Source: Porphyra umbilicalis
Taxonomy: Eukaryota > Rhodophyta > Bangiophyceae > Bangiales > Bangiaceae
Length of the DNA: 64,000 bases
Reading direction: 5' to 3'
Assembly: GCA_002049455.2 (NCBI GenBank)
Contig: KV918892.1
Location: 62,001 to 126,000 of the forward strand
Shown: positions 1 to 64,000 of the stretch, piece by piece
How the letters are laid out: each line of letters begins with the position of its first letter
Numbering within the stretch: the first letter of the stretch is position 1
Program-made: the position numbers and the translations under genes
The notes under the pieces: generated by a model
The model's input: the letters and a program-made list of their open reading frames with translations, nothing else
What the model was told of the DNA's origin: nothing
The model's database searches: none

Positions 1-1252
1 CACTGCAGCGACCTCTGTGCGAGCAACACCTTCCAATTGACCTCCACCCCCAGCACCATCACCCCTTCCCCCTTGGAGAGACGCCCCGGCCGACCATATG
101 ACAGGGCGGCGGTCGATGGAGATGGGGGATGTAGTGGGCATAGTGCGAGTTTTGGATGGAGGGGCGCCGGCAGTTAAGGGCGTTGGGGGGGGGGGGGGTG
201 ACGGCATCGGGGGGGGTATGGTGCCGTTTGACAAATGCATCTTGTACGGTGCAAGATGATGCGCCTTCTCGATACACCCCAAAAATGGAGACACAAGCGC
301 CCGTGGTGGGCGCCAAGCCCGGGCTGAGACGAGCGGTGGTGGCACAACTAGCGCCACGTGTGTGGCCACGTGGTCCTCACCGACCGGTATTTGGCGTGGG
401 TCGGATGACCCAGATAGCCACAAATGGGTTCCAAATGTGGGTAACGGCTGCTACGTGGCACGAAACGTGCCGTCGATCCACGCCGCCGACCCACATTTGA
501 CTTGCCGACGCTCTCTATTCTGCACTGCGTGTTTCCTCGGAGACATGGAGCTGCATGACGTATCCGGTGTGTGCAGCGCCCCTGGGCCTTCTTTGTCAGG
601 CATCGTCCTGATGCAGGAGGGGTCTGGGTACGATCACAGCCCGAGGGGACAGCAATTACGTTCTGGCAAGGCCACAAAAGCTTGATCACGCGACTGTTGT
701 GCGTAGCGCACCCACCGCCTCATTTGTGCCTCATCCAACTTCATTCCAATGGTGCAGCCGCCTACGTCGCGGTGGGGCAGTAGCCTACGCTGCGGCAGTG
801 CAGCAACGTACGTTGGGGCGCACTCGACCTGACAGCGGTGTCGGGTACACTCGTTTTCTTTTTAGTCATGGATACTCGCGTCCATCATGGACGCGATTGG
901 AAAGAAAACGAGAGTCGGAGCGACTGGCCACCCGCGACGCGTCATTGGGTCCTCTGCTGCGCATGCTTCAGCAGAGCTGCCCCCCCCCCCCACTGGGACG
1001 CTCGCTGCCTCCCCCCCCAACTCGGACGTTCCCTGGGCCCACAGAGCCACGACGACCGACAGCCCGCTGTTGCATCCAAAAAGCCTTCCATGGTGTTGAA
1101 TAGCGCAGCTGTGACACCCCACCTCTCACCCGCGCGCGCGTCTCCCACCCCTACGCCCGTGTGCCGCCGCCCTCCTTTTCTGCACCGGTGTCTTGCCTCC
1201 CCCCCTAACGTACCCACCGGCGTGCTTCCCCCCTCTTGCACCCGCCCAACAG
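1..1252. other. Upstream non-coding stretch, no gene recognised
   Basis: GC-rich sequence with poly-G (about 184-198) and poly-C (about 979-990) runs. Open frames here overlap on both strands and have low-complexity composition, so I treat them as chance frames. The pyrimidine-rich tract at about 1225-1250 ends in AACAG directly before a hydrophobic coding stretch, which suggests a 3' splice site, so part of this interval may be an intron and upstream exon of the next gene. Confidence 0.5.
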
Positions 1253-1667
1253 GAGGGCCGTTTTGGCCCTTCTGACCATCCTGGCCGTGGCCACCACCGC
1301 CGCCGCCACCATTGTGCCGGCCCAGCCGCTGGTTTTGTTCAAGCGGGTGGCGATGCAGACCTCCACCGACAACTCGAAGATGCCCACCTTGCCGCCGTGG
1401 TACGCAGACCTCCGCATTGAGGTCAAGATTCGAGATGACGGCTGGGTGTCCTATAAGAACAGGTCCTGTAAGCTCCTCGACCCCAAGCTATCCAAGAAGT
1501 GCACCACTGGGATGCCCAAGACGGCCAGGCTGAAAAACTGGGGAGACGGCCTGGGCTACGTCGCCCACTCGATGTCGCTGTCCAAGAACGTCCCCCCCGT
1601 CTACCTCACGACCAAATGTTGGCTCGCTCGGGTCACGAAGTGGCCGGGTATCAGCTCTCCCTTGTAG
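1253..1667 (+). CDS. Small secreted protein, 3' exon (unrecognised)
   Basis: An open frame of about 137 codons opens with a strongly hydrophobic stretch (ALLTILAVATTAAA) that looks like a signal peptide. It continues into a mature part with PWYADLRIEVKIRDDGWVSY and three spaced cysteines. No ATG lies at the beginning of the frame; a pyrimidine tract followed by CAG sits just before it, so this is probably a 3' exon whose first exon I could not place. The stop is TAG at 1665-1667. A copia element begins 88 bp downstream, so it probably sits in the 3' flank or UTR. I do not recognise the family. The exact start and the 3' end could change if further introns exist. Confidence 0.4.
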
Positions 1668-1755
1668 GGGACTCCCCAAGGAGACGGGTGGAGGGGGTGG
1701 GGGTGTTGGGGGCCGGCGTCGCAAAGCGACAGCGGTCAGCACGGCGGGCCATGGC

Positions 1756-2153
1756 TGTGAGATGGGGTCTGTAAGCCTCGGATTGATCCAGCACCTGATC
1801 CGGACTTGATCCGGCCTGTGCTGGCCAATCGTCAGTCCTTGACCAAGAGCAGGTCGGACGCCGGGCTGGCGTACGTGGCGCAACGGGCTTCATCAAGGGC
1901 CGGGAGAGGGACAGGAGAGGGCCGGGAGAGGGACGGGGGAGGGACGGGGGAGGGACGGAAGAGGCGCGCTGGGCGGGCGGGCCAGTGCGCGCCGGGCTGA
2001 GCCGGCCAGGGTGCGCGGGCGGCGTGGGTCTGCACACTGCTGGGCGTGCTGTGGTCGTGGGTGGGAGTGACCCTCGACGGGGGATAAGAGGCGGGACAGT
2101 CGAGTCGGGCGGGACGACGACGTGGGTAGGAAGATAGAGCCCTTTATCTCACG
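1756..2153 (+). repeat. copia 5' LTR
   Basis: 398 bp, beginning TGTGAGATGG. It matches 8252-8649 along its whole length with about five substitutions by eye. It contains a GGGAGAGGGAC-type purine tract (about 1904-1965) shared by both LTRs. The final base is G here and A in the 3' LTR. The primer-binding site follows immediately. Confidence 0.95.
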
Positions 2154-2171
2154 TGGTAGCACCCTCTCGCG
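2154..2171 (+). promoter_or_regulatory. copia primer-binding site
   Basis: TGGTAGCACC begins directly after the 5' LTR. TGGTAGC complements a tRNA 3' end reading GCTACCA, typical of eukaryotic cytosolic initiator tRNA-Met and close to the Ty1 site TGGTAGCGCC. That the primer is initiator tRNA-Met is inference from these first bases only. Confidence 0.7.
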
Positions 2172-2400
2172 GTCTCCTTCTTCCTCGGTCGGTGTGCTCG
2201 GGGCACGCCGTGTTGGGACCCTCAGTGTCTCTGTCGGGCGGGTTTCTCGTGTCCTCCCCTGCTTCCCCTGTTTCCTCCCTTTTCCCCCTTTTCCTCGGGC
2301 GGCGTGCCGCGTGTGCGCTGCAGCGGTCGGGTGGGTTTCCGGTTGGGTTTCCCCTCGTCTGCTTCCTTTGCCCTCCTCGCTTTCTCTTCCCCTCTTCGTC

Positions 2401-5262
2401 ATGGCCACCCCCGCGGTGCCCCTGTCCGCCGTGCCGTCGCTCGACTTGACGGCTCCGGCGGCCGCCCCCGCGGCGGCGGCGTCCTGCGCATCGGCGGCTG
2501 GTTCGAACGCGGTCCCGGTCAACCGCGTCCTCTTCTCGGAGGACGCCACCGGGGCCGAGACGCTCTACACGCAGACCGCTCGCCATGTCCAGGAGGACCA
2601 CATTGGTGGGGTTGCCCAGGCGGCGGCCTCCGAGGCCCGCCGCGCCTCGGCGCTGCGGGCGGCCATCACCGATCTCGAGACTCTCTACGCGGCCGTGACT
2701 ACGGCTGACGAGCGCACGCGGCGTCGGCTGACCCGTGCGGCGCTCGTGTGCCGTCGCACGGTTCCCGCGTGGGCGCTGCCGGGTGGGCGGTACTGGCCTG
2801 TCGAGGTGGCCGACGCCGACGTCCGCCGGGTGGAACAGCTCACGGCGTTGGGCTGGTCCCGCGTCCCGGATGCTCCGACGGCTCCGGCGGCGCCGGTGTC
2901 TCCGCTCGCCGCCGCCGCCGTTCCCTCCGGGGCAGTCGCCTCGGCTCCTGTGCCCTGGACTCCTGGCGCCCCTGTGCTTCCCGGGGTGTCTGCTGTGCCT
3001 ACTGCCTCGGGATCCGCTCCTGGCTGTCCTTCTGTCCCGCTGTCGCCCCCGGGTTTTCCCGCCGTTCCGCTGGCGGCCGGCACCTCTCGTGCTACCGGTG
3101 CCGCCGGCAGTTTGAATGCGGCTGGCGGCTCGGGAGGGCGCGGCGGCGCGGGGGGCGTCCCCGTCGCTGTGGCTGGCGCCGGTGCCTCGGGCGGGGGTGC
3201 CGGCGGCGCCGGGGGTGGTGCCGCCGGGGGGCCGGCGGCGGCGGCAGTTTCGATGCCGGGGGGTGCGGCTGCGGTGACGTTGGTGGGGGCGGTGGTGGTG
3301 GTGGGGGTGGCGGCGGTGGGGGTGGTGGCGGCGGTGTCGGCGGCGGCGGTGGCGACGGGGGCGGACCGCCGCCTGGTGGCCCCGGCGGCGGCGGCGGCCC
3401 GCCTGGCTCGGGTGCGCCCGTGGCGGTCGGCGCGCTTTTTGTTCCCGTCTCTGCGCCTCCCCCTTCGTGGGCTGGCCCCGACGGATTCACCTCCTACTGC
3501 CGCCGCGCGCGTGTCTGGCTGCACACGTGCAACCTCCTCCCCTCGCAGCAGGGTGGCGTCTTGCTGCTGGCCCTAATTGGTCTGGCGGCGGAATGCGCCT
3601 CTCAGATCCACGAGGACCTGGTATGCACCGACGCCGGGGCGTCCGCTCTCCTCGCCAACCTCGCGGTCTCCTTTGACGCTCCTCCTGCGGTCAAAATCGA
3701 GCGGGCGTCCGCCGAGCTGCAGGCGTGCCGCCGCGGCGGCGGGTCGGTAGCCGCGTACGTCGTTCGATTTCAGTCGGCGGTCGCTCGCTGCGCTCGGGCG
3801 GGCGTTCCCCTGCCTGAGGCGTACCTCGGTGGCTTCTGTTGCGCCACTCGGGGCTTAGCCATGAGAGCAGATCCTCGTTCAGGTCACGGCGTCTCACACC
3901 GCCCTCGCGCCCGCGGCGCCTACGGTTGTCGAGCTCGCGGCCGCCCTCGACCCCCTGCACTGCCATGTGGTCGCGCCGGCGCCGCCGGCCGTGGCGACCA
4001 TCACCCTGACGACCGACGAGCACCAGGCCCTGCTGTCGGCGGGCCAGGACCGGGGGTCGGCGGCGGGTCGGTCGGGGCCTGTGGTGTGTTGGCACTGTCA
4101 GAAGCCAGGCCACGTCCGCTTCCACTGTCCGGCGCGCCAGGCTGGGGTTGTCGCCGCCGGGCGTCCGGCCTCTGCCTCGCCGCCCGTCGCCGATTCTGTG
4201 GCGCCCGGCTCGGCTCTCCTGGCCTCCGCCGTGGGGGTGCCCCCTGCGGGCCCCCCCGCCAGCCACCAGGTCCTGGTATGCACCTCGGTGGTCGGCGAGC
4301 AGGTGCTGGCTGCGGGTGCGGTCCCTGTCGGCGTGGCCATCATTGATCCCGGTGCTACGGCAACGTTGGTCGGCGCGGACTGGCTGCGCGCGTACCTGGG
4401 GGCTCTGCCGCAGCGGATGCGTCGCCAGGCGGTACGCCGTCCCGCTTCCGTGCTCTTCCGTTTCGGGGACGACCGGACTACCCTGGCGGACAGCCACTGG
4501 TTCATCCCGGTGCTGCTGGGGGGGACCGTCCGCCTCCTCGGCACACACGTCATCCCGGGCCCGCTTCCTCTGCTCATCAGCCGCCCGTCGTTGCGGGCGG
4601 CCCAGGCCGTGCTCGATTTGGAGGCTGATTCGCTCTGGTTGAAGGATCGCCACGTGTCCGTTCCGCTTGTAGTGGATCCCACTGGGCACCTTACACTCAG
4701 TCTTTTGCCCCCCAGGGAGCACGAGGCCCTCGCGGCTGCCTCGCGCCGTGCTGACCGCAGGCGGTCGCCGCCCCGCTCTCGCGCGACCCGCTCGGCGCGG
4801 ACGGCGGCTGCCGAGTCGGCCCGCGAGGTGGGGGCCGACCAGCGCATGGCGGCTGCCGCGGCGGCGGCGACCGCCGCCGCCGCTGAGGCGGCGGCGGCCG
4901 AGGCGGCGGAGGCGGCGGCGCCGGCCGTCACGTCGCCTGCGGTGGCGGCGCCGCGGCCGCGCTTGTCTCCTGCCTCTCCCCGGCCGCGCGCTCCGCGGCG
5001 GCGGGGGGCGGCCTGGGCCGCCACCCGCCAGGGCGCTGCCGCGGCGTCCGGTGTCTCCTCGCTCACGGGTCCGTCGCTCGCCGGCATCACGACCGCAAAC
5101 CTGCCGGCCGCCTTGACCCACCTCCACCGGATGTACGCCCACCCGGGGGCGGACCGCCTCATCCACCTCCTCCGCGCGGGGGGTCTGACCACCTCGCGGT
5201 GCGCGGCGTTGGCACGCCAGGTGACGGCGGCGTGCTCCACCTGTCGGTCCCTACGCCCTTAG
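2401..5262 (+). pseudogene. copia gag and protease region
   Basis: The leader runs from the primer site to an ATG at 2401 that opens an Ala/Pro/Gly-rich gag (MATPAVPLSAVPSL). A low-complexity GGT/GGC stretch lies at about 3230-3420. Gag-like sequence with SWAGPDGFTSYCRRARVWL follows at about 3465-3830, a CCHC zinc knuckle CWHCQKPGHVRFHC at about 4087-4128, and a protease-like IDPGATATLVG at about 4344. The last part holds the integrase-side HPGADRLIHLLR motif near 5140. These parts identify copia gag, nucleocapsid and protease. The region is broken and is reported as a fossil. Confidence 0.85.
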
Positions 5263-5274
5263 CCCGCCCGCACT

Positions 5275-8103
5275 GTGGTCACTCTTCCCCGCCCTACCGT
5301 GTTTAACGACACCGTGGCGCTCGACCTCGCCGAGTTGGCGGGGCGGGGGCGCTTCCTCCATCTGGTGGACCTGGGCACTCGGCTTTCCCAGTGTGTGGTC
5401 GTGGCGGACAAGGAGGCGACCACAATTTTGCGGGCCATTCTCGACCGCTGGGTGGTCATCTACGGGGCGCCCCGCTGCGTGCTGTCCGATCCCGGAGCAG
5501 AGTTCCACAATGAGCTCTTTCGCACGATGGCCGAGCGCTTCAACGCCCGCGTCGAGGCCACTGCCGCCCAGTCGGCCTGGAGCAACGGCGTCTGTGAGCG
5601 CCACAATGGCATCATCAAGCACATGGTGCTCTCGCTGGCGGCGGACTACCCGGAGGCGCCCTTTCAGGAGCTGCTCTCCCACGCGTGCTTCGCCAAGAAC
5701 AGCCTGGCCGTGCACGGCTGCGCCACCCCCTTCCAGCTGGTAACTGGCTCCCTCCCCAGACTGCCGTCGGCGCTGTCGGACGCCATGCCCGCCATGCAGG
5801 AGGGCCATACTCCTACGGAGGCGGACCTGGCACGGACGCTGGCGCTCCTGGCTGCCTCTCGCGCGGCGTTCTCGCGTGCCGAGGCCAGCCAGTCCGTGCG
5901 CCGGGCCCTAAACCGCCGCGTCCCGGGCGACCCGGGCCGCATTTACTCCCCTGGCGACGTGGTGCGCTTTTGGACCCAGTCCCAGGCGTCGTCGCGGCGG
6001 AATATGCACGGACCCGCCACGGTGGTGTCTCAGGCTGGTCGGGTGGTCAGTTTGCGGCACGGGGCGCAGCACGTCACCCGCAACGCATCTGAAGTCGAGC
6101 CTTTTGATGCGCCCGACCCTCCGCCGACCCCCGCGACCGCCACGGGCGTGGTCGGGGCGGCGCTGGCGGCGCTGCGCCAGGCCGCGGCGCCGTCCGCCGA
6201 TGCGGCGGCCCGCGTGGTGCTGGGCGTTGGCACCGGAGGGGGCGACCTCGGTGTTCCGGCGGCCGGTCTGTCGGCCGGGACGGCTCTGGTTGCCTGGGTC
6301 GATGAGGGCGCCTCGCGGGCGCCGGCGGATTTGCTTCCCCACACTGCGGCGGCCGCCCGGGACGAGGGCTGGGGCGCGGCGTTCGCCTATTCCATCCTTG
6401 TCACGCGGCGGGAGCAGCGCCGCCGCTCCGAGGTGCCCGTGTCCGAGGCAGGCCCCGAGTTTGACGCCGCCAAGGCGTCGGAGCTGCTGTCCTGGTTGGA
6501 GCAGGAGGCCTATGTGGAAGTGGCTTTCGTCGGTCAGCGTGTGCTCTCCACCCGGTGGGTTCTGACCATCAAGGCCGCCTCCTTGCCGGGGCTGCTGCCT
6601 CGGCTCAAGGCGCGCCTATGTGTCCGTGTATTCCAGGATCAGGATAAGGACCTCGTCGACAGTGCCTCCCCGACGGTGGCGCGTTCCACCGTGCGGCTCG
6701 TACTGGCGCTGTTTGCCTCGATGGGGTGGGAGCCCCGCTCGGTGGACGTATCCACCGCTTTCCTGCAGGGGCTGCCCATCGACCGCCTCCGCCCCTTCTA
6801 CGTCCGCCCTCCGCTCGAGGCGCGGGCGCCGGCCGGCGTTGTCTGGCGGCTTGCCAAATGCGCGTACGGGTTGACCGACGCCCCCCACATGTGGTACGAG
6901 CGGGTGCGGGCACTGATGCGTGCCATCGGTGCCGAGTGGTCTGCCGCCGACCTCGGCCTCTTTGTGCTTGTCGCCGGCGGAGTGGTCATCCTGGCGGTGG
7001 CGGTGCACGTCGATGATTTCCTGTACGGGGGGACCGCCTCGGGCGTCTCCCTGTTTGAGCGTGAGCTGCGGGCGGCCTTCTCGGTGGGCCCGGTGTCGAC
7101 CGGCACGTTTTTCTTCACAAGGCTCTCCCTGTCCTACTCGGCGGGGGCTGGGCGCCGCGCGCCCCGCCTTTGGGTCGACCAGACGCCTTACATTGACTCT
7201 ATCGACGACATCTCTGTTTCGGCGGCCCGTCGCGCGGAGCCGAGTGCCGCGGTGACGGCGTCTGAGCTCACCGACTACCGCCGTGCCACGGGGGCGCTGC
7301 TGTGGGCCGCCGGCCAGACGCTTCCGCACTTGGCGTGCGGCTCGGCCGTGCTGGCACGCCACTTCCGGCACGCCCTGGTCTCGGACCTGGTGCGCGCAAA
7401 CCTGACCATCGCTGCCGCCCGCCGCTCGCGGGACCTCGGCTTACGCTTCCGCCCGGTGCGGGGCCCTCCCTGCTTTTACCTGTATACCGACTCCTTGGCG
7501 GTGTCCCTCCGCTCGTCGGCCGCCCAGTCCGGGTGGGCCATCTTTCTGGGCTCTGCCGGCGGCTCGACGCGGCCGTTGTCTTCCTCGGACGTCCCCACAG
7601 GGGTGGTCGGCGGCCTCATTGCGTGGGGCAGCCACCGGCAGCGTCGGGTGACCCACAGCTCTTTCGCCGCCGAGGCCTTTAGCCTCCTCCAGGGGCTCCA
7701 TGCGGCGCTCGGCGTGGCGGACGTCGCCTGCCTCCTGCTCTCCGGCCCCGGCGGCGCTGCCCTCCCGGTGCACGCGTTTATCGACTCCCGCTCTCTCTAC
7801 GACGCACTGACCTCCTCGGCCACGACGGGCTCCAAGGAGGTCCGTGCCGCCGTCGCGGACCTCCGCGACCATTATCGCCTCGGCTCCCTCTCGTCGGTCT
7901 CGTGGCTGCCTGGCTCCCACCAGCTGGCCGATGGCCTCACCAAGCCCACTGGCGGGCGGGCGCTGCGCGCTGCTGTGGCCTCTGGCTGGCTTCCGCTTCC
8001 CCGGGCCCTCGTCACCAAGTCCGCCCCGTCGGGCGGCGCCCCGGCTTGGGCGACGACGGCGACGGTGGTGGCCGCCCCGGCGCCCGACTCTTGGCGCCTC
8101 TGA
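5275..8103 (+). pseudogene. copia integrase, reverse transcriptase, RNase H region
   Basis: This is a long open stretch. The integrase core (about 5305-5960) shows ALDLAEL, LSDPGAEFHNELF and NGVCERHNGIIKHM, the spaced acidic residues of a DDE integrase. Copia-type reverse transcriptase (about 6520-7110) shows VDVSTAFLQGLPID, KCAYGLTDAPHMWYE and the active-site variant VHVDDFLYGG. A C-terminal RNase H part (about 7470-7990) shows YTDSLAV, FIDSRSLYDAL and SWLPGSHQLADGLTKP. Integrase before reverse transcriptase marks it as copia. It belongs to a broken element. Confidence 0.9.
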
Positions 8104-8244
8104 CCGGCGCCCTGCCTCGCCCCCTCCCCCTTCGTCTTCCCGCTTGTCGTCGCGCTGGCCGTCCGGCCGAGAGTATGGGCTCTCGGCGCGGGGCGCGCCC
8201 CTTGTGCTCGTCGAGTGGGTCGCGGATGGGGGTATGGGGAGTAC

Positions 8245-8649
8245 GGGGGAGTGTGAGATGGGGCCTGTAAGCCTCGGATTGATCCAGCACCTGATCCGGA
8301 CTTGATCCGGCCTGTGCTGGCCAATCGTCAGTCCTCGACCAAGAGCAGGTCGGACGCCGGGCTGGCGTACGTGGCGCAACGGGCTTCATCAAGGGCCGGG
8401 AGAGGGACAGGAGAGGGCCGGGAGAGGGACGGGGGAGGGACGGGGGAGGGACGGAAGAGGCGCGCGGGGCGGGCGGGCCAGTGCGCGCCGGGCTGAGCCG
8501 GCCAGGGTGCGCGGGCGGCGTGGGTCTGCACACTGCTGGGCGTGCTGTGGTCGTGGGTGGGAGTGACCCTCGACGGGGGATAAGAGGCGGGACAGTCGAG
8601 TCGGGCGGGACGACGACGTGGGTAGGAAGATAGAGCCATTTATCTCACA
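8245..8649 (+). repeat. copia polypurine tract and 3' LTR
   Basis: GGGGGAG at 8245-8251 directly precedes the LTR and serves as the plus-strand primer tract in this class. The LTR itself is 8252-8649 (398 bp), ends in CACA, and is followed by the ATGGC duplication at 8650-8654. Confidence 0.9.
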
Positions 8650-11074
8650 ATGGCCTTTGTAGCGTGCGCGTCTTTTGTAGATGAGTGCTTTTTCCAACGG
8701 GCATAGGCCTTTTTTCGGTTCTGATTTTTTTCTTCACAGTTCAGGAAGCGCCCCTCACACCTCCTCTTCACGCCCCCCTCTCCCCAACCCCAACCCCAGT
8801 CCCCGCACAGCGGCCGGCCGTGACGGCAGTGCCAGCGCCACGCCGTCTCGCCCATCGACGGTCCGCACCGCCGCACGCCCCACCGATGCGCCGGTGCGGC
8901 ACGTCCCGCCGGGCACGCCGACGCACAGGGGCGCGGCATCTCCCCGACGCCCGCCTCGACCGCTGCCAATGACGGGCCTACGGCGGGCGACGGGCGTGTG
9001 CCCAGCGACGGCGCTCGCGGTGACCGACACGGCCGTCCTGTCCCGTCCCCACTACCCGTCGCACGAACGGCCCATGGCGGCGTAGCGGGTGTGCGCCCCG
9101 CCACCCTCTGTGGAGCCCCCACCGTGCGCAGCACCGCCTTTGCTATCGGGGGCGCGCCCCATGTCCCCGCCGTGCGCGTGCAGCCGACCGTCACCAGCGG
9201 CGGCGGGCACAGCGGTGCAGGGAGGGGAAGGGGGCCAGCCCCTGGCAGGCGTCGGGGCGACGACCGCACGCCCGCGTGGCCGCGCGCGTCGGCGCACGCG
9301 CGCCGCGCGTCACTGCCGCCCCCCCCGCCCGGTGACGGAGCGGGCGCTCTTGGTGTCGAAGGGAGCAGGCGGGCTGGAGACTCACAGGCGAGAGCACGTT
9401 GCGAGGAGGCAGCCGACCACGGCCGCCGCACCCACGGCGGGCGCCACCGCCGCCGCATGTCGCCGCACCGGGGGTGGCCCCGCCCGCCCTTTGGCTGCGT
9501 GCGTCTGCCGCCACTCTGCGGCGTGGGGGGACAATCGCCCCGCCAGACGGCAGTCCCGGCCGCCGTTAACCGCCACGGCCGGGGCGCCGGAGGGGGTGCG
9601 GGCGACCACACGGCCTGGGACCGGGCACCCCGGGGCGCCGAGGGTGCGCGCGTGTAGCGTGCACCCCGCGGGCGTCGACCCAACGCGCCATTGACTGCGT
9701 CGGTGGTTGGGGTGCGCACCGACGCGCGCGGGCGCGGCGCCGCCGACCACCGCCCGTGGGCGGAGCGGCACGCGCCGGCGTGCGTGCGCGGCTCTGCGCA
9801 TGGCCCAGCGTGCGTGCGCGGCTCTGCGCATGGCCCGGCGTGCGTGCGCGGCTCTGCGCATGGCCCGCTGGCTTGGCGGGCTGCGGCGGACGCACTGACG
9901 CGTCGCGCAATGTCGGCGGCGGCGACGGGCCGGCGCGCCGCGCCAACGTCGCATCGGCACGGGGGGGGCGTGCCGCCGACGCGGTGCGGCGTGCGGCGGC
10001 TGGCGCGTGCGACGGTCGGCGCATCGCCGGCTTGGCGGCGGCGGCTGCTGGCGACCCGTCCGTGGCACGCGCGCCCCGGCCACGCGCGCCCCCCCCCGCT
10101 GCACGCGTCCGCCACCGTGCGCCCGCGCGCCCGCGCGCCGGCCGCAGCGGCGGTGACCCGCGCCGTCGCGGCGGCGGCCGTTGACACGGCGGCGGCGGCA
10201 GGACGGCGTGCCCACGCTGCGCGCCCCCCCCCCCTCCCGCCCGTGTGTAGCGCATCTGCCATTTGGCCGACGCGGCCGCCGCGGCACACAGCAGCGGCGG
10301 CGGTCGTCGTCGCGCACTCCTCCCGACCCTATTGGGGAGCGCGAGCGCCCCCCCTCCCTATCTACTCTGCCACATTGGCAGCGACAGCAGAGACCACGTT
10401 GCGCCACGCCCCGGGCAAGGCGTCCGCGGTCGCCGCCGACGCGTCGGGCTCCAACAGTGGGGGGGGGCGCCCCGCCCGTAGCCGCCGTCGCCGCCGACAT
10501 CCGCATTGGCGGCGGCGTCGACCCCCCCATCCCCGTCGCTGCCGTCACTTTCAGCCGTGAGAACGACCGCCGTGGCGCCGCTACGTCCGTCACCGCCGTC
10601 GCCCCTCTCTTTCCTCTCCTCTTTCCTCTCTTAGCGAAGCCGCCACGACGCTGCCGTAAAGAGAGGGCCGTGGGCCAGATGTACAATTACCTTGAGTATT
10701 GCGATCTTGATTAATATCAACTTAACTTCCATGCTGTGATCAAACATACGGTACGTGGTACTTCTGGAAGCAATAGCCGGTGCTCAGAGACAGCTTGTCC
10801 GACTTGGCGAGGAACTCAAAGTGACATCTTTTCGTGTGTCTTTCGGAATCATGAATTTCCCGTTGATGTGCTGAACATCGGTACGATTGACACGCCCGAT
10901 TCTGCGATCGAGTCGTCGACCGTGGGGGCGGTCGGCGGGTCTATCGCCCTGACGCGCGTCGATTTCCACCCCGCTCGCGCCCACCGCCGCCGTCGCTGCT
11001 GCCATCCCCCTCCCCCCGTCACGCACCTCCCTCCCCCCCACCCCCCACCGCACGGCCCCCCGGACCCCTTCACC
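8650..11074. other. GC-rich spacer between copia and RPL7; no gene supported
   Basis: About 2.4 kb of very GC-rich DNA. Open frames exist on both strands (one of 549 codons on the minus strand), but they overlap one another. They consist mainly of Arg/Ala/Pro/Gly and show no motif, as expected of chance frames at this base composition. AT-richer sequence at about 10,675-10,900, just before RPL7, is the likely core promoter and 5' leader of that gene. A 30-bp triple repeat is listed separately. Confidence 0.5.
9777..9866. repeat. 30-bp tandem repeat, three copies
   Basis: The 30-bp unit contains TGCGTGCGCGGCTCTGCGCA and is present three times head to tail, nearly without change. Because 30 is a multiple of three it keeps any overlapping frame open, which inflates chance open frames here. 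Confidence 0.85.
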
Positions 11075-11827
11075 ATGGTGGCCAAGGCGCCCACTGCGGT
11101 CCCCGAGTCGGTGCTGAAGAAGCGCCGCACGTCTGAGAAGATTGCGGCGGAGCGCGCGGCCGCGGCCGTCAAGGCCAAGGCCGCCCGCAAGATTACCAAG
11201 AAGGAGTATGTGAAGCGGGCCGAGACCTACGCTGCCGAGTACCGTGCGGCCGCGCGCAATACGGTTGAGGCCAAGCGCGCCGCCCGCGCGGAGGGCAAGT
11301 TTTACGTCCCCGCCGGCGCCAAGGTCGTCTTTGTCGTCCGCATCCGCGGTATCAATGGGCTCGCGCCCAAGGTGCGCAAGATCCTGCAGCTTCTTCGTCT
11401 GCGTCAAATCCACAATGGCGTGTTTGTGAAGCTGAACTATGCCACCCTGCGCATGCTGCAGCGGGTGGAGCCGTACATCACGTACGGGTACCCTAACCTC
11501 AAGACGACTCGGGAGCTCATCTACAAGCGCGGGTTTGGTAAGGTCGGCTCCCGCCCGAAGGGCTGGTCCCGCCTGCCCCTGTCGGACAACCGCGTCATTG
11601 AGCAGTCCCTGTCGAAGCACGGCATCATTTGCATGGAGGACCTTATCCATGAGATCCACACTGTCGGACCAGCTTTCAAGCAGGCCAACAACTTCCTCTG
11701 GCCGTTTAAGCTCAACTCACCAAAGGGCGGCTTCTCCAAGAAGGGCAAGCTGATCCACGTGTGCGAGGGTGGCGAGGCCGGGAACCGCGGGGAGCTGATG
11801 GACGCGTTTGTGAGGAAGATGTTGTAA
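11075..11827 (+). CDS. RPL7: 60S ribosomal protein uL30 (RPL7)
   Basis: Single-exon gene of 250 codons, matching the usual eukaryotic L7 length. The N-terminal part (about residues 10-80) is the basic Lys/Arg/Ala-rich extension of eukaryotic L7 ([15 protein letters not shown]). The uL30 ferredoxin-like core follows: [37 protein letters not shown], then [28 protein letters not shown] and [18 protein letters not shown]. The C-terminal region [13 protein letters not shown] and [13 protein letters not shown] is also typical. The ATG lies in a CACCATGG context and gives the expected length, although the frame is open further upstream. The product is a structural protein of the large subunit in the cytosol. 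Its very regular GC-ending codons fit high expression. Confidence 0.97.
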
Positions 11828-12745
11828 GCTGTTGTGGACCGAATATATCGTTCCTTTCTTCGGTGGTACCTGTTGCTCTGGGGGGGGGTGGGGAGGAATG
11901 GTGCGCGGTGCGTCACTGTCGTGCGGCCTCCTGCTGTGTGCGAGTTGGCTGGGAGTGACGTTTGGCTGGGCCGTCGGCCATTGGCGTGGGGTCCTCGTTA
12001 GGTGCGCCGTCACCTGGACGGTGGTGTGGCGACATGGGGAGTGGCCGAGGAAGGCGCGTGCGCGCTGCGGCTGGATCGGTCTCTAGGTGGTTGCGTGGTT
12101 GCTCAGCCTGTTCACGTCGGTGTGTGGGCGTCGAGTGCGGTTGCGAGTCTTGCAAGAACTGTCGAATATACAAGTGTTGTGCACGCCTCTTGCTCGTATT
12201 GTGCTTGACTATTTTGTCCAGCTCCGCGGCTGTGTTCTGTCACACGCGGACCGCATGTGTGGGTGTGGCCTGGAGGACTGGGGACAGCTGTGCTTTCGTC
12301 AGGTGGACAGAGCCGACGCTGTCCACGTCCGGCCACCCAGCCTCCGCGTCCCTCGAGACCTTGCGGTCGGCTCGGTGCGCGCTGCAGACCGTGCGCCAAC
12401 CGTGTGCGTGCCCCATCGAACCCTGACACGAGTCGAAAGAAGCGTCAGCCACGGCTCTTGGCGGATACACTTTGTGGTCTTCTCAGGCAACTCGAGCCAA
12501 CACCTACCCAGTCTACCTCGCTACCCGCGCTCATCAAGTCGTACGCTCGCATTTCTTCAGAAAAAGTAGAGACAAAAAGATAACTCAGCTCGCTCCCGCT
12601 CCCGCTTCAATAGTCATGCATCTCCAGCCCCACGCTGCCCCTCTTTAGTAATATAGTAAGACAAACAGCAAAGCAGGACGAACGTGCCCATGCCTGCCCC
12701 ACCGTACCGTCGGCCGCCAACCCACAAACGCGCCACGGTGTCGGC
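11828..12745. other. Convergent intergenic region between RPL7 and RCC1-like gene
   Basis: About 0.9 kb holding the 3' ends of two genes that face each other. Composition is less GC-rich than the flanks, with T-rich stretches after RPL7 (about 11,830-11,880) and A-rich sequence at about 12,555-12,670 beside the end of the minus-strand gene, plausible 3' UTR and polyadenylation regions. I see no coding signal or structured RNA. Confidence 0.5.
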
Positions 12746-14107
12746 CTACCCTGTGCACTCTGGGTCCGTGGGGGTCACGATCAGGCGGGTGCCGCCATTC
12801 CGGCACTCAAAGAAGCCCGCCCCATCGTCCGTCCCGTTGATCTGCCGCTCCATTACCATCTGCGTCACCTCTTTGCGCTGGCACGTGCACCGCCCCGAGA
12901 GGCTCCACACAAAGCCAGACTGGCAACTCCGCACCTCACAAACCCCATTCTCCGACGTCTCGCGCGTGCACAAGCGGTTGGTCGCCGTGCGGGGGCTGCA
13001 CGGCACGGTGTTGTCGCTCAGCGGGTTGTCCTCGGGGAGGTCGCACTCCTGAAAGGCACACTGGCCCCAGCACTGGATGGTGCCCGACGTCGTCGAGTCG
13101 GTCGGCGTCTTGCGGATGCCGCACAGGTGGAAGCGGCCGGCGCGCAGCTCTGAAAACTCCACGTCCGTCGGCAGCGGGTGCTGCGTGGCCTCCCACGATT
13201 GGAAGAGGGACGCGGAGCCCCAGCACCGCGGGTCCCCATCCGCGTTGAGCGCGCACGAGTACGAGGCGCCCGAGGCGATGGTGCCCTCCTCCCCCGACCA
13301 CGTCTCACCCGTCGGCGGCACGCACTCTGCCGACACGTCGGAGCAGCCGCCAAAGCACTGCATCACCCCGTCCACGGTCACGCCACACGCGTGCGAGTCG
13401 CCGAGGGAGATGGAGCGGAAGCGCTCCGTCGGGGTGACAGAGGAAGCCTCTGTCTCACTGCCACCGCTGGCGCCCGGGAAGATGCCCGAGCACGCAATCC
13501 GACCAGTGAAGGTGCGCGTGCAGGTGACGGAGCGGCCGGCGTGGATGCTCACCACCGGGTCCTCGGCCGTCCCAATGTTGTCAAACTCCAGGTTCTCCCG
13601 GTTCGAGTCGCTGAGCGCAGACCCCCAGCACAGTGGCTGGATCGACGAAAAGAAGGCGGTGCGGCCAGCGGCCGAGTCGTCGCGCAGCGACAGCGTTGCC
13701 AAGTCCACAAGGCTCTCGTCAAACCGCAGGCCACACGCATGGAACTGCCCCGTCGACAGACGGAGGAAGCGGGTGCCGGTCGGCGCACCATTTGCGCCGC
13801 CCGTCCCCCAACACAGCAGCGACAGGTCGTCACGGCGGAGGCCGCACTGGTAGTTGACACTCGCGTCAATGGCCGCAAACTGCACGCCCCCATACACCTC
13901 CTCGGCGGCCGGGTAGCTACCCCCCCAGTTGAACAGCGTCGACTCGATGGGGATGATGGCAGAGGTGAAGCCAAAGCCAGCGGCAACGTCTGGAAAATCA
14001 CTAAAGAGCGCGGCCTCCACGTCGGCCGCATTCTGCGCTGCCACCCGCGCGACCGCGACCGACGCGGTGAGAGCAGCAACCAGGAGGGCACGGACGAACG
14101 TGGCCAT
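12746..14107 (-). CDS. Secreted RCC1-like beta-propeller repeat protein with Cys-rich tail
   Basis: A 453-codon single-exon frame. The ATG at 14107 is chosen because it gives a clean signal peptide (MATFVRALLVAALTASVAVA, cut near AAQ). The body holds about six degenerate RCC1-like units, each pairing a C-G/A-L/V with a downstream C-W/F-G: CGLRRDDLSLLCWG, CGLRFDES with LCWG, CTRTFTGRIACSG, CGVTVDGVMQCFG, CALNADGDPRCWG, and CGIRKTPT with IQCWG. The paired cysteines suit disulfides outside the cytosol. The last about 100 residues are Cys-rich (CSPRTATNRLC, CEVRSCQSGFVW, CTCQRKE) and carry one N-glycosylation sequon, NGT. RCC1 propellers often bind proteins; a secreted form could be a cell-wall or surface protein. 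The function is not deduced. Confidence 0.8.
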   Translation of the reverse strand: MATFVRALLVAALTASVAVARVAAQNAADVEAALFSDFPDVAAGFGFTSAIIPIESTLFNWGGSYPAAEEVYGGVQFAAIDASVNYQCGLRRDDLSLLCWGTGGANGAPTGTRFLRLSTGQFHACGLRFDESLVDLATLSLRDDSAAGRTAFFSSIQPLCWGSALSDSNRENLEFDNIGTAEDPVVSIHAGRSVTCTRTFTGRIACSGIFPGASGGSETEASSVTPTERFRSISLGDSHACGVTVDGVMQCFGGCSDVSAECVPPTGETWSGEEGTIASGASYSCALNADGDPRCWGSASLFQSWEATQHPLPTDVEFSELRAGRFHLCGIRKTPTDSTTSGTIQCWGQCAFQECDLPEDNPLSDNTVPCSPRTATNRLCTRETSENGVCEVRSCQSGFVWSLSGRCTCQRKEVTQMVMERQINGTDDGAGFFECRNGGTRLIVTPTDPECTG

Positions 14108-15226
14108 CGCGGCGGCAAGCGGCGACTTGCTCGGCCCCCGACGTGAACGGGAAGCCACGAGAGAGGATGGAGGAGAGGAAGCGACAGAGAACGGGGAGGG
14201 TGGTTGTTGCCACACGATGATGTGCGCTGTCCGGTCGGGGGCAGCGACTGGTATGTACAATTCAAGGCGGTGGTGAAAAGCACGTCGCCAGCCCAGGCGG
14301 CGAGGCCTACCGCCGGCGCCACTGCCATTGCGTGCCCACGCCCGCACCCCCCACCCAGGACCCAGTACCGCGCACCCCTACTGCGAGCCGGGTGGCGGCC
14401 TTGCAGGCCTCGTCCTACCACACGCGCGCTGGCAGCCCTTGCAGACCACCACCACCGCGGACGCCACCGCTACGGCCCTCATTGTCAGCGGCCCCCGCCG
14501 CCACTGTCTGCGCCACTGTCGCCGCCAACCGTTGGGCCTGCCGACCGCTGTAGCCGCCGTCGTCGTACGCGCGGCGGTGAGCGGGACAAATCGACCACCG
14601 TCGCCCGCATCTCAACGGCGGGTCGTACAACGACGTACAACTGTCGCGGAAGGGGTGTTTGTCAGCCGGCCAGGGCGGGAGCGTGGGGGATTGTCAGCTC
14701 GGTCTTGCGGGCGCCCATTCCACCTGGACGCGAGTATCGATCATGATCAATATTACATCAGGTGTCGGTCAAGCAGGCAATATCACCCAAAACTACAGAT
14801 TCCGCTTTCATCTCATTTTTAGATGATGCTGTCCGAGTTAAACAGGGTCCAGGTCCGCTTCCTATTGGTCCAACATCTGTATCCGGTCCAATGGATGGCT
14901 GAGACACGATTGATCGCCCCGAGTTCTTGCGTCTGAAGACACGATTGATCGCCCCGAGTTCTTGCGTCTGAAGCTGGCGGTGTTGCAGACGGATTCGATG
15001 TCCCTGCGCAGGGTGGGCGGGCACCGTCTCGGCGGCGCGCGAAAGTGAGCGACCCGAGGCCACGGCATTGCCGGCGTACCACCGGCGTCGTCCGCCCGCC
15101 CCCCCGCCACCCTCTCCCCTCGCTCTGGCCGCGTGCCCTACGCAAGCATCGCCGATGCACCAGCCGCAGCCACCACCACCCGCCCACTGCGGATGCTGCG
15201 ACGCACCCCGCCCCCCCGGCCCCCCC
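14108..15226. other. Spacer upstream of RCC1-like gene and downstream of MYND gene
   Basis: Both flanking genes are on the minus strand, so this holds the promoter of the RCC1-like gene (14,108 upward) and the 3' flank of the MYND gene. An AT-rich patch with TCATGATCAATATTACATC lies at about 14,740-14,830. No gene is supported. A 35-bp tandem duplication is listed separately. Confidence 0.5.
14904..14973. repeat. 35-bp perfect tandem duplication
   Basis: The unit begins ACACGATTGATCGCCCCGAG and is present twice without a difference (14904-14938 and 14939-14973). It has no coding context; a recent replication-slippage product is likely. Confidence 0.9.
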
Positions 15227-16468
15227 CTACCCCCCTCCCCGAAACACGACGCGGAACCCGTTGGAGTAGTTTGGGAAGAGGTCGCTGTTGTGCCCGCACC
15301 GGGCGGCGGGTTGCCGAAATGGGTTGAGCTCCGCCGCCGACCAGGTGCCCGCCACGCCGAGCATCGGAAACTTGATACGTGGCAGCTCCACGCTGTACTG
15401 AATGTAGTCGGTCGCCACGAGCGTCAGCCGCCGGGACGCCACCAGCTGAAGCGTCGGCAGCCACTCGGGGTAGGCACAAAGGCCCGCGTTGAGGGCAACA
15501 ACAACGGCTGGGGTCACCCACGCCCCGCTCACCGCATACTCGTGGTACAATCCCCGCACGAGCGTCCCTGTGGCGGTCGGCGTCAGGGCCATCACCTCCC
15601 CGTCCCGGTCGGCCGGCACGGCGGGGGCGACGGCGACCAGGCGCAGGCACGAGCCAGGGAGCAGGTGGGACACTTCGGCGAGCAGCGGGAGGGCGTCCAG
15701 TTCCCCCTCGACGCCGAGCAGGTGGACGACCACCGGCGCCGCCGCGTCGCGGCGCCCGCCCCCCCCGCCGTCGGCGGCGGCGACGATCGCGGCGGCGACC
15801 GCCGCGTACACGGTCAGCGCCGGGTGGAGGAGGAGCGGCGCGATGCTCGACGGCGGCAAGCCACGGGCCGCGAGGTAGTCCCCCCACGAGCCGAGTGGCG
15901 CCGCCAGCGGCGCCGCCAGCGGCGTCGACGGCGGCACGGACGCGGCGGGGAGCCCCCCCCACGCGGCGCCGTCGGGCGACGGCGGCGGCGGCGGCAGGGC
16001 GCCAAACGGCACGCCCCGCCCGCGCCCGACGTCTCGCCGCCAAAAGCCGTCGCCCCCCCCCCCCGCTGCCGCCAGCGCGGCGGCGAGCGCGCGCCCACAC
16101 GCCCCCACCCCGTGGTCGTCGGCGAGGAGCGGCGCCGCCCACGGGAGCGCCGCGACGAGCGCGGCGCCGCCACACGCCGAACGCGGCAGGATGGTGCGGG
16201 TGAGGTGGCACTCGACGGCGACGTGACGCACATCGGCCGCCACGCACGCGGCGCTGCAGTAGAGGAGCATGCCGCACGCGGCGCATGCGCGTGTCGGGCG
16301 GCCGCCGCACGCGGTGCACGTTTTGCCCGCCATACTGGGCCGCGACGCGACGGCGCGGGCAGCGGCGCGGAGGTCCCCCTTTTCCACACACCCGGCCGTG
16401 GAGCCGCCGCGGTCGGTGACGTAGGCGCGGAGCTGGCGGACGCTGAGCGCGTCAATGACGTCGCTCAT
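15227..16468 (-). CDS. MYND zinc-finger protein with MSS51-like C-terminal domain
   Basis: 413-codon single-exon frame starting MSDVIDALSVRQLRAYVTDR. Residues 5-40 form a short helical SAP/ARMET-like module (LSVRQLRAY, GCVEKGDL). Residues 51-87 fit the MYND spacing exactly: C51-x2-C54-x7-C62-x2-C65-x5-C71-x3-C75-x6-H82-x4-C87. A Gly/Pro-rich linker follows. The C-terminal half resembles the domain shared with yeast Mss51: VVVHLLGVEGELDALPLL, YHEYAVSGAWVTPAVVVALN, NAGLCAYPEWLPTL and the terminal NPFRQPAARCGHNSDLFPNY. MYND fingers mediate protein contacts. In yeast Mss51 acts in COX1 translation in mitochondria, but most relatives in algae are uncharacterised, so no pathway is assigned. Confidence 0.82.
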   Translation of the reverse strand: MSDVIDALSVRQLRAYVTDRGGSTAGCVEKGDLRAAARAVASRPSMAGKTCTACGGRPTRACAACGMLLYCSAACVAADVRHVAVECHLTRTILPRSACGGAALVAALPWAAPLLADDHGVGACGRALAAALAAAGGGGDGFWRRDVGRGRGVPFGALPPPPPSPDGAAWGGLPAASVPPSTPLAAPLAAPLGSWGDYLAARGLPPSSIAPLLLHPALTVYAAVAAAIVAAADGGGGGRRDAAAPVVVHLLGVEGELDALPLLAEVSHLLPGSCLRLVAVAPAVPADRDGEVMALTPTATGTLVRGLYHEYAVSGAWVTPAVVVALNAGLCAYPEWLPTLQLVASRRLTLVATDYIQYSVELPRIKFPMLGVAGTWSAAELNPFRQPAARCGHNSDLFPNYSNGFRVVFRGGG

Positions 16469-17810
16469 CGTGTGCCGGCACGCGTTGACGCGTCTGCGAT
16501 TGGGGGGGGAAGGGAGGGGGGGGGTCAAAGAACAGTGGAGCAGGGAGGAGACAGCGGCGGATCCAAAGGGCAAGGGGGTGCAGAGACCTGTGGCAGTGGG
16601 GATGACAGGAGGGATCATGCTAGAAAAAGACTCGAGAGGAGGGGAAGAAGTACACGACCGTAATCGCAGGAACCGAGGCTACTCTTGTTGATCCGCCGTG
16701 ATGAGGCGTGGCAGGGAGTGTTTCGAGTGCGCATACACAGGGTGCACCAAAACAGTAGCCTGCGTCGGCATGTTCGCAGCCATCCAGAAACATTTTCGAG
16801 GGCACGGCCAATCAGCGTGCAGAAATCGCAATCAGAATGTCGATTTGCAAAGGTTTGGCGGGGCTACAATCTGCAGACTTTCCCGAGTTGTTTCGATCGG
16901 AACAGATGTGGAGCGGTTCCGTGAGGATATTGACTTCTAGGCAGTTCGTACCCCTTTGCCTGTACCAGCGCGGAGTCATCCCTGCCAGCCGCATTGCACT
17001 TTATCGCCCGCTGACGGTGCTGCTCATGTAGCGTTTCCCGGTTCTGTGCAACTCGTTGCGTGAACATGCGCTGCCATGGTGTTACCAAATGAACCGTGCG
17101 CAGCTGCGGTTCCAGAAGGTTTGACGCGGCTCGCCATAAATAGTTTGTCGTGCGCCAAGCACACGAGTGATCCATAGCGCACCTTTGGCGATGTGCCACG
17201 AGCACACTTTGCTGCAAGTCATCCAAGAGGCTTCCACTGAAATGTACTGTTGGCTGTTGCCAGATGCTAACAATATTTCGTGAGTTTTGCATCCTCTTAT
17301 TTTCAAAAATAAAAGCTTGTGTTCGCATGGAATGGGCGCCATTTGGCGCCGTCCCCTAAAACTGGGAGGATCACGATCACTGAGGACTCCCCAGACAGTA
17401 GAAACATACGATTGTGCCGAATGAACGCATCTCATTGGCCCGATAGGGCATTGGATAGAAAGTAGACCTCCGAAGACTGTCGCCATCGTGCCGTAGGTCG
17501 GATATTGATAGATTGACTGGACCCAAAAAGTGTCGCTTTGAAAGATTGGCCCTGTGGGGCCTCAGCGCCGTGGTTATAGAACGTCAGTTTACATATCGCA
17601 ACCAGGGCCGAAGTACAACCACAGCCGCGAGGCGAGTAGTCGGCACTGCCGATGCAGTTTGCCCAATGGCTCCTTTGCAGCCTGAAAGCATGCCCGCACA
17701 CCCCTGTTCGCTCCGCCGCTCCCCCCCTCCCCTCCCTGCCCACAAAAAAAAACGTCTCCACACACGCTCACGACACTGCCGCCTACGCGCCGCGCCACTC
17801 CCCCGCCCCA
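16469..17810. other. Spacer between MYND gene and decarboxylase gene
   Basis: About 1.3 kb. From about 16,690 to 17,600 it is clearly less GC-rich than the genes on each side and carries only weak open frames (the longest, 154 codons on the minus strand at 16864-17328, shows no motif). It may be an old decayed insertion, but I found no terminal repeats. 16,469-16,690 should contain the MYND gene promoter, and the part next to 17,810 the 3' UTR of the decarboxylase gene. Confidence 0.45.
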
Positions 17811-19643
17811 TCAAACGGAGCTGTAGTAGTACATGGGGGGCTTCTCCGTGTCGTCAAAGCCCGTACACAGGCTCGTCGTGTACGCGCCCATGTTGTCAAA
17901 GTAGAGCCACTCCCCGACCGACAGCAGCGGCAGCGGCACGCCGCGCATAATCACGTCAAGCGCGTCGTTGGTCGGCCCGCACAGCGTCGACGGGAGGACG
18001 CGGCCGCGCCCGCCGCCGCCGCCGCCAGTCGCCGCCGCTCCTCCTTGCAGCAGGCCGCCCTGTCGCGGGGAGCTGCCAACGTCTGGGCTCCCACACCCGC
18101 CCCCGAGCCGGTCCGTGGCGGCGGTGAGGAGGCGCGGGGGAAAGCTCACGCCGAGGATCACCGCGTCCTTAAACGACCCGTACACCCCGTCGCCGAGGTG
18201 GTACCGCACCGTCGCGTCGGCGCGCTGCGCCGCCGCGTCCCCGCCGAGCGGCGGCGCCCCCCCGCCGTCCGCCGCACCCGAGCCGCGGGCAAAGCGGCGG
18301 GACAGCACCTGCGTGGCGAGCGAGTAGGCCGAGGTGACGAGGTAGCGCCCCGGCTCGGCAATCACGTCGACTGAGGCGTCAAACAGCTCGTCGATCTGCG
18401 GGCGCACCACCCCGACAATGTCGTCAAAGGTGATGGACGAGTCGCCGTCAAAGCCCGGAAAGCCGCCGCCAATGTCCACCACGCGCAGCGGGGGGAGGCC
18501 GAGGCGGACGGCCAAGTCAAACACCCCCCGCGACGCGTCGAGGGCGGTCGAGTAGCTCGCTAAGGACGTGCACCCCGAGCCGACGTGGAAGGCCACCCCC
18601 ACAATCGCCAAGCCGAGGCGCGCGCCGAGGCGCAACAGGCCCGGCACGTCGGCGGCCGCCGCCCCAAACTTGGAGCTGAGCGGACACAGCGCGTGCGCGT
18701 CCTCCGTCGCAATGCGCAGCAGCAGCTGCGCGTCGGGCGCCACCGCCGCCATCTTGTGCAGCTCGTCCGCATTGTCAAAGGTCGTGAGGGAGACGCCCAC
18801 GGAGCGGGCAAACGCCAGGTGCGACGCGGCCTTGCACGGGTTGGCATACACCACCCGCCGCCGCACATCGTCCGCGTCGCCGCCGAGGGCGGCGGCCACC
18901 ATCTTGATTTCCGGCTTGGACGCGCAGTCAAAGGAGGCGCCGAGGGCGGCGAGGAGCTTGACGACCACCGGGTCGGGGTTGCACTTGACCGCAAAGTAGG
19001 GGCGCACCCGCGGGAGGGCGGCGTGGAACTCCCACAGGCGGGACGCAACGGCGCCGAGGTCGACGCCGTAAAAGGCGCCCTCCTCCTCCACGTCCGAGTC
19101 CGCGTCGGCGGCGGCAGCGGCCGCCGCGGCGGCGGCCGTGGCGGCAGCCACACCCGTCGCCGACGCCTCCTCCTCCTCATCCTCAATGGCGTCGAGGCGG
19201 GGCAGGAGGCGGGAGCGCAAAAAGTCAGGCGGCCGCCCCGTCACGCCCGTCGCGGGGCGCGTGACGGGGACGGGCATGTCGTCGAGGGCGCGGTGAAAGC
19301 GGACAACGGCAGACCGCTCCGTGGCAGCGCTCGGACCGTCGCCGCCGCAGCCGCCGACGACGCCACCGCCGCCGCCGCTGCCGCTGACCGCCGACTTGGC
19401 CAGACGCGGCACGGGCGGCGGGGAGGCGGCGCGATCGCCCGCCGCGCCCGGGTCCGACACGGACTCAAACTCGGGGTCGACGCGACCGTCATCGCACTCG
19501 TTGACAACGGCGGCCGCGAGGCCGCCAGCAGCGGCCGGTGCGGCCAGGAGCGGCTCCCCCGACGCCGCAGCGGCGGCGGCGCCTTGACGCGCCGCCACCG
19601 CCCGTCGGTCAGCGCCACGCGGCGCGGCGCCGAGCAGACCCAT
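17811..19643 (-). CDS. Ornithine-decarboxylase-family PLP enzyme with altered catalytic residue
   Basis: Group IV (alanine-racemase fold) decarboxylase, 610 codons from the ATG at 19643 (good GCCATGG context; a second ATG at 19277 would give 488). The core is clear. YFAVKCNPDP holds the PLP lysine (about K220), then FDNADELHK, AFHVGSGC, VVDIGGGFPGFDGD, IAEPGRYLVTSAYSLA, LGDGVYGSFKDAVI, and GEWLYFDNMGAYT near the C-terminus. The loop normally reading CGPTCD is CGPTNDALD here (Asn at about residue 559), so the catalytic Cys of ornithine decarboxylase is replaced. Two Gly-rich insertions sit before YHLGDG and before the CGPT loop, and an acidic/Ala-rich N-terminal extension is present. Ornithine decarboxylase makes putrescine for polyamines; substrate and activity are uncertain given the change. 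Divergent from LSm6. Confidence 0.85.
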   Translation of the reverse strand: MGLLGAAPRGADRRAVAARQGAAAAAASGEPLLAAPAAAGGLAAAVVNECDDGRVDPEFESVSDPGAAGDRAASPPPVPRLAKSAVSGSGGGGGVVGGCGGDGPSAATERSAVVRFHRALDDMPVPVTRPATGVTGRPPDFLRSRLLPRLDAIEDEEEEASATGVAAATAAAAAAAAAADADSDVEEEGAFYGVDLGAVASRLWEFHAALPRVRPYFAVKCNPDPVVVKLLAALGASFDCASKPEIKMVAAALGGDADDVRRRVVYANPCKAASHLAFARSVGVSLTTFDNADELHKMAAVAPDAQLLLRIATEDAHALCPLSSKFGAAAADVPGLLRLGARLGLAIVGVAFHVGSGCTSLASYSTALDASRGVFDLAVRLGLPPLRVVDIGGGFPGFDGDSSITFDDIVGVVRPQIDELFDASVDVIAEPGRYLVTSAYSLATQVLSRRFARGSGAADGGGAPPLGGDAAAQRADATVRYHLGDGVYGSFKDAVILGVSFPPRLLTAATDRLGGGCGSPDVGSSPRQGGLLQGGAAATGGGGGGRGRVLPSTLCGPTNDALDVIMRGVPLPLLSVGEWLYFDNMGAYTTSLCTGFDDTEKPPMYYYSSV

Positions 19644-20204
19644 GGCGGGCAGCCACGCCGCGCTCTCCGCGGACCATGCAGTGGCGGCGGGGCGCGCGCG
19701 CGTCGCCTGCCACCGCCGGGGGAAGGGCACACGTCGGCGGGCCGAGGACGGTCGGGCGGCACCGTCGGCGGTGGGAGGGCAACCCGTCGGCGCCGCGGAG
19801 ACCGCCGGCGTCAATGGGCGAGTTGTGCCGCGGGCCCCGGCCGCCTCAGCCGACCGAGCGTCGGCCGCACAATTGGCTGGCTGGCCCGTGACCGTGGAGA
19901 GCGCGTCTTGGCCACGAACGCGCACGCGGGCGCACGCATGCTTATCAGCTCCATTTTCAGTCCGTATTCAGCAAGGTAACTACAACTAACAATGAGTTTT
20001 TATCAAAATGGCCGTCCATAGAGTTTATCAAGTTCTTTCAAAAAGTGGGTGACCCCTGCGCCGTGCCGCCACAGGCACCTGCGGGCGCGCGCGCCTGGCG
20101 CCGTCCGCTTCTGCCGACCCCCCGCTCGGGCCGCCCGCCCGACGCCCCGCCGGACGCGTCCCCCCATCAACCCCCCCATCGCGGCGGCGCCTCCCGCACG
20201 CGCC
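19644..20204. promoter_or_regulatory. Divergent promoter region, decarboxylase (-) and LSm6 (+)
   Basis: The two genes start about 560 bp apart and face away from each other, so both promoters must lie here unless the decarboxylase N-terminus extends upstream. The centre (about 19,940-20,045) is a short AT-rich island, with ACTAACAATGAGTTTTTATC, inside GC-rich DNA. It is the best candidate for the shared core promoter. No specific factor site is claimed. Confidence 0.5.
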
Positions 20205-20966
20205 ATGTCCGCCACCGCCGCCGACGCCACGGGCGGCGCGGCGTCCCCCGCCGCCGGCGCGGCGTCGACGGCGGCGGCGGCGGCGGCGGCGGGCGCCCCC
20301 CCCCCGGTGTGACGGGCGCGGGCGGACGCCCGCGGACTTTCTGTCGGCCGTCCTCGGCCGCCCCGTCTTTGTCAAACTCAACTCGGGGGTGGAGTACCCG
20401 GGGGTTCTCACCTGCCTCAACGGCTACATGAACATTGCGCTCGAGCAAACGGAGGAGGTGGTGGGGGGGGAACTCAAGGCCCGCTACGGAGACGCCTTTA
20501 TCCGGGGCAACAATGGTATGGAAGTGGGGGCGGGGGTGGAGGGGGGGCGGGGGGGGGGGGGAGGGTGGGGGGTGGTGGCGGAGAGGAGGGGCGGGGAGTC
20601 GGGCAAGGACCGTGACGGGCTCTGTCGGACGGCTGCGCGTGCGCTGCGCCGGCCGCCCGTGTTGGCCGGCACGCCAGCGGCGGTGCACGTGTGGATGGTC
20701 GGCATGTATGCGCGGGTGTCGACCAGCAAGCGGAGCCGGTGTGGTGGACGCGTCTGGGTGCGCCACGCGTGCGGGGCAGCCGCCCGATGCCGGCGCGACG
20801 TGGTACAAGACTGATACCTTGCCCTTGCGTTGCCTGCATGGTGCTTGCGGGTGTGTGCTGCTCCATGTCCCCCCTTGCCTCGTTGCACCGTGCCCTCGCC
20901 GCCGTGGTCTGGGCAAACGGACGCCGTGCAGTCTTGTACATCAGCACGCAAAAGAAGCGGGCGTAA
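20205..20966 (+). CDS. LSM6: U6 snRNA-associated Sm-like protein LSm6, two exons
   Basis: Exon 1 encodes TPADFLSAVLGRPVFVKLNS (Sm1), GYMNIALEQTEE and GDAFIRGNN. A GT-AG intron (20516-20931, 416 bp, donor GTATGG, acceptor GTGCAG) interrupts the final valine codon, and exon 2 (20932-20966) supplies LYISTQKKRA and a TAA. The join restores the conserved NNVLYISTQK tail of LSm6. LSm6 is one of seven subunits in the LSm2-8 ring that binds the U6 snRNA 3' end (nucleus) and the LSm1-7 decay ring (cytosol). The only nearby ATG (20205) opens an Ala-rich leader in a frame one base off the Sm frame; the switch falls at a run of ten Cs (20296-20305), so a one-base sequence error or a different start is likely. 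Divergent from the decarboxylase gene. Confidence 0.88.
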
Positions 20967-21838
20967 GCACCGGGCGCCGTGGCGGCCGCCGCCGCCGGCG
21001 CGCGGTCGGCCGACGCGAGGCGCGTGCGGCCGACGCGGCGAGCGGCGCGGCTGCGCCCGTGGCCGAGCGCAGAGGACCGGGGTGGTACACTGGTCGTCGG
21101 CAGGGGCGGCTCCCCGAGTGAGTGCGATCGGGCTCTGTCAACCAACCATCAAAATGGGGAGCAGACCGATCGGACGCCCGCGTGGCAGTGGCGTGTACCC
21201 ACGTGCTCGCTCGTACAAGAGCGGCCACAGAACGGCACAAAGGGGTACCCGACGCATGCTCGGTGGCGTGATGCCCAGTACCCTCCCCACCTACCCACCC
21301 AGTCCCGCCCCCCTCCACGCACTCACCCAGCCCCGCCCCCCCCCACCCACGCGCCCGTCCAGTCCTCCCCTACCCACCACCGGGTCGCCGCTGCTGCTTG
21401 AGCCACACTGGTTCGGCCACGCCCGCTGGATCCTGGCGTCAGGCAAATCGGATCGGATCAAACATATGAGTCAAATGTCACACTAAACATATTCATGACC
21501 AATAAGAGCTCGCAGGTCTGATCTACGTATTCTGTAATCGATATTAATATCTGTTCAGCGTTCACAGTTGGACGACGGTGGCCCGACATTGTGGACAGTT
21601 TATCAAGTAGCCTCCGCTTCGAACCTGCGCACATCCTCTGAGACGGGATCGATTCGTCCTTCCTTACGCCACGTGTGCCGACCGTAGTGGTGCTGCTGCG
21701 CCATGCGATCGCCTGTGTCGATGCGGCAGCGGACGTCACCGCCCTGTTCATCCCAGTTGACGCATCCTTTGTCGGCCATACCCCTTTTCCCCGTCTGCTT
21801 TGGCGCCGCCCCTTTGCGTCTGCCTCGTCGACGCCGCC
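20967..21838. other. Spacer between LSm6 and cyclotransferase gene
   Basis: About 0.87 kb. The first half is GC-rich with a C-rich tract near 21,285-21,380. An AT-rich patch at about 21,450-21,610 (TCGATATTAATATCTG) may be the promoter of the downstream gene. No coding motif seen. Confidence 0.45.
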
Positions 21839-22707
21839 ATGGGCGCCAGACCGCCCCCCCCCGAACCCGCCCACATTTTTGTCTACGGCACCCTCCGGCC
21901 GGCGTACGCGCGCATGGCCGGCTCTTCGGCGACCATGAACCCGCCGACACTGCTGCACGACCTTTGCCGCCACGTCGGGGAGGCGACATTACACGGTGCG
22001 TTGCGTGCGCGCCATTGACTGGGCGCCGGTCGCTGGTGAGTCGGCACGTGCGTGGTGCGGCTGGGCACGGCCGAACCCCGGCGAGCTGCGGAACCAACTC
22101 GTGGGTGTTGCCGAAACAGGCGCTGACCGCGCGTGCCCTCCCCCATGTTTTTTTCAATGCCGTTGTCAGCGCCTGTTTTCTTCCTGTACCTCCGTCTTCC
22201 CCCCCCTCCGTCATCTTGCCCCTTTCAGGCTACGCGCTCGTCCACCTCGGCGCCTACCCCGCCATCATCCCTGCCCCTCCACCGGCACGTGTTATTGGCG
22301 ACGTGTACGCTCTCCCGTCGCCCCCTCCGGCAGGGGCGATGGCAACGCTCGACGCGTACGAGGGGATTGGCGACGAATTTCCGCCACCCCAAGAGTACCG
22401 CCGCGTCGCTGCGACGGTGGTGCTCGCGCGCAGCGAAAAGGGCGGCGGCGGCGGGGACGGCGGCGGCGGCGGCGGCGACCGTACGACGGATACTCGCCCT
22501 GGTGGTGAGGGCGGCGGCGGCGGTGACCGCACCCTTCCCGCCTGGATTTACGTGTACCTGTGGGCGACCGACGGCGGCACGGTGATTGACGGCGGGGACT
22601 GGTTGGGGTGGATCGCCGCCCGAGCGGCGGCGGGGGGCGGACCCGAGGCGGGTCCCCGGTCGGCGGTGGGGGTGCCCGCCGCTGATGACAGCAAGAAAGG
22701 GGTTTAG
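21839..22707 (+). CDS. Gamma-glutamylcyclotransferase / AIG2-like protein, two exons
   Basis: Exon 1 (21839-21995) and exon 2 (22229-22707) join across a 233-bp GT-AG intron (donor GTGCGT, acceptor CCCTTTCAG) to give 211 residues. Residues 13-20 are IFVYGTLR, the family signature that binds the gamma-glutamyl group. Exon 2 continues YALVHLGAYPAIIP and VIGDVYALP, then MATLDAYEGIGDEF, whose Glu is the expected catalytic acid, and ends with IYVYLWATDGGTVIDGGDWL. A Gly/Asp-rich insertion (about residues 122-150) separates the last strands. The family releases 5-oxoproline from gamma-glutamyl peptides or gamma-glutamylamines in the cytosol; which substrate applies here cannot be told. Confidence 0.88.
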
Positions 22708-23738
22708 ACACATCCGCCGGGGCGGGGGCGTCGGGATCCCTTGGAGCGCCGGCAGTCGAGGTGGCAGGATGCTCAGGACGGGGTCTACCCAGTCGGCGCG
22801 GTCGGACGGCTGCGCGGCCGCTGTTGCTCCACGGGGGCGTGCGATGGTCTCTCATGGGATGCGTCTACCCGCTCGTTGCCGTGCCCCCTGCCCCTGTTTC
22901 TCGTGTCCATGCCGCCCTGTGTCACCCCCGGCACCTCCCCCCTGCCAATCCCTCTTGGCCTTGACGCGCGTCCGGGCGGGAGCTGCTGCATTTTCGGGCG
23001 GCGCACCGTCGCGGCTGCCTGCGCCCAAGCTGCTGGTGTGCGCCGCCCCCTCCATACCGTCGGGCAGATAGGTCTTCCCGACGATGTGCCGGTCATGGCC
23101 TCGTGGTTCTGTGCCGAATTTGTGCCCGACATGTCGACGAGGGCGTCTGCAGCCGCAGCGCCGTGTGATCCATGGTGGTGATCGTGTGCCGCTGTCCTCG
23201 ACGGCCGCCGCCTGCGCGTCGTCGGCACAGGGTTATGATCGCCGCGTTCGCTGCCCATGGCGGCCCCGCCTTGGCGTCGCACCCAAAGAACGATCGGCGG
23301 GCTGTTGATGACGCGGATGAGCGCTTCCTCCGGAAGACGTCGAGCGCGATGTCGAGTCGGCTGCCCGCTCTCGATGTCGGCCAGGCAGGACGCTCGCTAG
23401 CACCTGTTTCCACAGTTCTCCTCCCGGCCGCCTCACCTGCCCGTCCCTGGTGATGGCGTTCTGGGCAGCGGCGGCAGCGGCGGACGTGGCAGCACCCTCC
23501 TCTCGTCTGGTGCGGCGTGCGGGGGTATTCGGCGGTGGCGGGCTGTGCGGACGTCTATACGCCACAACGTGGCTACTCACGCCAGGGGTGCCGTCCCGCG
23601 TGGCCCGTGCCGTCCACACTGCCGTCGCTGACCCAACTGCTGGTGTCGTCAAGACCAGGTCAAGAAGAACAGCCCCACGATTGTGTCTGCGTTTGCTTTT
23701 TTGGCGTCTTCCCCCCATACCCCGCCGCCCCCTCAACC
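22708..23738. other. Convergent intergenic region
   Basis: About 1 kb between the 3' ends of the cyclotransferase (+) and the first paralogue (-). Mixed GC-rich sequence; open frames overlap and lack motifs. A T-rich tract TTTGCTTTTTTGGCGTC near 23,692-23,708 lies just past the minus-strand stop. No gene supported. Confidence 0.45.
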
Positions 23739-24473
23739 TCAATAGGGTGACAAGTTGAGCACGTCGACGACCAGGTGGATGGCCAACGCCGCCGCGTGCG
23801 CGGTGCCGCAGTCGGCCCACCCCACCCCCCCGCCCCCCCCCGGCGGACACGCCACCCGCCCGAGCGCGTCGCTCGCCACGTCCCCGGCCATGCTCAAGCC
23901 CGCCCACAGCGGGTGCCGTCGCGCGAGTGGCCCGCGGAGGGTGATGGAGGCGATGACCTCGCCGGGGCCCGCCGCCGTTTCAGGGAGGCCGAGGAGGGAG
24001 AGGGTGACGGCGGCGGCGGTGAGCAGTGGGCGGCGGTGGTTGGGGTGGTTGGGGTGGTCGGTGTTGGGGGGGAGCTCAGGATTGTTGATGAGCTCTGTGT
24101 GTTCGGGGTGGGGATGGAGTGGGAACGGGAGGGACGGCTCGCTGTCTTCGCTCACGTCCGAGGGATGAGGAGGGGCGGAGAACTGGTCTCCAGCCGGGGT
24201 CGGTGTCGACACGACTCCGCGACGGCAAGGCGAAGGAAGGGGAGACACGGTCGGTCGAGCGGCCCGTGGCGGCGCCCCGTCATCAGACGGCGACCGCCGG
24301 TGGTCGCGGCGGGACTGTGTCGGTGCCGCCCGGCAGCACGGAGAATTCCGAGAGTGGAAGGGTGCAATCACAGGGGTAATAAAGGCGGGCGGTGGCCGCC
24401 CGGGGTGCCCGCGACCAGAGGCGACGGCGGCACCACTGGCCGGCCGCCGTGGGGCCCAGGCACGGTGGCTCAT
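23739..24473 (-). CDS. Unrecognised protein A with twin-Arg targeting segment and VVDVLNLSPY tail
   Basis: 244-codon frame from an ATG at 24473 to a TGA at 23739. The first about 145 residues are Pro/Arg/Ser-rich and poorly conserved. Then comes RRPLLTAAAVTLSLLGLP-ETAAG, a twin-arginine plus hydrophobic segment with a small-residue exit, as in thylakoid-lumen (Tat type) targeting. The mature part (about 75 residues) has ITLRGPLARRHPLWAGLS, MAGDVASDAL, a CPP, a DC, and the tail IHLVVDVLNLSPY. A paralogue with the same order lies 2.5 kb upstream on the same strand (26216-27263). I do not recognise the family. The true start and any first exon are uncertain because the N-terminus is not shared with the paralogue. 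Confidence 0.65.
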   Translation of the reverse strand: MSHRAWAPRRPASGAAVASGRGHPGRPPPAFITPVIAPFHSRNSPCCRAAPTQSRRDHRRSPSDDGAPPRAARPTVSPLPSPCRRGVVSTPTPAGDQFSAPPHPSDVSEDSEPSLPFPLHPHPEHTELINNPELPPNTDHPNHPNHRRPLLTAAAVTLSLLGLPETAAGPGEVIASITLRGPLARRHPLWAGLSMAGDVASDALGRVACPPGGGGGVGWADCGTAHAAALAIHLVVDVLNLSPY

Positions 24474-26215
24474 GGTCGCGACGGGGTCGTCCTACTTGAT
24501 GGCCTTGCGCGTCCAGCGCCGGGGGTGGTGCGCGTTTAGTGGCCGGGCGGAGTAGGCCGGCGGCGTCAGGCGTCGGTCACGTCGGCGCGACGGCGTCGTC
24601 GTGGGCTCAAAGTCAGCGGCTGCGACGCGTCGGTCACGGGGCTGAGGCGGACGACGGTGCTGCGTCGTCGCTCGCGGGCAACGTGGGTCCCTGCAGCGAC
24701 TTGGTGGTCAGTGCCGCCCCGTGCAGGCCGCCTAGGCCGCCTGCACGAGGCGGTGTTGTCGACGGCCGCGTTCCCACTGGCGGAGACTTTTCGATACCAT
24801 CAGCACCCTCCCGCCAAACGCTCGGTCCACGTCTACACGCCCATCAATGGCAGAGAGTGTGACGCGCGGCGGCCACGACAGTGGCCGCCGCAGTGTGTCG
24901 CTTCGGGGCGGACACGACAGGCGCCCGCCAGTGCAGCGGTGCCGCGGTCCGACATCGGCTGTCTGTCGGCGGCGCAATCGCATCGGGCGTTAGCGGTCGA
25001 ACGTGCAAATTGGTTGGTGGACGGCACAACGGGCGGCGGTTCGCTGCCACGCGGCGGTTGGGCGGCCCCGGCACGTCTGTCGGCGCGTGGCATTGACGTC
25101 AGGTCTCGCTCGGTGCACGTGTGCGCCTGTGGGTGGTGGATCGGGGGGTGTTCCAGTCACAGCCGCGCAGGCGCCGCCGGCTTGGGCCCCGGCTTCGGCC
25201 ATTCGTGCCGGCAGCTGTGGCCGCTGACGGCCGCCACCGCACAGGGGTGAGCGCTCCATGCGTCACCGCTGCCCCCCCCCCTGCTTGCACGGGCCTGTGG
25301 CGTCGCAGTGAGCCCCACGCCTCGTCTCCACGACTTGGCCGCAACGCAGCGCCTGTGGCCGCCGCGTCACGGTTGGCGTGCGCCTGGCGGACACGGCGAC
25401 AGACTGGGGTGGTCTGGGCGGGGCGCAAGACCATGCACTCAGGGCCACACACGCTGGTGCCTGGATGACAGAGGAGAGGGATTCTCTGTCTGGGTGGATG
25501 ATCCATGGTGGTGTGTGCTGTATAGTCCCGGTGTGGCGCGTATGCGGCTAACTGTGTACACGTTGGGAGGTTGGGCGGTGGATGTGGCATCCAGTTGAGC
25601 GGGGAGGGAGACACCGCACTGTGACACGAGCCGTGTCAGGCTGACGTTGAATTCGGCGGACGGCGGCGTCGTGATTCCCTTTTTTACAGTTTTTATTTTT
25701 TTTTGGGCTTCCCCCCCCGAAGAAATGTACAAAGATGCAAACGAGAAGAGGAATCACGCACGTCAGCGGCAAACGAGCAGACGAACGCTCCAAAATGAGA
25801 GAAAGAAGCGACCTATACAGCGGAAGTAATACAGGGCTATGGTACAGAGATATACACCGCGGCGCACGTCAACAGGCTCGAACGCAGAGCCGACGCGCGC
25901 ACACAAGTCACCCAGGGTCACGCCGGCCGGCACGAAAAGCACTCGGCCGCTACACGTGACGCAGTGGATAAGCATAAGCAGCGCCCTCCTACGGTCTGCG
26001 CACTAGTGTACAAGATATGGTACAGGCCCGCCCGGACGCAGCGGCCGGGACGCGGCGGGAGTCGGACGCGCACGGAAGGCGGGCACGGGTCAGCGACCAC
26101 CATCGCGTGACGGCCGCGGCGCCTGAGGAAGAAAATACAACACGACACGAGGTGGCGGCCAAGACCGTCCCCCGTGCACGTTGTCACCCCCCCACCCCCA
26201 AGCAGGGGGTCCTCC
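24474..26215. other. Spacer between the two paralogues
   Basis: About 1.7 kb. It should hold the promoter of paralogue A (right of 24,473) and the 3' flank of paralogue B (left of 26,216). A T-rich block lies at about 25,680-25,705 and an A-rich stretch to 25,830. Open frames here are short, overlapping and motif-free. I see no third copy of the VVDVLNLSPY block. Confidence 0.45.
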
Positions 26216-27263
26216 TCAGTAGGGCGACAGGTTGAGCACGTCCACAACCACATGGATGATCATCGCCACCGAGTGCGGTGTGCAGTCATGGAAGAGCCCC
26301 GCCGTCATGGCCTCGGGCGGGCAGGAAACGTTGCTCAGCGCCTCACTCGCCACATCCCCCGCGATGGACAAGCCCGCAAACAGCGGGTGGCGGGACGCGA
26401 GCGGCCCACGGAGGGAGATGGACGCGAGAAGCTCGGTGACGCCTGCGGCGCGGCCGGGTAGGCCGAGGAGGGAGACGGCCATCGTTACGGCGGCGAGCAG
26501 GGATCGCCGCTCCTGGTTGACGGCCTTGGGCGTCACCTCCCACTCGTGGCAGGCGGGGCAAGGGCGCGCGTCACCGTCGCCCGTCTCGGCCGCGTCGCAC
26601 GCGTCCGTCGCAACGTCACGGACCGCCGCCGCGCCCTCGGCGTCTGCCGTGGCGGCGCCCACGACGGGCGTCGTCACGCCGCGCACATCCGTGGTCACGA
26701 CCGAGTTGGTCCCCTTTGGCGGCGCGCCCGGCGCACCCCCTCCAAATGTCACGACCGACGGGTGGGCGGGCAGCAGCGGGTCCACCCCCCCCCCCCGGCG
26801 GGGTCGACCCCCCCCGCTCCCGACACGGGGCGTGGCGTCCCGTCGGTGCCGTCGTGGAAGAGCCCCACAGGCGCCATGGGCGAGGCGGCAACGACCACCC
26901 CTCCCGCCGGGTGGCCGAGGCGGCGCGCGCCCCGGGCGGCCGCCGCCACACCGCCGCCGGCGCCGGCGCCCCACAGCAGGCTGCACTGGCGGCGGTGGCC
27001 GGCCGCCGCCGCGGCCGCCGCCCGCGGGGAGGGGGCGCCCCCCCCCCCGCCACGCCGAGGGAAGGGAGGCACACGGCGCTCGCGGAGCGGCTCGGCACCC
27101 GACCCGCGGGCGCGCCAAACGTCGGCGCAAACGCCGAGCGCGGGGAGGGGGACCGGATCAACTCGCCGCCGTCGAGGGAGGCGCCGGCGGCGCCGCCAGG
27201 GTCCACGATGAGGGTCGCCAGGCACGGCACCGACGCGCAGCGGCGGGTGGGGGTGAGCGTCAT
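26216..27263 (-). CDS. Unrecognised protein B, paralogue of A; frame switches at homopolymers
   Basis: The C-terminal block matches protein A: RRSLLAAVTMAVSLLGLP-GRAAG, then ISLRGPLASRHPLFAGLS, IAGDVASEAL, CPP, HDC, and IHVVVDVLNLSPY before the TGA at 26216. It is preceded by CPACHEWEVTPKAVNQE and a Thr/Val/Ala-rich stretch. The only convincing ATG (27263, MTLTPTRRCASVPCLATLIV) is in another frame. The coding character moves between frames at a poly-C run near 27,037-27,048 and again at one near 26,788-26,801 (written on the plus strand). Read this way the protein has about 345 residues with a Ser/Arg-rich plastid-like N-terminus and an inner twin-Arg segment, but those frame joins are inference. 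Sequencing indels in the runs or introns are the alternatives. Confidence 0.6.
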
Positions 27264-28160
27264 AGCGGCGGCGGGGGGTGGCGGTGGTGCACGGGAGGTG
27301 GGTGGCAGGCGGCACGGGGGGGGGGGGGGGGGGGGAGTCGACAGAGGGTAACCAAGGGCTGGCCGGGAGAAGACACTGGCGGTGGTCACCACCGTCAGCC
27401 TCGGCGCGCGGTCGTGCGTGCACGGTGGTGCGATCCGGCCAGCGTGCGGGAGCGTGTGGGGTGGGCGGCCGACCGGGGGTGCGGGCAGGTCAGACGGGCG
27501 GCGGATGGGGCGCGGTCACGGGCCTGGGTCGCCGCGCCCGCGGGCGCTCAAGTATGCAAACCCGCGTCGAGCGCGCTGCTGTCGGTCGGCCGCCGCGTGC
27601 CCGCGCCCGTGTGCTGTCCCCGCTGCGCGTCGCCGCCAAGCGCCACGCCTGCGCCCCGTCCTCTGGTCAAGAGGCGCGCGTGACGCCCCGCCACTCAGGC
27701 GGCGTGGGGTGGCGACGTGCCGCCGCTGGCGGCGGCATTCAGCCCCGGCCGCCGCTGCGGCCGCGGGCGGGGCGCACCGAATCATGAGCCCCTGCGGCCG
27801 CGACGTGGTCCAGCACGAGCGACGTCGCCCGTCGGGGCGCGGCGCTTGCGGGGCCGACCGCGGCACCGCGTGCACTGCTGGCGGGGGGGGCGGAGGGGCG
27901 GCAGTAGGCACCGCGTGGTGTCTTGGTCTGTGCCTGCCGGGCGGTGTTGGCGACAGCAGTGGGGCGCGGCGTGGCGCCGCAGCGACCGAGACAGGGAAGA
28001 CAGCAAGGGGGGTGCATTCGACCGCCGCCCACGAAATGCACTGACCAGAACGTTTTGACGCGGCCGTCCGGTACACCCCCCCCCCCCGCCGCTCTCCACC
28101 CCGTCGTTCGGGGGGTGTCTGGCGCAAGTGGGGACCGGATGACTGACACGAGAAATGAGG

Positions 28161-28398
28161 TATGGCGCGTCGCCAACGACTGATCGGATCTGAGAAACGC
28201 TCACAGCAAGTCATAGCTGTTCACAGCAGCTCACAGCACAGAATTTAAAACTGCTGTGATCGCCCTTGCCGCCCAGAGCCATCCAGGAGCCCTCAGCATA
28301 TACTCTTATTTCAAAGCACAGTCACAGCACGGTCACAGCATGTTGTAACTTGCTGTGGAACTGGCTCGGATCCGATCAGTCTTTGGCCACGCGCCATA
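28161..28398. mobile_element. MITE, TA-flanked, with internal TCACAGCA repeats
   Basis: 34-bp terminal inverted repeats: left 28161-28194 and the reverse complement of 28365-28398 differ at only three positions (shared TATGGCGCGT, then GACTGATCGGATC). If the dinucleotide TA is the duplicated target, the element proper begins TGGCGCGT, as in Tc1/mariner-type elements. The interior is AT-richer and contains about six copies of TCACAGCA or its complement in both orientations just inside the ends, resembling subterminal transposase-binding repeats. There is no coding capacity in 238 bp. Superfamily assignment is inference from the TA. Confidence 0.75.
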
Positions 28399-30141
28399 GA
28401 GAGGAGCACCTGACCAGTCGCGCTGGTTCCGAGCCAGAGTGGCGCCGCCACTCGGATGACTGACTCGCCGCCGGGGGAGGGGGAGGAAAAGACGCTAGGA
28501 TACGATCACGCGCTACCAACCAGTGGGGTCAACAGCAGAGCGGGGCCGGACGGCCGCAATATTCTCGAACCCAATCGCGGTGGCGATCGGCGCGCCCCTT
28601 CTGGCACTGCCCCAGACAGCGTGAATCTGCCAGTGGGTCGGGCGCCGCGACCACACGTCGGCCGAGCTGCGGCCGACGGCCGTGTCGTTCGGGCGGGCCG
28701 CCGGCGACCCGCCGGCGGGTGACTGCAAAGCGGGCGGCAGAGTGGCCATCAACGTGTCAATGCGGGCGGCGGCGGTTCGAGCGTCCACCCAATGATCCGT
28801 CTCGAAGGTGGGACAAGTGGAACCAGAGATCGGGAGTCCGCCGTGACGTGTCGGCGCAGCCCACTTTTTGGTGACCGCCGTGACACCGCGTCGGCCAATC
28901 GCAGAGCGGTCCTCAACAGTAGCAGGGAGACACGCAGGGCTTGACGTGCCAACTTGGCTACTTGAAGCAGCCTCGACTTGCAAGTGACAGGCTGGCACTT
29001 GACAGACATGTAATCCTTGACAGAAACACTCCGCGGTCGTCGGCCAAATTCAGACGACACACGGCAGGAAGGGGGGCGGCCCACGGCGGCCGCGGCCCCG
29101 ACGCGCCTGCTAGCACGCCGGGGCATGCGGTGACGCCACCGCCGCGGCCAGAGAGACGACTGGCGCTGCTGGACCGACCCAAACCGTTGGTCCTACTGGT
29201 TTGGACCACAGGCTGCTCCCTGGTCCGGTGGATGGCGAGCACAGCTCCTTACGGAAAATGCCGGATCAAAAAAGCTCCGCTTCGAGGAGTTCGGAACTCG
29301 TAAAATCCAACTCGGCTGGAAATTGAGGTTGAGACTGAGGCCGGCTCCTCATTGGCCTGATGCTCAAAACAGCTCAATGATTGAGATTTTGGAGAGGGTG
29401 TAGATAAAATCGGGGAACACGAAAGGCACGATAACGCGAGAAAAAAAGCGGTAACGGAGCACTCCCACAAGCAACACCCCGACCAGGGGTGGTGCTCATA
29501 GAAGCGCTGCGTCGTACCGGAGGCTGCGCCACTGCCCGCTAGCCGGTGCCGGCTACTGCATTTATTCCCTGAAACGGTGTCTGCACACTGCTTCCACGTG
29601 AAGTGGATCATCGCCGTCCGATTGGCCGTGAACTGTAACTTACAGTACGTGCACACGTGCGATCAAATACGAACAAGTCGAGTGGAACTACACAAATCTC
29701 AAAGACTTCGCTGAGAGGTTTCATGCACAAAAAGCTAGGCCTCAATGCTAAAACAGATGCATGCGAGTGGCGCGTCCATATATGTTCACCAGAAATTAGG
29801 CCGAGAGAGCAGCGATCAGGCATGGTCAGAGCGTTGATGGGAGCCTTACCAGACCTGCAAAGAGAGATGAAAGCCCTCCGTCAAACGCGTACCTAACGCT
29901 CCATGTCGTGCCTGGACCACGATAGCATAGCAAGAATACTCAGCCTCGAACTAAACGAACAAGAATCCTGGGCATGTTTCGTTGGGTACGCGGCTGCGAC
30001 GGGGTTCCTTTGGCGACAGAGCATACTGAAAGAGCCCAAACAGCAGCTTATCGTTTCTTCTCGGGTTTCGCATCTCTTAGCTCTCACATGCGTTCTTGTT
30101 TGCCTGCGGTTTTTTTTCTTTTGCTTATCTAGTTTCACCCA

Positions 30142-30171
30142 TAGATCTAGGCCCTCGTACCATGCACACAC
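30142..30171. repeat. Dispersed 30-bp repeat, copy 1
   Basis: TAGATCTAGGCCCTCGTACC and the ten bases after it recur in inverted orientation at 47812-47841 with one mismatch. Flanks are unrelated. It may be a conserved end of a short element family or a fragment of an unknown repeat. Confidence 0.7.
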
Positions 30172-30824
30172 AAGAGCCCGGATGCTGAGGAGGATTCCTG
30201 TTCAATCGTTAACTCCGAAATAGTGAACGACTGGCTGTCGTCGCTTCCTGAGAAGCGCACACAGCCAATTGTTGACCCAAGTGGGTTAACGACTGGCCAC
30301 GAAGACCCCGTTCATTGCAGCCCAATAATCCAGATTGAAAAGTCACCCAGAATTGTCCACAACGTTCGAAGGCCGTATCCGGCTTCGACCCTTCCTCAGA
30401 TGACTGTACGGCAAGGCTGGCCAAAATAAATGAGATTATCAGCTTTCTTTGATTATTTCTTGTGACCTTGCCCTTTTTCTCTTCATTTTCTCTGTTCAAT
30501 ATTGCATTAAGTCCATCTCTTTTGCTCAGGGTCGCAACCAACGATGTGTACTGATGCTCATATTCTCCTGTGGCCATCGACGTCAACTGTGCCAGGCCGC
30601 CACTGCCCACATGACAATGATACCCAGAGGGGAGAGCGCGACACTTTGCTTTCGACCGCCGTCTTCTCTACCACGCCCATCATTGGCCTATCGGTTAGTA
30701 AGATCCTTGGTGTGCATGCCATGCAAAGCCCCAGAGGGGCCACCTTATAGATGTTACATCAACTACGTACTTGATATCGTTGCGGCATTCACGTGTTAAC
30801 GCCGGTCGGGGGAGAGAAGCTGCT

Positions 30825-31067
30825 GATGGCTGCGATGCTGGCGGCCGTGACGGCGCAGCCGCCAGCGCGCGCCGAAGAGGCGGCGCAGCATCTGGTGGCG
30901 GCAGTGCGGGCGGCGGTGGCCGCGGCGCCGTCGGCGGGGGCCGACATGTCTGCGATGGTCGGGTGGGGCGAGCCGCTGTTGGCGGCGCTGTGGGCGGCCA
31001 TGGAATTGCAGCCGTTGCCACCAAGCGACGAGCTGTCCTCTTCCTTTTTTTTTAGTTCCCCCGTCTT
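30825..31067 (+). pseudogene. Possible ankyrin-like gene fragment (weak)
   Basis: A short ATG-initiated Ala-rich frame contains LVAAVRAAVAA, GADMSAMVGWGEPLLAALWA, faintly like an ankyrin unit (GAD...PLLAAL). It runs into T-rich non-coding sequence after about 80 codons. It could equally be chance in an Ala-codon-rich island; frames on the opposite strand are also open. Confidence 0.2.
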
Positions 31068-32317
31068 GTCTAGTTGCTGTCTCTGGCATCCTGTCTGGGT
31101 TTCTATCTTGCTGCATTTTTTATATTTCGCTCCTTTTTTTCCTTTTCTCGTGTCCCGTGCACGGCTTCGCGTCGCCGACATTGCCCGCTCTCACTCACAG
31201 GCAACAGTTCCTCCCATACCTCCCCGCGCCATGGTCAAACTATGGAACCCCAACCACTTGGTGGCGAGGTGGTGTGGCCGGGGTAGCGAGCGGCTCGTTC
31301 CCCGCACGTACAGTACCCTCCTCATTGACAGATAAAAAAAGCACGTCACCGAGCGAGTTCGACCAAGCTTGCGGTCGCGGGCTCGTTCCCATCAGCGACG
31401 ACCCTAGCCGTAGTTTGCACAGTACCCTCATGGCGCCGCCCTGGGCCGCTCCACGTGCCCGTGAGGCCATTGACAGCGGAGGCGGTGCCTCATTCCGCTC
31501 GCTCTCAGCGCCGCGTGCGGGTCGCATTGCACACCTTGCGACCCGAAATCCAGACCAGAACGGTTCTCCTGCAGCGATAGGGCAATTTTACTGGGCGACT
31601 GATGAAAACGGATGCACAGACCGTCTACACAACGCCGCTCTGCTACGATGACTGTACAAGCTGACGACAACGAAGACCTCGTTTGCCGGCAGCGCAGTCA
31701 TCCTGTCAGGCGTACTTCGATTCCTGTGACACACTCAGTAGTACTAGAATGATTCGACAACCTTGGCAAACCGCTTCGACCCTGCTGAGGGCCAACCGAG
31801 GACACCAACAACTACGCTGATCATGCAATTTTCTGAACTAGATCCGCTGCTGGTGCGCAGTGGTCTACCATAAATACTGTAACTCTGAGAGTTCGACTGC
31901 TGCGTGATGATGGAGGTCCATTGATCTGGGCGCTGGTGTCCGGTGCAAGTTCTATCCTACGCTCTGCATGCCACGGGGGACCCTCCGGAAAGGTGCACTT
32001 TGATCAGTCAGAATGCGGTGTCATTCCAAGGCTTATGAAACCCCAGGGTCAGATTCTTGCGAAGGGGCGCTGACTGCCAGCGAACCAGGTGGTAGCCGTT
32101 CGGCGCCCCGACGGGAGCTGCGCGCGGGCGCAGCCACACAACGTGCGAAGGCCCGATTGATCGACGCCGGCGTGCATGGCGCCCGTGGGGGCCCACAGTG
32201 TGTGCGCGTGCCACACACCCCTCTAGGGCGCATCCTGAGGCGGTTCGCCGTCGGCGGCGGCGCGCCGCACCCTCCAGCGGCCGCGCCAGAACGGTTTCGC
32301 GCCCGCACCGTCCGCGC

Positions 32318-32702
32318 TGTAGCATATCTCTGCTACCAATTGGCAATTAGCCACGGGTAGCCCCCTTGACTGGCCGAATCCACGGATGTTTGTGACTCGG
32401 CTTGTGGCACGCCCTTTGGGGGGTTACTTCCGCATTGTTTATTTTTTATTGCTTGCCTGTCTTATCTGTCTGCCGGCACTCATTACGATCGCTTGATCGG
32501 ATGGTCGATCGACCAGTGCCGTTGTTTGTATTAAACCACCGTGGGTCCGGGGACGCCGTCGTGGGCACCACCCGGCTCCCCATCGGATGCCCTTCAACAA
32601 AAGGTCTTCTTCCTCGCCGCGACGGCGATAGGACTCGCTTTATTGCTTGGCTACGGTCGGTCTCAGTACACTGGTAATTGAACTAACGTTATTAATACCA
32701 CA
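32318..32702 (+). repeat. chromovirus copy 1 5' LTR
   Basis: 385 bp, beginning TGTAGCATATC and ending ATACCACA (TG...CA ends). The only difference seen from the 3' LTR is a T/G at about 32,391. The LTR contains TATTTTTTATTG (about 32,440) and CGATCGCTTGATCGGATGGT with palindromic CGATCG motifs. Transcription start and polyadenylation must lie within, but I cannot place them. Confidence 0.95.
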
Positions 32703-32704
32703 TT

Positions 32705-32722
32705 TGGTGGAGCAGCAGGGGA
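32705..32722 (+). promoter_or_regulatory. chromovirus primer-binding site
   Basis: TGGTGGAGCAGCAGGGGA starts two bases after the 5' LTR. Its complement ends GCTCCACCA, a plausible tRNA 3' end with CCA. The tRNA species is not identified. The same sequence follows the LTRs at 60335 and, on the minus strand, 50145. Confidence 0.65.
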
Positions 32723-32931
32723 TACCCTCGCCTTCATCGTGCCTTGCGGCACGGTGTCCCCGAGAACTTTCTCGCTGCCTCGTGGCATTATGACGGTGTC
32801 GATACGGTCGTTTGGCGCGCGGGGCGTAAGCCATCGACTTGTGGGCGTGGTGCCGGGGGCATCACGGTTGAGATCTCCGACGTTGGCGCGCAGGGCGTAA
32901 GCCAAGTCGGAACACTTGTTCAGGTCCCAGT

Positions 32932-34575
32932 ATGTCTACTGGTGGTACCGGCGGCACTCGGCGAGCCAGAGACGGCAAGTTGCCATCTGGCTACCGGCCG
33001 CCGGGCGGGGGACAAGGCACTCCTGCCGCCTCCGACGCCCCCACGGACGGTGCTCCAACTCCTCCCATCCCTGCGGATCAAGCCGCCTCTGGGCAGATGC
33101 AGGTGGTGGAGAGCCTGAAGGCGGCCGTTGAAGCACTTCAGCGACGCCTAACGGCCCAAGAACAGACTAACGAGTCTCTGGCGCGAGCCAATGACAAGTT
33201 GGTCGACGACGTCGAGGCCCTGCGCAAGGTCGACTCCCATGAGGAGGAACGCCGTGTGGCTAAGTCTCGCCGCCAGTCGGGCGACAAGACCAAGGACGTC
33301 AAGAAGACGAACAAGGTGATCAAGGACAAGTCCGTCCGCAAGGACGCTCCGGCTAACGCCGCGCCTTCCTCATCTTCCGACGATTCCGCGTCTGGGTCAA
33401 GCCCGACGTCGTCAGACGACGACAACAACGCGACGGACACGTCCTCTTCGGACGATGGCCACGGGCCCCCACACCCGCCGTCGCCCCCAAGTGGGTCCTC
33501 GCCGAGCGAAAGCTCGAGCGAGTCGGACGCGGCCGCGCGCAAGCGCCCGACGCCCCCCACCAAACGGAAGGAGCGACTTGAAAAAGCCGATAGGATCAAG
33601 GTGATCCGCCCGGCTAATAGCCGCTTCAAGGCCCTCCTGGACTACAGGACGTACTTCCTGATCCGCCGTCAATTGACGTATACGCCTAAAGAGGCACAGC
33701 GGTCGCACCGTCTCAACAAACGTTTAGACGGAGCGTTCCATGGGCAACAGCCATTCACGGGAGCCCTGCCCTTGGGCATCTTCACGTTCTTGACGACCTT
33801 TCGCCGCGCGTGCGACGCGGCTGGGCTGACGCACGGTCAAGCCCTCCCGCTTATGGTCTTTCGACTAGCCGGCAACGCCAAGATGGCCTTCTCCGGCGCG
33901 CTTAACAGCACCCTTGGACGTAAGCGTTACGCCATCCGTACCTACGGAGATGCCGTCAACTGGCTTCTTTCGAAGTATGCGACACACGCAACCATGGCTA
34001 ACGCCTATCAAGACATCATTACGATGAAGCAACAAGACAACGAGGCGCCCACGGCCTTTGGCCATCGCGTGGAAACGCAATGCGACCTCCTGAACGGTTT
34101 GTTCGACATCCAAGACGTTAAGGACGTCTTCATCACTGGTCTTTCGGACCTTGTGCAAGCGCACGTACGGGTACTGAACGACCAGTTCCCCGACCGAACC
34201 CTGTCTGAGACGGTCGCCACCGCCCAGATGTATTGGGACGGTACGAACAAGTTGCGTTCGCAACTCAAGATTACCCGCCCAACGGCGATCAAAGTCGCTT
34301 ACGCGACACAAGACCAGCGGACGACGACGGAACGACCGTTCACACCGGTTCGCACCCCTCCGCCCCCTCGGGCTGCCGTCCCTCAAGCCAATCGGGCTGA
34401 CATCTGTTACAACTGTAACAAGCCGGGGCACTTCGCCGCACAGTGTGCCGAGCCTTATCGCCCTCGCGAGCGTCGGCAACCGCCTATCGGCGTTCATGCC
34501 CTTGCCGACGGTAACGTCGAGGAAGACGAAGTCGATCATCCGGCCGACGCCGTGGACGACTCGAAAAACGTCTAG
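32932..34575 (+). CDS. chromovirus Gag (copy 1)
   Basis: 547-codon frame starting MSTGGTGGTRRARDG, 229 bp after the LTR. A coiled-coil-like segment (about residues 60-100, VEALQRRLTAQEQTNESLA) is followed by a Lys-rich and then Ser/Asp-rich spacer. The capsid-like part (about 225-450) has YFLIRRQLTYTPKEAQRS, GALPLGIFTFLTTFRRACDA and AYQDIITMKQQDNEAPTAFG, typical of Ty3/gypsy Gag. It ends with one CCHC knuckle, CYNCNKPGHFAAQC (about 488-501). Pol begins six bases after the stop in another frame, as is common in the family, where pol is made by frameshift or readthrough. Confidence 0.93.
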   Translation: MSTGGTGGTRRARDGKLPSGYRPPGGGQGTPAASDAPTDGAPTPPIPADQAASGQMQVVESLKAAVEALQRRLTAQEQTNESLARANDKLVDDVEALRKVDSHEEERRVAKSRRQSGDKTKDVKKTNKVIKDKSVRKDAPANAAPSSSSDDSASGSSPTSSDDDNNATDTSSSDDGHGPPHPPSPPSGSSPSESSSESDAAARKRPTPPTKRKERLEKADRIKVIRPANSRFKALLDYRTYFLIRRQLTYTPKEAQRSHRLNKRLDGAFHGQQPFTGALPLGIFTFLTTFRRACDAAGLTHGQALPLMVFRLAGNAKMAFSGALNSTLGRKRYAIRTYGDAVNWLLSKYATHATMANAYQDIITMKQQDNEAPTAFGHRVETQCDLLNGLFDIQDVKDVFITGLSDLVQAHVRVLNDQFPDRTLSETVATAQMYWDGTNKLRSQLKITRPTAIKVAYATQDQRTTTERPFTPVRTPPPPRAAVPQANRADICYNCNKPGHFAAQCAEPYRPRERRQPPIGVHALADGNVEEDEVDHPADAVDDSKNV

Positions 34576-34580
34576 GCCGG

Positions 34581-37500
34581 GTGCCCGACTTGGGGTTGCC
34601 CGGCGGAACGCGAAAGCGTACGGTGACAAGACTCTTACGTCGTGCCCTTCGGCACTATGAGATCGCAGCCACGTTAGGCCCATGCCTGCGCATAATGCGA
34701 AGTTGCCGCCCTGTCTTAGACACGGGCGCCGGGGTGAACATAGTGCGAACTAGTGTTCTCCCTTCGAACTGGATGGCTTACGCCGAAGAGTTGACTACGC
34801 TTCCGCGCATCCGAGATGCAAACAACAATCGTCTTGTGACGAAGTATGCCATACATCTGTATGTAGACACCGGAGGTGTGCGTCTATTTGACCGATTCCT
34901 CGTTGCCGACAACTTGTCAGTCCCGTGCATTCTTGGCACCGAGTTCATTGAACAAAACATCGAGGGCATTCTGCCGCGCTTGCGCAAGATCGTCTGGCAA
35001 GAGCACGTGCGATGCACGGAAGAGCAACCTCGGCCAACGCCGATCTTAGCTTGTCTTAACGACAGCGCGTGGGACCGCCACTGGCAAGATAAACCCGCTC
35101 GGGTTCGAGCCTGCAAACAGGTGCGTGTCAACGGACACAAGGAGGAGTGGATCATGGCCACGTGCGACACGCCTGGTATGGTTACCATCACACCGAACAT
35201 TCGGTTGTGCCGACACAAGTCAATGGCAGTCGCCCGCGGCATCGCCATCGTCAAACCGGACGAACCATTCCTGGTCAAGTTATGCAACTTCGGCAAGGAC
35301 CAAGTCATTGTTCGCAAGAACTCTACCTTGGGGTTTGCGGAACCCTACCAAGGGCCGATGCTTTCCGCCGTCTTGGATGACAACACCCCAAAGGGTGGAA
35401 CCGATAACTCATCGGACGACGCGAGTCGTGACCCACTCGAGGACCTCGACCTCAGTGAGGCACCCGAGTACCTGCACAAGCAGATTCGAGACATGCTGAA
35501 GACGCATTCGTCTATGTGGGATGGAACCCTTGGCGTCATCCGTGCTACGGAGCACGCCATCGTCACTCCTCCCGACGCCCAGCCCATACGGGCCCAACCC
35601 TACCGCACCGGGCCGTTCAAACGGCAGATCATCGCTGATCAGATCAACAAGATGTTGAAGCTCAACGTCATTGCCCCTAGCCATAGTGCTTGGGCAAGCC
35701 CCGTGGTAATTGTACCCAAGAAGAACGGCAAAGCCCGGTTCTGTGTCGACTATCGTCGGTTAAACAACATCACCAAGAAGGATGCTTATCCCTTGCCTCG
35801 GATGGAGGACTGCCTCGACTCCTTGGGAGATGCCCATGTGCTCACGTCTCTCGACTGCACCGCGGGGTACTGGCAAGTACCCTTACGCAAGGACGACCAA
35901 GAGAAGACGGCGTTCACGACGCACTGTGGTATATACCACTGGTTATCCATGCCTTTCGGCTTGACGAACGCGCCCGCTACCTTCCAGCGCGCGTTGGATA
36001 TTATCCTCTCCGGTTTGAAGTGGCAGATATGCCTCGTCTACTTAGACGATGTCATCATCTTCTCCGCAAACGCGGAACAACACGTCAAAGACGTTGACAC
36101 GGTTCTTCACCGTCTCCGCGAAGCCGGGGTCACCCTCAACTTGGAAAAGTGCACGTGGTTCTCCGATGAGGTCGAGTACCTAGGACACATTGTCCGCCCC
36201 GGGCAACTGCACGTGCACAACAAGAACGTGGATGCTCTGAAGCATGCCAAGTTCCCAACCACAAAGACCCAGCTGAAAAGCTTCTTGGGCATGTGCAACG
36301 TCTATCGACGGTTTGTCAAAGACTTTGCCAAACGAGCAAAGCCCCTGAACGCCCTGAATAGGGCCGAGATCCCATCGGATTTACCACCACCGACGGACGT
36401 GGCTATCGCCGCCTTCGAGGACCTTCGCAACGCACTGTTGTGCCCACCGGTACTTGCCTTGCCGAAGGCCAATCGGAAGCTCGTCGTTGACGTGGACGCC
36501 TGCGCCGACCAAGTTGGTTGTACCCTCCTCCAAGAGGAGCCGGGCGAACTGCTTCACCCTGTCGGGTATTGGAGCCGAGGACTCACTGCTGCAGAGCAAA
36601 ACTACTCCACCACGGAGCGAGAATGCCTCGGCGTTGTGTGGGCTGTCCTCAAGTTGAGGCACTTCCTCGACGGACAACGCTTCCTCATCCGAACGGATCA
36701 CCAAGCACTTAGCTGGATCTACAGCACGACCGACTCAAGCGGACGCTTGATGCGATGGCGACTTCGCCTCTCCGAATACACATTCGATATGGTTTATAAA
36801 CCAGGTGCATCGCACCACTTGCCCGACTTCCTGTCGCGCGCCTCTACGGTGGCGCCGCCAGAAGATATCCATGATGATATACCTTGTCTGGCATTGGCCG
36901 AGACGGCCAACGGCTTAAGAACGGGGAGGTACATGGGTACCGACACACCGGAACCGGTGGAGTTCGACGACGTTGTCGAAGCACAACAAACAGACGACTT
37001 CTGCGTCGAGATGTCCACTCGCGTGGAGCGCGGAACGGCCAAGGCCTTCTTCCGCGATGAGCATCACGCTCTGTACCGCCGTGCGCCTTACGGCAAACAA
37101 TTGGTTATTCCAAAGTCGCTACGCGAACGCGTGTTGACCCTCGAGCACCACGCAACCGTGGCCGCCCATCCTGGTATGAACCGGATGTATTACACCATGC
37201 GCAAGGCATACTACTGGCCTTCAATGGTGACGGATATTCATTCGACCATCACCAAGTGCACAACGTGTGCGCAAAATCGCCTCGCCTTGCGGCGACACAC
37301 CACGCCCTTGACCCTGTTCCAGGCTACCGAGCCTCTCACGGAGCTATCCGTTGACATCTTTGGGCCCATCCCGGCCTCCAAGAAGGGCAACCGCTTCATC
37401 TTGGTTATCACCGACCGCTTCGCCAAGCTCACCAAGTGCGTCGCCTTGCGGCGAATCACGGCTATGTCAGTGGCGTCAGCCATCATCGACGCGTGGGTGT

Positions 37501-39044
37501 CAGCCTACGGGCCACCGGACCGAATCCTATTGGACCAAGGGCCCCAATTCATGTCGAACTTCTTCATCGCTGTGATGAAAATGCTTGGCATTGAAACGGT
37601 TCGCACCACGGCGTATCATCCCCAAACCAATGGGCAAGTTGAACGGTACAACCGTACCATGGCTACGCAGCTGCGACACTACGTCGCCGACGATCCATCA
37701 CGATGGGATGAGCTACTCCCGGTAATCACCATGGCGTATAATAGCCAACCACATCGGTCGACGGGCATCGCCCCCTTTGAGCTTGTTATCCCAAGGCGGA
37801 TCCCCAACCTCACGGTTCGCAACTTGCCCCCGGGCACTCCGCTTACCAATAAGGGAACGCTCAAGGATGGGTCACCCCTAGCTCGCAAGCGCGAGTTCAT
37901 GGCCCGCCTGCGCAAGCAGATCCCCATCGTGGTCGAGGCCTTGCGTAAGACGCAACAACGTTACAAACGTAACTTCGACCATCGGGTCGCAACCCGCAAT
38001 GCGGACGTCAAGATCGGCGACTACGTATACACGACCAACCACGACCGGCAAAACAAGCTGCAAAGCAAAGCCATTGGACCCTTCGTGGTCGTCGACGCGG
38101 ACGCGGACGCCTCCACGTTCGTCATTGACATTGACGGCGAGGAGAAACGCGTCAGCAGTGACCATGTCACCCCCGCTCGTCGTCCAACGACGACGGACAA
38201 GGTTCCACACCCCTTGCTAGATGGTCTAGACCAACTCAAGTCAACCCCGGCACCTGCCGATGAGTATGTGATCGACAAACTCCTAGGCTTACGCCAGACG
38301 GGTGACAGCTATAGCGCTAAGGTGCGCTGGTTCGACTACGGGTCGAAAGAAGACACCTGGGAACCCCTGGAGAACCTCCCCCGCAACCTGGTGGTGCGTT
38401 TCCTTCGACAGAAGAAGAAGCATGTACCGGGGTACGAGTGGCAAACGCCAACGCGACGAAGTCGCCGACAGGCCGGGCTCACAACCGTGGCCAACATCGT
38501 CATGGACTCCACGTGGATACCCACTATCCAACATGTCCATGTTACCGGTGACGGAGTTATCCATGCCGATGTCTCTTGGACAGAGTCAATTACCGACGTT
38601 GCAATTAAGGAAGTAATTCCTGTGGCGTGGCTCAAGTCCACTCTGCCGTCCATGACGCGCAACTTTGCGTATGACCCCCAACTTGCCTTGCGGCATTTCT
38701 CTCGGCTGAACCGTGTTTACGGCCCGTACACATATGTGTGGCCGAAATCCGCACAGGCGACACTGATCGGGAGCGATCCCCCCGTACCAGTGCTCCCCAA
38801 CGGGTTTCTGGTACCTCCGGTGCAACACTTGGACTCAGTCCTTCGACGCTTGGTAACAACCACAGAAGAAGCAACCGTGGTAATACCACAATGGACCAAC
38901 GCCAGTTGGTACGCTACTGCCATACGTGCATGTTTCGAGTACGAAGTGATTTTATCAGCAGACTCAAGGGATACAAATCCCACAACATGGGCCATGATGG
39001 CCTGCCACTTCCTTCATCGCTATGACGATAAGCAGAAAAACTGA
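34581..39044 (+). CDS. chromovirus Pol with chromodomain and C-terminal extension (copy 1)
   Basis: About 1,487 codons, uninterrupted. In order: aspartic protease VLDTGAGVNIV (about 34,717); reverse transcriptase with FCVDYRRLNNIT, SLDCTAGYWQVPL and YLDDVIIFS (about 35,690-36,070); RNase H with VVDVDACADQVG and TDHQALSWI (about 36,480-36,720); integrase with an HHCC finger (HHATVAAHPGMNRM ... CTTCAQN) and DDE core (DIFGPIPAS, LLDQGPQF, NGQVERYNRT; about 37,145-37,790); chromodomain DEYVIDKLLGLRQTGDSYSA through DTWEPLENLP (about 38,258-38,440). About 200 further residues follow, including HVTGDGVIHADVSW and IPQWTNASWYATAIRAC, which I cannot assign. The frame opens without an ATG just after Gag, fitting synthesis as a Gag-Pol fusion. 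Confidence 0.95.
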   Translation: MPDLGLPGGTRKRTVTRLLRRALRHYEIAATLGPCLRIMRSCRPVLDTGAGVNIVRTSVLPSNWMAYAEELTTLPRIRDANNNRLVTKYAIHLYVDTGGVRLFDRFLVADNLSVPCILGTEFIEQNIEGILPRLRKIVWQEHVRCTEEQPRPTPILACLNDSAWDRHWQDKPARVRACKQVRVNGHKEEWIMATCDTPGMVTITPNIRLCRHKSMAVARGIAIVKPDEPFLVKLCNFGKDQVIVRKNSTLGFAEPYQGPMLSAVLDDNTPKGGTDNSSDDASRDPLEDLDLSEAPEYLHKQIRDMLKTHSSMWDGTLGVIRATEHAIVTPPDAQPIRAQPYRTGPFKRQIIADQINKMLKLNVIAPSHSAWASPVVIVPKKNGKARFCVDYRRLNNITKKDAYPLPRMEDCLDSLGDAHVLTSLDCTAGYWQVPLRKDDQEKTAFTTHCGIYHWLSMPFGLTNAPATFQRALDIILSGLKWQICLVYLDDVIIFSANAEQHVKDVDTVLHRLREAGVTLNLEKCTWFSDEVEYLGHIVRPGQLHVHNKNVDALKHAKFPTTKTQLKSFLGMCNVYRRFVKDFAKRAKPLNALNRAEIPSDLPPPTDVAIAAFEDLRNALLCPPVLALPKANRKLVVDVDACADQVGCTLLQEEPGELLHPVGYWSRGLTAAEQNYSTTERECLGVVWAVLKLRHFLDGQRFLIRTDHQALSWIYSTTDSSGRLMRWRLRLSEYTFDMVYKPGASHHLPDFLSRASTVAPPEDIHDDIPCLALAETANGLRTGRYMGTDTPEPVEFDDVVEAQQTDDFCVEMSTRVERGTAKAFFRDEHHALYRRAPYGKQLVIPKSLRERVLTLEHHATVAAHPGMNRMYYTMRKAYYWPSMVTDIHSTITKCTTCAQNRLALRRHTTPLTLFQATEPLTELSVDIFGPIPASKKGNRFILVITDRFAKLTKCVALRRITAMSVASAIIDAWVSAYGPPDRILLDQGPQFMSNFFIAVMKMLGIETVRTTAYHPQTNGQVERYNRTMATQLRHYVADDPSRWDELLPVITMAYNSQPHRSTGIAPFELVIPRRIPNLTVRNLPPGTPLTNKGTLKDGSPLARKREFMARLRKQIPIVVEALRKTQQRYKRNFDHRVATRNADVKIGDYVYTTNHDRQNKLQSKAIGPFVVVDADADASTFVIDIDGEEKRVSSDHVTPARRPTTTDKVPHPLLDGLDQLKSTPAPADEYVIDKLLGLRQTGDSYSAKVRWFDYGSKEDTWEPLENLPRNLVVRFLRQKKKHVPGYEWQTPTRRSRRQAGLTTVANIVMDSTWIPTIQHVHVTGDGVIHADVSWTESITDVAIKEVIPVAWLKSTLPSMTRNFAYDPQLALRHFSRLNRVYGPYTYVWPKSAQATLIGSDPPVPVLPNGFLVPPVQHLDSVLRRLVTTTEEATVVIPQWTNASWYATAIRACFEYEVILSADSRDTNPTTWAMMACHFLHRYDDKQKN

Positions 39045-39185
39045 GAAGTGGATACGAACATGTCAAACGACAAACAACAACAAGACGAAGAAACATCAAC
39101 ACCCTGAAAGGCGTAAGACCCCGACATTGTCAACCCCACCCCCCCACCGGGGTCAACCGAGCAAGTCACTGAGCAGTGAGCCTCG

Positions 39186-41144
39186 CTACTCCTCGTCGTC
39201 ACGACGACGCGAGTCCCGACGGGAATCGCGGCTCGCGCCAACACTGGCCGCCGACTCCTGCGAGACACTACGCGCACGCGTGTTGCGCGCCGAGTGCGGA
39301 ACCCCCGTCGACGGGCCTCCGCCCTCGTGGGTCCGACGACCAAGGATGCTCTGCGCGTTGAAGCGCGCCGGCGCGGCCTCCTCCTCTGGCTGTATAGCCT
39401 CGAGGTGCTGGGCGAAGTGCCCGTAGTTGGCTTCGCCGTCAACGGCGCGAGCCACGGCATGTCCAATAATGGACAAAGCCGACTCGACACCCCGTCCGTC
39501 CGCGCGCTCAACAGCGGTACGCAAGCCTGCGATCTGCTCGACCCAGGCGCTAGCCACCGCCGACAAGGCTGCCCCGCGGGGCGCGCGAACGCGTACATCG
39601 CGCGCGCGCGCCGACTCAAACAAGGCAACCGCCGCGGTTGACGACGCGCGGGTCGGCCAAGTGGCATCCACCGACCGTGGCGGAGAGGGCGAGCGATCGC
39701 GCCGCGGTGAACGCGGGCGGTAGCGGCCCTCGCGGGCGTCGGCAACGGCGTGAGCCCAGGTCCGACGACCACGACGCCACACCCCGGGATGGTTCTTAGT
39801 AATTCGAGCCATCGGGAGTGGCGCGTTCGGGTCCAACGCCCAGTCGAAATCGACACAAGGGTGGCGCAGGCAAAAGCCGTACTCCTCGGTTGGGTCGACC
39901 GTGATCCGCACCTGCCGGGCTTCCCCGGAGTCGCGGTCGCGCCAGACGACGTCCTTCAGGACCTCCCGCCAGGGAAACGCCGTCACGGCTTGACGCATCT
40001 TGCCGTACAAGACGTACTTGGCCTCGCCGTCGGGCGCGTCCTTCAACTTGGACGTATCCAACGCGTCGAAATGACGAAGCGTCTTCGTGTCCAAGTGGAC
40101 GAAGAGCTTGTCCTCCTGCAGGGTGTCAACCCACGCAGCAACTAAGTTGCAGTAGTACTCGGAGTACACCTCCTGCCAGACGGAGCTGTAGGCGTTGCGC
40201 AACGCGTCCGCCATGTAAGACACCACCACGGGGGTCGCCACCCACAACCCCGTGTGGGGCTCCCAGTCCGGGATAGGCGGAAGCCAACGGGACAAGTCGA
40301 ACGCCCGTGGCGCACGGAGAAATCCAGCCGCCCACGCGGTAGGCATCAACTCGCGACCGCGAAAGAAGCGCGCGTCAGCGGCCCGACGGTGGTCGGAGGG
40401 GAACATCGGCAGCCGAAAGGGGTTCGGCAACCCGGTGACCCGCGGACTGCGGTCATCTTCGACATTGTCGTTCTCCTCGTGCTTCACCAGCGCGAGCTGC
40501 TCGAGGTACGGCTCCAGACCGGAGTCGTGCCCGAAAGGGACCGAAAGGTCCTCGGCGAGAGCCCTCTTGAGGAAGACGGCCTTCGGCCAGTTGCGCAACA
40601 AGCGACAAAACGAGTTGGCCGCTGCCTCGATCGACTCTGTACCCTTCACAGGGAACATAAGCGCATTGGCGTACACCAAGCGGTGGAACGGGTGCAACGG
40701 CAGTTGGTACCGCACGACCTCGTTGCAAAACGACATCACCTCGTATACACGACGCTGAGGTCCCTGGTTCCCGAAGTACGGGTCCCCATGGACCTCGGCC
40801 ACGCGGTCGCCCGCGTGGTCCGGCGACCCGGCTTGCGCCATCACGTCGATGAAGTCGGGCAACGCCTCGTAGTGAGCGTACACACGGCGCGTGTGCGCAC
40901 GAGCGCGATTGCGTACGCACATCTCGTGCAGACGGTTGTCGGTGACCCGCGGGACCCCATCGACCACCTCTACAGGGTTGGCGTGCACGTAGTACGAGCC
41001 GCGAGGCCGAAACTGGCGCAAGACCTCTGGGTCCGCGGAGCAATCCACTTCCGGATGGCCACCCGCGGCGGCATGCGCCCCGCCGATGGCCTCACCGCCA
41101 CCGGCAACGCCGCCGTCCACCGCCATCGCGGCGGAATCCGCCAT
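39186..41144 (-). CDS. Conserved antisense ORF of the chromovirus (copy 1), unknown function
   Basis: 652 codons on the strand opposite to gag and pol, ATG at 41144 (MADSAAMAVDGG), ending 141 bp from the pol stop, tail to tail. The frame is also open upstream through a Gly/Ala/Lys-rich repeat. The central part looks like a folded protein: VLRQFRPRGSYYVHANPVEV, RRVYEVMSFCNEVVRYQLPL, NWPKAVFLKRALAEDLSVPF, DLSRWLPPIPDWEPHTGLWV, WQEVYSEYYCNLVAAWVDTL, EYGFCLRHPCVDFDWALDPN. The C-terminal third is Arg/Ser-rich (RYRPRSPRRDRSPSPPRS) with a helical block (AWVEQIAGLRTAVERAD) and an acidic end, RDDEE. The same protein is encoded by the older copy at 51581-53704. No Pfam-type motif recognised; it is neither envelope-like (no signal peptide or membrane helix seen) nor Gag-like (no knuckle). 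Confidence 0.8.
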   Translation of the reverse strand: MADSAAMAVDGGVAGGGEAIGGAHAAAGGHPEVDCSADPEVLRQFRPRGSYYVHANPVEVVDGVPRVTDNRLHEMCVRNRARAHTRRVYAHYEALPDFIDVMAQAGSPDHAGDRVAEVHGDPYFGNQGPQRRVYEVMSFCNEVVRYQLPLHPFHRLVYANALMFPVKGTESIEAAANSFCRLLRNWPKAVFLKRALAEDLSVPFGHDSGLEPYLEQLALVKHEENDNVEDDRSPRVTGLPNPFRLPMFPSDHRRAADARFFRGRELMPTAWAAGFLRAPRAFDLSRWLPPIPDWEPHTGLWVATPVVVSYMADALRNAYSSVWQEVYSEYYCNLVAAWVDTLQEDKLFVHLDTKTLRHFDALDTSKLKDAPDGEAKYVLYGKMRQAVTAFPWREVLKDVVWRDRDSGEARQVRITVDPTEEYGFCLRHPCVDFDWALDPNAPLPMARITKNHPGVWRRGRRTWAHAVADAREGRYRPRSPRRDRSPSPPRSVDATWPTRASSTAAVALFESARARDVRVRAPRGAALSAVASAWVEQIAGLRTAVERADGRGVESALSIIGHAVARAVDGEANYGHFAQHLEAIQPEEEAAPARFNAQSILGRRTHEGGGPSTGVPHSARNTRARSVSQESAASVGASRDSRRDSRRRDDEE

Positions 41145-42082
41145 CGCGTTGGTCGTCCGGGGGGTGTTTATCCTGGCCGTCGCCGCCGGGCTGGCCGCGC
41201 TTGCCGCCCTTGCCGCCGTCGCCGCCGGGCTGGCCGCGCTTGCCGCCCTTGCCGCCGCGCTCGCCGCCCTTGCCGCCGGGCTTGCCGCCTTGCCGCCGTG
41301 CGCGCCGCCCCCCCACTCGGCGCAAACCCACACTCACCGGGCCCAACACCTCGCGGTGTGCCGCCTTGCGGCGACGGACCCCTACTCAACCTTGCCGTTA
41401 GGCAGCGACCTGTGCGCAAGCACGAAGACACGGAATGGCCCCGTGCCGGTAACAACGCGAACCCGCACCCCGGCTTCCGCCGTGTCGTCGGGGGAGTCAA
41501 CACCCCGACGAGGGCGACGCCTGCCGGCACAACGACAACCAGCTGGCGCTACCCCGCGCGCCCGACTCGGTGCTAACCGGCCTGGAGGTGTGAACCCCAC
41601 ACCCACGCTCGGCACCACGGACCCGCGTCCCGGCTTTCGCCGTGTCGTCGGGGTAGTCAAACCCCCGACGAAGGAAGCGCCACTCGGCGCCGACGACGGT
41701 TGTCCCAACGCGTGTTGCTCGACGCACCCGCGCACCAACGGGTCTTAACCCCGACGCTGGTCGCCTGTCAACCGGCCGTCTGGCCACCACACCGACGCCG
41801 ACGCCGACTCCCCTGCGAGGGCGCGCGTACGCGCAAGCGCCGGTCGGATCCGCAGCGCCAGCTGCCCGCCACCCACGCCCACGCGTGTGTGGCGGGACGG
41901 TCGCGACCGACGACGGCGAACCGCCACCTCCCCCCAATCGGGACTGGGCGGCGCGCCCCCCCCACGGCTCCCACCGCCTGGGCGGTTGCGCCCGCGCGGG
42001 CCCGTAAGGGGCCGCGATCGCCCAATCGGGTTTCACCATCCTCGGATCTCACCGGGACGGTTCGAATCTCGCGTTGGAGATA
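41145..42082. other. chromovirus region between antisense ORF and 3' LTR, with duplicated hairpin
   Basis: GC-rich. 41,175-41,300 is a GCC/TTG-type repeat (Gly/Lys-coding on the minus strand). Two hairpins with identical 9-bp stems, TCGTCGGGG paired with CCCCGACGA around a 9-base loop containing AGTCAA, lie at 41485-41511 and 41645-41671, each preceded by a CCGGCTTnCGCCGTG block. The interval must contain the antisense ORF promoter. It ends CGGTTCGAATCTCGCGTTGG before the LTR. Corresponding sequence exists in copy 2 (50538-51580). Confidence 0.75.
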
Positions 42083-42467
42083 TGTAGCATATCTCTGCTA
42101 CCAATTGGCAATTAGCCACGGGTAGCCCCCTTGACTGGCCGAATCCACGGATGTGTGTGACTCGGCTTGTGGCACGCCCTTTGGGGGGTTACTTCCGCAT
42201 TGTTTATTTTTTATTGCTTGCCTGTCTTATCTGTCTGCCGGCACTCATTACGATCGCTTGATCGGATGGTCGATCGACCAGTGCCGTTGTTTGTATTAAA
42301 CCACCGTGGGTCCGGGGACGCCGTCGTGGGCACCACCCGGCTCCCCATCGGATGCCCTTCAACAAAAGGTCTTCTTCCTCGCCGCGACGGCGATAGGACT
42401 CGCTTTATTGCTTGGCTACGGTCGGTCTCAGTACACTGGTAATTGAACTAACGTTATTAATACCACA
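42083..42467 (+). repeat. chromovirus copy 1 3' LTR
   Basis: 385 bp, same as 32318-32702 apart from one base by eye, followed by the CGCGC target duplication at 42468-42472. Confidence 0.95.
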
Positions 42468-43381
42468 CGCGCACCGACCTCTGTGTGCACAGGGTGCGTG
42501 TGAGCTCGTCGCGTGTGCGTGCGACAGCCCCCTTCTGGACACACAACGAGCAGTGTACCATCGGCGGGCGGGCGCCGAGCCCCCCCTCAATGGCCGCGCC
42601 ACGCGGGTTCGGCACCCGTGGTGCCCGACCCACCCATCCATGCGTACATGCCGCTCGTGAGGGGGGGGATCGAAGGCAGTCTGCACGCGATTGCGCACCG
42701 TGTGGACCTGCGATCACGGACTGCAGCTCACCACCCTGCTTTCACCACAGAGAGGAGCGCGCTCGTTTCTGTCTCGCTTGCTGTTCGTGTTGTGCTGGCT
42801 CCGCGCGCGTTGCCAGTCACGTCTTGGCTGCTGTCCATGCTCATCGTGGCAAATTCTTGACGTCTGCTGGCGCGCGCGCGTGGGTGTGGGCGCGTGCGGC
42901 GTCCACACGTCGCTTGGTGTGCTCCTCTCTTTGTGCACGCCTTTTTCTTATGCCACATACGACCGACTACATCGGCGTCCCCGTTCGTCCACGACGCTCC
43001 TCCTCATTTGCCCCCCCCCCCCCCCCCCCTTCACACCACGTGCGCCACCGCAACGGCCGCGTTTCTTGCGTGCTGTCACCCATCTACTGCCCCGTTCGTG
43101 CATCGACAACAACTTTGTGGCCGACGCCTGCCACGGCAGCGGTCACATCTTCTCCTTCTTCTCGATTGCCCCTACCTGATGGTGGCAAGCGGGCCTGGTG
43201 CAAGACGATTGAGTGTCGGTCAAGGCGGCGCGTGCGCCAGGACCTGAGGAGTGTCGAGTGGTTGAGTTTGTGTTGGATTATTCTTGTGCGGCCGCATTAT
43301 TGGCGTGTGCTTGTGGTGAGAGTGGTTTCCGGGGAGACTACGTGCGCAGGAGTGGAGTGGTGTCGAGTACGTCACACCACG
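42468..43381. other. Spacer upstream of the Harbinger-side gene
   Basis: About 0.9 kb with a poly-C run at about 43,010-43,028. The downstream frame is open back to 42,485, but the sequence before 43,382 has overlapping open frames and no motif, so I treat it as promoter/5' leader. No separate gene supported. Confidence 0.45.
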
Positions 43382-44911
43382 ATGCCTGCTCGAGGTGGTC
43401 CGCGGGGTAGTGGGGGTCATGGTGGCGGGGAGAGCTCGAGGGGGGGGGGGGGTGTTCCAGTTGCCAACCTTTTCTCCACTGCAAGGATCTCTCCCGGCTT
43501 GGCCGACGACGGCGCACTTCTCAGGAGACATCCCTCGCGTCCTGGTGCGTCCCGGGGCAGTCTACTTCCCACCCCGATTGTCGCTGATGCTTTACATCGG
43601 GACAGCCGCGCTCGTCAAGATGAGCAAGCGCCAGACACGTCGGGTGTGATTTCTGAAGCGCCCTCGGAGGTGGACATGCTGTCTCAAATTGATGATCGCG
43701 AGTCTCCGGTTGGCCTTCCTTCCGGTGCCTCTGTGGCATCCAGCCCTGTCTCTACCGCCACTCCCAGCCGCGGCCAGCGTGGCGGTCGTGGTTGCGCACC
43801 GGGTCGAGCTTGCGGGCGCGGGGCATCTACCGACTCGGGCCCACGTGATGGTGCACAGCTGGGCGTGGCGCGCGGACGTGTTGCCCGACGTGGACGGGGA
43901 GGGGGTCACCACGCGGCCCGTGGCCGCGGCCGAGCGGTTCATGTCGACAGCGGTGCGCCGGCGGCGCCGCTGAACCTTATCGCGGCGGATGAGCGCTGCT
44001 ACATCGTCAAGATGTGGCACGACGAGGTCTGTTATCGAGTGGCGCAGCATGTATCCTCCGCGCGCCCCCTGCAGCTGCACACATCACAGTTGATGAATGA
44101 ACTCCTCAAGGCCTCTGAGGCCGCGTCGTCGGCGCCGGTGGGGACGTCTGGGGGCCGTGCGGCGGACCAAGCGTCGGGCGATGGCGGGGACGAGGTGCGG
44201 GGCGCTCTTTCGGAGGATGCAAATGGTGTTGGGATGTCAGCGGCGTCTGTGGACTCGCAGGATCACCCGGCCATGACCCTGCAAGGTCTTGGCAGGGACA
44301 CTGCCGCCCTCTGCCGAGTGATCAAGGCGGCAATGGAGATGCACCGCAGTGCCCAGGCGGCCCACGAGCGGAACGGTACCTCTCCGGGTCAAGTCGACGC
44401 CGAGATTGAGGCATTAATTGTCGCAAGGGCTGCTGGGTGGAAAGTTACTATTGAACAATCCCGAGACATCCTCAAATGGGCCGACAAGGCAGCACCAATG
44501 GTTGGAAAACCACGCCGGTCTGGCTTGCGTGTCAGTGGCGAGCTTCCCCCCCCCCCGCCCTCCTCCCGGCATCCCGGAGCGTCCTCGGGGACGCCTTTCT
44601 CCCAGGCTCCCTGCGCGCCCTCGGGCGCTGAGCACACGACAGTCGACGCCTTTGCGGAGACGTGGGACGACAAGGGCGGGGGTGCCAACGGCATTGATGC
44701 CGTCATGGCGGCTGTCGCGGCGTTGATGAAGGACCAGGCCCGGCAGTTTAACGTCACTGCCGAGCTGAGGCGGCAAGAGCTGCGCAACAAGCGCATCGCC
44801 AAGTACACCAGGCTGGTATTGGCTAACCCCGGCAACGACATGTACGCCAAGATGCTGGCCGCCGAGGCAGCCGGTGAGGATGGGGACGGGGACGAAGACG
44901 CAAGCCCCTAA
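43382..44911 (+). CDS. Unknown protein next to Harbinger transposase (possible transposon partner)
   Basis: 509-codon frame from ATG (MPARGGPRGSGGHGG), stop TAA-type at 44,909-44,911. The N-terminal 190 residues are Gly/Arg-rich, RGG-like. The middle has IAADERCYIVKMWHDEVCYR and LQLHTSQLMNELLKASEAAS; a helical block EIEALIVARAAGWKVTIEQS follows. The C-terminus is a charged helix, VTAELRRQELRNKRIAKYTR, then VLANPGNDMYAKMLAAEAAG and an acidic end. It converges with the transposase at 45465-46718. PIF/Harbinger elements commonly encode a second Myb-like DNA-binding protein; the position fits, but I cannot identify a Myb/SANT helix set, so the role is a guess. Confidence 0.5.
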   Translation: MPARGGPRGSGGHGGGESSRGGGGVPVANLFSTARISPGLADDGALLRRHPSRPGASRGSLLPTPIVADALHRDSRARQDEQAPDTSGVISEAPSEVDMLSQIDDRESPVGLPSGASVASSPVSTATPSRGQRGGRGCAPGRACGRGASTDSGPRDGAQLGVARGRVARRGRGGGHHAARGRGRAVHVDSGAPAAPLNLIAADERCYIVKMWHDEVCYRVAQHVSSARPLQLHTSQLMNELLKASEAASSAPVGTSGGRAADQASGDGGDEVRGALSEDANGVGMSAASVDSQDHPAMTLQGLGRDTAALCRVIKAAMEMHRSAQAAHERNGTSPGQVDAEIEALIVARAAGWKVTIEQSRDILKWADKAAPMVGKPRRSGLRVSGELPPPPPSSRHPGASSGTPFSQAPCAPSGAEHTTVDAFAETWDDKGGGANGIDAVMAAVAALMKDQARQFNVTAELRRQELRNKRIAKYTRLVLANPGNDMYAKMLAAEAAGEDGDGDEDASP

Positions 44912-44954
44912 CTAGTTTAGTACCTTCGAGAACCATCTCTCTTCATGAACACAA

Positions 44955-45407
44955 TATTGCTAACCTCCAAAAAATGGCGGTTGCAGAGAGAAGGCAGGCA
45001 GAGCCGACGACACAGCATAGAAATGAAGTCGGATTGGCTGTTCGACTAGCCACGATCGTACTATTGGCTGAGAGTTTCCGCCAGAAATCTTGCAAGCCAA
45101 TCAACGTGTCTTGCAGGGGTCACGCAGAGCCATTGCAACCCACAATGAGATTTCCTGAGATTTTTGGGCCGCTTGCTTGGGCCTGAAGAGGGCTTGGAGA
45201 GAGTTCTGGGCCAGGCCTGTGATTTGTCATTAGATCAACAAACTTCTCCAGATTTCTTGAGATCCTGATGTGCGTTTCCAGCGCCCAGAGCTTCATGAGG
45301 AGACTGTGTAAGGAACTCACATGATTCCTAGCGTTTCCATTGGTCCACGTACGCTGATGAATGATTGCAACCACTCTACAACCGCCGTTTTTTGGAGGTC
45401 AGCAATA
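44955..45407. mobile_element. 453-bp inverted-repeat element (MITE-like) between convergent genes
   Basis: 34-bp terminal inverted repeats at 44955-44988 and 45374-45407 match with three or four differences: TATTGCTAACCTCCAAAAAA on the left against TATTGCTGACCTCCAAAAAA on the right. The interior is AT-richer, non-coding, and contains several CCAAT/ATTGG motifs. It lies between the stops of the transposase and the neighbouring gene. No clear target duplication seen. It could be a separate MITE or an internal part of a larger Harbinger element. Confidence 0.7.
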
Positions 45408-45464
45408 GGAAGGACATCTAAGTATTAAATAACAAACCAATGAGACATATCACCCGTGGCTACA

Positions 45465-46718
45465 TCACCCATGATAAAGGCCGTGGGCAATCATAAACTG
45501 CAACACTCTTGTCTGGACTTGGCTCCTTGTCGCCACTGCATTTTTCGGGAGAGGTTGCTGCAACTCGTTTGCCGAGTCTGGTGTTGCAGGAGTCTCTTCA
45601 GGAGAGTTATCACCCAGACGCATGCACACGTTGTGCAGTACGGCACAGCCCGCCACCCACTCCATCAATCTTGGGAAGTCTTTCCCCATAGCCACCGGCG
45701 CCCGCAACTCCCGCAGGCTAGCAAAGCGACCCTTGAGGACACCGATAACCTTTTCGGCAGGGATCCGTCTCCTGGCGTGCTGGAAGTTGTAGTTTCTGTT
45801 GTGGCGGATGAAAGCGGCCGGTCCCTTGTGGGGTAGGAGCACCCACGTACTACCCAGCATGCCCTTGTCGCCCAGTAGGTATTCTCTGAGCGAAAAGTAC
45901 CTGAGCGGGAACTTGTGCCAAGGTGCCGCCGCTTGCACCACCGTGTCGGGAGCCGCTCCTGTAAACCCTTGGACCGAGCTAAAAATGCGCAAGTCCCAGT
46001 CACAAACAACCAGAACATTGACGCTATAGCGCCGATGGCGGTCGAAATAACACCAGGGGTCCACGCTCGGGGCGTAGGCAAACGGGATCGTCGTCCCGTC
46101 CACAGTTCCGATGCAACCACAAAACCCATACCTCTCCGCCGACGCCCTCCCAGACGACTCGCGCTCGGCGGCGGTTGGCCAGCGGATCTCATCAGCCTCC
46201 AATCGCAGTACGGCCGACAAAATCCGCCGAGTGGCGTTAACCACAAAGCCCGGGGAGACCCCAAAACGCTGGGCTATAAGGATAACGGACGCACCATTGC
46301 CGTAATGACCCAATCGATACAGTGAAATTGAGAGCTGTACGGCGACAGACAGTTGAGGGCGCCCGGACTCCGAATAAAAGATGTCCCTCGCCGTCAAATC
46401 CAAACGCGCCCGGAGATAGTCAAATGTGCTCTTCTCGACTCGCAGGAACGCACGGAAGTACAACGGTGGCAAATCATGCAGGAACCTGTCCCTCCAGTCC
46501 GTAGACTTGGGGATGCGTCTACGACGGGAAATCATGTACCGAGACGCCAATAGGCGCACAAGGCACAAACGGGTGTGACCTGCCACGAGAATCATGCCGA
46601 GCTCGGCAGTCTCATTCCGTGGCAGGACCACGCCCGACCTCTGAACAGCAATAACCAGCATCGCCATACGCAATTGCGTACGCAGGCGGATGATCTCCCG
46701 CTGCTGCCGGGACAGCAT
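45465..46718 (-). CDS. PIF/Harbinger transposase (DDE_Tnp_4 / HARBI1-like nuclease)
   Basis: 417-codon uninterrupted frame from the ATG at 46718 (MLSRQQREIIRLRTQLRMAM). The N-terminal helical part includes FLHDLPPLYFRAFLRVEKST and LSISLYRLGHYGNGASVILI, AQRFGVSPGFVV, the helix-turn-helix region of this family. The DDE nuclease shows CIGTVDGTTIPFAY (first Asp), YLLGDKGMLGSTWVLLP (second Asp) and RRIPAEKVIGVLKGRFASLR (Glu), then NVCMRLGD. Triad and length are those of an active-type Harbinger nuclease. It could be transposon-borne or a domesticated HARBI1-like host gene. I could not define outer terminal repeats, so element borders are open. Confidence 0.9.
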   Translation of the reverse strand: MLSRQQREIIRLRTQLRMAMLVIAVQRSGVVLPRNETAELGMILVAGHTRLCLVRLLASRYMISRRRRIPKSTDWRDRFLHDLPPLYFRAFLRVEKSTFDYLRARLDLTARDIFYSESGRPQLSVAVQLSISLYRLGHYGNGASVILIAQRFGVSPGFVVNATRRILSAVLRLEADEIRWPTAAERESSGRASAERYGFCGCIGTVDGTTIPFAYAPSVDPWCYFDRHRRYSVNVLVVCDWDLRIFSSVQGFTGAAPDTVVQAAAPWHKFPLRYFSLREYLLGDKGMLGSTWVLLPHKGPAAFIRHNRNYNFQHARRRIPAEKVIGVLKGRFASLRELRAPVAMGKDFPRLMEWVAGCAVLHNVCMRLGDNSPEETPATPDSANELQQPLPKNAVATRSQVQTRVLQFMIAHGLYHG

Positions 46719-49659
46719 GGTGGGAGTGCGCACAGAGCAGCTCTGTACGAGCGTGCCACACGGCTTGGGTGTTGCGGTGGTGCGGGGGTGCGGCGGTTGG
46801 TATACGAAGTGAGTCGCTCACGGGCGCTCGGATCACGACGGAGGTGCGCGCCGCCAAAGGGGTGACTCAAACGGGCACGGCCGGCACGCACGACGCACCA
46901 CCCGCCAACGGGCACCTCCCTCGGCGCGCTGGAACGCCACTGTCACCCGGGTCGTGCTGATGGCGCCAACGGGTCGTCGCCAGGGCAGACGCGGGTCGCG
47001 GCGAGGCCACGAGCAATATCATCACGTGACCAACACACCGCAGTCTCTGAGCTCTTTTTGTTGAAGGCACCGCGCGCGCGGGCAGCGCGAGCAGGCGCGT
47101 GCTCGCCGCTTGGACGACCCTCCTTTCGTTGTTTTTGAACGACCCCCCCCCGGCACAACGACCCCGAGGTTGGAAGAAGACCCGAGCCACGAGCATTGGA
47201 CGGACTGACTCACAAAAAGAAATGATTTAATTGGGATTAGATCAACTATAATCTAATTGATGCCGCATTTAGGAACCTTTACCTCAGGTCCCCTTTACGA
47301 CCCCACAGCAGCCACCATTTAGACCCCACGTCACACCTATTGAAGCGGCCTACTGAGTAGACTGCATGTCCTCATGTACAATGTCATGAAGCAAACAAGT
47401 ACAACACCAATATGTCGTGACCTCCACCTGTCCTATTAATTGGAATACTAGGCCTTGGTGGACAATCTACTAGTGCACCTAATGAAAAGGGACAACAACA
47501 CGAGAACAACCCTGGAAAAACTTTGAACCAATGATGCGGAGCATGCACTGGCAGAGCGATAAGCTCCTCGCTGCGATGGTAAAAGTTATAGGACATTATG
47601 CTAATCATGTAGACGTTCTCTTCCCCTCCCCAGGTTGGCGCAAAAAACTTTTCGCCTGCCCACGAGCGCACGCAAACATTGGAAGAGTTTTGTTTTGATC
47701 CTTTGCCCCAATTGGCCGACAAGACCCCTCGTCAGACATTTTTAAAGGATTTGGCCGGATGTGCAGTATCCCCCCTTCTGTTCATCTGTGCCGCAATCAA
47801 AGTCGAAACCATGTGTGTTCATGGTACGAGGGCCTAGATCTACAGTTTTCGAGCATGCTGTGTGCTTTGCTGCGTTTTCTGGTGTGAGCATTTTCACCTG
47901 AAAAGACAAGTTGGACGTGGAACCTAGCCTGAGCAAGTGGACTTGGCTTGAAGATATGCCACGAGGACCTCACGGTAGAAGCGTGGACTTCACCCAGCGC
48001 CACGTGGAGTTCACCAGCACTCACAGGTGATCACAGGAAAAAAATAAAACCCGCTCGTGGGCGTCGCCAGACGCCGGGGGGAGGGGGCCGCCGACAGTCA
48101 CCCAACAGGCTGCCAACAGGGGGACATGCGTCCACACCTCCCGGGTGCCAGTAATAAGTTGGTCCCCCAGGGCTGGGACCAGGTGGCGAAGCTTCCACTT
48201 TTAATATTGCAGTCTTCTCAATTTGGGCTGTCTGGGCCAGAAGAGAACGCCATCACGACGGACTCTCAGCCATCCATTCAGCCGGATACGTGCCGCTGGC
48301 CAATAGAATTCCGTCCTGATTGCGTTCTGTTTGGTCTCACACAGGCAAAATCGAGCGGACTGCAATACCGCAACACAATGATGTTTAAATCTCAAGATTT
48401 ATCACATGGCCAAGTTGACTCAGAATTCCAGAGGGGCGAGGAGAGAAGCGGCGGGCGCAACATACCCTGCTGGGGGCGGGGAACGCATCCGGGTCGAAGG
48501 TGCCGTCATCTCGGCGGTCTATTGTGAGAGGTTCCAAGAGTCTAGTGGTTTTTCTTTCTGAGTCTGTCATCTCGCGCATGTTTGCGCCCGACGCGAACAG
48601 CAGAGAAACATGGTGTGTCGGATCAGGAATGACGCCGCAGGAGGCACACGGGCGGACGTTTGTCGCACATTCTACTCTTTTTCGGAACAGACGCACATCG
48701 CTCATGTTGCAACCCTTGCCTACGGTGGATTACTCATCGGCGTCCTCAGGACGCACCCTTTTCTCTCTCAGTCTCAATCCGGGCAGTTCTTTGCTCATCG
48801 CTTGCATTTGCTGTAACGATTGTATTAGCTCCTGTTTCTCTATCTCTGCTGCATTATTTTCATGAACGTGTGTCGAAGGTCTATTCTCAGTGTCCTCATG
48901 GTCTCTGATCCATCGACCCGCTTCTCCATTACAGCTCCCGTGGTCGTTCAAAAGGCCAGAAGAGATACCGGGCGAGAGGTCAGTCGAAGAGGCGCCAGCC
49001 CGGGCCTGCCGCCGAGCGCATCGGCGAGAAAGAAAGGCCTCGTGCTCACTCACACCACGACTACTGTCCAGAAGCCTGTGCCAGGCAGCGTGGTCGCGCT
49101 GGACGGGGCATCCATCGGATGAAGAAGGATGTAGGGCGGGACGACACTGAAAACTCCCACGCGCGGCGTGCTGCACACGAGTCAAAACCCCGCGGTCCGA
49201 CGTCCCTCTCCGTGCATGAACCCGCCCACCACGACAGACCCCTCCCCCTTCTGTGCGCGGCGCACGAACTCCACTATTGGCTGCTTCCTGCCCCTCCCGC
49301 GAGCCCTGGTCGACTTCCGCTTCGGCCGTCCTACGCAGAATCGAACAGGACGAAAAGAATACAGAACGTCCAACGTACACAAACGAAAGTCCAAAAACAT
49401 TCAGTCGAAAGTCAGTGGCCGTGCACTCGACCGCACTAGAAGCGCGCTGCAAGGGACGCCAGAGGCGAAGTTAAAATAACACACGCGATTCCAAGGAACA
49501 TGGAACGAATCACGTACCCCGCCACAGCCTGATGTACACTATCGTGGGGAGAGCGGGAAGAGGGGGCTGGACAAGGACGCATCGTGCGTGCCGGGGGAGC
49601 ACGGGGGGGTGGGGGTGGACGACTGGGGGGGCAGGCGGGGCGGGAGGGCGGGGGGAAGG
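46719..49659. other. Gene-poor spacer
   Basis: About 2.9 kb. 46,719-47,200 is GC-rich and holds the transposase promoter. 47,200-48,700 is AT-richer with only weak frames and includes the second dispersed 30-bp repeat. On the minus strand, 48,730-49,452 is open for 240 codons; its last about 35 codons (IEKQELIQSLQQMQAMSKEL) look like a real helix, but the remainder does not, so it may be a decayed gene end. 49,585-49,655 is a G-rich tract next to an LTR. Confidence 0.45.
47812..47841. repeat. Dispersed 30-bp repeat, copy 2
   Basis: Inverted match to 30142-30171 with one mismatch; shared core CATGGTACGAGGGCCTAGAT. Confidence 0.7.
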
Positions 49660-50055
49660 TGTATCATATCATCGCCCGCAATTGGCAAATTGCCACCAGT
49701 AGCCCCCTTGACTGGCCGAAGCCCACGTACTGTGCGAATTGGCCTGTGGCATGCTCTTTGGGGGGTTACTTCCGCATTGTTCATTTTTTATTGTTTATTT
49801 GCTTGCCTGTCTTATCTGTCTGCCGGCACTCATTACGATCGCTTGTGATCGGACGGTCGATCGACCGGTGCCCTCGTTTGTATTAAATCACCGTGGGTCC
49901 GGGGTCGCCGTCGTGGGCGCCACTCGGCTCCCCATCGGATGCCCTTCAACAAAAGGTCTTTCTTCGTCGCCGCGACGGCGATAGAACTCGCTTTATTGCT
50001 TGGCTACGGTCGGTCTCAGTACACTGGTAATTGAACTAACGTTAGCCATACCACA
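49660..50055 (+). repeat. chromovirus LTR, forward, separated from its element
   Basis: 396 bp beginning TGTATCATATC and ending ATACCACA. It is the older subfamily, about 8 percent different by eye from the LTR at 59940-60335. Sequence on its left is unrelated G-rich host DNA. On its right, ACAAT and the inverted leader of copy 2 follow immediately. It fits the 3' LTR of a forward copy that inserted into that leader. Confidence 0.85.
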
Positions 50056-50144
50056 ACAATGCTACGAGGCAGCGAGAAAGTTCTCGGGAACACCGTGCCG
50101 CGAGGCACGATGAAGGAGAGGGTATCCCCTTCTGCTCCACCAAA
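50056..50144 (-). mobile_element. Detached leader and primer site of the reverse chromovirus
   Basis: Reverse complement of a chromovirus leader: primer site TGGTGGAGCAGAAGGGGATA next to the LTR at 50145, continuing to CCTCGTAGCATTGT. It stops at ACAAT (plus strand 50056-50060). The rest of the same leader resumes at 59939 with ACAAT repeated, so the break is a 5-bp target duplication caused by insertion of another copy. Confidence 0.8.
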
Positions 50145-50537
50145 GGTGGTATTAATTTCGTTGGTTCGATTACCAGTGTATTAGGACCGACCGAAGCCAA
50201 GCAATTAAGCGCGTTCTATCGGCGTCGCGGCGAGGAAGAAAGATCTTTTGTTGAAGGGCATCCGATGGGGAGCCGGGTGGCGCCCACGACGGCGACCCCG
50301 GACCCACGGTGATTTAATACAAACGAGGGCACCGGTCGATCGACCGTCCGATCACAAGCGATCGTAATGAGTGCCGGCAGTCAGATAAGACAGGCAAGCA
50401 AACAAACAATAAAATGAACAATGCGGAAGTAACTTCCCAAAGGGCGTGCGACAGGCCAATTCCCACAATACATGGGCTTTGGTCAGTCAAGGGGCTACTT
50501 GTGGCCAATTGCGAATTGGGAGCAGGGATATGCTACA
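50145..50537 (-). repeat. chromovirus copy 2 LTR (reverse)
   Basis: 393 bp in reverse orientation, TGTAGCATATC at the 50537 end. It lies between the element's 3' non-coding region (50538 onward) and a primer-binding site with leader (50144 downward), so it has the neighbours of both a 3' and a 5' LTR. Confidence 0.9.
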
Positions 50538-51580
50538 TACCTCCAACGCGAGATTCGAACCGTCCCGGTGAGATCCGAGGATGGTGAAACCCGATTGGGC
50601 GATCGCGGCCCCTTACGGGCCCGCGCGGGCGCAACCGCCCAGGCGGTGGGAGCCGTGGGGGGGGCGCGCCGCCCAGTCCCGATTGGGGGGAGGTGGCGGT
50701 TCGCCGTCGTCGGTCGCGACCGTCCCGCCACACACGCGTGGGCGTGGGTGGCGGGCAGCTGGCGCTGCGGATCCGACCGGCGCTTGCGCGTACGCGCGCC
50801 CGCGCAGGCGGGTCGGCGTCGGCGTGGGCGTGGGGGCCAGGCGGCCGGTTGCCGGGTGACGAGCGTCGGGGTTAAGACCCGTCGATGCGCGGGTGCGTCG
50901 GGCAGCACGTGTTGGGGCGACCGTCGTCGGCGCCGAGTGGCGCCTACTACGTCGGGGTTTTGACTACCCCGACGACACGGCGAAAGCCGGGACGCGGGTC
51001 CGTGTTGTCGAGAGTGGGGGTCGGGTCCGCACTTCAAGACCGGTTACCACCGAGTCCTGCGCGCGGTGCAGCACTTGCTGGGTGGTCATCGTCGTTGCCG
51101 GCAGGCGCTGACCTCGTCGGGGTTTTGACTACCTCGGCGACGAGGCGAAAGCCGGGGCGCGGGTCCGCGTTTTGTCGGCACGGGGCCATCCCTTGTCTTC
51201 GTGCTCACGCACAGGTGGCGGCCTAACGGCACGGTTGAGTAGGGGTGCGCTACCGCGAGGTGGCAAACCGCGAGGTTGCGGACCCGGTGAGTGTGGGTTT
51301 GCGCTGGGTAGGGGGGGGCGGCGCGCACGGCGGTGACGGCGGCAAGGGCGGCAAGCGCGGCGTCGGCGGCGGCAAGCGCGGCAAGCCCGGCGGCGACGGC
51401 GGCAAGGGCGGCAAGCGCGGCGTCGGCGGCGGCAAGCGCGGCAAGCCCGGCGGCGACGGCGGCAAGGGCGGCAAGCGCGGCGTCGGCGGCGGCAAGCGCG
51501 GCAAGCCCGGCGGCGACGGCGGCAAGGGCGGCAAGCCCGGCGGCGACAGCCAGGGTAAACACCCCCGAACGGCCAACGCT
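50538..51580. other. copy 2 hairpin and repeat region before its antisense ORF
   Basis: Corresponds to 41145-42082 of copy 1 in reverse. A hairpin CGTCGGGG...CCCCGACG lies at about 50,950-50,977 and a more diverged one at about 51,112-51,145, so the duplication predates the split of the two subfamilies. A 60-bp unit, coding GGKGGKRGVGGGKRGKPGGD on the plus strand, is repeated just over three times at 51341-51540, leading into the ORF start at 51581. Confidence 0.75.
51341..51540 (+). repeat. 60-bp tandem repeat, basic Gly/Lys coding
   Basis: Three full 60-bp units and part of a fourth, nearly identical (GGCGGCAAGGGCGGCAAGCG at the unit start). The frame through the repeat is open and in phase with the ATG at 51581. 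Copy 1 has a shorter, related repeat at 41,175-41,300. Confidence 0.85.
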
Positions 51581-53704
51581 ATGGCGGACTCGGCCGCGAT
51601 GGCGGTGGACGGCGGCGTTGCCGATGGCGGGGTGGTCATCGACGGGGCGCATGCCGCCGCGGGGGGCCATCCGGAAGTGGATTGCTCCACGGACCCGGAG
51701 GTCTTGCGCCAAGTTGGGCCTTGCGGCTCGTACTACGCACACGCGGAACCTGTTGAGGTGGTTAATGGGGTCCCGCGGGTCAGCGACAACCGTCTGTACG
51801 ACATGTGCGTGCGCAACCGCGCTCGTGCGCACACGCGTCATGTATGCGCACAGTACGAGGCGTTGCCCGACTTCGTTGACGTGATGGCGCAAGCCGGGTT
51901 GCCGGACCACGCGGGCGACCGCGTGGCCGAGGTCCATGGGGACCCGTACTTTGGAAACCAGGGCCCCCAGCGTCGTGTATACGAGGTGATGTCGTTTTGC
52001 AACGAGGTCTTGCGCTACCAAGTGCCTTTGCACCCGCTTCACCGCTTCGTTAACGCCAATGCGCTTCTGATCCCTGTGAAGGTTACAAAGACGATCGAGG
52101 CGGCGGCCAAATCATTTCGCCGCTTGTTGCGCAACTGGCCGAAGGCCGTCTTCCTCAAGCGGGCTCTCGCCGAGGACCTTTCGGTCCCGTTCGGGCACGA
52201 CTCCGGCCTGGAGCCGTACCTCGAGCAGCTCGCGCTGGTGAAGCACGATCTGAACGACGACGTCGAGGAAGATCGCAGTCCGCGTGTCACCAGATTGCCG
52301 AACCCCTTCCGGTTGCCGATGTTTCCATCCGACCACCGTCGGGCCGCCGACACGCGCTCCTTTCGCGGTCGCGAGTTGATGCCCACCGCGTGTGCGGCTG
52401 GATTTCTCCGTGCGCCACGGACGTTCGACTTGTCCCGTTGGCTGCCGCCTATCCCGGCATGGGAGCCTCACACGGGGTTGTGGGTGGGGACCTCCGTAGT
52501 GGTATCGTACCTGGCGGATGCGTTGCGCAACGCCTACAGCTCAGTCTGGCAGGAGGTGTACTCCGAGTACTACTGCAACTTAGTTGCTGCGTGGGTTCAC
52601 ACCCTACAGGAGGACAAGCTCTTCTTACACTTGGACGATAGGACGCTTCGTCATTTCGACGTGTTGGACACGTCCAAGTTTAGCGCGCCCGACGGCGAGG
52701 CCAAGTACGTCTTGTACGGCAAGATGCGTCAGGCCGTGAAGGCGATTCCCTGGCGGGAGGTCCTTAAGGACGTTGTCTGGCGCGACCGCGACTCCGGGGA
52801 AGCCCGTCAGGTGCAAATCACGGTCGACCCGACCAAGGAGTACGGCTTTTGCCTTCGTCACCCTTGTGTAGATTTCGACTGGGCGTTGGACCCGAACGCG
52901 CCACTCCCGATGGCTCGAACCACTTCGCGCCACCCCGGGGTGTGGCGCCGTGGTCGTCGGAAATGGGCTCACGCCGTTGGCGACGCCCGAGAAGGCCGCT
53001 ACCGCCCGCGTTCGCCGCAGCGCGATCGCTCGCCGTCTCCGCCCCGGGCGATGGATGCCACTTGGGCGACCCGCGCGTCTTCCTCCGCGGCGGTTGCCTT
53101 GTTTGGGTCGGCGCCCGCGCGCGATGTACGCGCTCGCGCGCCCCGTGGGGCAGCCTTGTCGGCGGTGGCTAACGCCTGGGTCGAGCAGATCGCGGGCCTG
53201 CGGACCGCTGTTGAGCGCGCGGACGGACGGGGTGTTGAGTCGGCTTTGTCCATCATTGGACAGGCCGTGGCTCGCGCCGTTGACGGCGATGCCAACTACG
53301 GGCGATTCGCCCAGCACCTCGAGGCTATCCAGCCAGAGGAGGAGACAACGCCGGCGCGTTTCAACGCGCAGAGCATCCTTGGTCGTCGGACCCATGACGG
53401 CGGGGGCCCGTCGACGGGACCTCCGCACTCGGCGCGCAACACGCGTGCGCGTAGTGTCTCGCAGAAGTCGGCGGCCAGTGTTGGCGCTTACCGCGATTCC
53501 AGCCGGGACTCGCTTCGTCGTGACGAGGAGGAGGAGAAGCGAGGTTCACTGTTCAGTGACTTGCTCGGCAGACCCCGGTTGGGGGGGCGGTTGCCGATGT
53601 CGGGGGCTTACGCCTTTCAGGGTGTTGATGTTTCTTCGTCTTGTTGTTGTTTGTCGTTTGACATGTTTGTATCCACTTTTCAGTTTTTCTGTTCATCGTC
53701 ATAG
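51581..53704 (+). CDS. Conserved antisense ORF of the chromovirus (copy 2)
   Basis: An open frame from the ATG at 51581 (MADSAAMAVDGGVADGG) is homologous along its length to the minus-strand ORF of copy 1. Matching blocks include HPEVDCSTDPEVLRQ, QGPQRRVYEVMSFCNEV, NWPKAVFLKRALAEDLSVPF, SVWQEVYSEYYCNLVAAWVH, EYGFCLRHPCVDFDWALDPN and SALSIIGQAVARAVDGDANY. The frame stays open although gag and pol of the same element are broken repeatedly, and most differences from copy 1 look conservative (for example D/E, V/L, K/R). It overlaps the end of the copy 2 pol region on the opposite strand. Function unknown. Confidence 0.75.
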   Translation: MADSAAMAVDGGVADGGVVIDGAHAAAGGHPEVDCSTDPEVLRQVGPCGSYYAHAEPVEVVNGVPRVSDNRLYDMCVRNRARAHTRHVCAQYEALPDFVDVMAQAGLPDHAGDRVAEVHGDPYFGNQGPQRRVYEVMSFCNEVLRYQVPLHPLHRFVNANALLIPVKVTKTIEAAAKSFRRLLRNWPKAVFLKRALAEDLSVPFGHDSGLEPYLEQLALVKHDLNDDVEEDRSPRVTRLPNPFRLPMFPSDHRRAADTRSFRGRELMPTACAAGFLRAPRTFDLSRWLPPIPAWEPHTGLWVGTSVVVSYLADALRNAYSSVWQEVYSEYYCNLVAAWVHTLQEDKLFLHLDDRTLRHFDVLDTSKFSAPDGEAKYVLYGKMRQAVKAIPWREVLKDVVWRDRDSGEARQVQITVDPTKEYGFCLRHPCVDFDWALDPNAPLPMARTTSRHPGVWRRGRRKWAHAVGDAREGRYRPRSPQRDRSPSPPRAMDATWATRASSSAAVALFGSAPARDVRARAPRGAALSAVANAWVEQIAGLRTAVERADGRGVESALSIIGQAVARAVDGDANYGRFAQHLEAIQPEEETTPARFNAQSILGRRTHDGGGPSTGPPHSARNTRARSVSQKSAASVGAYRDSSRDSLRRDEEEEKRGSLFSDLLGRPRLGGRLPMSGAYAFQGVDVSSSCCCLSFDMFVSTFQFFCSSS

Positions 53705-56700
53705 CGATGAAGGAAGTGGCAGGCCATCATGGCCCATGTTGTGGGCTTTGTATCCCTTGCGTCTGCTGATAAAAACACTTCGTACTCGAAACATGCGCGT
53801 ACGGCGGTAGCGTACCAACTGGTGTTGGTCCATTGTGGTGTGACCACGGTTGCTTCCTCTGTGGTTGTCACCAAGCGTCGAAGGACTGAGTCCAAGTGTT
53901 GTACCGGGGGTACCAGAAACCCGTTGGGGAGAACTGGTACAGAGGAATCGCTCCCGATCAGTGTCGCCTGCGCGGATTTCGGCCATACATGTGTGTACGG
54001 GCCGTAAATACGGTTCAGCCGAGGGAAATGCCGCAAGGCAAGTCGGGGGTCATACGAAAAGTTGCGCGTCATGGACGGCAGAGTGGACTTGAGACACGCG
54101 ACAGGAAGTACTTCCTTAATTGCGGCGGCTGTACTTGAATCTGTCCACGAGACGTCGGCATGGATAACTCCGTCACCGGTAACATGGACATGTTGGATAG
54201 TGGGTATCCACGTGGGGTCCATGACGATGTTGGCCACGGTTGTGAGCCCGGCCTGTCGGCGACTTCGTCGCGTTGGCGTTTGCCACTCGTACCCCGGTAC
54301 ATGCTTCTTCTTCTGCCGAAGAAATGGCACCACCAGGTTCTGGGGGAGATTCTCCAGGGGTTCCCAGGTGTCTTCTTTCGACCCGTAGTCGAACCAGTGC
54401 ACCTTAGCGCTGTAGCTGCCGCCAGTCTGGCGTAAGCCTAGAAGTTTGTCAACCACATACTCATCGGCAGTTGCCAGGGGTGGCTTGCGTTGGTCAAGAC
54501 CATCTAGCACGGGGTGTGCAACCGTGTTCGTTGTCGTTGGACGAGGAGCTGGGGTGACATGGTCACTGCTGACACGTTTTTCCTCGCCGTCAATGTTAAT
54601 GACAAACGTGGAGGCGTCCGCGTCTGCGTCAATGACCACGAAGGGTCCAATGGCTTTGCTTTGCAGCTTGTTTTGCCCATCGTGGTTGGTCGTGTATACG
54701 TAGTGGCCGATCTGGACGTCCGCATTGCGGGTTGCAACCCGATGTTCGAAGTCACGTTTGTAACGTTGTTACGTCTTACGCAAGGCCTCGACTACGATGG
54801 GGATCTGCTTGCGCAGGCGGGCCATGAACTCGCGTTTGCGAGCTAGGGGTGACCCGTCCTTGAGCGTTCCTTTATTGGTAAGCGGAGTGCCCGGGGGCAA
54901 GTTGCGAACCGTGGGGTTGGGGATCCGCCTTGGGATAACGAGCTCAAATGGAGCGATACCCGTTGACCGGTGTGGTTGGCTATTATATGCCATGGTGATT
55001 TCCGAGAGTAGCTCGTCCCATCGTGATGCGTCGTCGGCGACGTAGTGTCGCAGCTGAGTAGCCATGGTACGGTTGTAACGTTCAACTTGCCCATTGGTTT
55101 GGGGATGATACGCCGTGGTGCGAACCGTTTCAATGCCAAGCATTTTCATCACAGCGATGAAGAAGTTCGACATGAACTGGGGCCCTTGGTCCAATAGGAT
55201 CCGGGCCGGTGGCCCGTAGGCTGACACCCACGCGTCGATGATGGCTGACGCCACGGACATGGCCGTGATTCGCCGCAAGGCGACGCACTTGGTGAGCTTG
55301 GCGAAGCGGTCGGTGATAACCTAGATGAAGCGGTTGCCCTTCTTGGAGGCCGGGATGGGCCCAAAGATGTCAACGGACAGCTCCGTGAGAGGCTCGGTTG
55401 CCTGGAACAGGGTCAAGGGCGTGGTGCGTCGCCGCAAGGCGAGGCGATTTTGCGCACACGTTGTGCACTTGGTGATGGTCGAATGAATATCCGTCACCAT
55501 TGAAGGCCAGTAGTATGCCTTACGCATTGTGTAATACATCCGGTTCATACCAGGATGGGCGGCCACGGTTGCGTGGTGCTCGAGGGTCAACACGCATTCG
55601 CGTAGAGACTTTGGAATAACCAGTTGATTGCCGTAAGGCGCACGGCGGTACAGAGCGTGATGCTCATCGCGGAAGTGGGTCTTCGCCGTTCCGAGTTCGA
55701 CACGTTTGGTCATTGCGACACAATAGTCGTCCGTTTGTTGAGCTTCAACAACGTCGTTGAATTCCACCGGTTCGGGTGTGTCGGTACCCGTGTACCTCCC
55801 CGTCATCAAGCCGTTGGCCGTCTCGGCCAATGCCAGGCACGGTATATCATCGTGGATATCGTCTGGCGGCGCCACCGTAGAGGCGCGCGACAGGAAGTCC
55901 GGCAAGGTGTGCGATGCACCTGGTTTATGAACCATATCGAATGTGTATTCGGAAAGGCGAATTCGCCACCGCATCAAGCGTCCGCTTGAGTCGGTCGTGC
56001 TGTAGATCCAGCTAAGTGCTTGGTGATCCGTTCTGATGAGGAACCGTTGTCCGTCGAGGAAGTGCCTCAACTTGAGGACAGCCCATACGACGCCGAGGCA
56101 TTCTCGCTCCGTGGTGGAGTAGTTTTGCTCTGCAGCAGTGAGTCCTCGGCTCCAATATCCGACAGGATGAAGCAGTTCGCTCGGTTCCTCCTGGAGGAGG
56201 GTACAACCACCTTGGTCAGCGCATGCGTCAACGTCGACGACGAGCTTCCGATTGGCCTTTGGAAAGGCAAGTACCGGTGGGCACAATAGTGCGTTTCGAA
56301 GGTCTTCGAATGCGGCGATAGCCACGTCCGTTGGTGGTGGTAGATCCGGTGGGATCTCGGCCCTAGTCAGGGCGTTCAGGGGCTTTGCTCGTTTGGCAAA
56401 GTTCTTGACAAAACGTCGATACACGTTGCACATGCCCAAGAAGCTTTTCAGCTGGGTCTTTGTAGTTGGGAACTTGGCATGCTTCAGAGCATCCACGTTC
56501 TTGTTGTGCACGTGCAGTTGCCCGGGGCGGACAATGTGTCCGAGGTAGTCGACCTCATCGGAGAACCACGTGCACTTTTCCAAGTTGAGGGTAACCTCGG
56601 CTTCGCGGAGACGGTGAAGAACCGTGTCAACGTCTTTGACGTGTTGTTCCGCGTTGGCGGAGAAAATGATGACATCGTCTAATTAGACAAGGCATATCTG

Positions 56701-58141
56701 CCACTTCAAGCACGAGAGGATAATATCCAACGCGCGCTGAAAGGTAGCGGGCGCGTTCTTCAAGCCGAAAGGCATGGATAACCAGTGATATATACCACAA
56801 TGCGTTGTGAACGCTGTCTTCTCTTGGTCTTCCTTGCGTGAGTGTACTTGCCAGTACACCGCGGTGCGGTCGAGACGTGAACACCTGGGCATCTCCCAAG
56901 GAGTCGAGGCAGTCCTCCATCCGAGGCAAGGGATAAGCATCCTTCTTGGTGATGTTGTTTAACCGACGATAGACGACACAGAATCGGGCTTTGCCGTTCT
57001 TCTTTCGTACAATTACCGTGGGGCTTGCCCAAGCACTATGGCTAGGGGCAATGACGTTGAGCTTCAACATCTTGTTGATCTGATCAGCGATGATCTGCCG
57101 TTTGAACGGCCCGGTCCGGTAGGGTTGGGCCCGTATGGACAGGGCGTCTGGGGGAGTGACGATGGCGTGCTGCGTAGCACGGATGACGCCAAGGGTTCCA
57201 TCCCACATCGACGAATGCGTCTTGAGCATGTCTCGAATCTGCTTGTGCTGGTACTCGGGTGCCTCACTGAGGTCGAGGTCCTCGAGTGGGTCACGACTCG
57301 CGTCGTCCGATGAAGTATCGGTTCCATCTTTTGGATTGTTGTCATCCAAGACGGCGGCCAACATCGGCCCTTGGTAGGGTTCGGCAAACCCCAAGGTTGA
57401 GTTCTTGCGAACAATGACTTGGTCTTTGCCAAAGTTGCATAACTTGACTAGGAAGGGTTCGTCGGGCTTGACGATGGCAAGGCCGCGGGCGACCGCCATT
57501 GACTTATGTCGGCATAACTAAGCATTCGGTGTGATGGTAACCATACCAGGGGTGTCGCATGTGGCAATGATCCACTCCTGGTGGTGTCCGTTGACACAAA
57601 CCTGTTTACAGGCTCGTACCCTTGCGGGTTCACCTTGCCAATGGCGGTCCCAGGCACTGTCATTAAGACAAGCCAAGATCGGCGTTGGCCGAGGAAGCTC
57701 CTCCGTGCAGCGCACGTGTTCCTGCCAGACGATCTTACGCAAACGCGGCAAGATCGCCTCAATGTTTTGTTCGATAAACTCGGTGCCAAGGATGCACGGG
57801 ACTGACAAGTTGTCGGAAACGAGGAATCGGTCAAATAGACGTACACCTCCGGTGTCTACATACAGATGTGCGGCATACTTCGTCACGAGCCGATTGTTGT
57901 TTGCATCTCGGATGCGCGGAAGCGTGGTCAACTCCTCGGCTTTAGCCATCCAGTTCGCAGGGAAAACACTAGTTCGCACTATGTTCACCCCGGCGCCCGT
58001 GTCGAGTACAGATTGGCAGCTCCGCATCACAGGCATGCACGGGCCAAGCGTGGCGGCGATCTCGTAGTGCAGTAAGGCACGGCGAAACAGTTTTGTTTCC
58101 GTACGCTTTCGCGTTCCGCCGGGCAAACCCAAGTCGGGCAC
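53680..58141 (-). pseudogene. chromovirus pol region (copy 2)
   Basis: Homologous to copy 1 Pol along its length, read right to left: protease LDTGAGVNIVRTSV, reverse transcriptase, RNase H with TDHQALSWI, integrase with HHATVAAHPGMNRM and NGQVERYNRT, chromodomain DEYVVDKLLGLRQTGGSYSA, and the same about 200-residue C-terminal extension. Broken; reported as a fossil. Confidence 0.9.
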
Positions 58142-58149
58142 CCGGCCTA

Positions 58150-59793
58150 GGCGTTTTTCCAGTCGTCCACGGCGTTGGCCGGATGTTCGATCTCGTCTTC
58201 TTCGACGTTACCGTCGGCAAGGGCATGAACGCCGATAGACGGTTGGCGAAGCTCGCGAGGGCGATAAGGCTCGGCACACTGTGCGGCGAAGTGCCCCGGT
58301 TTGTTACAGTTGTAACAGATGTCAGCCCGATTGGCTTGAGGGGCGGCGGCCCGAGGGGGCGGCGGAGTACGAACCGGTGTGAACGGTCGTTCCGTCGTCG
58401 TCCGCTGGTCCTTTGTAACTTAAGCGATTTTGATCGCCATTGGGCGGGTCATCTTGAGTTGCAAACGCAACTTGTTAGTTCCGTCTCAGTATATCTGGGC
58501 GTTGGCGACCGTCTCGGACAGGGTCCGGTCGGGGAACTGGTCGTTCAGGACCCGGACGTGCGCTTGCACGAGGTCTGAAAGGCCCGTTATAAAGACGTCC
58601 TTAACGTCTTCGATGTCTAACAAACCGTTCAGAAGCTCGCATTGCGTTTCCACGCGGTGACCAAAGGCCGTGGGCGCCTCGTTGTCTTGTTGCTTCATCG
58701 TAATGATGTCTTGGTAGGCGTATGCCATAGTTGCGTGTCTCCCGTACTTCGAAAGGAGCCAGTTGAAGGCATCCCCGTGTGTACGGATGGCATAACGCTA
58801 ACGTCCGAGAGTGCTGTTAAGCGCGCCGGAGAAGGCCATCTTGGCATTGCCGGCTAGTCGGAAGACCATGAGCGGAAGGACTTTACCGTGCGTCAGCCCA
58901 GCCGCGTCGCACGCGCGGCGGAAGGTCGTCAAGAACGTGAAGATGCCCAAGGGCAGGGCTCCCGTGAATGGCTGTTGCCCATGGAACGCTCCGTCTAAAC
59001 GTTTGTTGAGACGGTGCGACCGTTGTGCCTCCTTAGGAGTATACGTCAGTTGACGGCGGATCAGGAAGTACGTCCTGTAGTCCAGGAGTGTCTTGAAGCG
59101 GCTATTAGCCGGGCGGATCACCTTGATCCTGTCGGCTTTCTCAAGTCGCTCCTTCCGTCTGGTGGGGGTCGCGGGGCGCTTGCGCGCGGCCGCGTCCGAC
59201 TCGCTTGAGCTGTTGCTCGGCGAGGACCCACTTGGGGGCGACGGCGGTCCTGGAGGCCCGTGGACATCGTCCGAAGAGGACGTGTCCGTCGCGTTGAGGT
59301 TCTCGTCGTCCGCCGATGTCGGGCTTGACCCAAAGGCAGAATCATGGGAAGATGAGGAAGGCACGGAATTAGCCGGATCGTCCTTGCGGATGGACTTGCC
59401 TTTCGTCACCTTGCTTGTCTTCTTGACGTTTTTGGTCTTTTCGCCCGACTGGCGGCGAGACTTAGCCACCCGGCGTTCCTGCTCGTGGGAGTCGACCTTG
59501 CGCAGGGCCTCGACGTCGTCAACCAACTTGTCATTGGCTCGCGCCAGAGACTCGTTAGTCTGTTCTTGGGCCGTCAGGCGTCGTTGGAGTGCTTCAACGG
59601 CCGCCTTCAGGTTCTCCACCACCTGCATCTGTCTGGAGGCGGCTTGATCCGCAGGGATGGGAGGAGTAGGAGCACCGTCCGTTGGGGCGTCGGAGGCGGC
59701 GGGATTGCCTTGTCCCCCGCCCGGCGGCCGGTAGCCAGCTGACAGCCTGCCGTCTCTAGCTCGCTGATTTCTACCGGTTCCAGCGGCAGACAT
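58150..59793 (-). pseudogene. chromovirus gag region (copy 2)
   Basis: Starts MSAAGTGRN at 59793 and follows copy 1 Gag: coiled-coil part, Ser-rich spacer, capsid-like GALPLGIFTFLTTFRRACDA, and zinc-knuckle sequence near 58,300. Broken; fossil. Confidence 0.88.
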
Positions 59794-59939
59794 GCTGGGA
59801 CCTGAACAAAGTGTTCCGACTTGGCAAACGCCCCGCGCGCCAACGTCGAAGATCACAACCGTAATGCCCTCGGCACCACGCCGACAAGTCGATGGCTTAC
59901 GCCCCGCGCGCCAAGCGACCGTATCAAAACCGTCACAAT

Positions 59940-60335
59940 CGTAGCATATCTCTGCTCCCAACTGGCAATTGGCGACAAGTAGCCCCCTTGACTGACCAAA
60001 GCCCATGTATTGTGGGAATTGGCCTGTCGCAGGCCCTTTGGGGAGTTACTTCCGCACTGCTCATTTTTTATTGTTTGTTTGCTTGCCTGTCTTATCTGCC
60101 TGCCGGCACTCATTACGATCGCTTGTGATCGGACGGTCGATCGACCGGTGCCCTCGTTTGTATTAAATCACCGTGGGTCCGGGGTCGCCGTCGTGGGCGC
60201 CACCCGGCTCCCCATCGGATGCCCTTCAACAAACGGTCTTTCTTAGTCGCCGCGACGGCGATAGAACTCGCTTTATTGCTTGGCTACGGTCGGTCTCAGT
60301 ACACTGGTAATTGAAGTAACGTTATTAGTACCACA
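59940..60335 (+). repeat. chromovirus copy 3 5' LTR
   Basis: 396 bp, CGTAGCATATC at the start (T to C at the first base) and TACCACA at the end. It lies directly against the interrupted leader of copy 2. Confidence 0.9.
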
Positions 60336-63300
60336 TTTGGTGGAGCAGCAGGGGATACCCTCGCCTTCATCGTGCGGCGCGGCAAAGTGTCCCCGAGAAC
60401 TTTCTCGCTGCCTCGTGGCATTGTGACGGTGTCGATATGGTCGCTTGGCGCGCGGGGCGTAAGCCATCGACTTGTCGGCGTGGTGCCGAGGGCATTACGG
60501 TTGTGATCTTCGACGTTGGCGCGCAGGGCGTTTGCCAAGTCGAAACACTTTGTTCAGGTCCCAGTATGTCTACTGGTGGTACCGGCGGCACTCGGCGAGC
60601 CAGAGACGGCAGGTTGCCAGCTGGCTACCGGCCGCCGGGCGGGGGACAAGGCAATCCCGCCGCCTCCGACGCCCCAACGGACGGTGCTCCTACTCCTCCC
60701 ATCCCTGCGGATCAAGCCGCCTCCAGACAGATGCAGGTGGTGGAGAACCTGAAGGCGGCCGTTGAAGCACTCCAACGACGCCTGACGGCCCAAGAACAGA
60801 CTAACGAGTCTCTGGCGCGAGCCAATGACAAGTTGGTTGACGACGTCGAGGCCCTGCGCAAGGTCGACTCCCACGAGGAGGAACGCCGGGTGGCTAAGTC
60901 TCGCCGCCAGTCGGGCGAAAAGACCAAAAACGTCAAGAAGACAAGCAAGGTGACGAAAGGCAAGTCCATCCGCAAGGACGATCCGGCTAATTCCGTGCCT
61001 TCCTCATCTTCCCATGATTCTGCCTTTGGGTCAAGCCCGACATCGGCGGACGACGAGAACCTCAACGCGACGGACACGTCCTCTTCGGACGATGTCCACG
61101 GGCCTCCAGGACCGCCGTCGCCCCCAAGTGGGTCCTCGCCGAGCAACAGCTCAAGCGAGTCGGACGCGGCCGCGCGCAAGCGCCCCGCGACCCCCACCAG
61201 ACGGAAGGAGCGACTTGAGAAAGCCGACAGGATCAAGGTGATCCGCCCGGCTAATAGCCGCTTCAAGACACTCCTGGACTACAGGACGTACTTCCTGATC
61301 CGCCGTCAACTGACGTATACTCCTAAGGAGGCACAACGGTCGCACCGTCTCAACAAACGTTTAGACGGAGCGTTCCATGGGCAACAGCCATTCACGGGAG
61401 CCCTGCCCTTGGGCATCTTCACGTTCTTGACGACCTTCCGCCGCGCGTGCGACGCGGCTGGGCTGACGCACGGTAAAGTCCTTCCGCTCATGGTCTTCCG
61501 ACTAGCCGGCAATGCCAAGATGGCCTTCTCCGGCGCGCTTAACAGCACTCTCGGACGTTAGCGTTATGCCATCCGTACACACGGGGATGCCTTCAACTGG
61601 CTCCTTTCGAAGTACGGGAGACACGCAACTATGGCATACGCCTACCAAGACATCATTACGATGAAGCAACAAGACAACGAGGCGCCCACGGCCTTTGGTC
61701 ACCGCGTGGAAACGCAATGCGAGCTTCTGAACGGTTTGTTAGACATCGAAGACGTTAAGGACGTCTTTATAACGGGCCTTTCAGACCTCGTGCAAGCGCA
61801 CGTTCGGGTCTTGAATGACCAATTCCCGGATCGAACTCTATCAGAGACGGTTGCCACCGCCCAGTTGTACTGGGATGGCACCCACAAGCTGCGCTTGCGG
61901 CTCAAGATGACCCGCCCAACGGCGATCAAAGTCGCTTAAGTTACAAAGGACCAGCGGACGACGACGGAACGACCGTTCACACCGGTTCGTACTCCGCCGC
62001 CCCCTCGGGCCGCCGCCCCTCAAGCCAATCGGGCTGACATCTGTTACAACTGTAACAAGCCGGGTCCCTTCGCCGCACAGTGTGCCGAGCCGTATTGCCC
62101 TCGCGAACGTCGCCAACCGCCTGTCGGCGTTCATGCCATTGCAGAAGGTAACGCCAAGGAAGAAGAGATCGAGCATCCGGCCGACGCCTTCGAGGACTCG
62201 AAAAACGCCTAGGCCGGGTACCCGACTTGGGTTGCCCGGCGGGACGTGAAATTGTACGGTGAAGAGTTTGTTGCGCCGTGCCTTACGGCACTACGAGATC
62301 GCCGCCACACTTGACCCGTGCATGCGTGTGATGCAGAGCCGCCGCCCTGCACTGGACACGGGCGCCGGGGTGAACATAGAGCGAACTAGTCTTCTCCTCA
62401 CGAACTGGATGGCTTACGCCGAGAAGTTAACCACGCTTCCGCGCATCCGCGATGCAAACAACAACCGTCTCGTGACAAAATATGCCATACATATGTAATT
62501 AGACACCGGGGGTGTACGTCTATTTGACCGATTCCTCGTTTCCGACAACTTGTCAGTCCCGTGCATCCTTGTCACCGACTTCATTGAATAAAACATCGAG
62601 GCGATCTTGCCATGTTTGCGTAAAATCGTCTGGCAGGAACACATGCGTTGCACGGAGGAACTGCCCCGGCCAACGCCATCTTGTCTTGTCTTAATGACAG
62701 TGCCTGGGACCGCCATTGGCAAGGTGAACCCGCATGGGTGCGAGCACGCAAACAGGTTCGTGTCAACGGACACCACGAGGAGTGGATCATGGCGACATGC
62801 GACACCCCTGGTATGGTTACCATCACACCGAATGCTTAGTTATGCCGACATAAGTCAATGGCGGTCGCCCGCGGCCTTGCCATCGTCAAGCCCGACGAAC
62901 CCTTCCTAGTCAAGTTATGCAACTTTGGCAAAGACCAAGTCATTGTTCGCAAGAACTCAACCTTGGGGTTTGCCGAACCCTACCAAGGGCCGATGTTGGC
63001 CGCCGTCTTGGATGACAACAATCCAAAAGATGGAACCGATACTTCATCGGACGACGCGAGTCGTGACCCACTCGAGGACCTCGACCTCAGTGAGGCCCCC
63101 GAGTACCTGCACAAGCAGATTCGAGACATGCTCAAGACGCATTCGTCGATGTGGGATGGAACCCTTGGCGTCATCCGTGCTACGCAGCACGCCATCGTCA
63201 CTCCCCCAGACGCCCTGCCCATACGGGCCCAACCCTACCGGACCGGGCCGTTCAAACGGCAGGTCATCGCTGATCAAATCAACAAGATGTTGACGCTCAA

Positions 63301-63699
63301 CGTCATTGCCCCTAGCCATAGTGCTTAAGCAAGCCCCACGGTAATCGTCAAGGACGTTGACACGGTTCTGCATCGTCTCCGCGAAGCCGGGGTTACCCTG
63401 AACTTGGAAGAGTGCACATGGTTCTCCGACGAAGTCGAGTACCTCGGACACATTGTCCGCCCAGGGCAACTGCACGTGCATGAAAAGAACGTTGATGCTC
63501 TGAAGCATGCCAAGTTTCCAATGACAAAGACCCAGCTGAAAAGCTTCTTGGGCATGTGCAACGTGTATCGACGTTTCGTCAAGGACTTTGACAAACGAGC
63601 AAAGCCCCTGAACGCCCTGACTAGGGCCGAGATCTCACCGGATCTACCACCGCCGACGGACGTGGCCGTCGCCACATTCGAAGACCTTCGCAACGCACT
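59940..63699 (+). mobile_element. Ty3/gypsy chromovirus, copy 3 (forward), partial and broken
   Basis: Forward LTR (59940-60335), primer site TGGTGGAGCAGCAGGGGATA, leader, gag from the ATG at 60566, and the first part of pol (protease, part of reverse transcriptase). Similarity to the family stops at about 63,699. Integrase, chromodomain, the opposite-strand ORF and 3' LTR are not here. It has about half a dozen breaks. Its gag is nearly identical to that of copy 2, and the two lie head to head. ACAAT precedes its LTR (59935-59939) as the left half of the target duplication in the copy 2 leader. Confidence 0.9.
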
Positions 63700-64000
63700 C
63701 GTCGGCGGTCGTGCCCTAGGAGAAGTTTTGGTTCCTTCTTGACGAAACATTGGCGACCCACAGCGGTCGAGTGTCGCCAACGAGTCGCGCAGGGGGGCTA
63801 ACCGTTTCGGAGACTGGAGCACCATGGGAGCATGCCGGCAGCGGATAAGCATCCGGCCGTGACGGATACGGAACAAACATACGGAGCTTCCTGTTCAATT
63901 GCAATTTTCTGGGGCAAATGTTTGGATCTAGTTTTCCATAAATCGATGACTGACACGCGACCACCAATGTCAGTTAGGTGACATTGTGGATCACGCGACA
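63700..64000. other. Window end, no feature
   Basis: 300 bp after the chromovirus similarity stops. Composition becomes less GC-rich; no open frame or repeat I recognise. Confidence 0.5.

Follow-up and report, generated by a model that had tools for sequence, protein, structure and literature searches.

A 652-codon open frame lies on the minus strand of an LTR retrotransposon of the red alga Porphyra umbilicalis, tail to tail with the pol gene (41144..39186, from ATG to TAG, exactly as a first reading of the sequence alone had placed it). The question raised by this locus is whether the frame is a gene and, if so, what it does for the element that carries it. Below, positions refer to the 64,000-nucleotide stretch of DNA that was analyzed (the window).

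The element and its class

The frame belongs to copy 1, a young LTR retrotransposon (32318-42467) with 385-base LTRs that show a single difference between them. Its features are:

32313-32317 and 42468-42472: target duplication CGCGC, read directly from the sequence
32318..32702, plus strand: 5' LTR (TGTAGC...ACCACA), matching 42083-42467 at 384 of 385 bases
32932..34575, plus strand: gag, 547 codons, with a zinc knuckle (PF00098, E 4.8e-6)
34581..39044, plus strand: pol, 1487 codons, with protease, reverse transcriptase (RT), RNase H, integrase, chromodomain and a 216-residue tail
38265..38393, plus strand: chromodomain-coding part of pol (residues 1229-1271; PF00385, 27.9 bits, cutoff 25.1)
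39186..41144, minus strand: antisense gene, 652 codons, ATG to TAG, with 141 bases between its stop and the pol stop
41160..41300, plus strand: variable-number, minisatellite-like repeats immediately upstream of the antisense ATG
41485..41511: perfect 9-9-9 palindrome TCGTCGGGG-N9-CCCCGACGA, first copy
41645..41671: the same palindrome, second copy
42083..42467, plus strand: 3' LTR, paired with 32318..32702

In Pfam searches, pol matches RVT_1 (E 3.8e-38), RNase H, and the zinc-binding and core domains of integrase; the protease match (RVP, 16.2 bits) is under its cutoff of 20.7, as is the Retrotrans_gag match of gag (PF03732, 18.0 bits, cutoff 24.1). Two features of Ty3/gypsy chromoviruses, the order RT-RNase H-integrase and a chromodomain 3' of the integrase, are both present, and this domain order together with the chromodomain supports placing copy 1 in that group. 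The LTR features of chromoviruses are present as well (TG start, CA end, and 5-bp target duplications, the latter in 12 of the 17 copies with both LTRs). A distance of 0.94 kb separates the antisense ATG from the 3' LTR. A tRNA scan across the 64-kb window found no tRNA.

The antisense frame across the genome

The length of an open frame is, by itself, unconvincing here because the GC-rich window contains 45 ORFs of at least 250 amino acids; it is the substitution pattern (see below) that convinces. When 2000 first-order Markov sequences matched in length and composition were generated, not one stayed open in any of three frames.

We searched the assembly (83.8 Mb, 665 contigs) for relatives of the antisense protein and scored 68, all with at least 90% identity; 46 of them are stop-free, although only the best candidates were scored, which favors good copies. 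The best 30 of the 68 align in register over 1956 bases with no gaps, and they retain the ATG in 29 cases, the TAG in 29 and a frame with no internal stop in 24. Intact frames are over-represented in these counts because similarity to the antisense protein was the criterion for choosing the copies.

Pol-side flanks were taken for 20 of the 29 copies besides the window copy, and in all 20 of these type-A copies pol lies on the opposite strand, tail to tail with the antisense gene. Both LTRs were found for 17 of the 20. Given that the 5-bp flanks agree in 12 of these 17 and that LTR divergence within the flanked copies is 0-2.5%, we take the type-A copies to be independent recent insertions. As for the others, the 3' LTR is cut short in three, such that its flank is not comparable, the two LTRs of L022 apparently come from different elements, and the 5-bp flanks of L023 do not match.

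The window itself holds an older relative, copy 2, with the following features:

50137..50537, minus strand: 3' LTR, 86% identical to the copy 1 LTR
51581..53533, plus strand: antisense gene, open where homologous to copy 1; the frame continues to 53704
53683..58141, minus strand: broken pol, with 4 stops and one frame break

The sequence-only reading had described copy 2 as a member of a different LTR subfamily that keeps a homologous frame open although its gag and pol are broken. Both statements hold: the subfamily assignment follows from the 86% LTR identity, and the antisense protein is 87% identical to that of copy 1 across all 652 residues with no stops, whereas gag has 3 stops and pol is interrupted as listed.

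Other elements were observed nearby. On the minus strand, no 5' LTR belonging to copy 2 is visible within the window; right behind the copy 2 gag, at 59941, stands the plus-strand LTR of copy 3, and another LTR lies at 49660-50055. Copy 3 starts at 59941 and leaves the window; its gag is 89% identical and contains 2 stops, and its pol is broken. The region 1756-8551 is probably another LTR element, with 99% identical repeats at 1756-2055 and 8252-8551, and between them are a 942-codon ORF (5275-8103) and a weak 27% pol match (5113-5862).

Purifying selection on the antisense gene

Two-allele variants were grouped by allele count, and the neutral ratio of nonsynonymous to synonymous variants (N:S) was obtained from random matching sites per mutation type, with CpG treated separately. 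Sites carrying three or more alleles were excluded (6 in gag, 20 in pol, and 10 and 12 in the antisense gene). Among 21 copies, variants of the antisense gene shared by at least two copies number 10:25 (N:S) against an expected 24.6:10.4, a ratio of 0.17, and none of 1000 simulations gave a value as low. Shared variants in the same number of copies yield 0.13 for gag (6:23) and 0.11 for pol (19:75), and with 30 copies the antisense value is 0.19 (16:35). Single-copy variants give 0.42 (21 copies) and 0.64 (30 copies) for the antisense gene, 0.79 for gag, and 0.59 for pol.

Shared variants read in the five remaining frames of this DNA give ratios of 1.3-3.1 in four cases and 0.43 in frame -1. 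We considered whether frame -1, on the opposite strand, might also be coding, and rejected this; it contains 12-20 stops and has its third positions in common with the antisense frame.

Comparisons at greater depth agree. The dN/dS of the antisense gene is 0.22 [0.17-0.27] between type A and a more divergent type (B, described below), with nonsynonymous difference lower than synonymous in all 50-codon windows except the short last one. Between type A and copy 2, the comparison named in the sequence-only reading as a check, it is 0.32 [0.23-0.43], which is not near 1. The antisense gene is under purifying selection. Copy 2 and C496 (the contig with the type B copy) were noticed for their open frame, and because of this we do not claim as proven that selection on the frame continued after the death of pol.

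A chance open frame in GC-rich DNA, an idea to which the many long ORFs of the window lend some color, is refuted by the simulated sequences, by 36 homologous proteins at E≤1e-3, by dN/dS values well below 1, and by start and stop codons each kept in 29 of 30 copies. Judged from these sequence comparisons, the frame is a genuine gene of its element, and the proposal that a chromovirus carries a conserved antisense gene is borne out, in that the frame is found family-wide in this genome.

The antisense protein

The 36 homologues of the first protein search include a single named one, from Pyropia vietnamensis (locus MMPV_008440; 38% identity over 83%); the remaining ones are from metagenome and ENA sources. 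A profile search returned 132 proteins at E≤0.1, 120 of which are among the matches listed. A search with the pol tail gave 9 proteins, including a Porphyra umbilicalis protein (70% over 30%), and among these 9 there was no pol neighbor of the Pyropia homologue. With 984 residues, the Pyropia gene model (P0035) is longer than the family, and is perhaps a fused model; its residues 620-984 weakly resemble glycosyltransferase 61 (E 0.026).

Pfam searches gave no family for the antisense protein. A few family members match entries at E 0.026 to 1.8, none of them above the cutoff where a cutoff was shown. Searches of PDB sequences, with the single sequence and with the profile, gave no match at E≤10, and the viral contigs scanned held no relative. 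TRP28 (PF04195) does not figure among the matches (E≤10) that 22 aligned proteins gave, in a search in which the HMMER filters drop most weak matches; a PF04195 search of the genome produced no signal, and the controls produced none either. HBZ of HTLV-1 is a bZIP protein and, like the protein here, the product of an antisense retroelement gene, but Pfam returned no bZIP match for the antisense protein.

The conserved core of the protein (residues ~100-430) is followed by an SR-rich basic stretch, by another conserved segment close to the C-terminus, and by an SR-rich tail:

39645..39719, minus strand: residues 476-500 of the antisense protein, an SR-rich, basic stretch

An SR motif and the second conserved segment are retained in the 38% identical homologue. 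From the sequence alone the protein had been credited with a folded-looking core, an SR-rich part, and an acidic end. The core was not confirmed as folded, with low confidence in both AlphaFold predictions (pLDDT 31 and 45). The SR-rich part is there; the C-terminus, in contrast to what was claimed, is SR-rich and basic, and only its last four or five residues are acidic.

Age of the arrangement

When the Pyropia protein was used as the query, C91:116298-118013 ranked ahead of all other places (40% identity, one stop). The 901 bases past this homologue contain, again tail to tail, a pol end that is 41% identical to the pol of copy 1 over 250 aligned positions, with stops. The gene thus occupies the same place beside two diverged pols, and because the divergent homologue on C91 adjoins a pol end of only 41% identity, the arrangement is older than the copy 1 family. 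Every relative whose surroundings were read (the 20 type-A flanks, copy 2, C496, and C91) adjoins such a pol. It is a third gene of a Ty3/gypsy chromovirus clade, probably one of bangiophyte red algae.

A discordant cassette

The antisense gene of type B, represented by one copy (C496), is also tail to tail with pol, and it has a history of its own. Synonymous divergence (dS) between A and B is 0.20 [0.16-0.26] in gag and 0.29 [0.25-0.33] in pol, against 0.85 [0.71-1.03] in the antisense gene. The pattern is the same between B and copy 2 (gag 0.22, pol 0.24, antisense 0.83), whereas A and copy 2 differ about equally throughout (0.22, 0.20, and 0.20, respectively). In a sliding comparison of A with B, identity drops at the pol end and rises again before the LTR. 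The simplest reading of this discordance is recombination between elements, possibly by template switching; the alternative is a threefold synonymous rate in the antisense gene alone.

The copy on C496 (L051 and L052) is old, with 4 stops in gag, about 10 in pol, and a gap in pol. Its antisense frame of 658 codons is fully open, which probably reflects selection bias, given that this copy matched the query best. Among the listed B-type places (at least 79% identity to P0002), 17 of 22 have stops and five are stop-free, three of the latter at full length.

The palindromes were compared among the same elements. Both are perfect in 24 of 30 genomic copies and one is perfect in the other 6, and they are imperfect in copy 2, in type B, and in the deletion element described next. 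In B, the 60-base windows with palindromes (0.81, 0.70, 0.90) are unremarkable relative to other upstream windows (0.73-0.97). Given the imperfect palindromes of B, covariation of the palindromes with the gene type is not claimed.

Amplified elements that lack most of the gene

In one element, L049, the pol end (480 codons compared) is separated from type A by a dS of 0.047, and directly after it comes a reversed remnant of the first ~88 antisense codons. Compared over 43-44 residues, the remnant shares 58% identity with type A and as much as 72% with other types. The deletion removes about 1.8 kb of the antisense gene. L049 keeps one imperfect palindrome and a longer repeat array; at 1600-3100, where the antisense gene formerly began, it has a long GC-rich repeat stretch.

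A 221-base probe spanning the L049 junction hit 40 places with 95-100% identity, 37 of them at full length and three over 204-216 bases. Independently of the probe, a search with the pol end gave 89 matches, 87 of which were compared with the listed antisense matches (two pieces on C101 were omitted). At least 36 of the 87 have a listed antisense neighbor and 51 are without one. L049 has a slightly earlier pol end, and 36 of the 51 share it, with 30 of these 36 carrying the junction. As for the other 15, a comparison by hand showed that five do adjoin antisense matches from later searches.

On the evidence of the shared junction, elements lacking most of the antisense gene have spread, occupying no fewer than 40 places. 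The gene is thus not needed in cis. The deletion lineage could be borrowing the antisense protein from other elements, or the protein could be dispensable.

Antisense genes of other retroelements

That no known antisense gene resembles this one, as was thought at first, is correct for the protein and not for the architecture, which is described for the flowering-plant elements Retand, Grande, and RIRE2 and for the fungal element Boty (PMC11963269, PMC7264820). In the plant Ty3/gypsy elements, the antisense ORF (aORF-3R; TRP28, PF04195, in Retand and GENE23 in Grande) lies between pol and the 3' LTR, the same position and orientation as here. Tandem repeats are often reported from the same region, and the conservation of these ORFs is described as similar to that of other element proteins (PMC11963269, PMC7264820). 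The gene studied here is likewise conserved like gag and pol; 36 of the 87 pol ends, those with the earlier end of L049, lack a listed antisense neighbor, and for recently active Retand elements TRP28 is stated to be encoded in 97% of clusters (PMC11963269).

There are also differences. Retand is classified as a non-chromovirus and is given as occurring in eudicots and Liliopsida only (PMC11963269); the pol here has a chromodomain, and the antisense protein gave no TRP28 match with 22 aligned proteins. The red-algal host, the discordant cassette, and the amplified deletion lineage further set the present case apart from the plant aORF-3R genes. As far as can be seen, the antisense protein resembles the aORF-3R kind in its working and is not a member of the TRP28 family. 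The likeness to Boty (Botrytis, Sclerotinia) is one of description, an antisense ORF (PMC11963269, PMC7264820), and HBZ offers a further case of a nuclear protein from an antisense gene of a retroelement (PMC11963269). The accounts of antisense accessory genes in LTR retrotransposons give them neither function nor origin (PMC7264820, PMC11963269). In the open-licence literature, we found no earlier report of a red-algal, or Porphyra/Pyropia, LTR element with an antisense gene.

What the gene may do

The best reading, to which we assign a probability of roughly 0.55, is that the gene encodes an accessory nuclear regulator expressed from its own antisense transcript, similar to aORF-3R genes and unrelated to them in sequence. 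Transcription would begin either within the 0.94 kb that separate the antisense ATG from the 3' LTR or inside this LTR, and the transcript would encode a protein of ~650 residues with the conserved core, the SR-rich basic part, and the second conserved segment near the C-terminus. Rather than working as an enzyme of reverse transcription, this protein would be an accessory nuclear factor that controls the expression of element DNA or RNA and serves the long-term success of the element, the likeliest forms of the role being counter-silencing or one like that of Rev or HBZ. Its function could be supplied in trans, or be dispensable, such that gene-deleted elements still spread. As a separable cassette, the gene could be exchanged between elements by recombination, leaving diverged gene types on near-identical gag-pol.

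The SR-rich basic parts, the SR motif kept at 38% identity, and the upstream repeats and palindromes suggest a regulator with sites beside its own gene. For antisense transcription, the nuclear site, and the regulatory role, which we infer, there is a precedent by analogy in GENE23 of Grande, reported as nuclear and with its own promoter (PMC7264820). Against a regulator, strong purifying selection would be odd for a purely trans-acting product, and it implies that such a product must favor its own copy to some degree. The deletion lineage, moreover, may point to a dispensable protein, and with both structure predictions of low confidence there is no fold to back any role.

A special form of the regulator reading, which we entertain tentatively, is a sequence-specific anti-silencing factor by analogy with VANC of the Arabidopsis VANDAL elements. 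The protein would bind repeated noncoding motifs adjacent to the gene that encodes it and desilence the copies that carry them, and the cassette would diversify together with its target sites. VANC proteins are described as binding noncoding tandem repeats that diverge rapidly (PMC10398659), and here variable tandem repeats and two palindromes adjoin the gene, its cassette types are diverged, and L049, the single deletion element that was read, kept an imperfect palindrome and longer repeats while losing most of the coding sequence. The likeness is nevertheless in logic only (noncoding repeat targets, diversifying types): VANDALs are another element class, we detected no sequence relation to VANC, and the antisense protein is unrelated to any Pfam family. 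Furthermore, the palindromes are imperfect in B, where their windows are no better conserved than neighboring upstream windows.

We consider it rather unlikely that the product is a particle- or RNA-associated protein that uses its SR-rich parts and basic tail to aid packaging, export, or nuclear import. Such a factor would serve its own copy, which fits selection as strong as that on gag and pol, and the basic SR-rich parts would suit it. However, a gene antisense to the genomic RNA would be an unusual route to a structural protein, and the deletion lineage has spread without it.

More doubtful still is a captured host gene carried as a passenger. The GC3 of the antisense gene (0.79) is above that of gag (0.71) and pol (0.67), and the C-terminal part of the long Pyropia model is weakly glycosyltransferase 61-like, both of which could point to such an origin. 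The sequence-only reading had left a regulator and a captured gene side by side; the latter is little supported because all relatives with read surroundings adjoin such a pol, a linkage found at two depths, and selection on the gene resembles that on gag and pol.

Finally, an antisense transcript that itself acts, through dsRNA-based self-limitation, with the frame incidental, is largely refuted by the codon pattern: although the transcript would pair with the genomic RNA, and noncoding antisense transcripts are described for micropia and TART (PMC7264820), the constraint falls on exactly this frame at several depths, and 30 copies are in register and gap-free.

Implications

Flowering plants and fungi already provide examples of the architecture; the protein family, the host, and the dynamics are new, in particular the divergent homologue beside a 41% identical pol end, the cassette with its own history, and the recurrent deletion of ~1.8 kb. 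As a speculation that we would not favor on present evidence, red-algal chromoviruses may have evolved a trans-acting, sequence-specific system of control or counter-silencing independently of plants and viruses. In it, an antisense-encoded protein would act on iterated sites adjacent to its gene, cassettes would be exchanged between elements, and deletion elements would keep the sites and use the protein of others.

A known but unexplained architecture thus recurs in a distant host and with a protein of unrelated sequence, in a case in which selection has been measured. The discordant cassette and the amplified deletion lineage make the function of the antisense gene testable, and a single genome offers the comparisons (with the gene, without it, type A, type B) through which to ask what such genes do.
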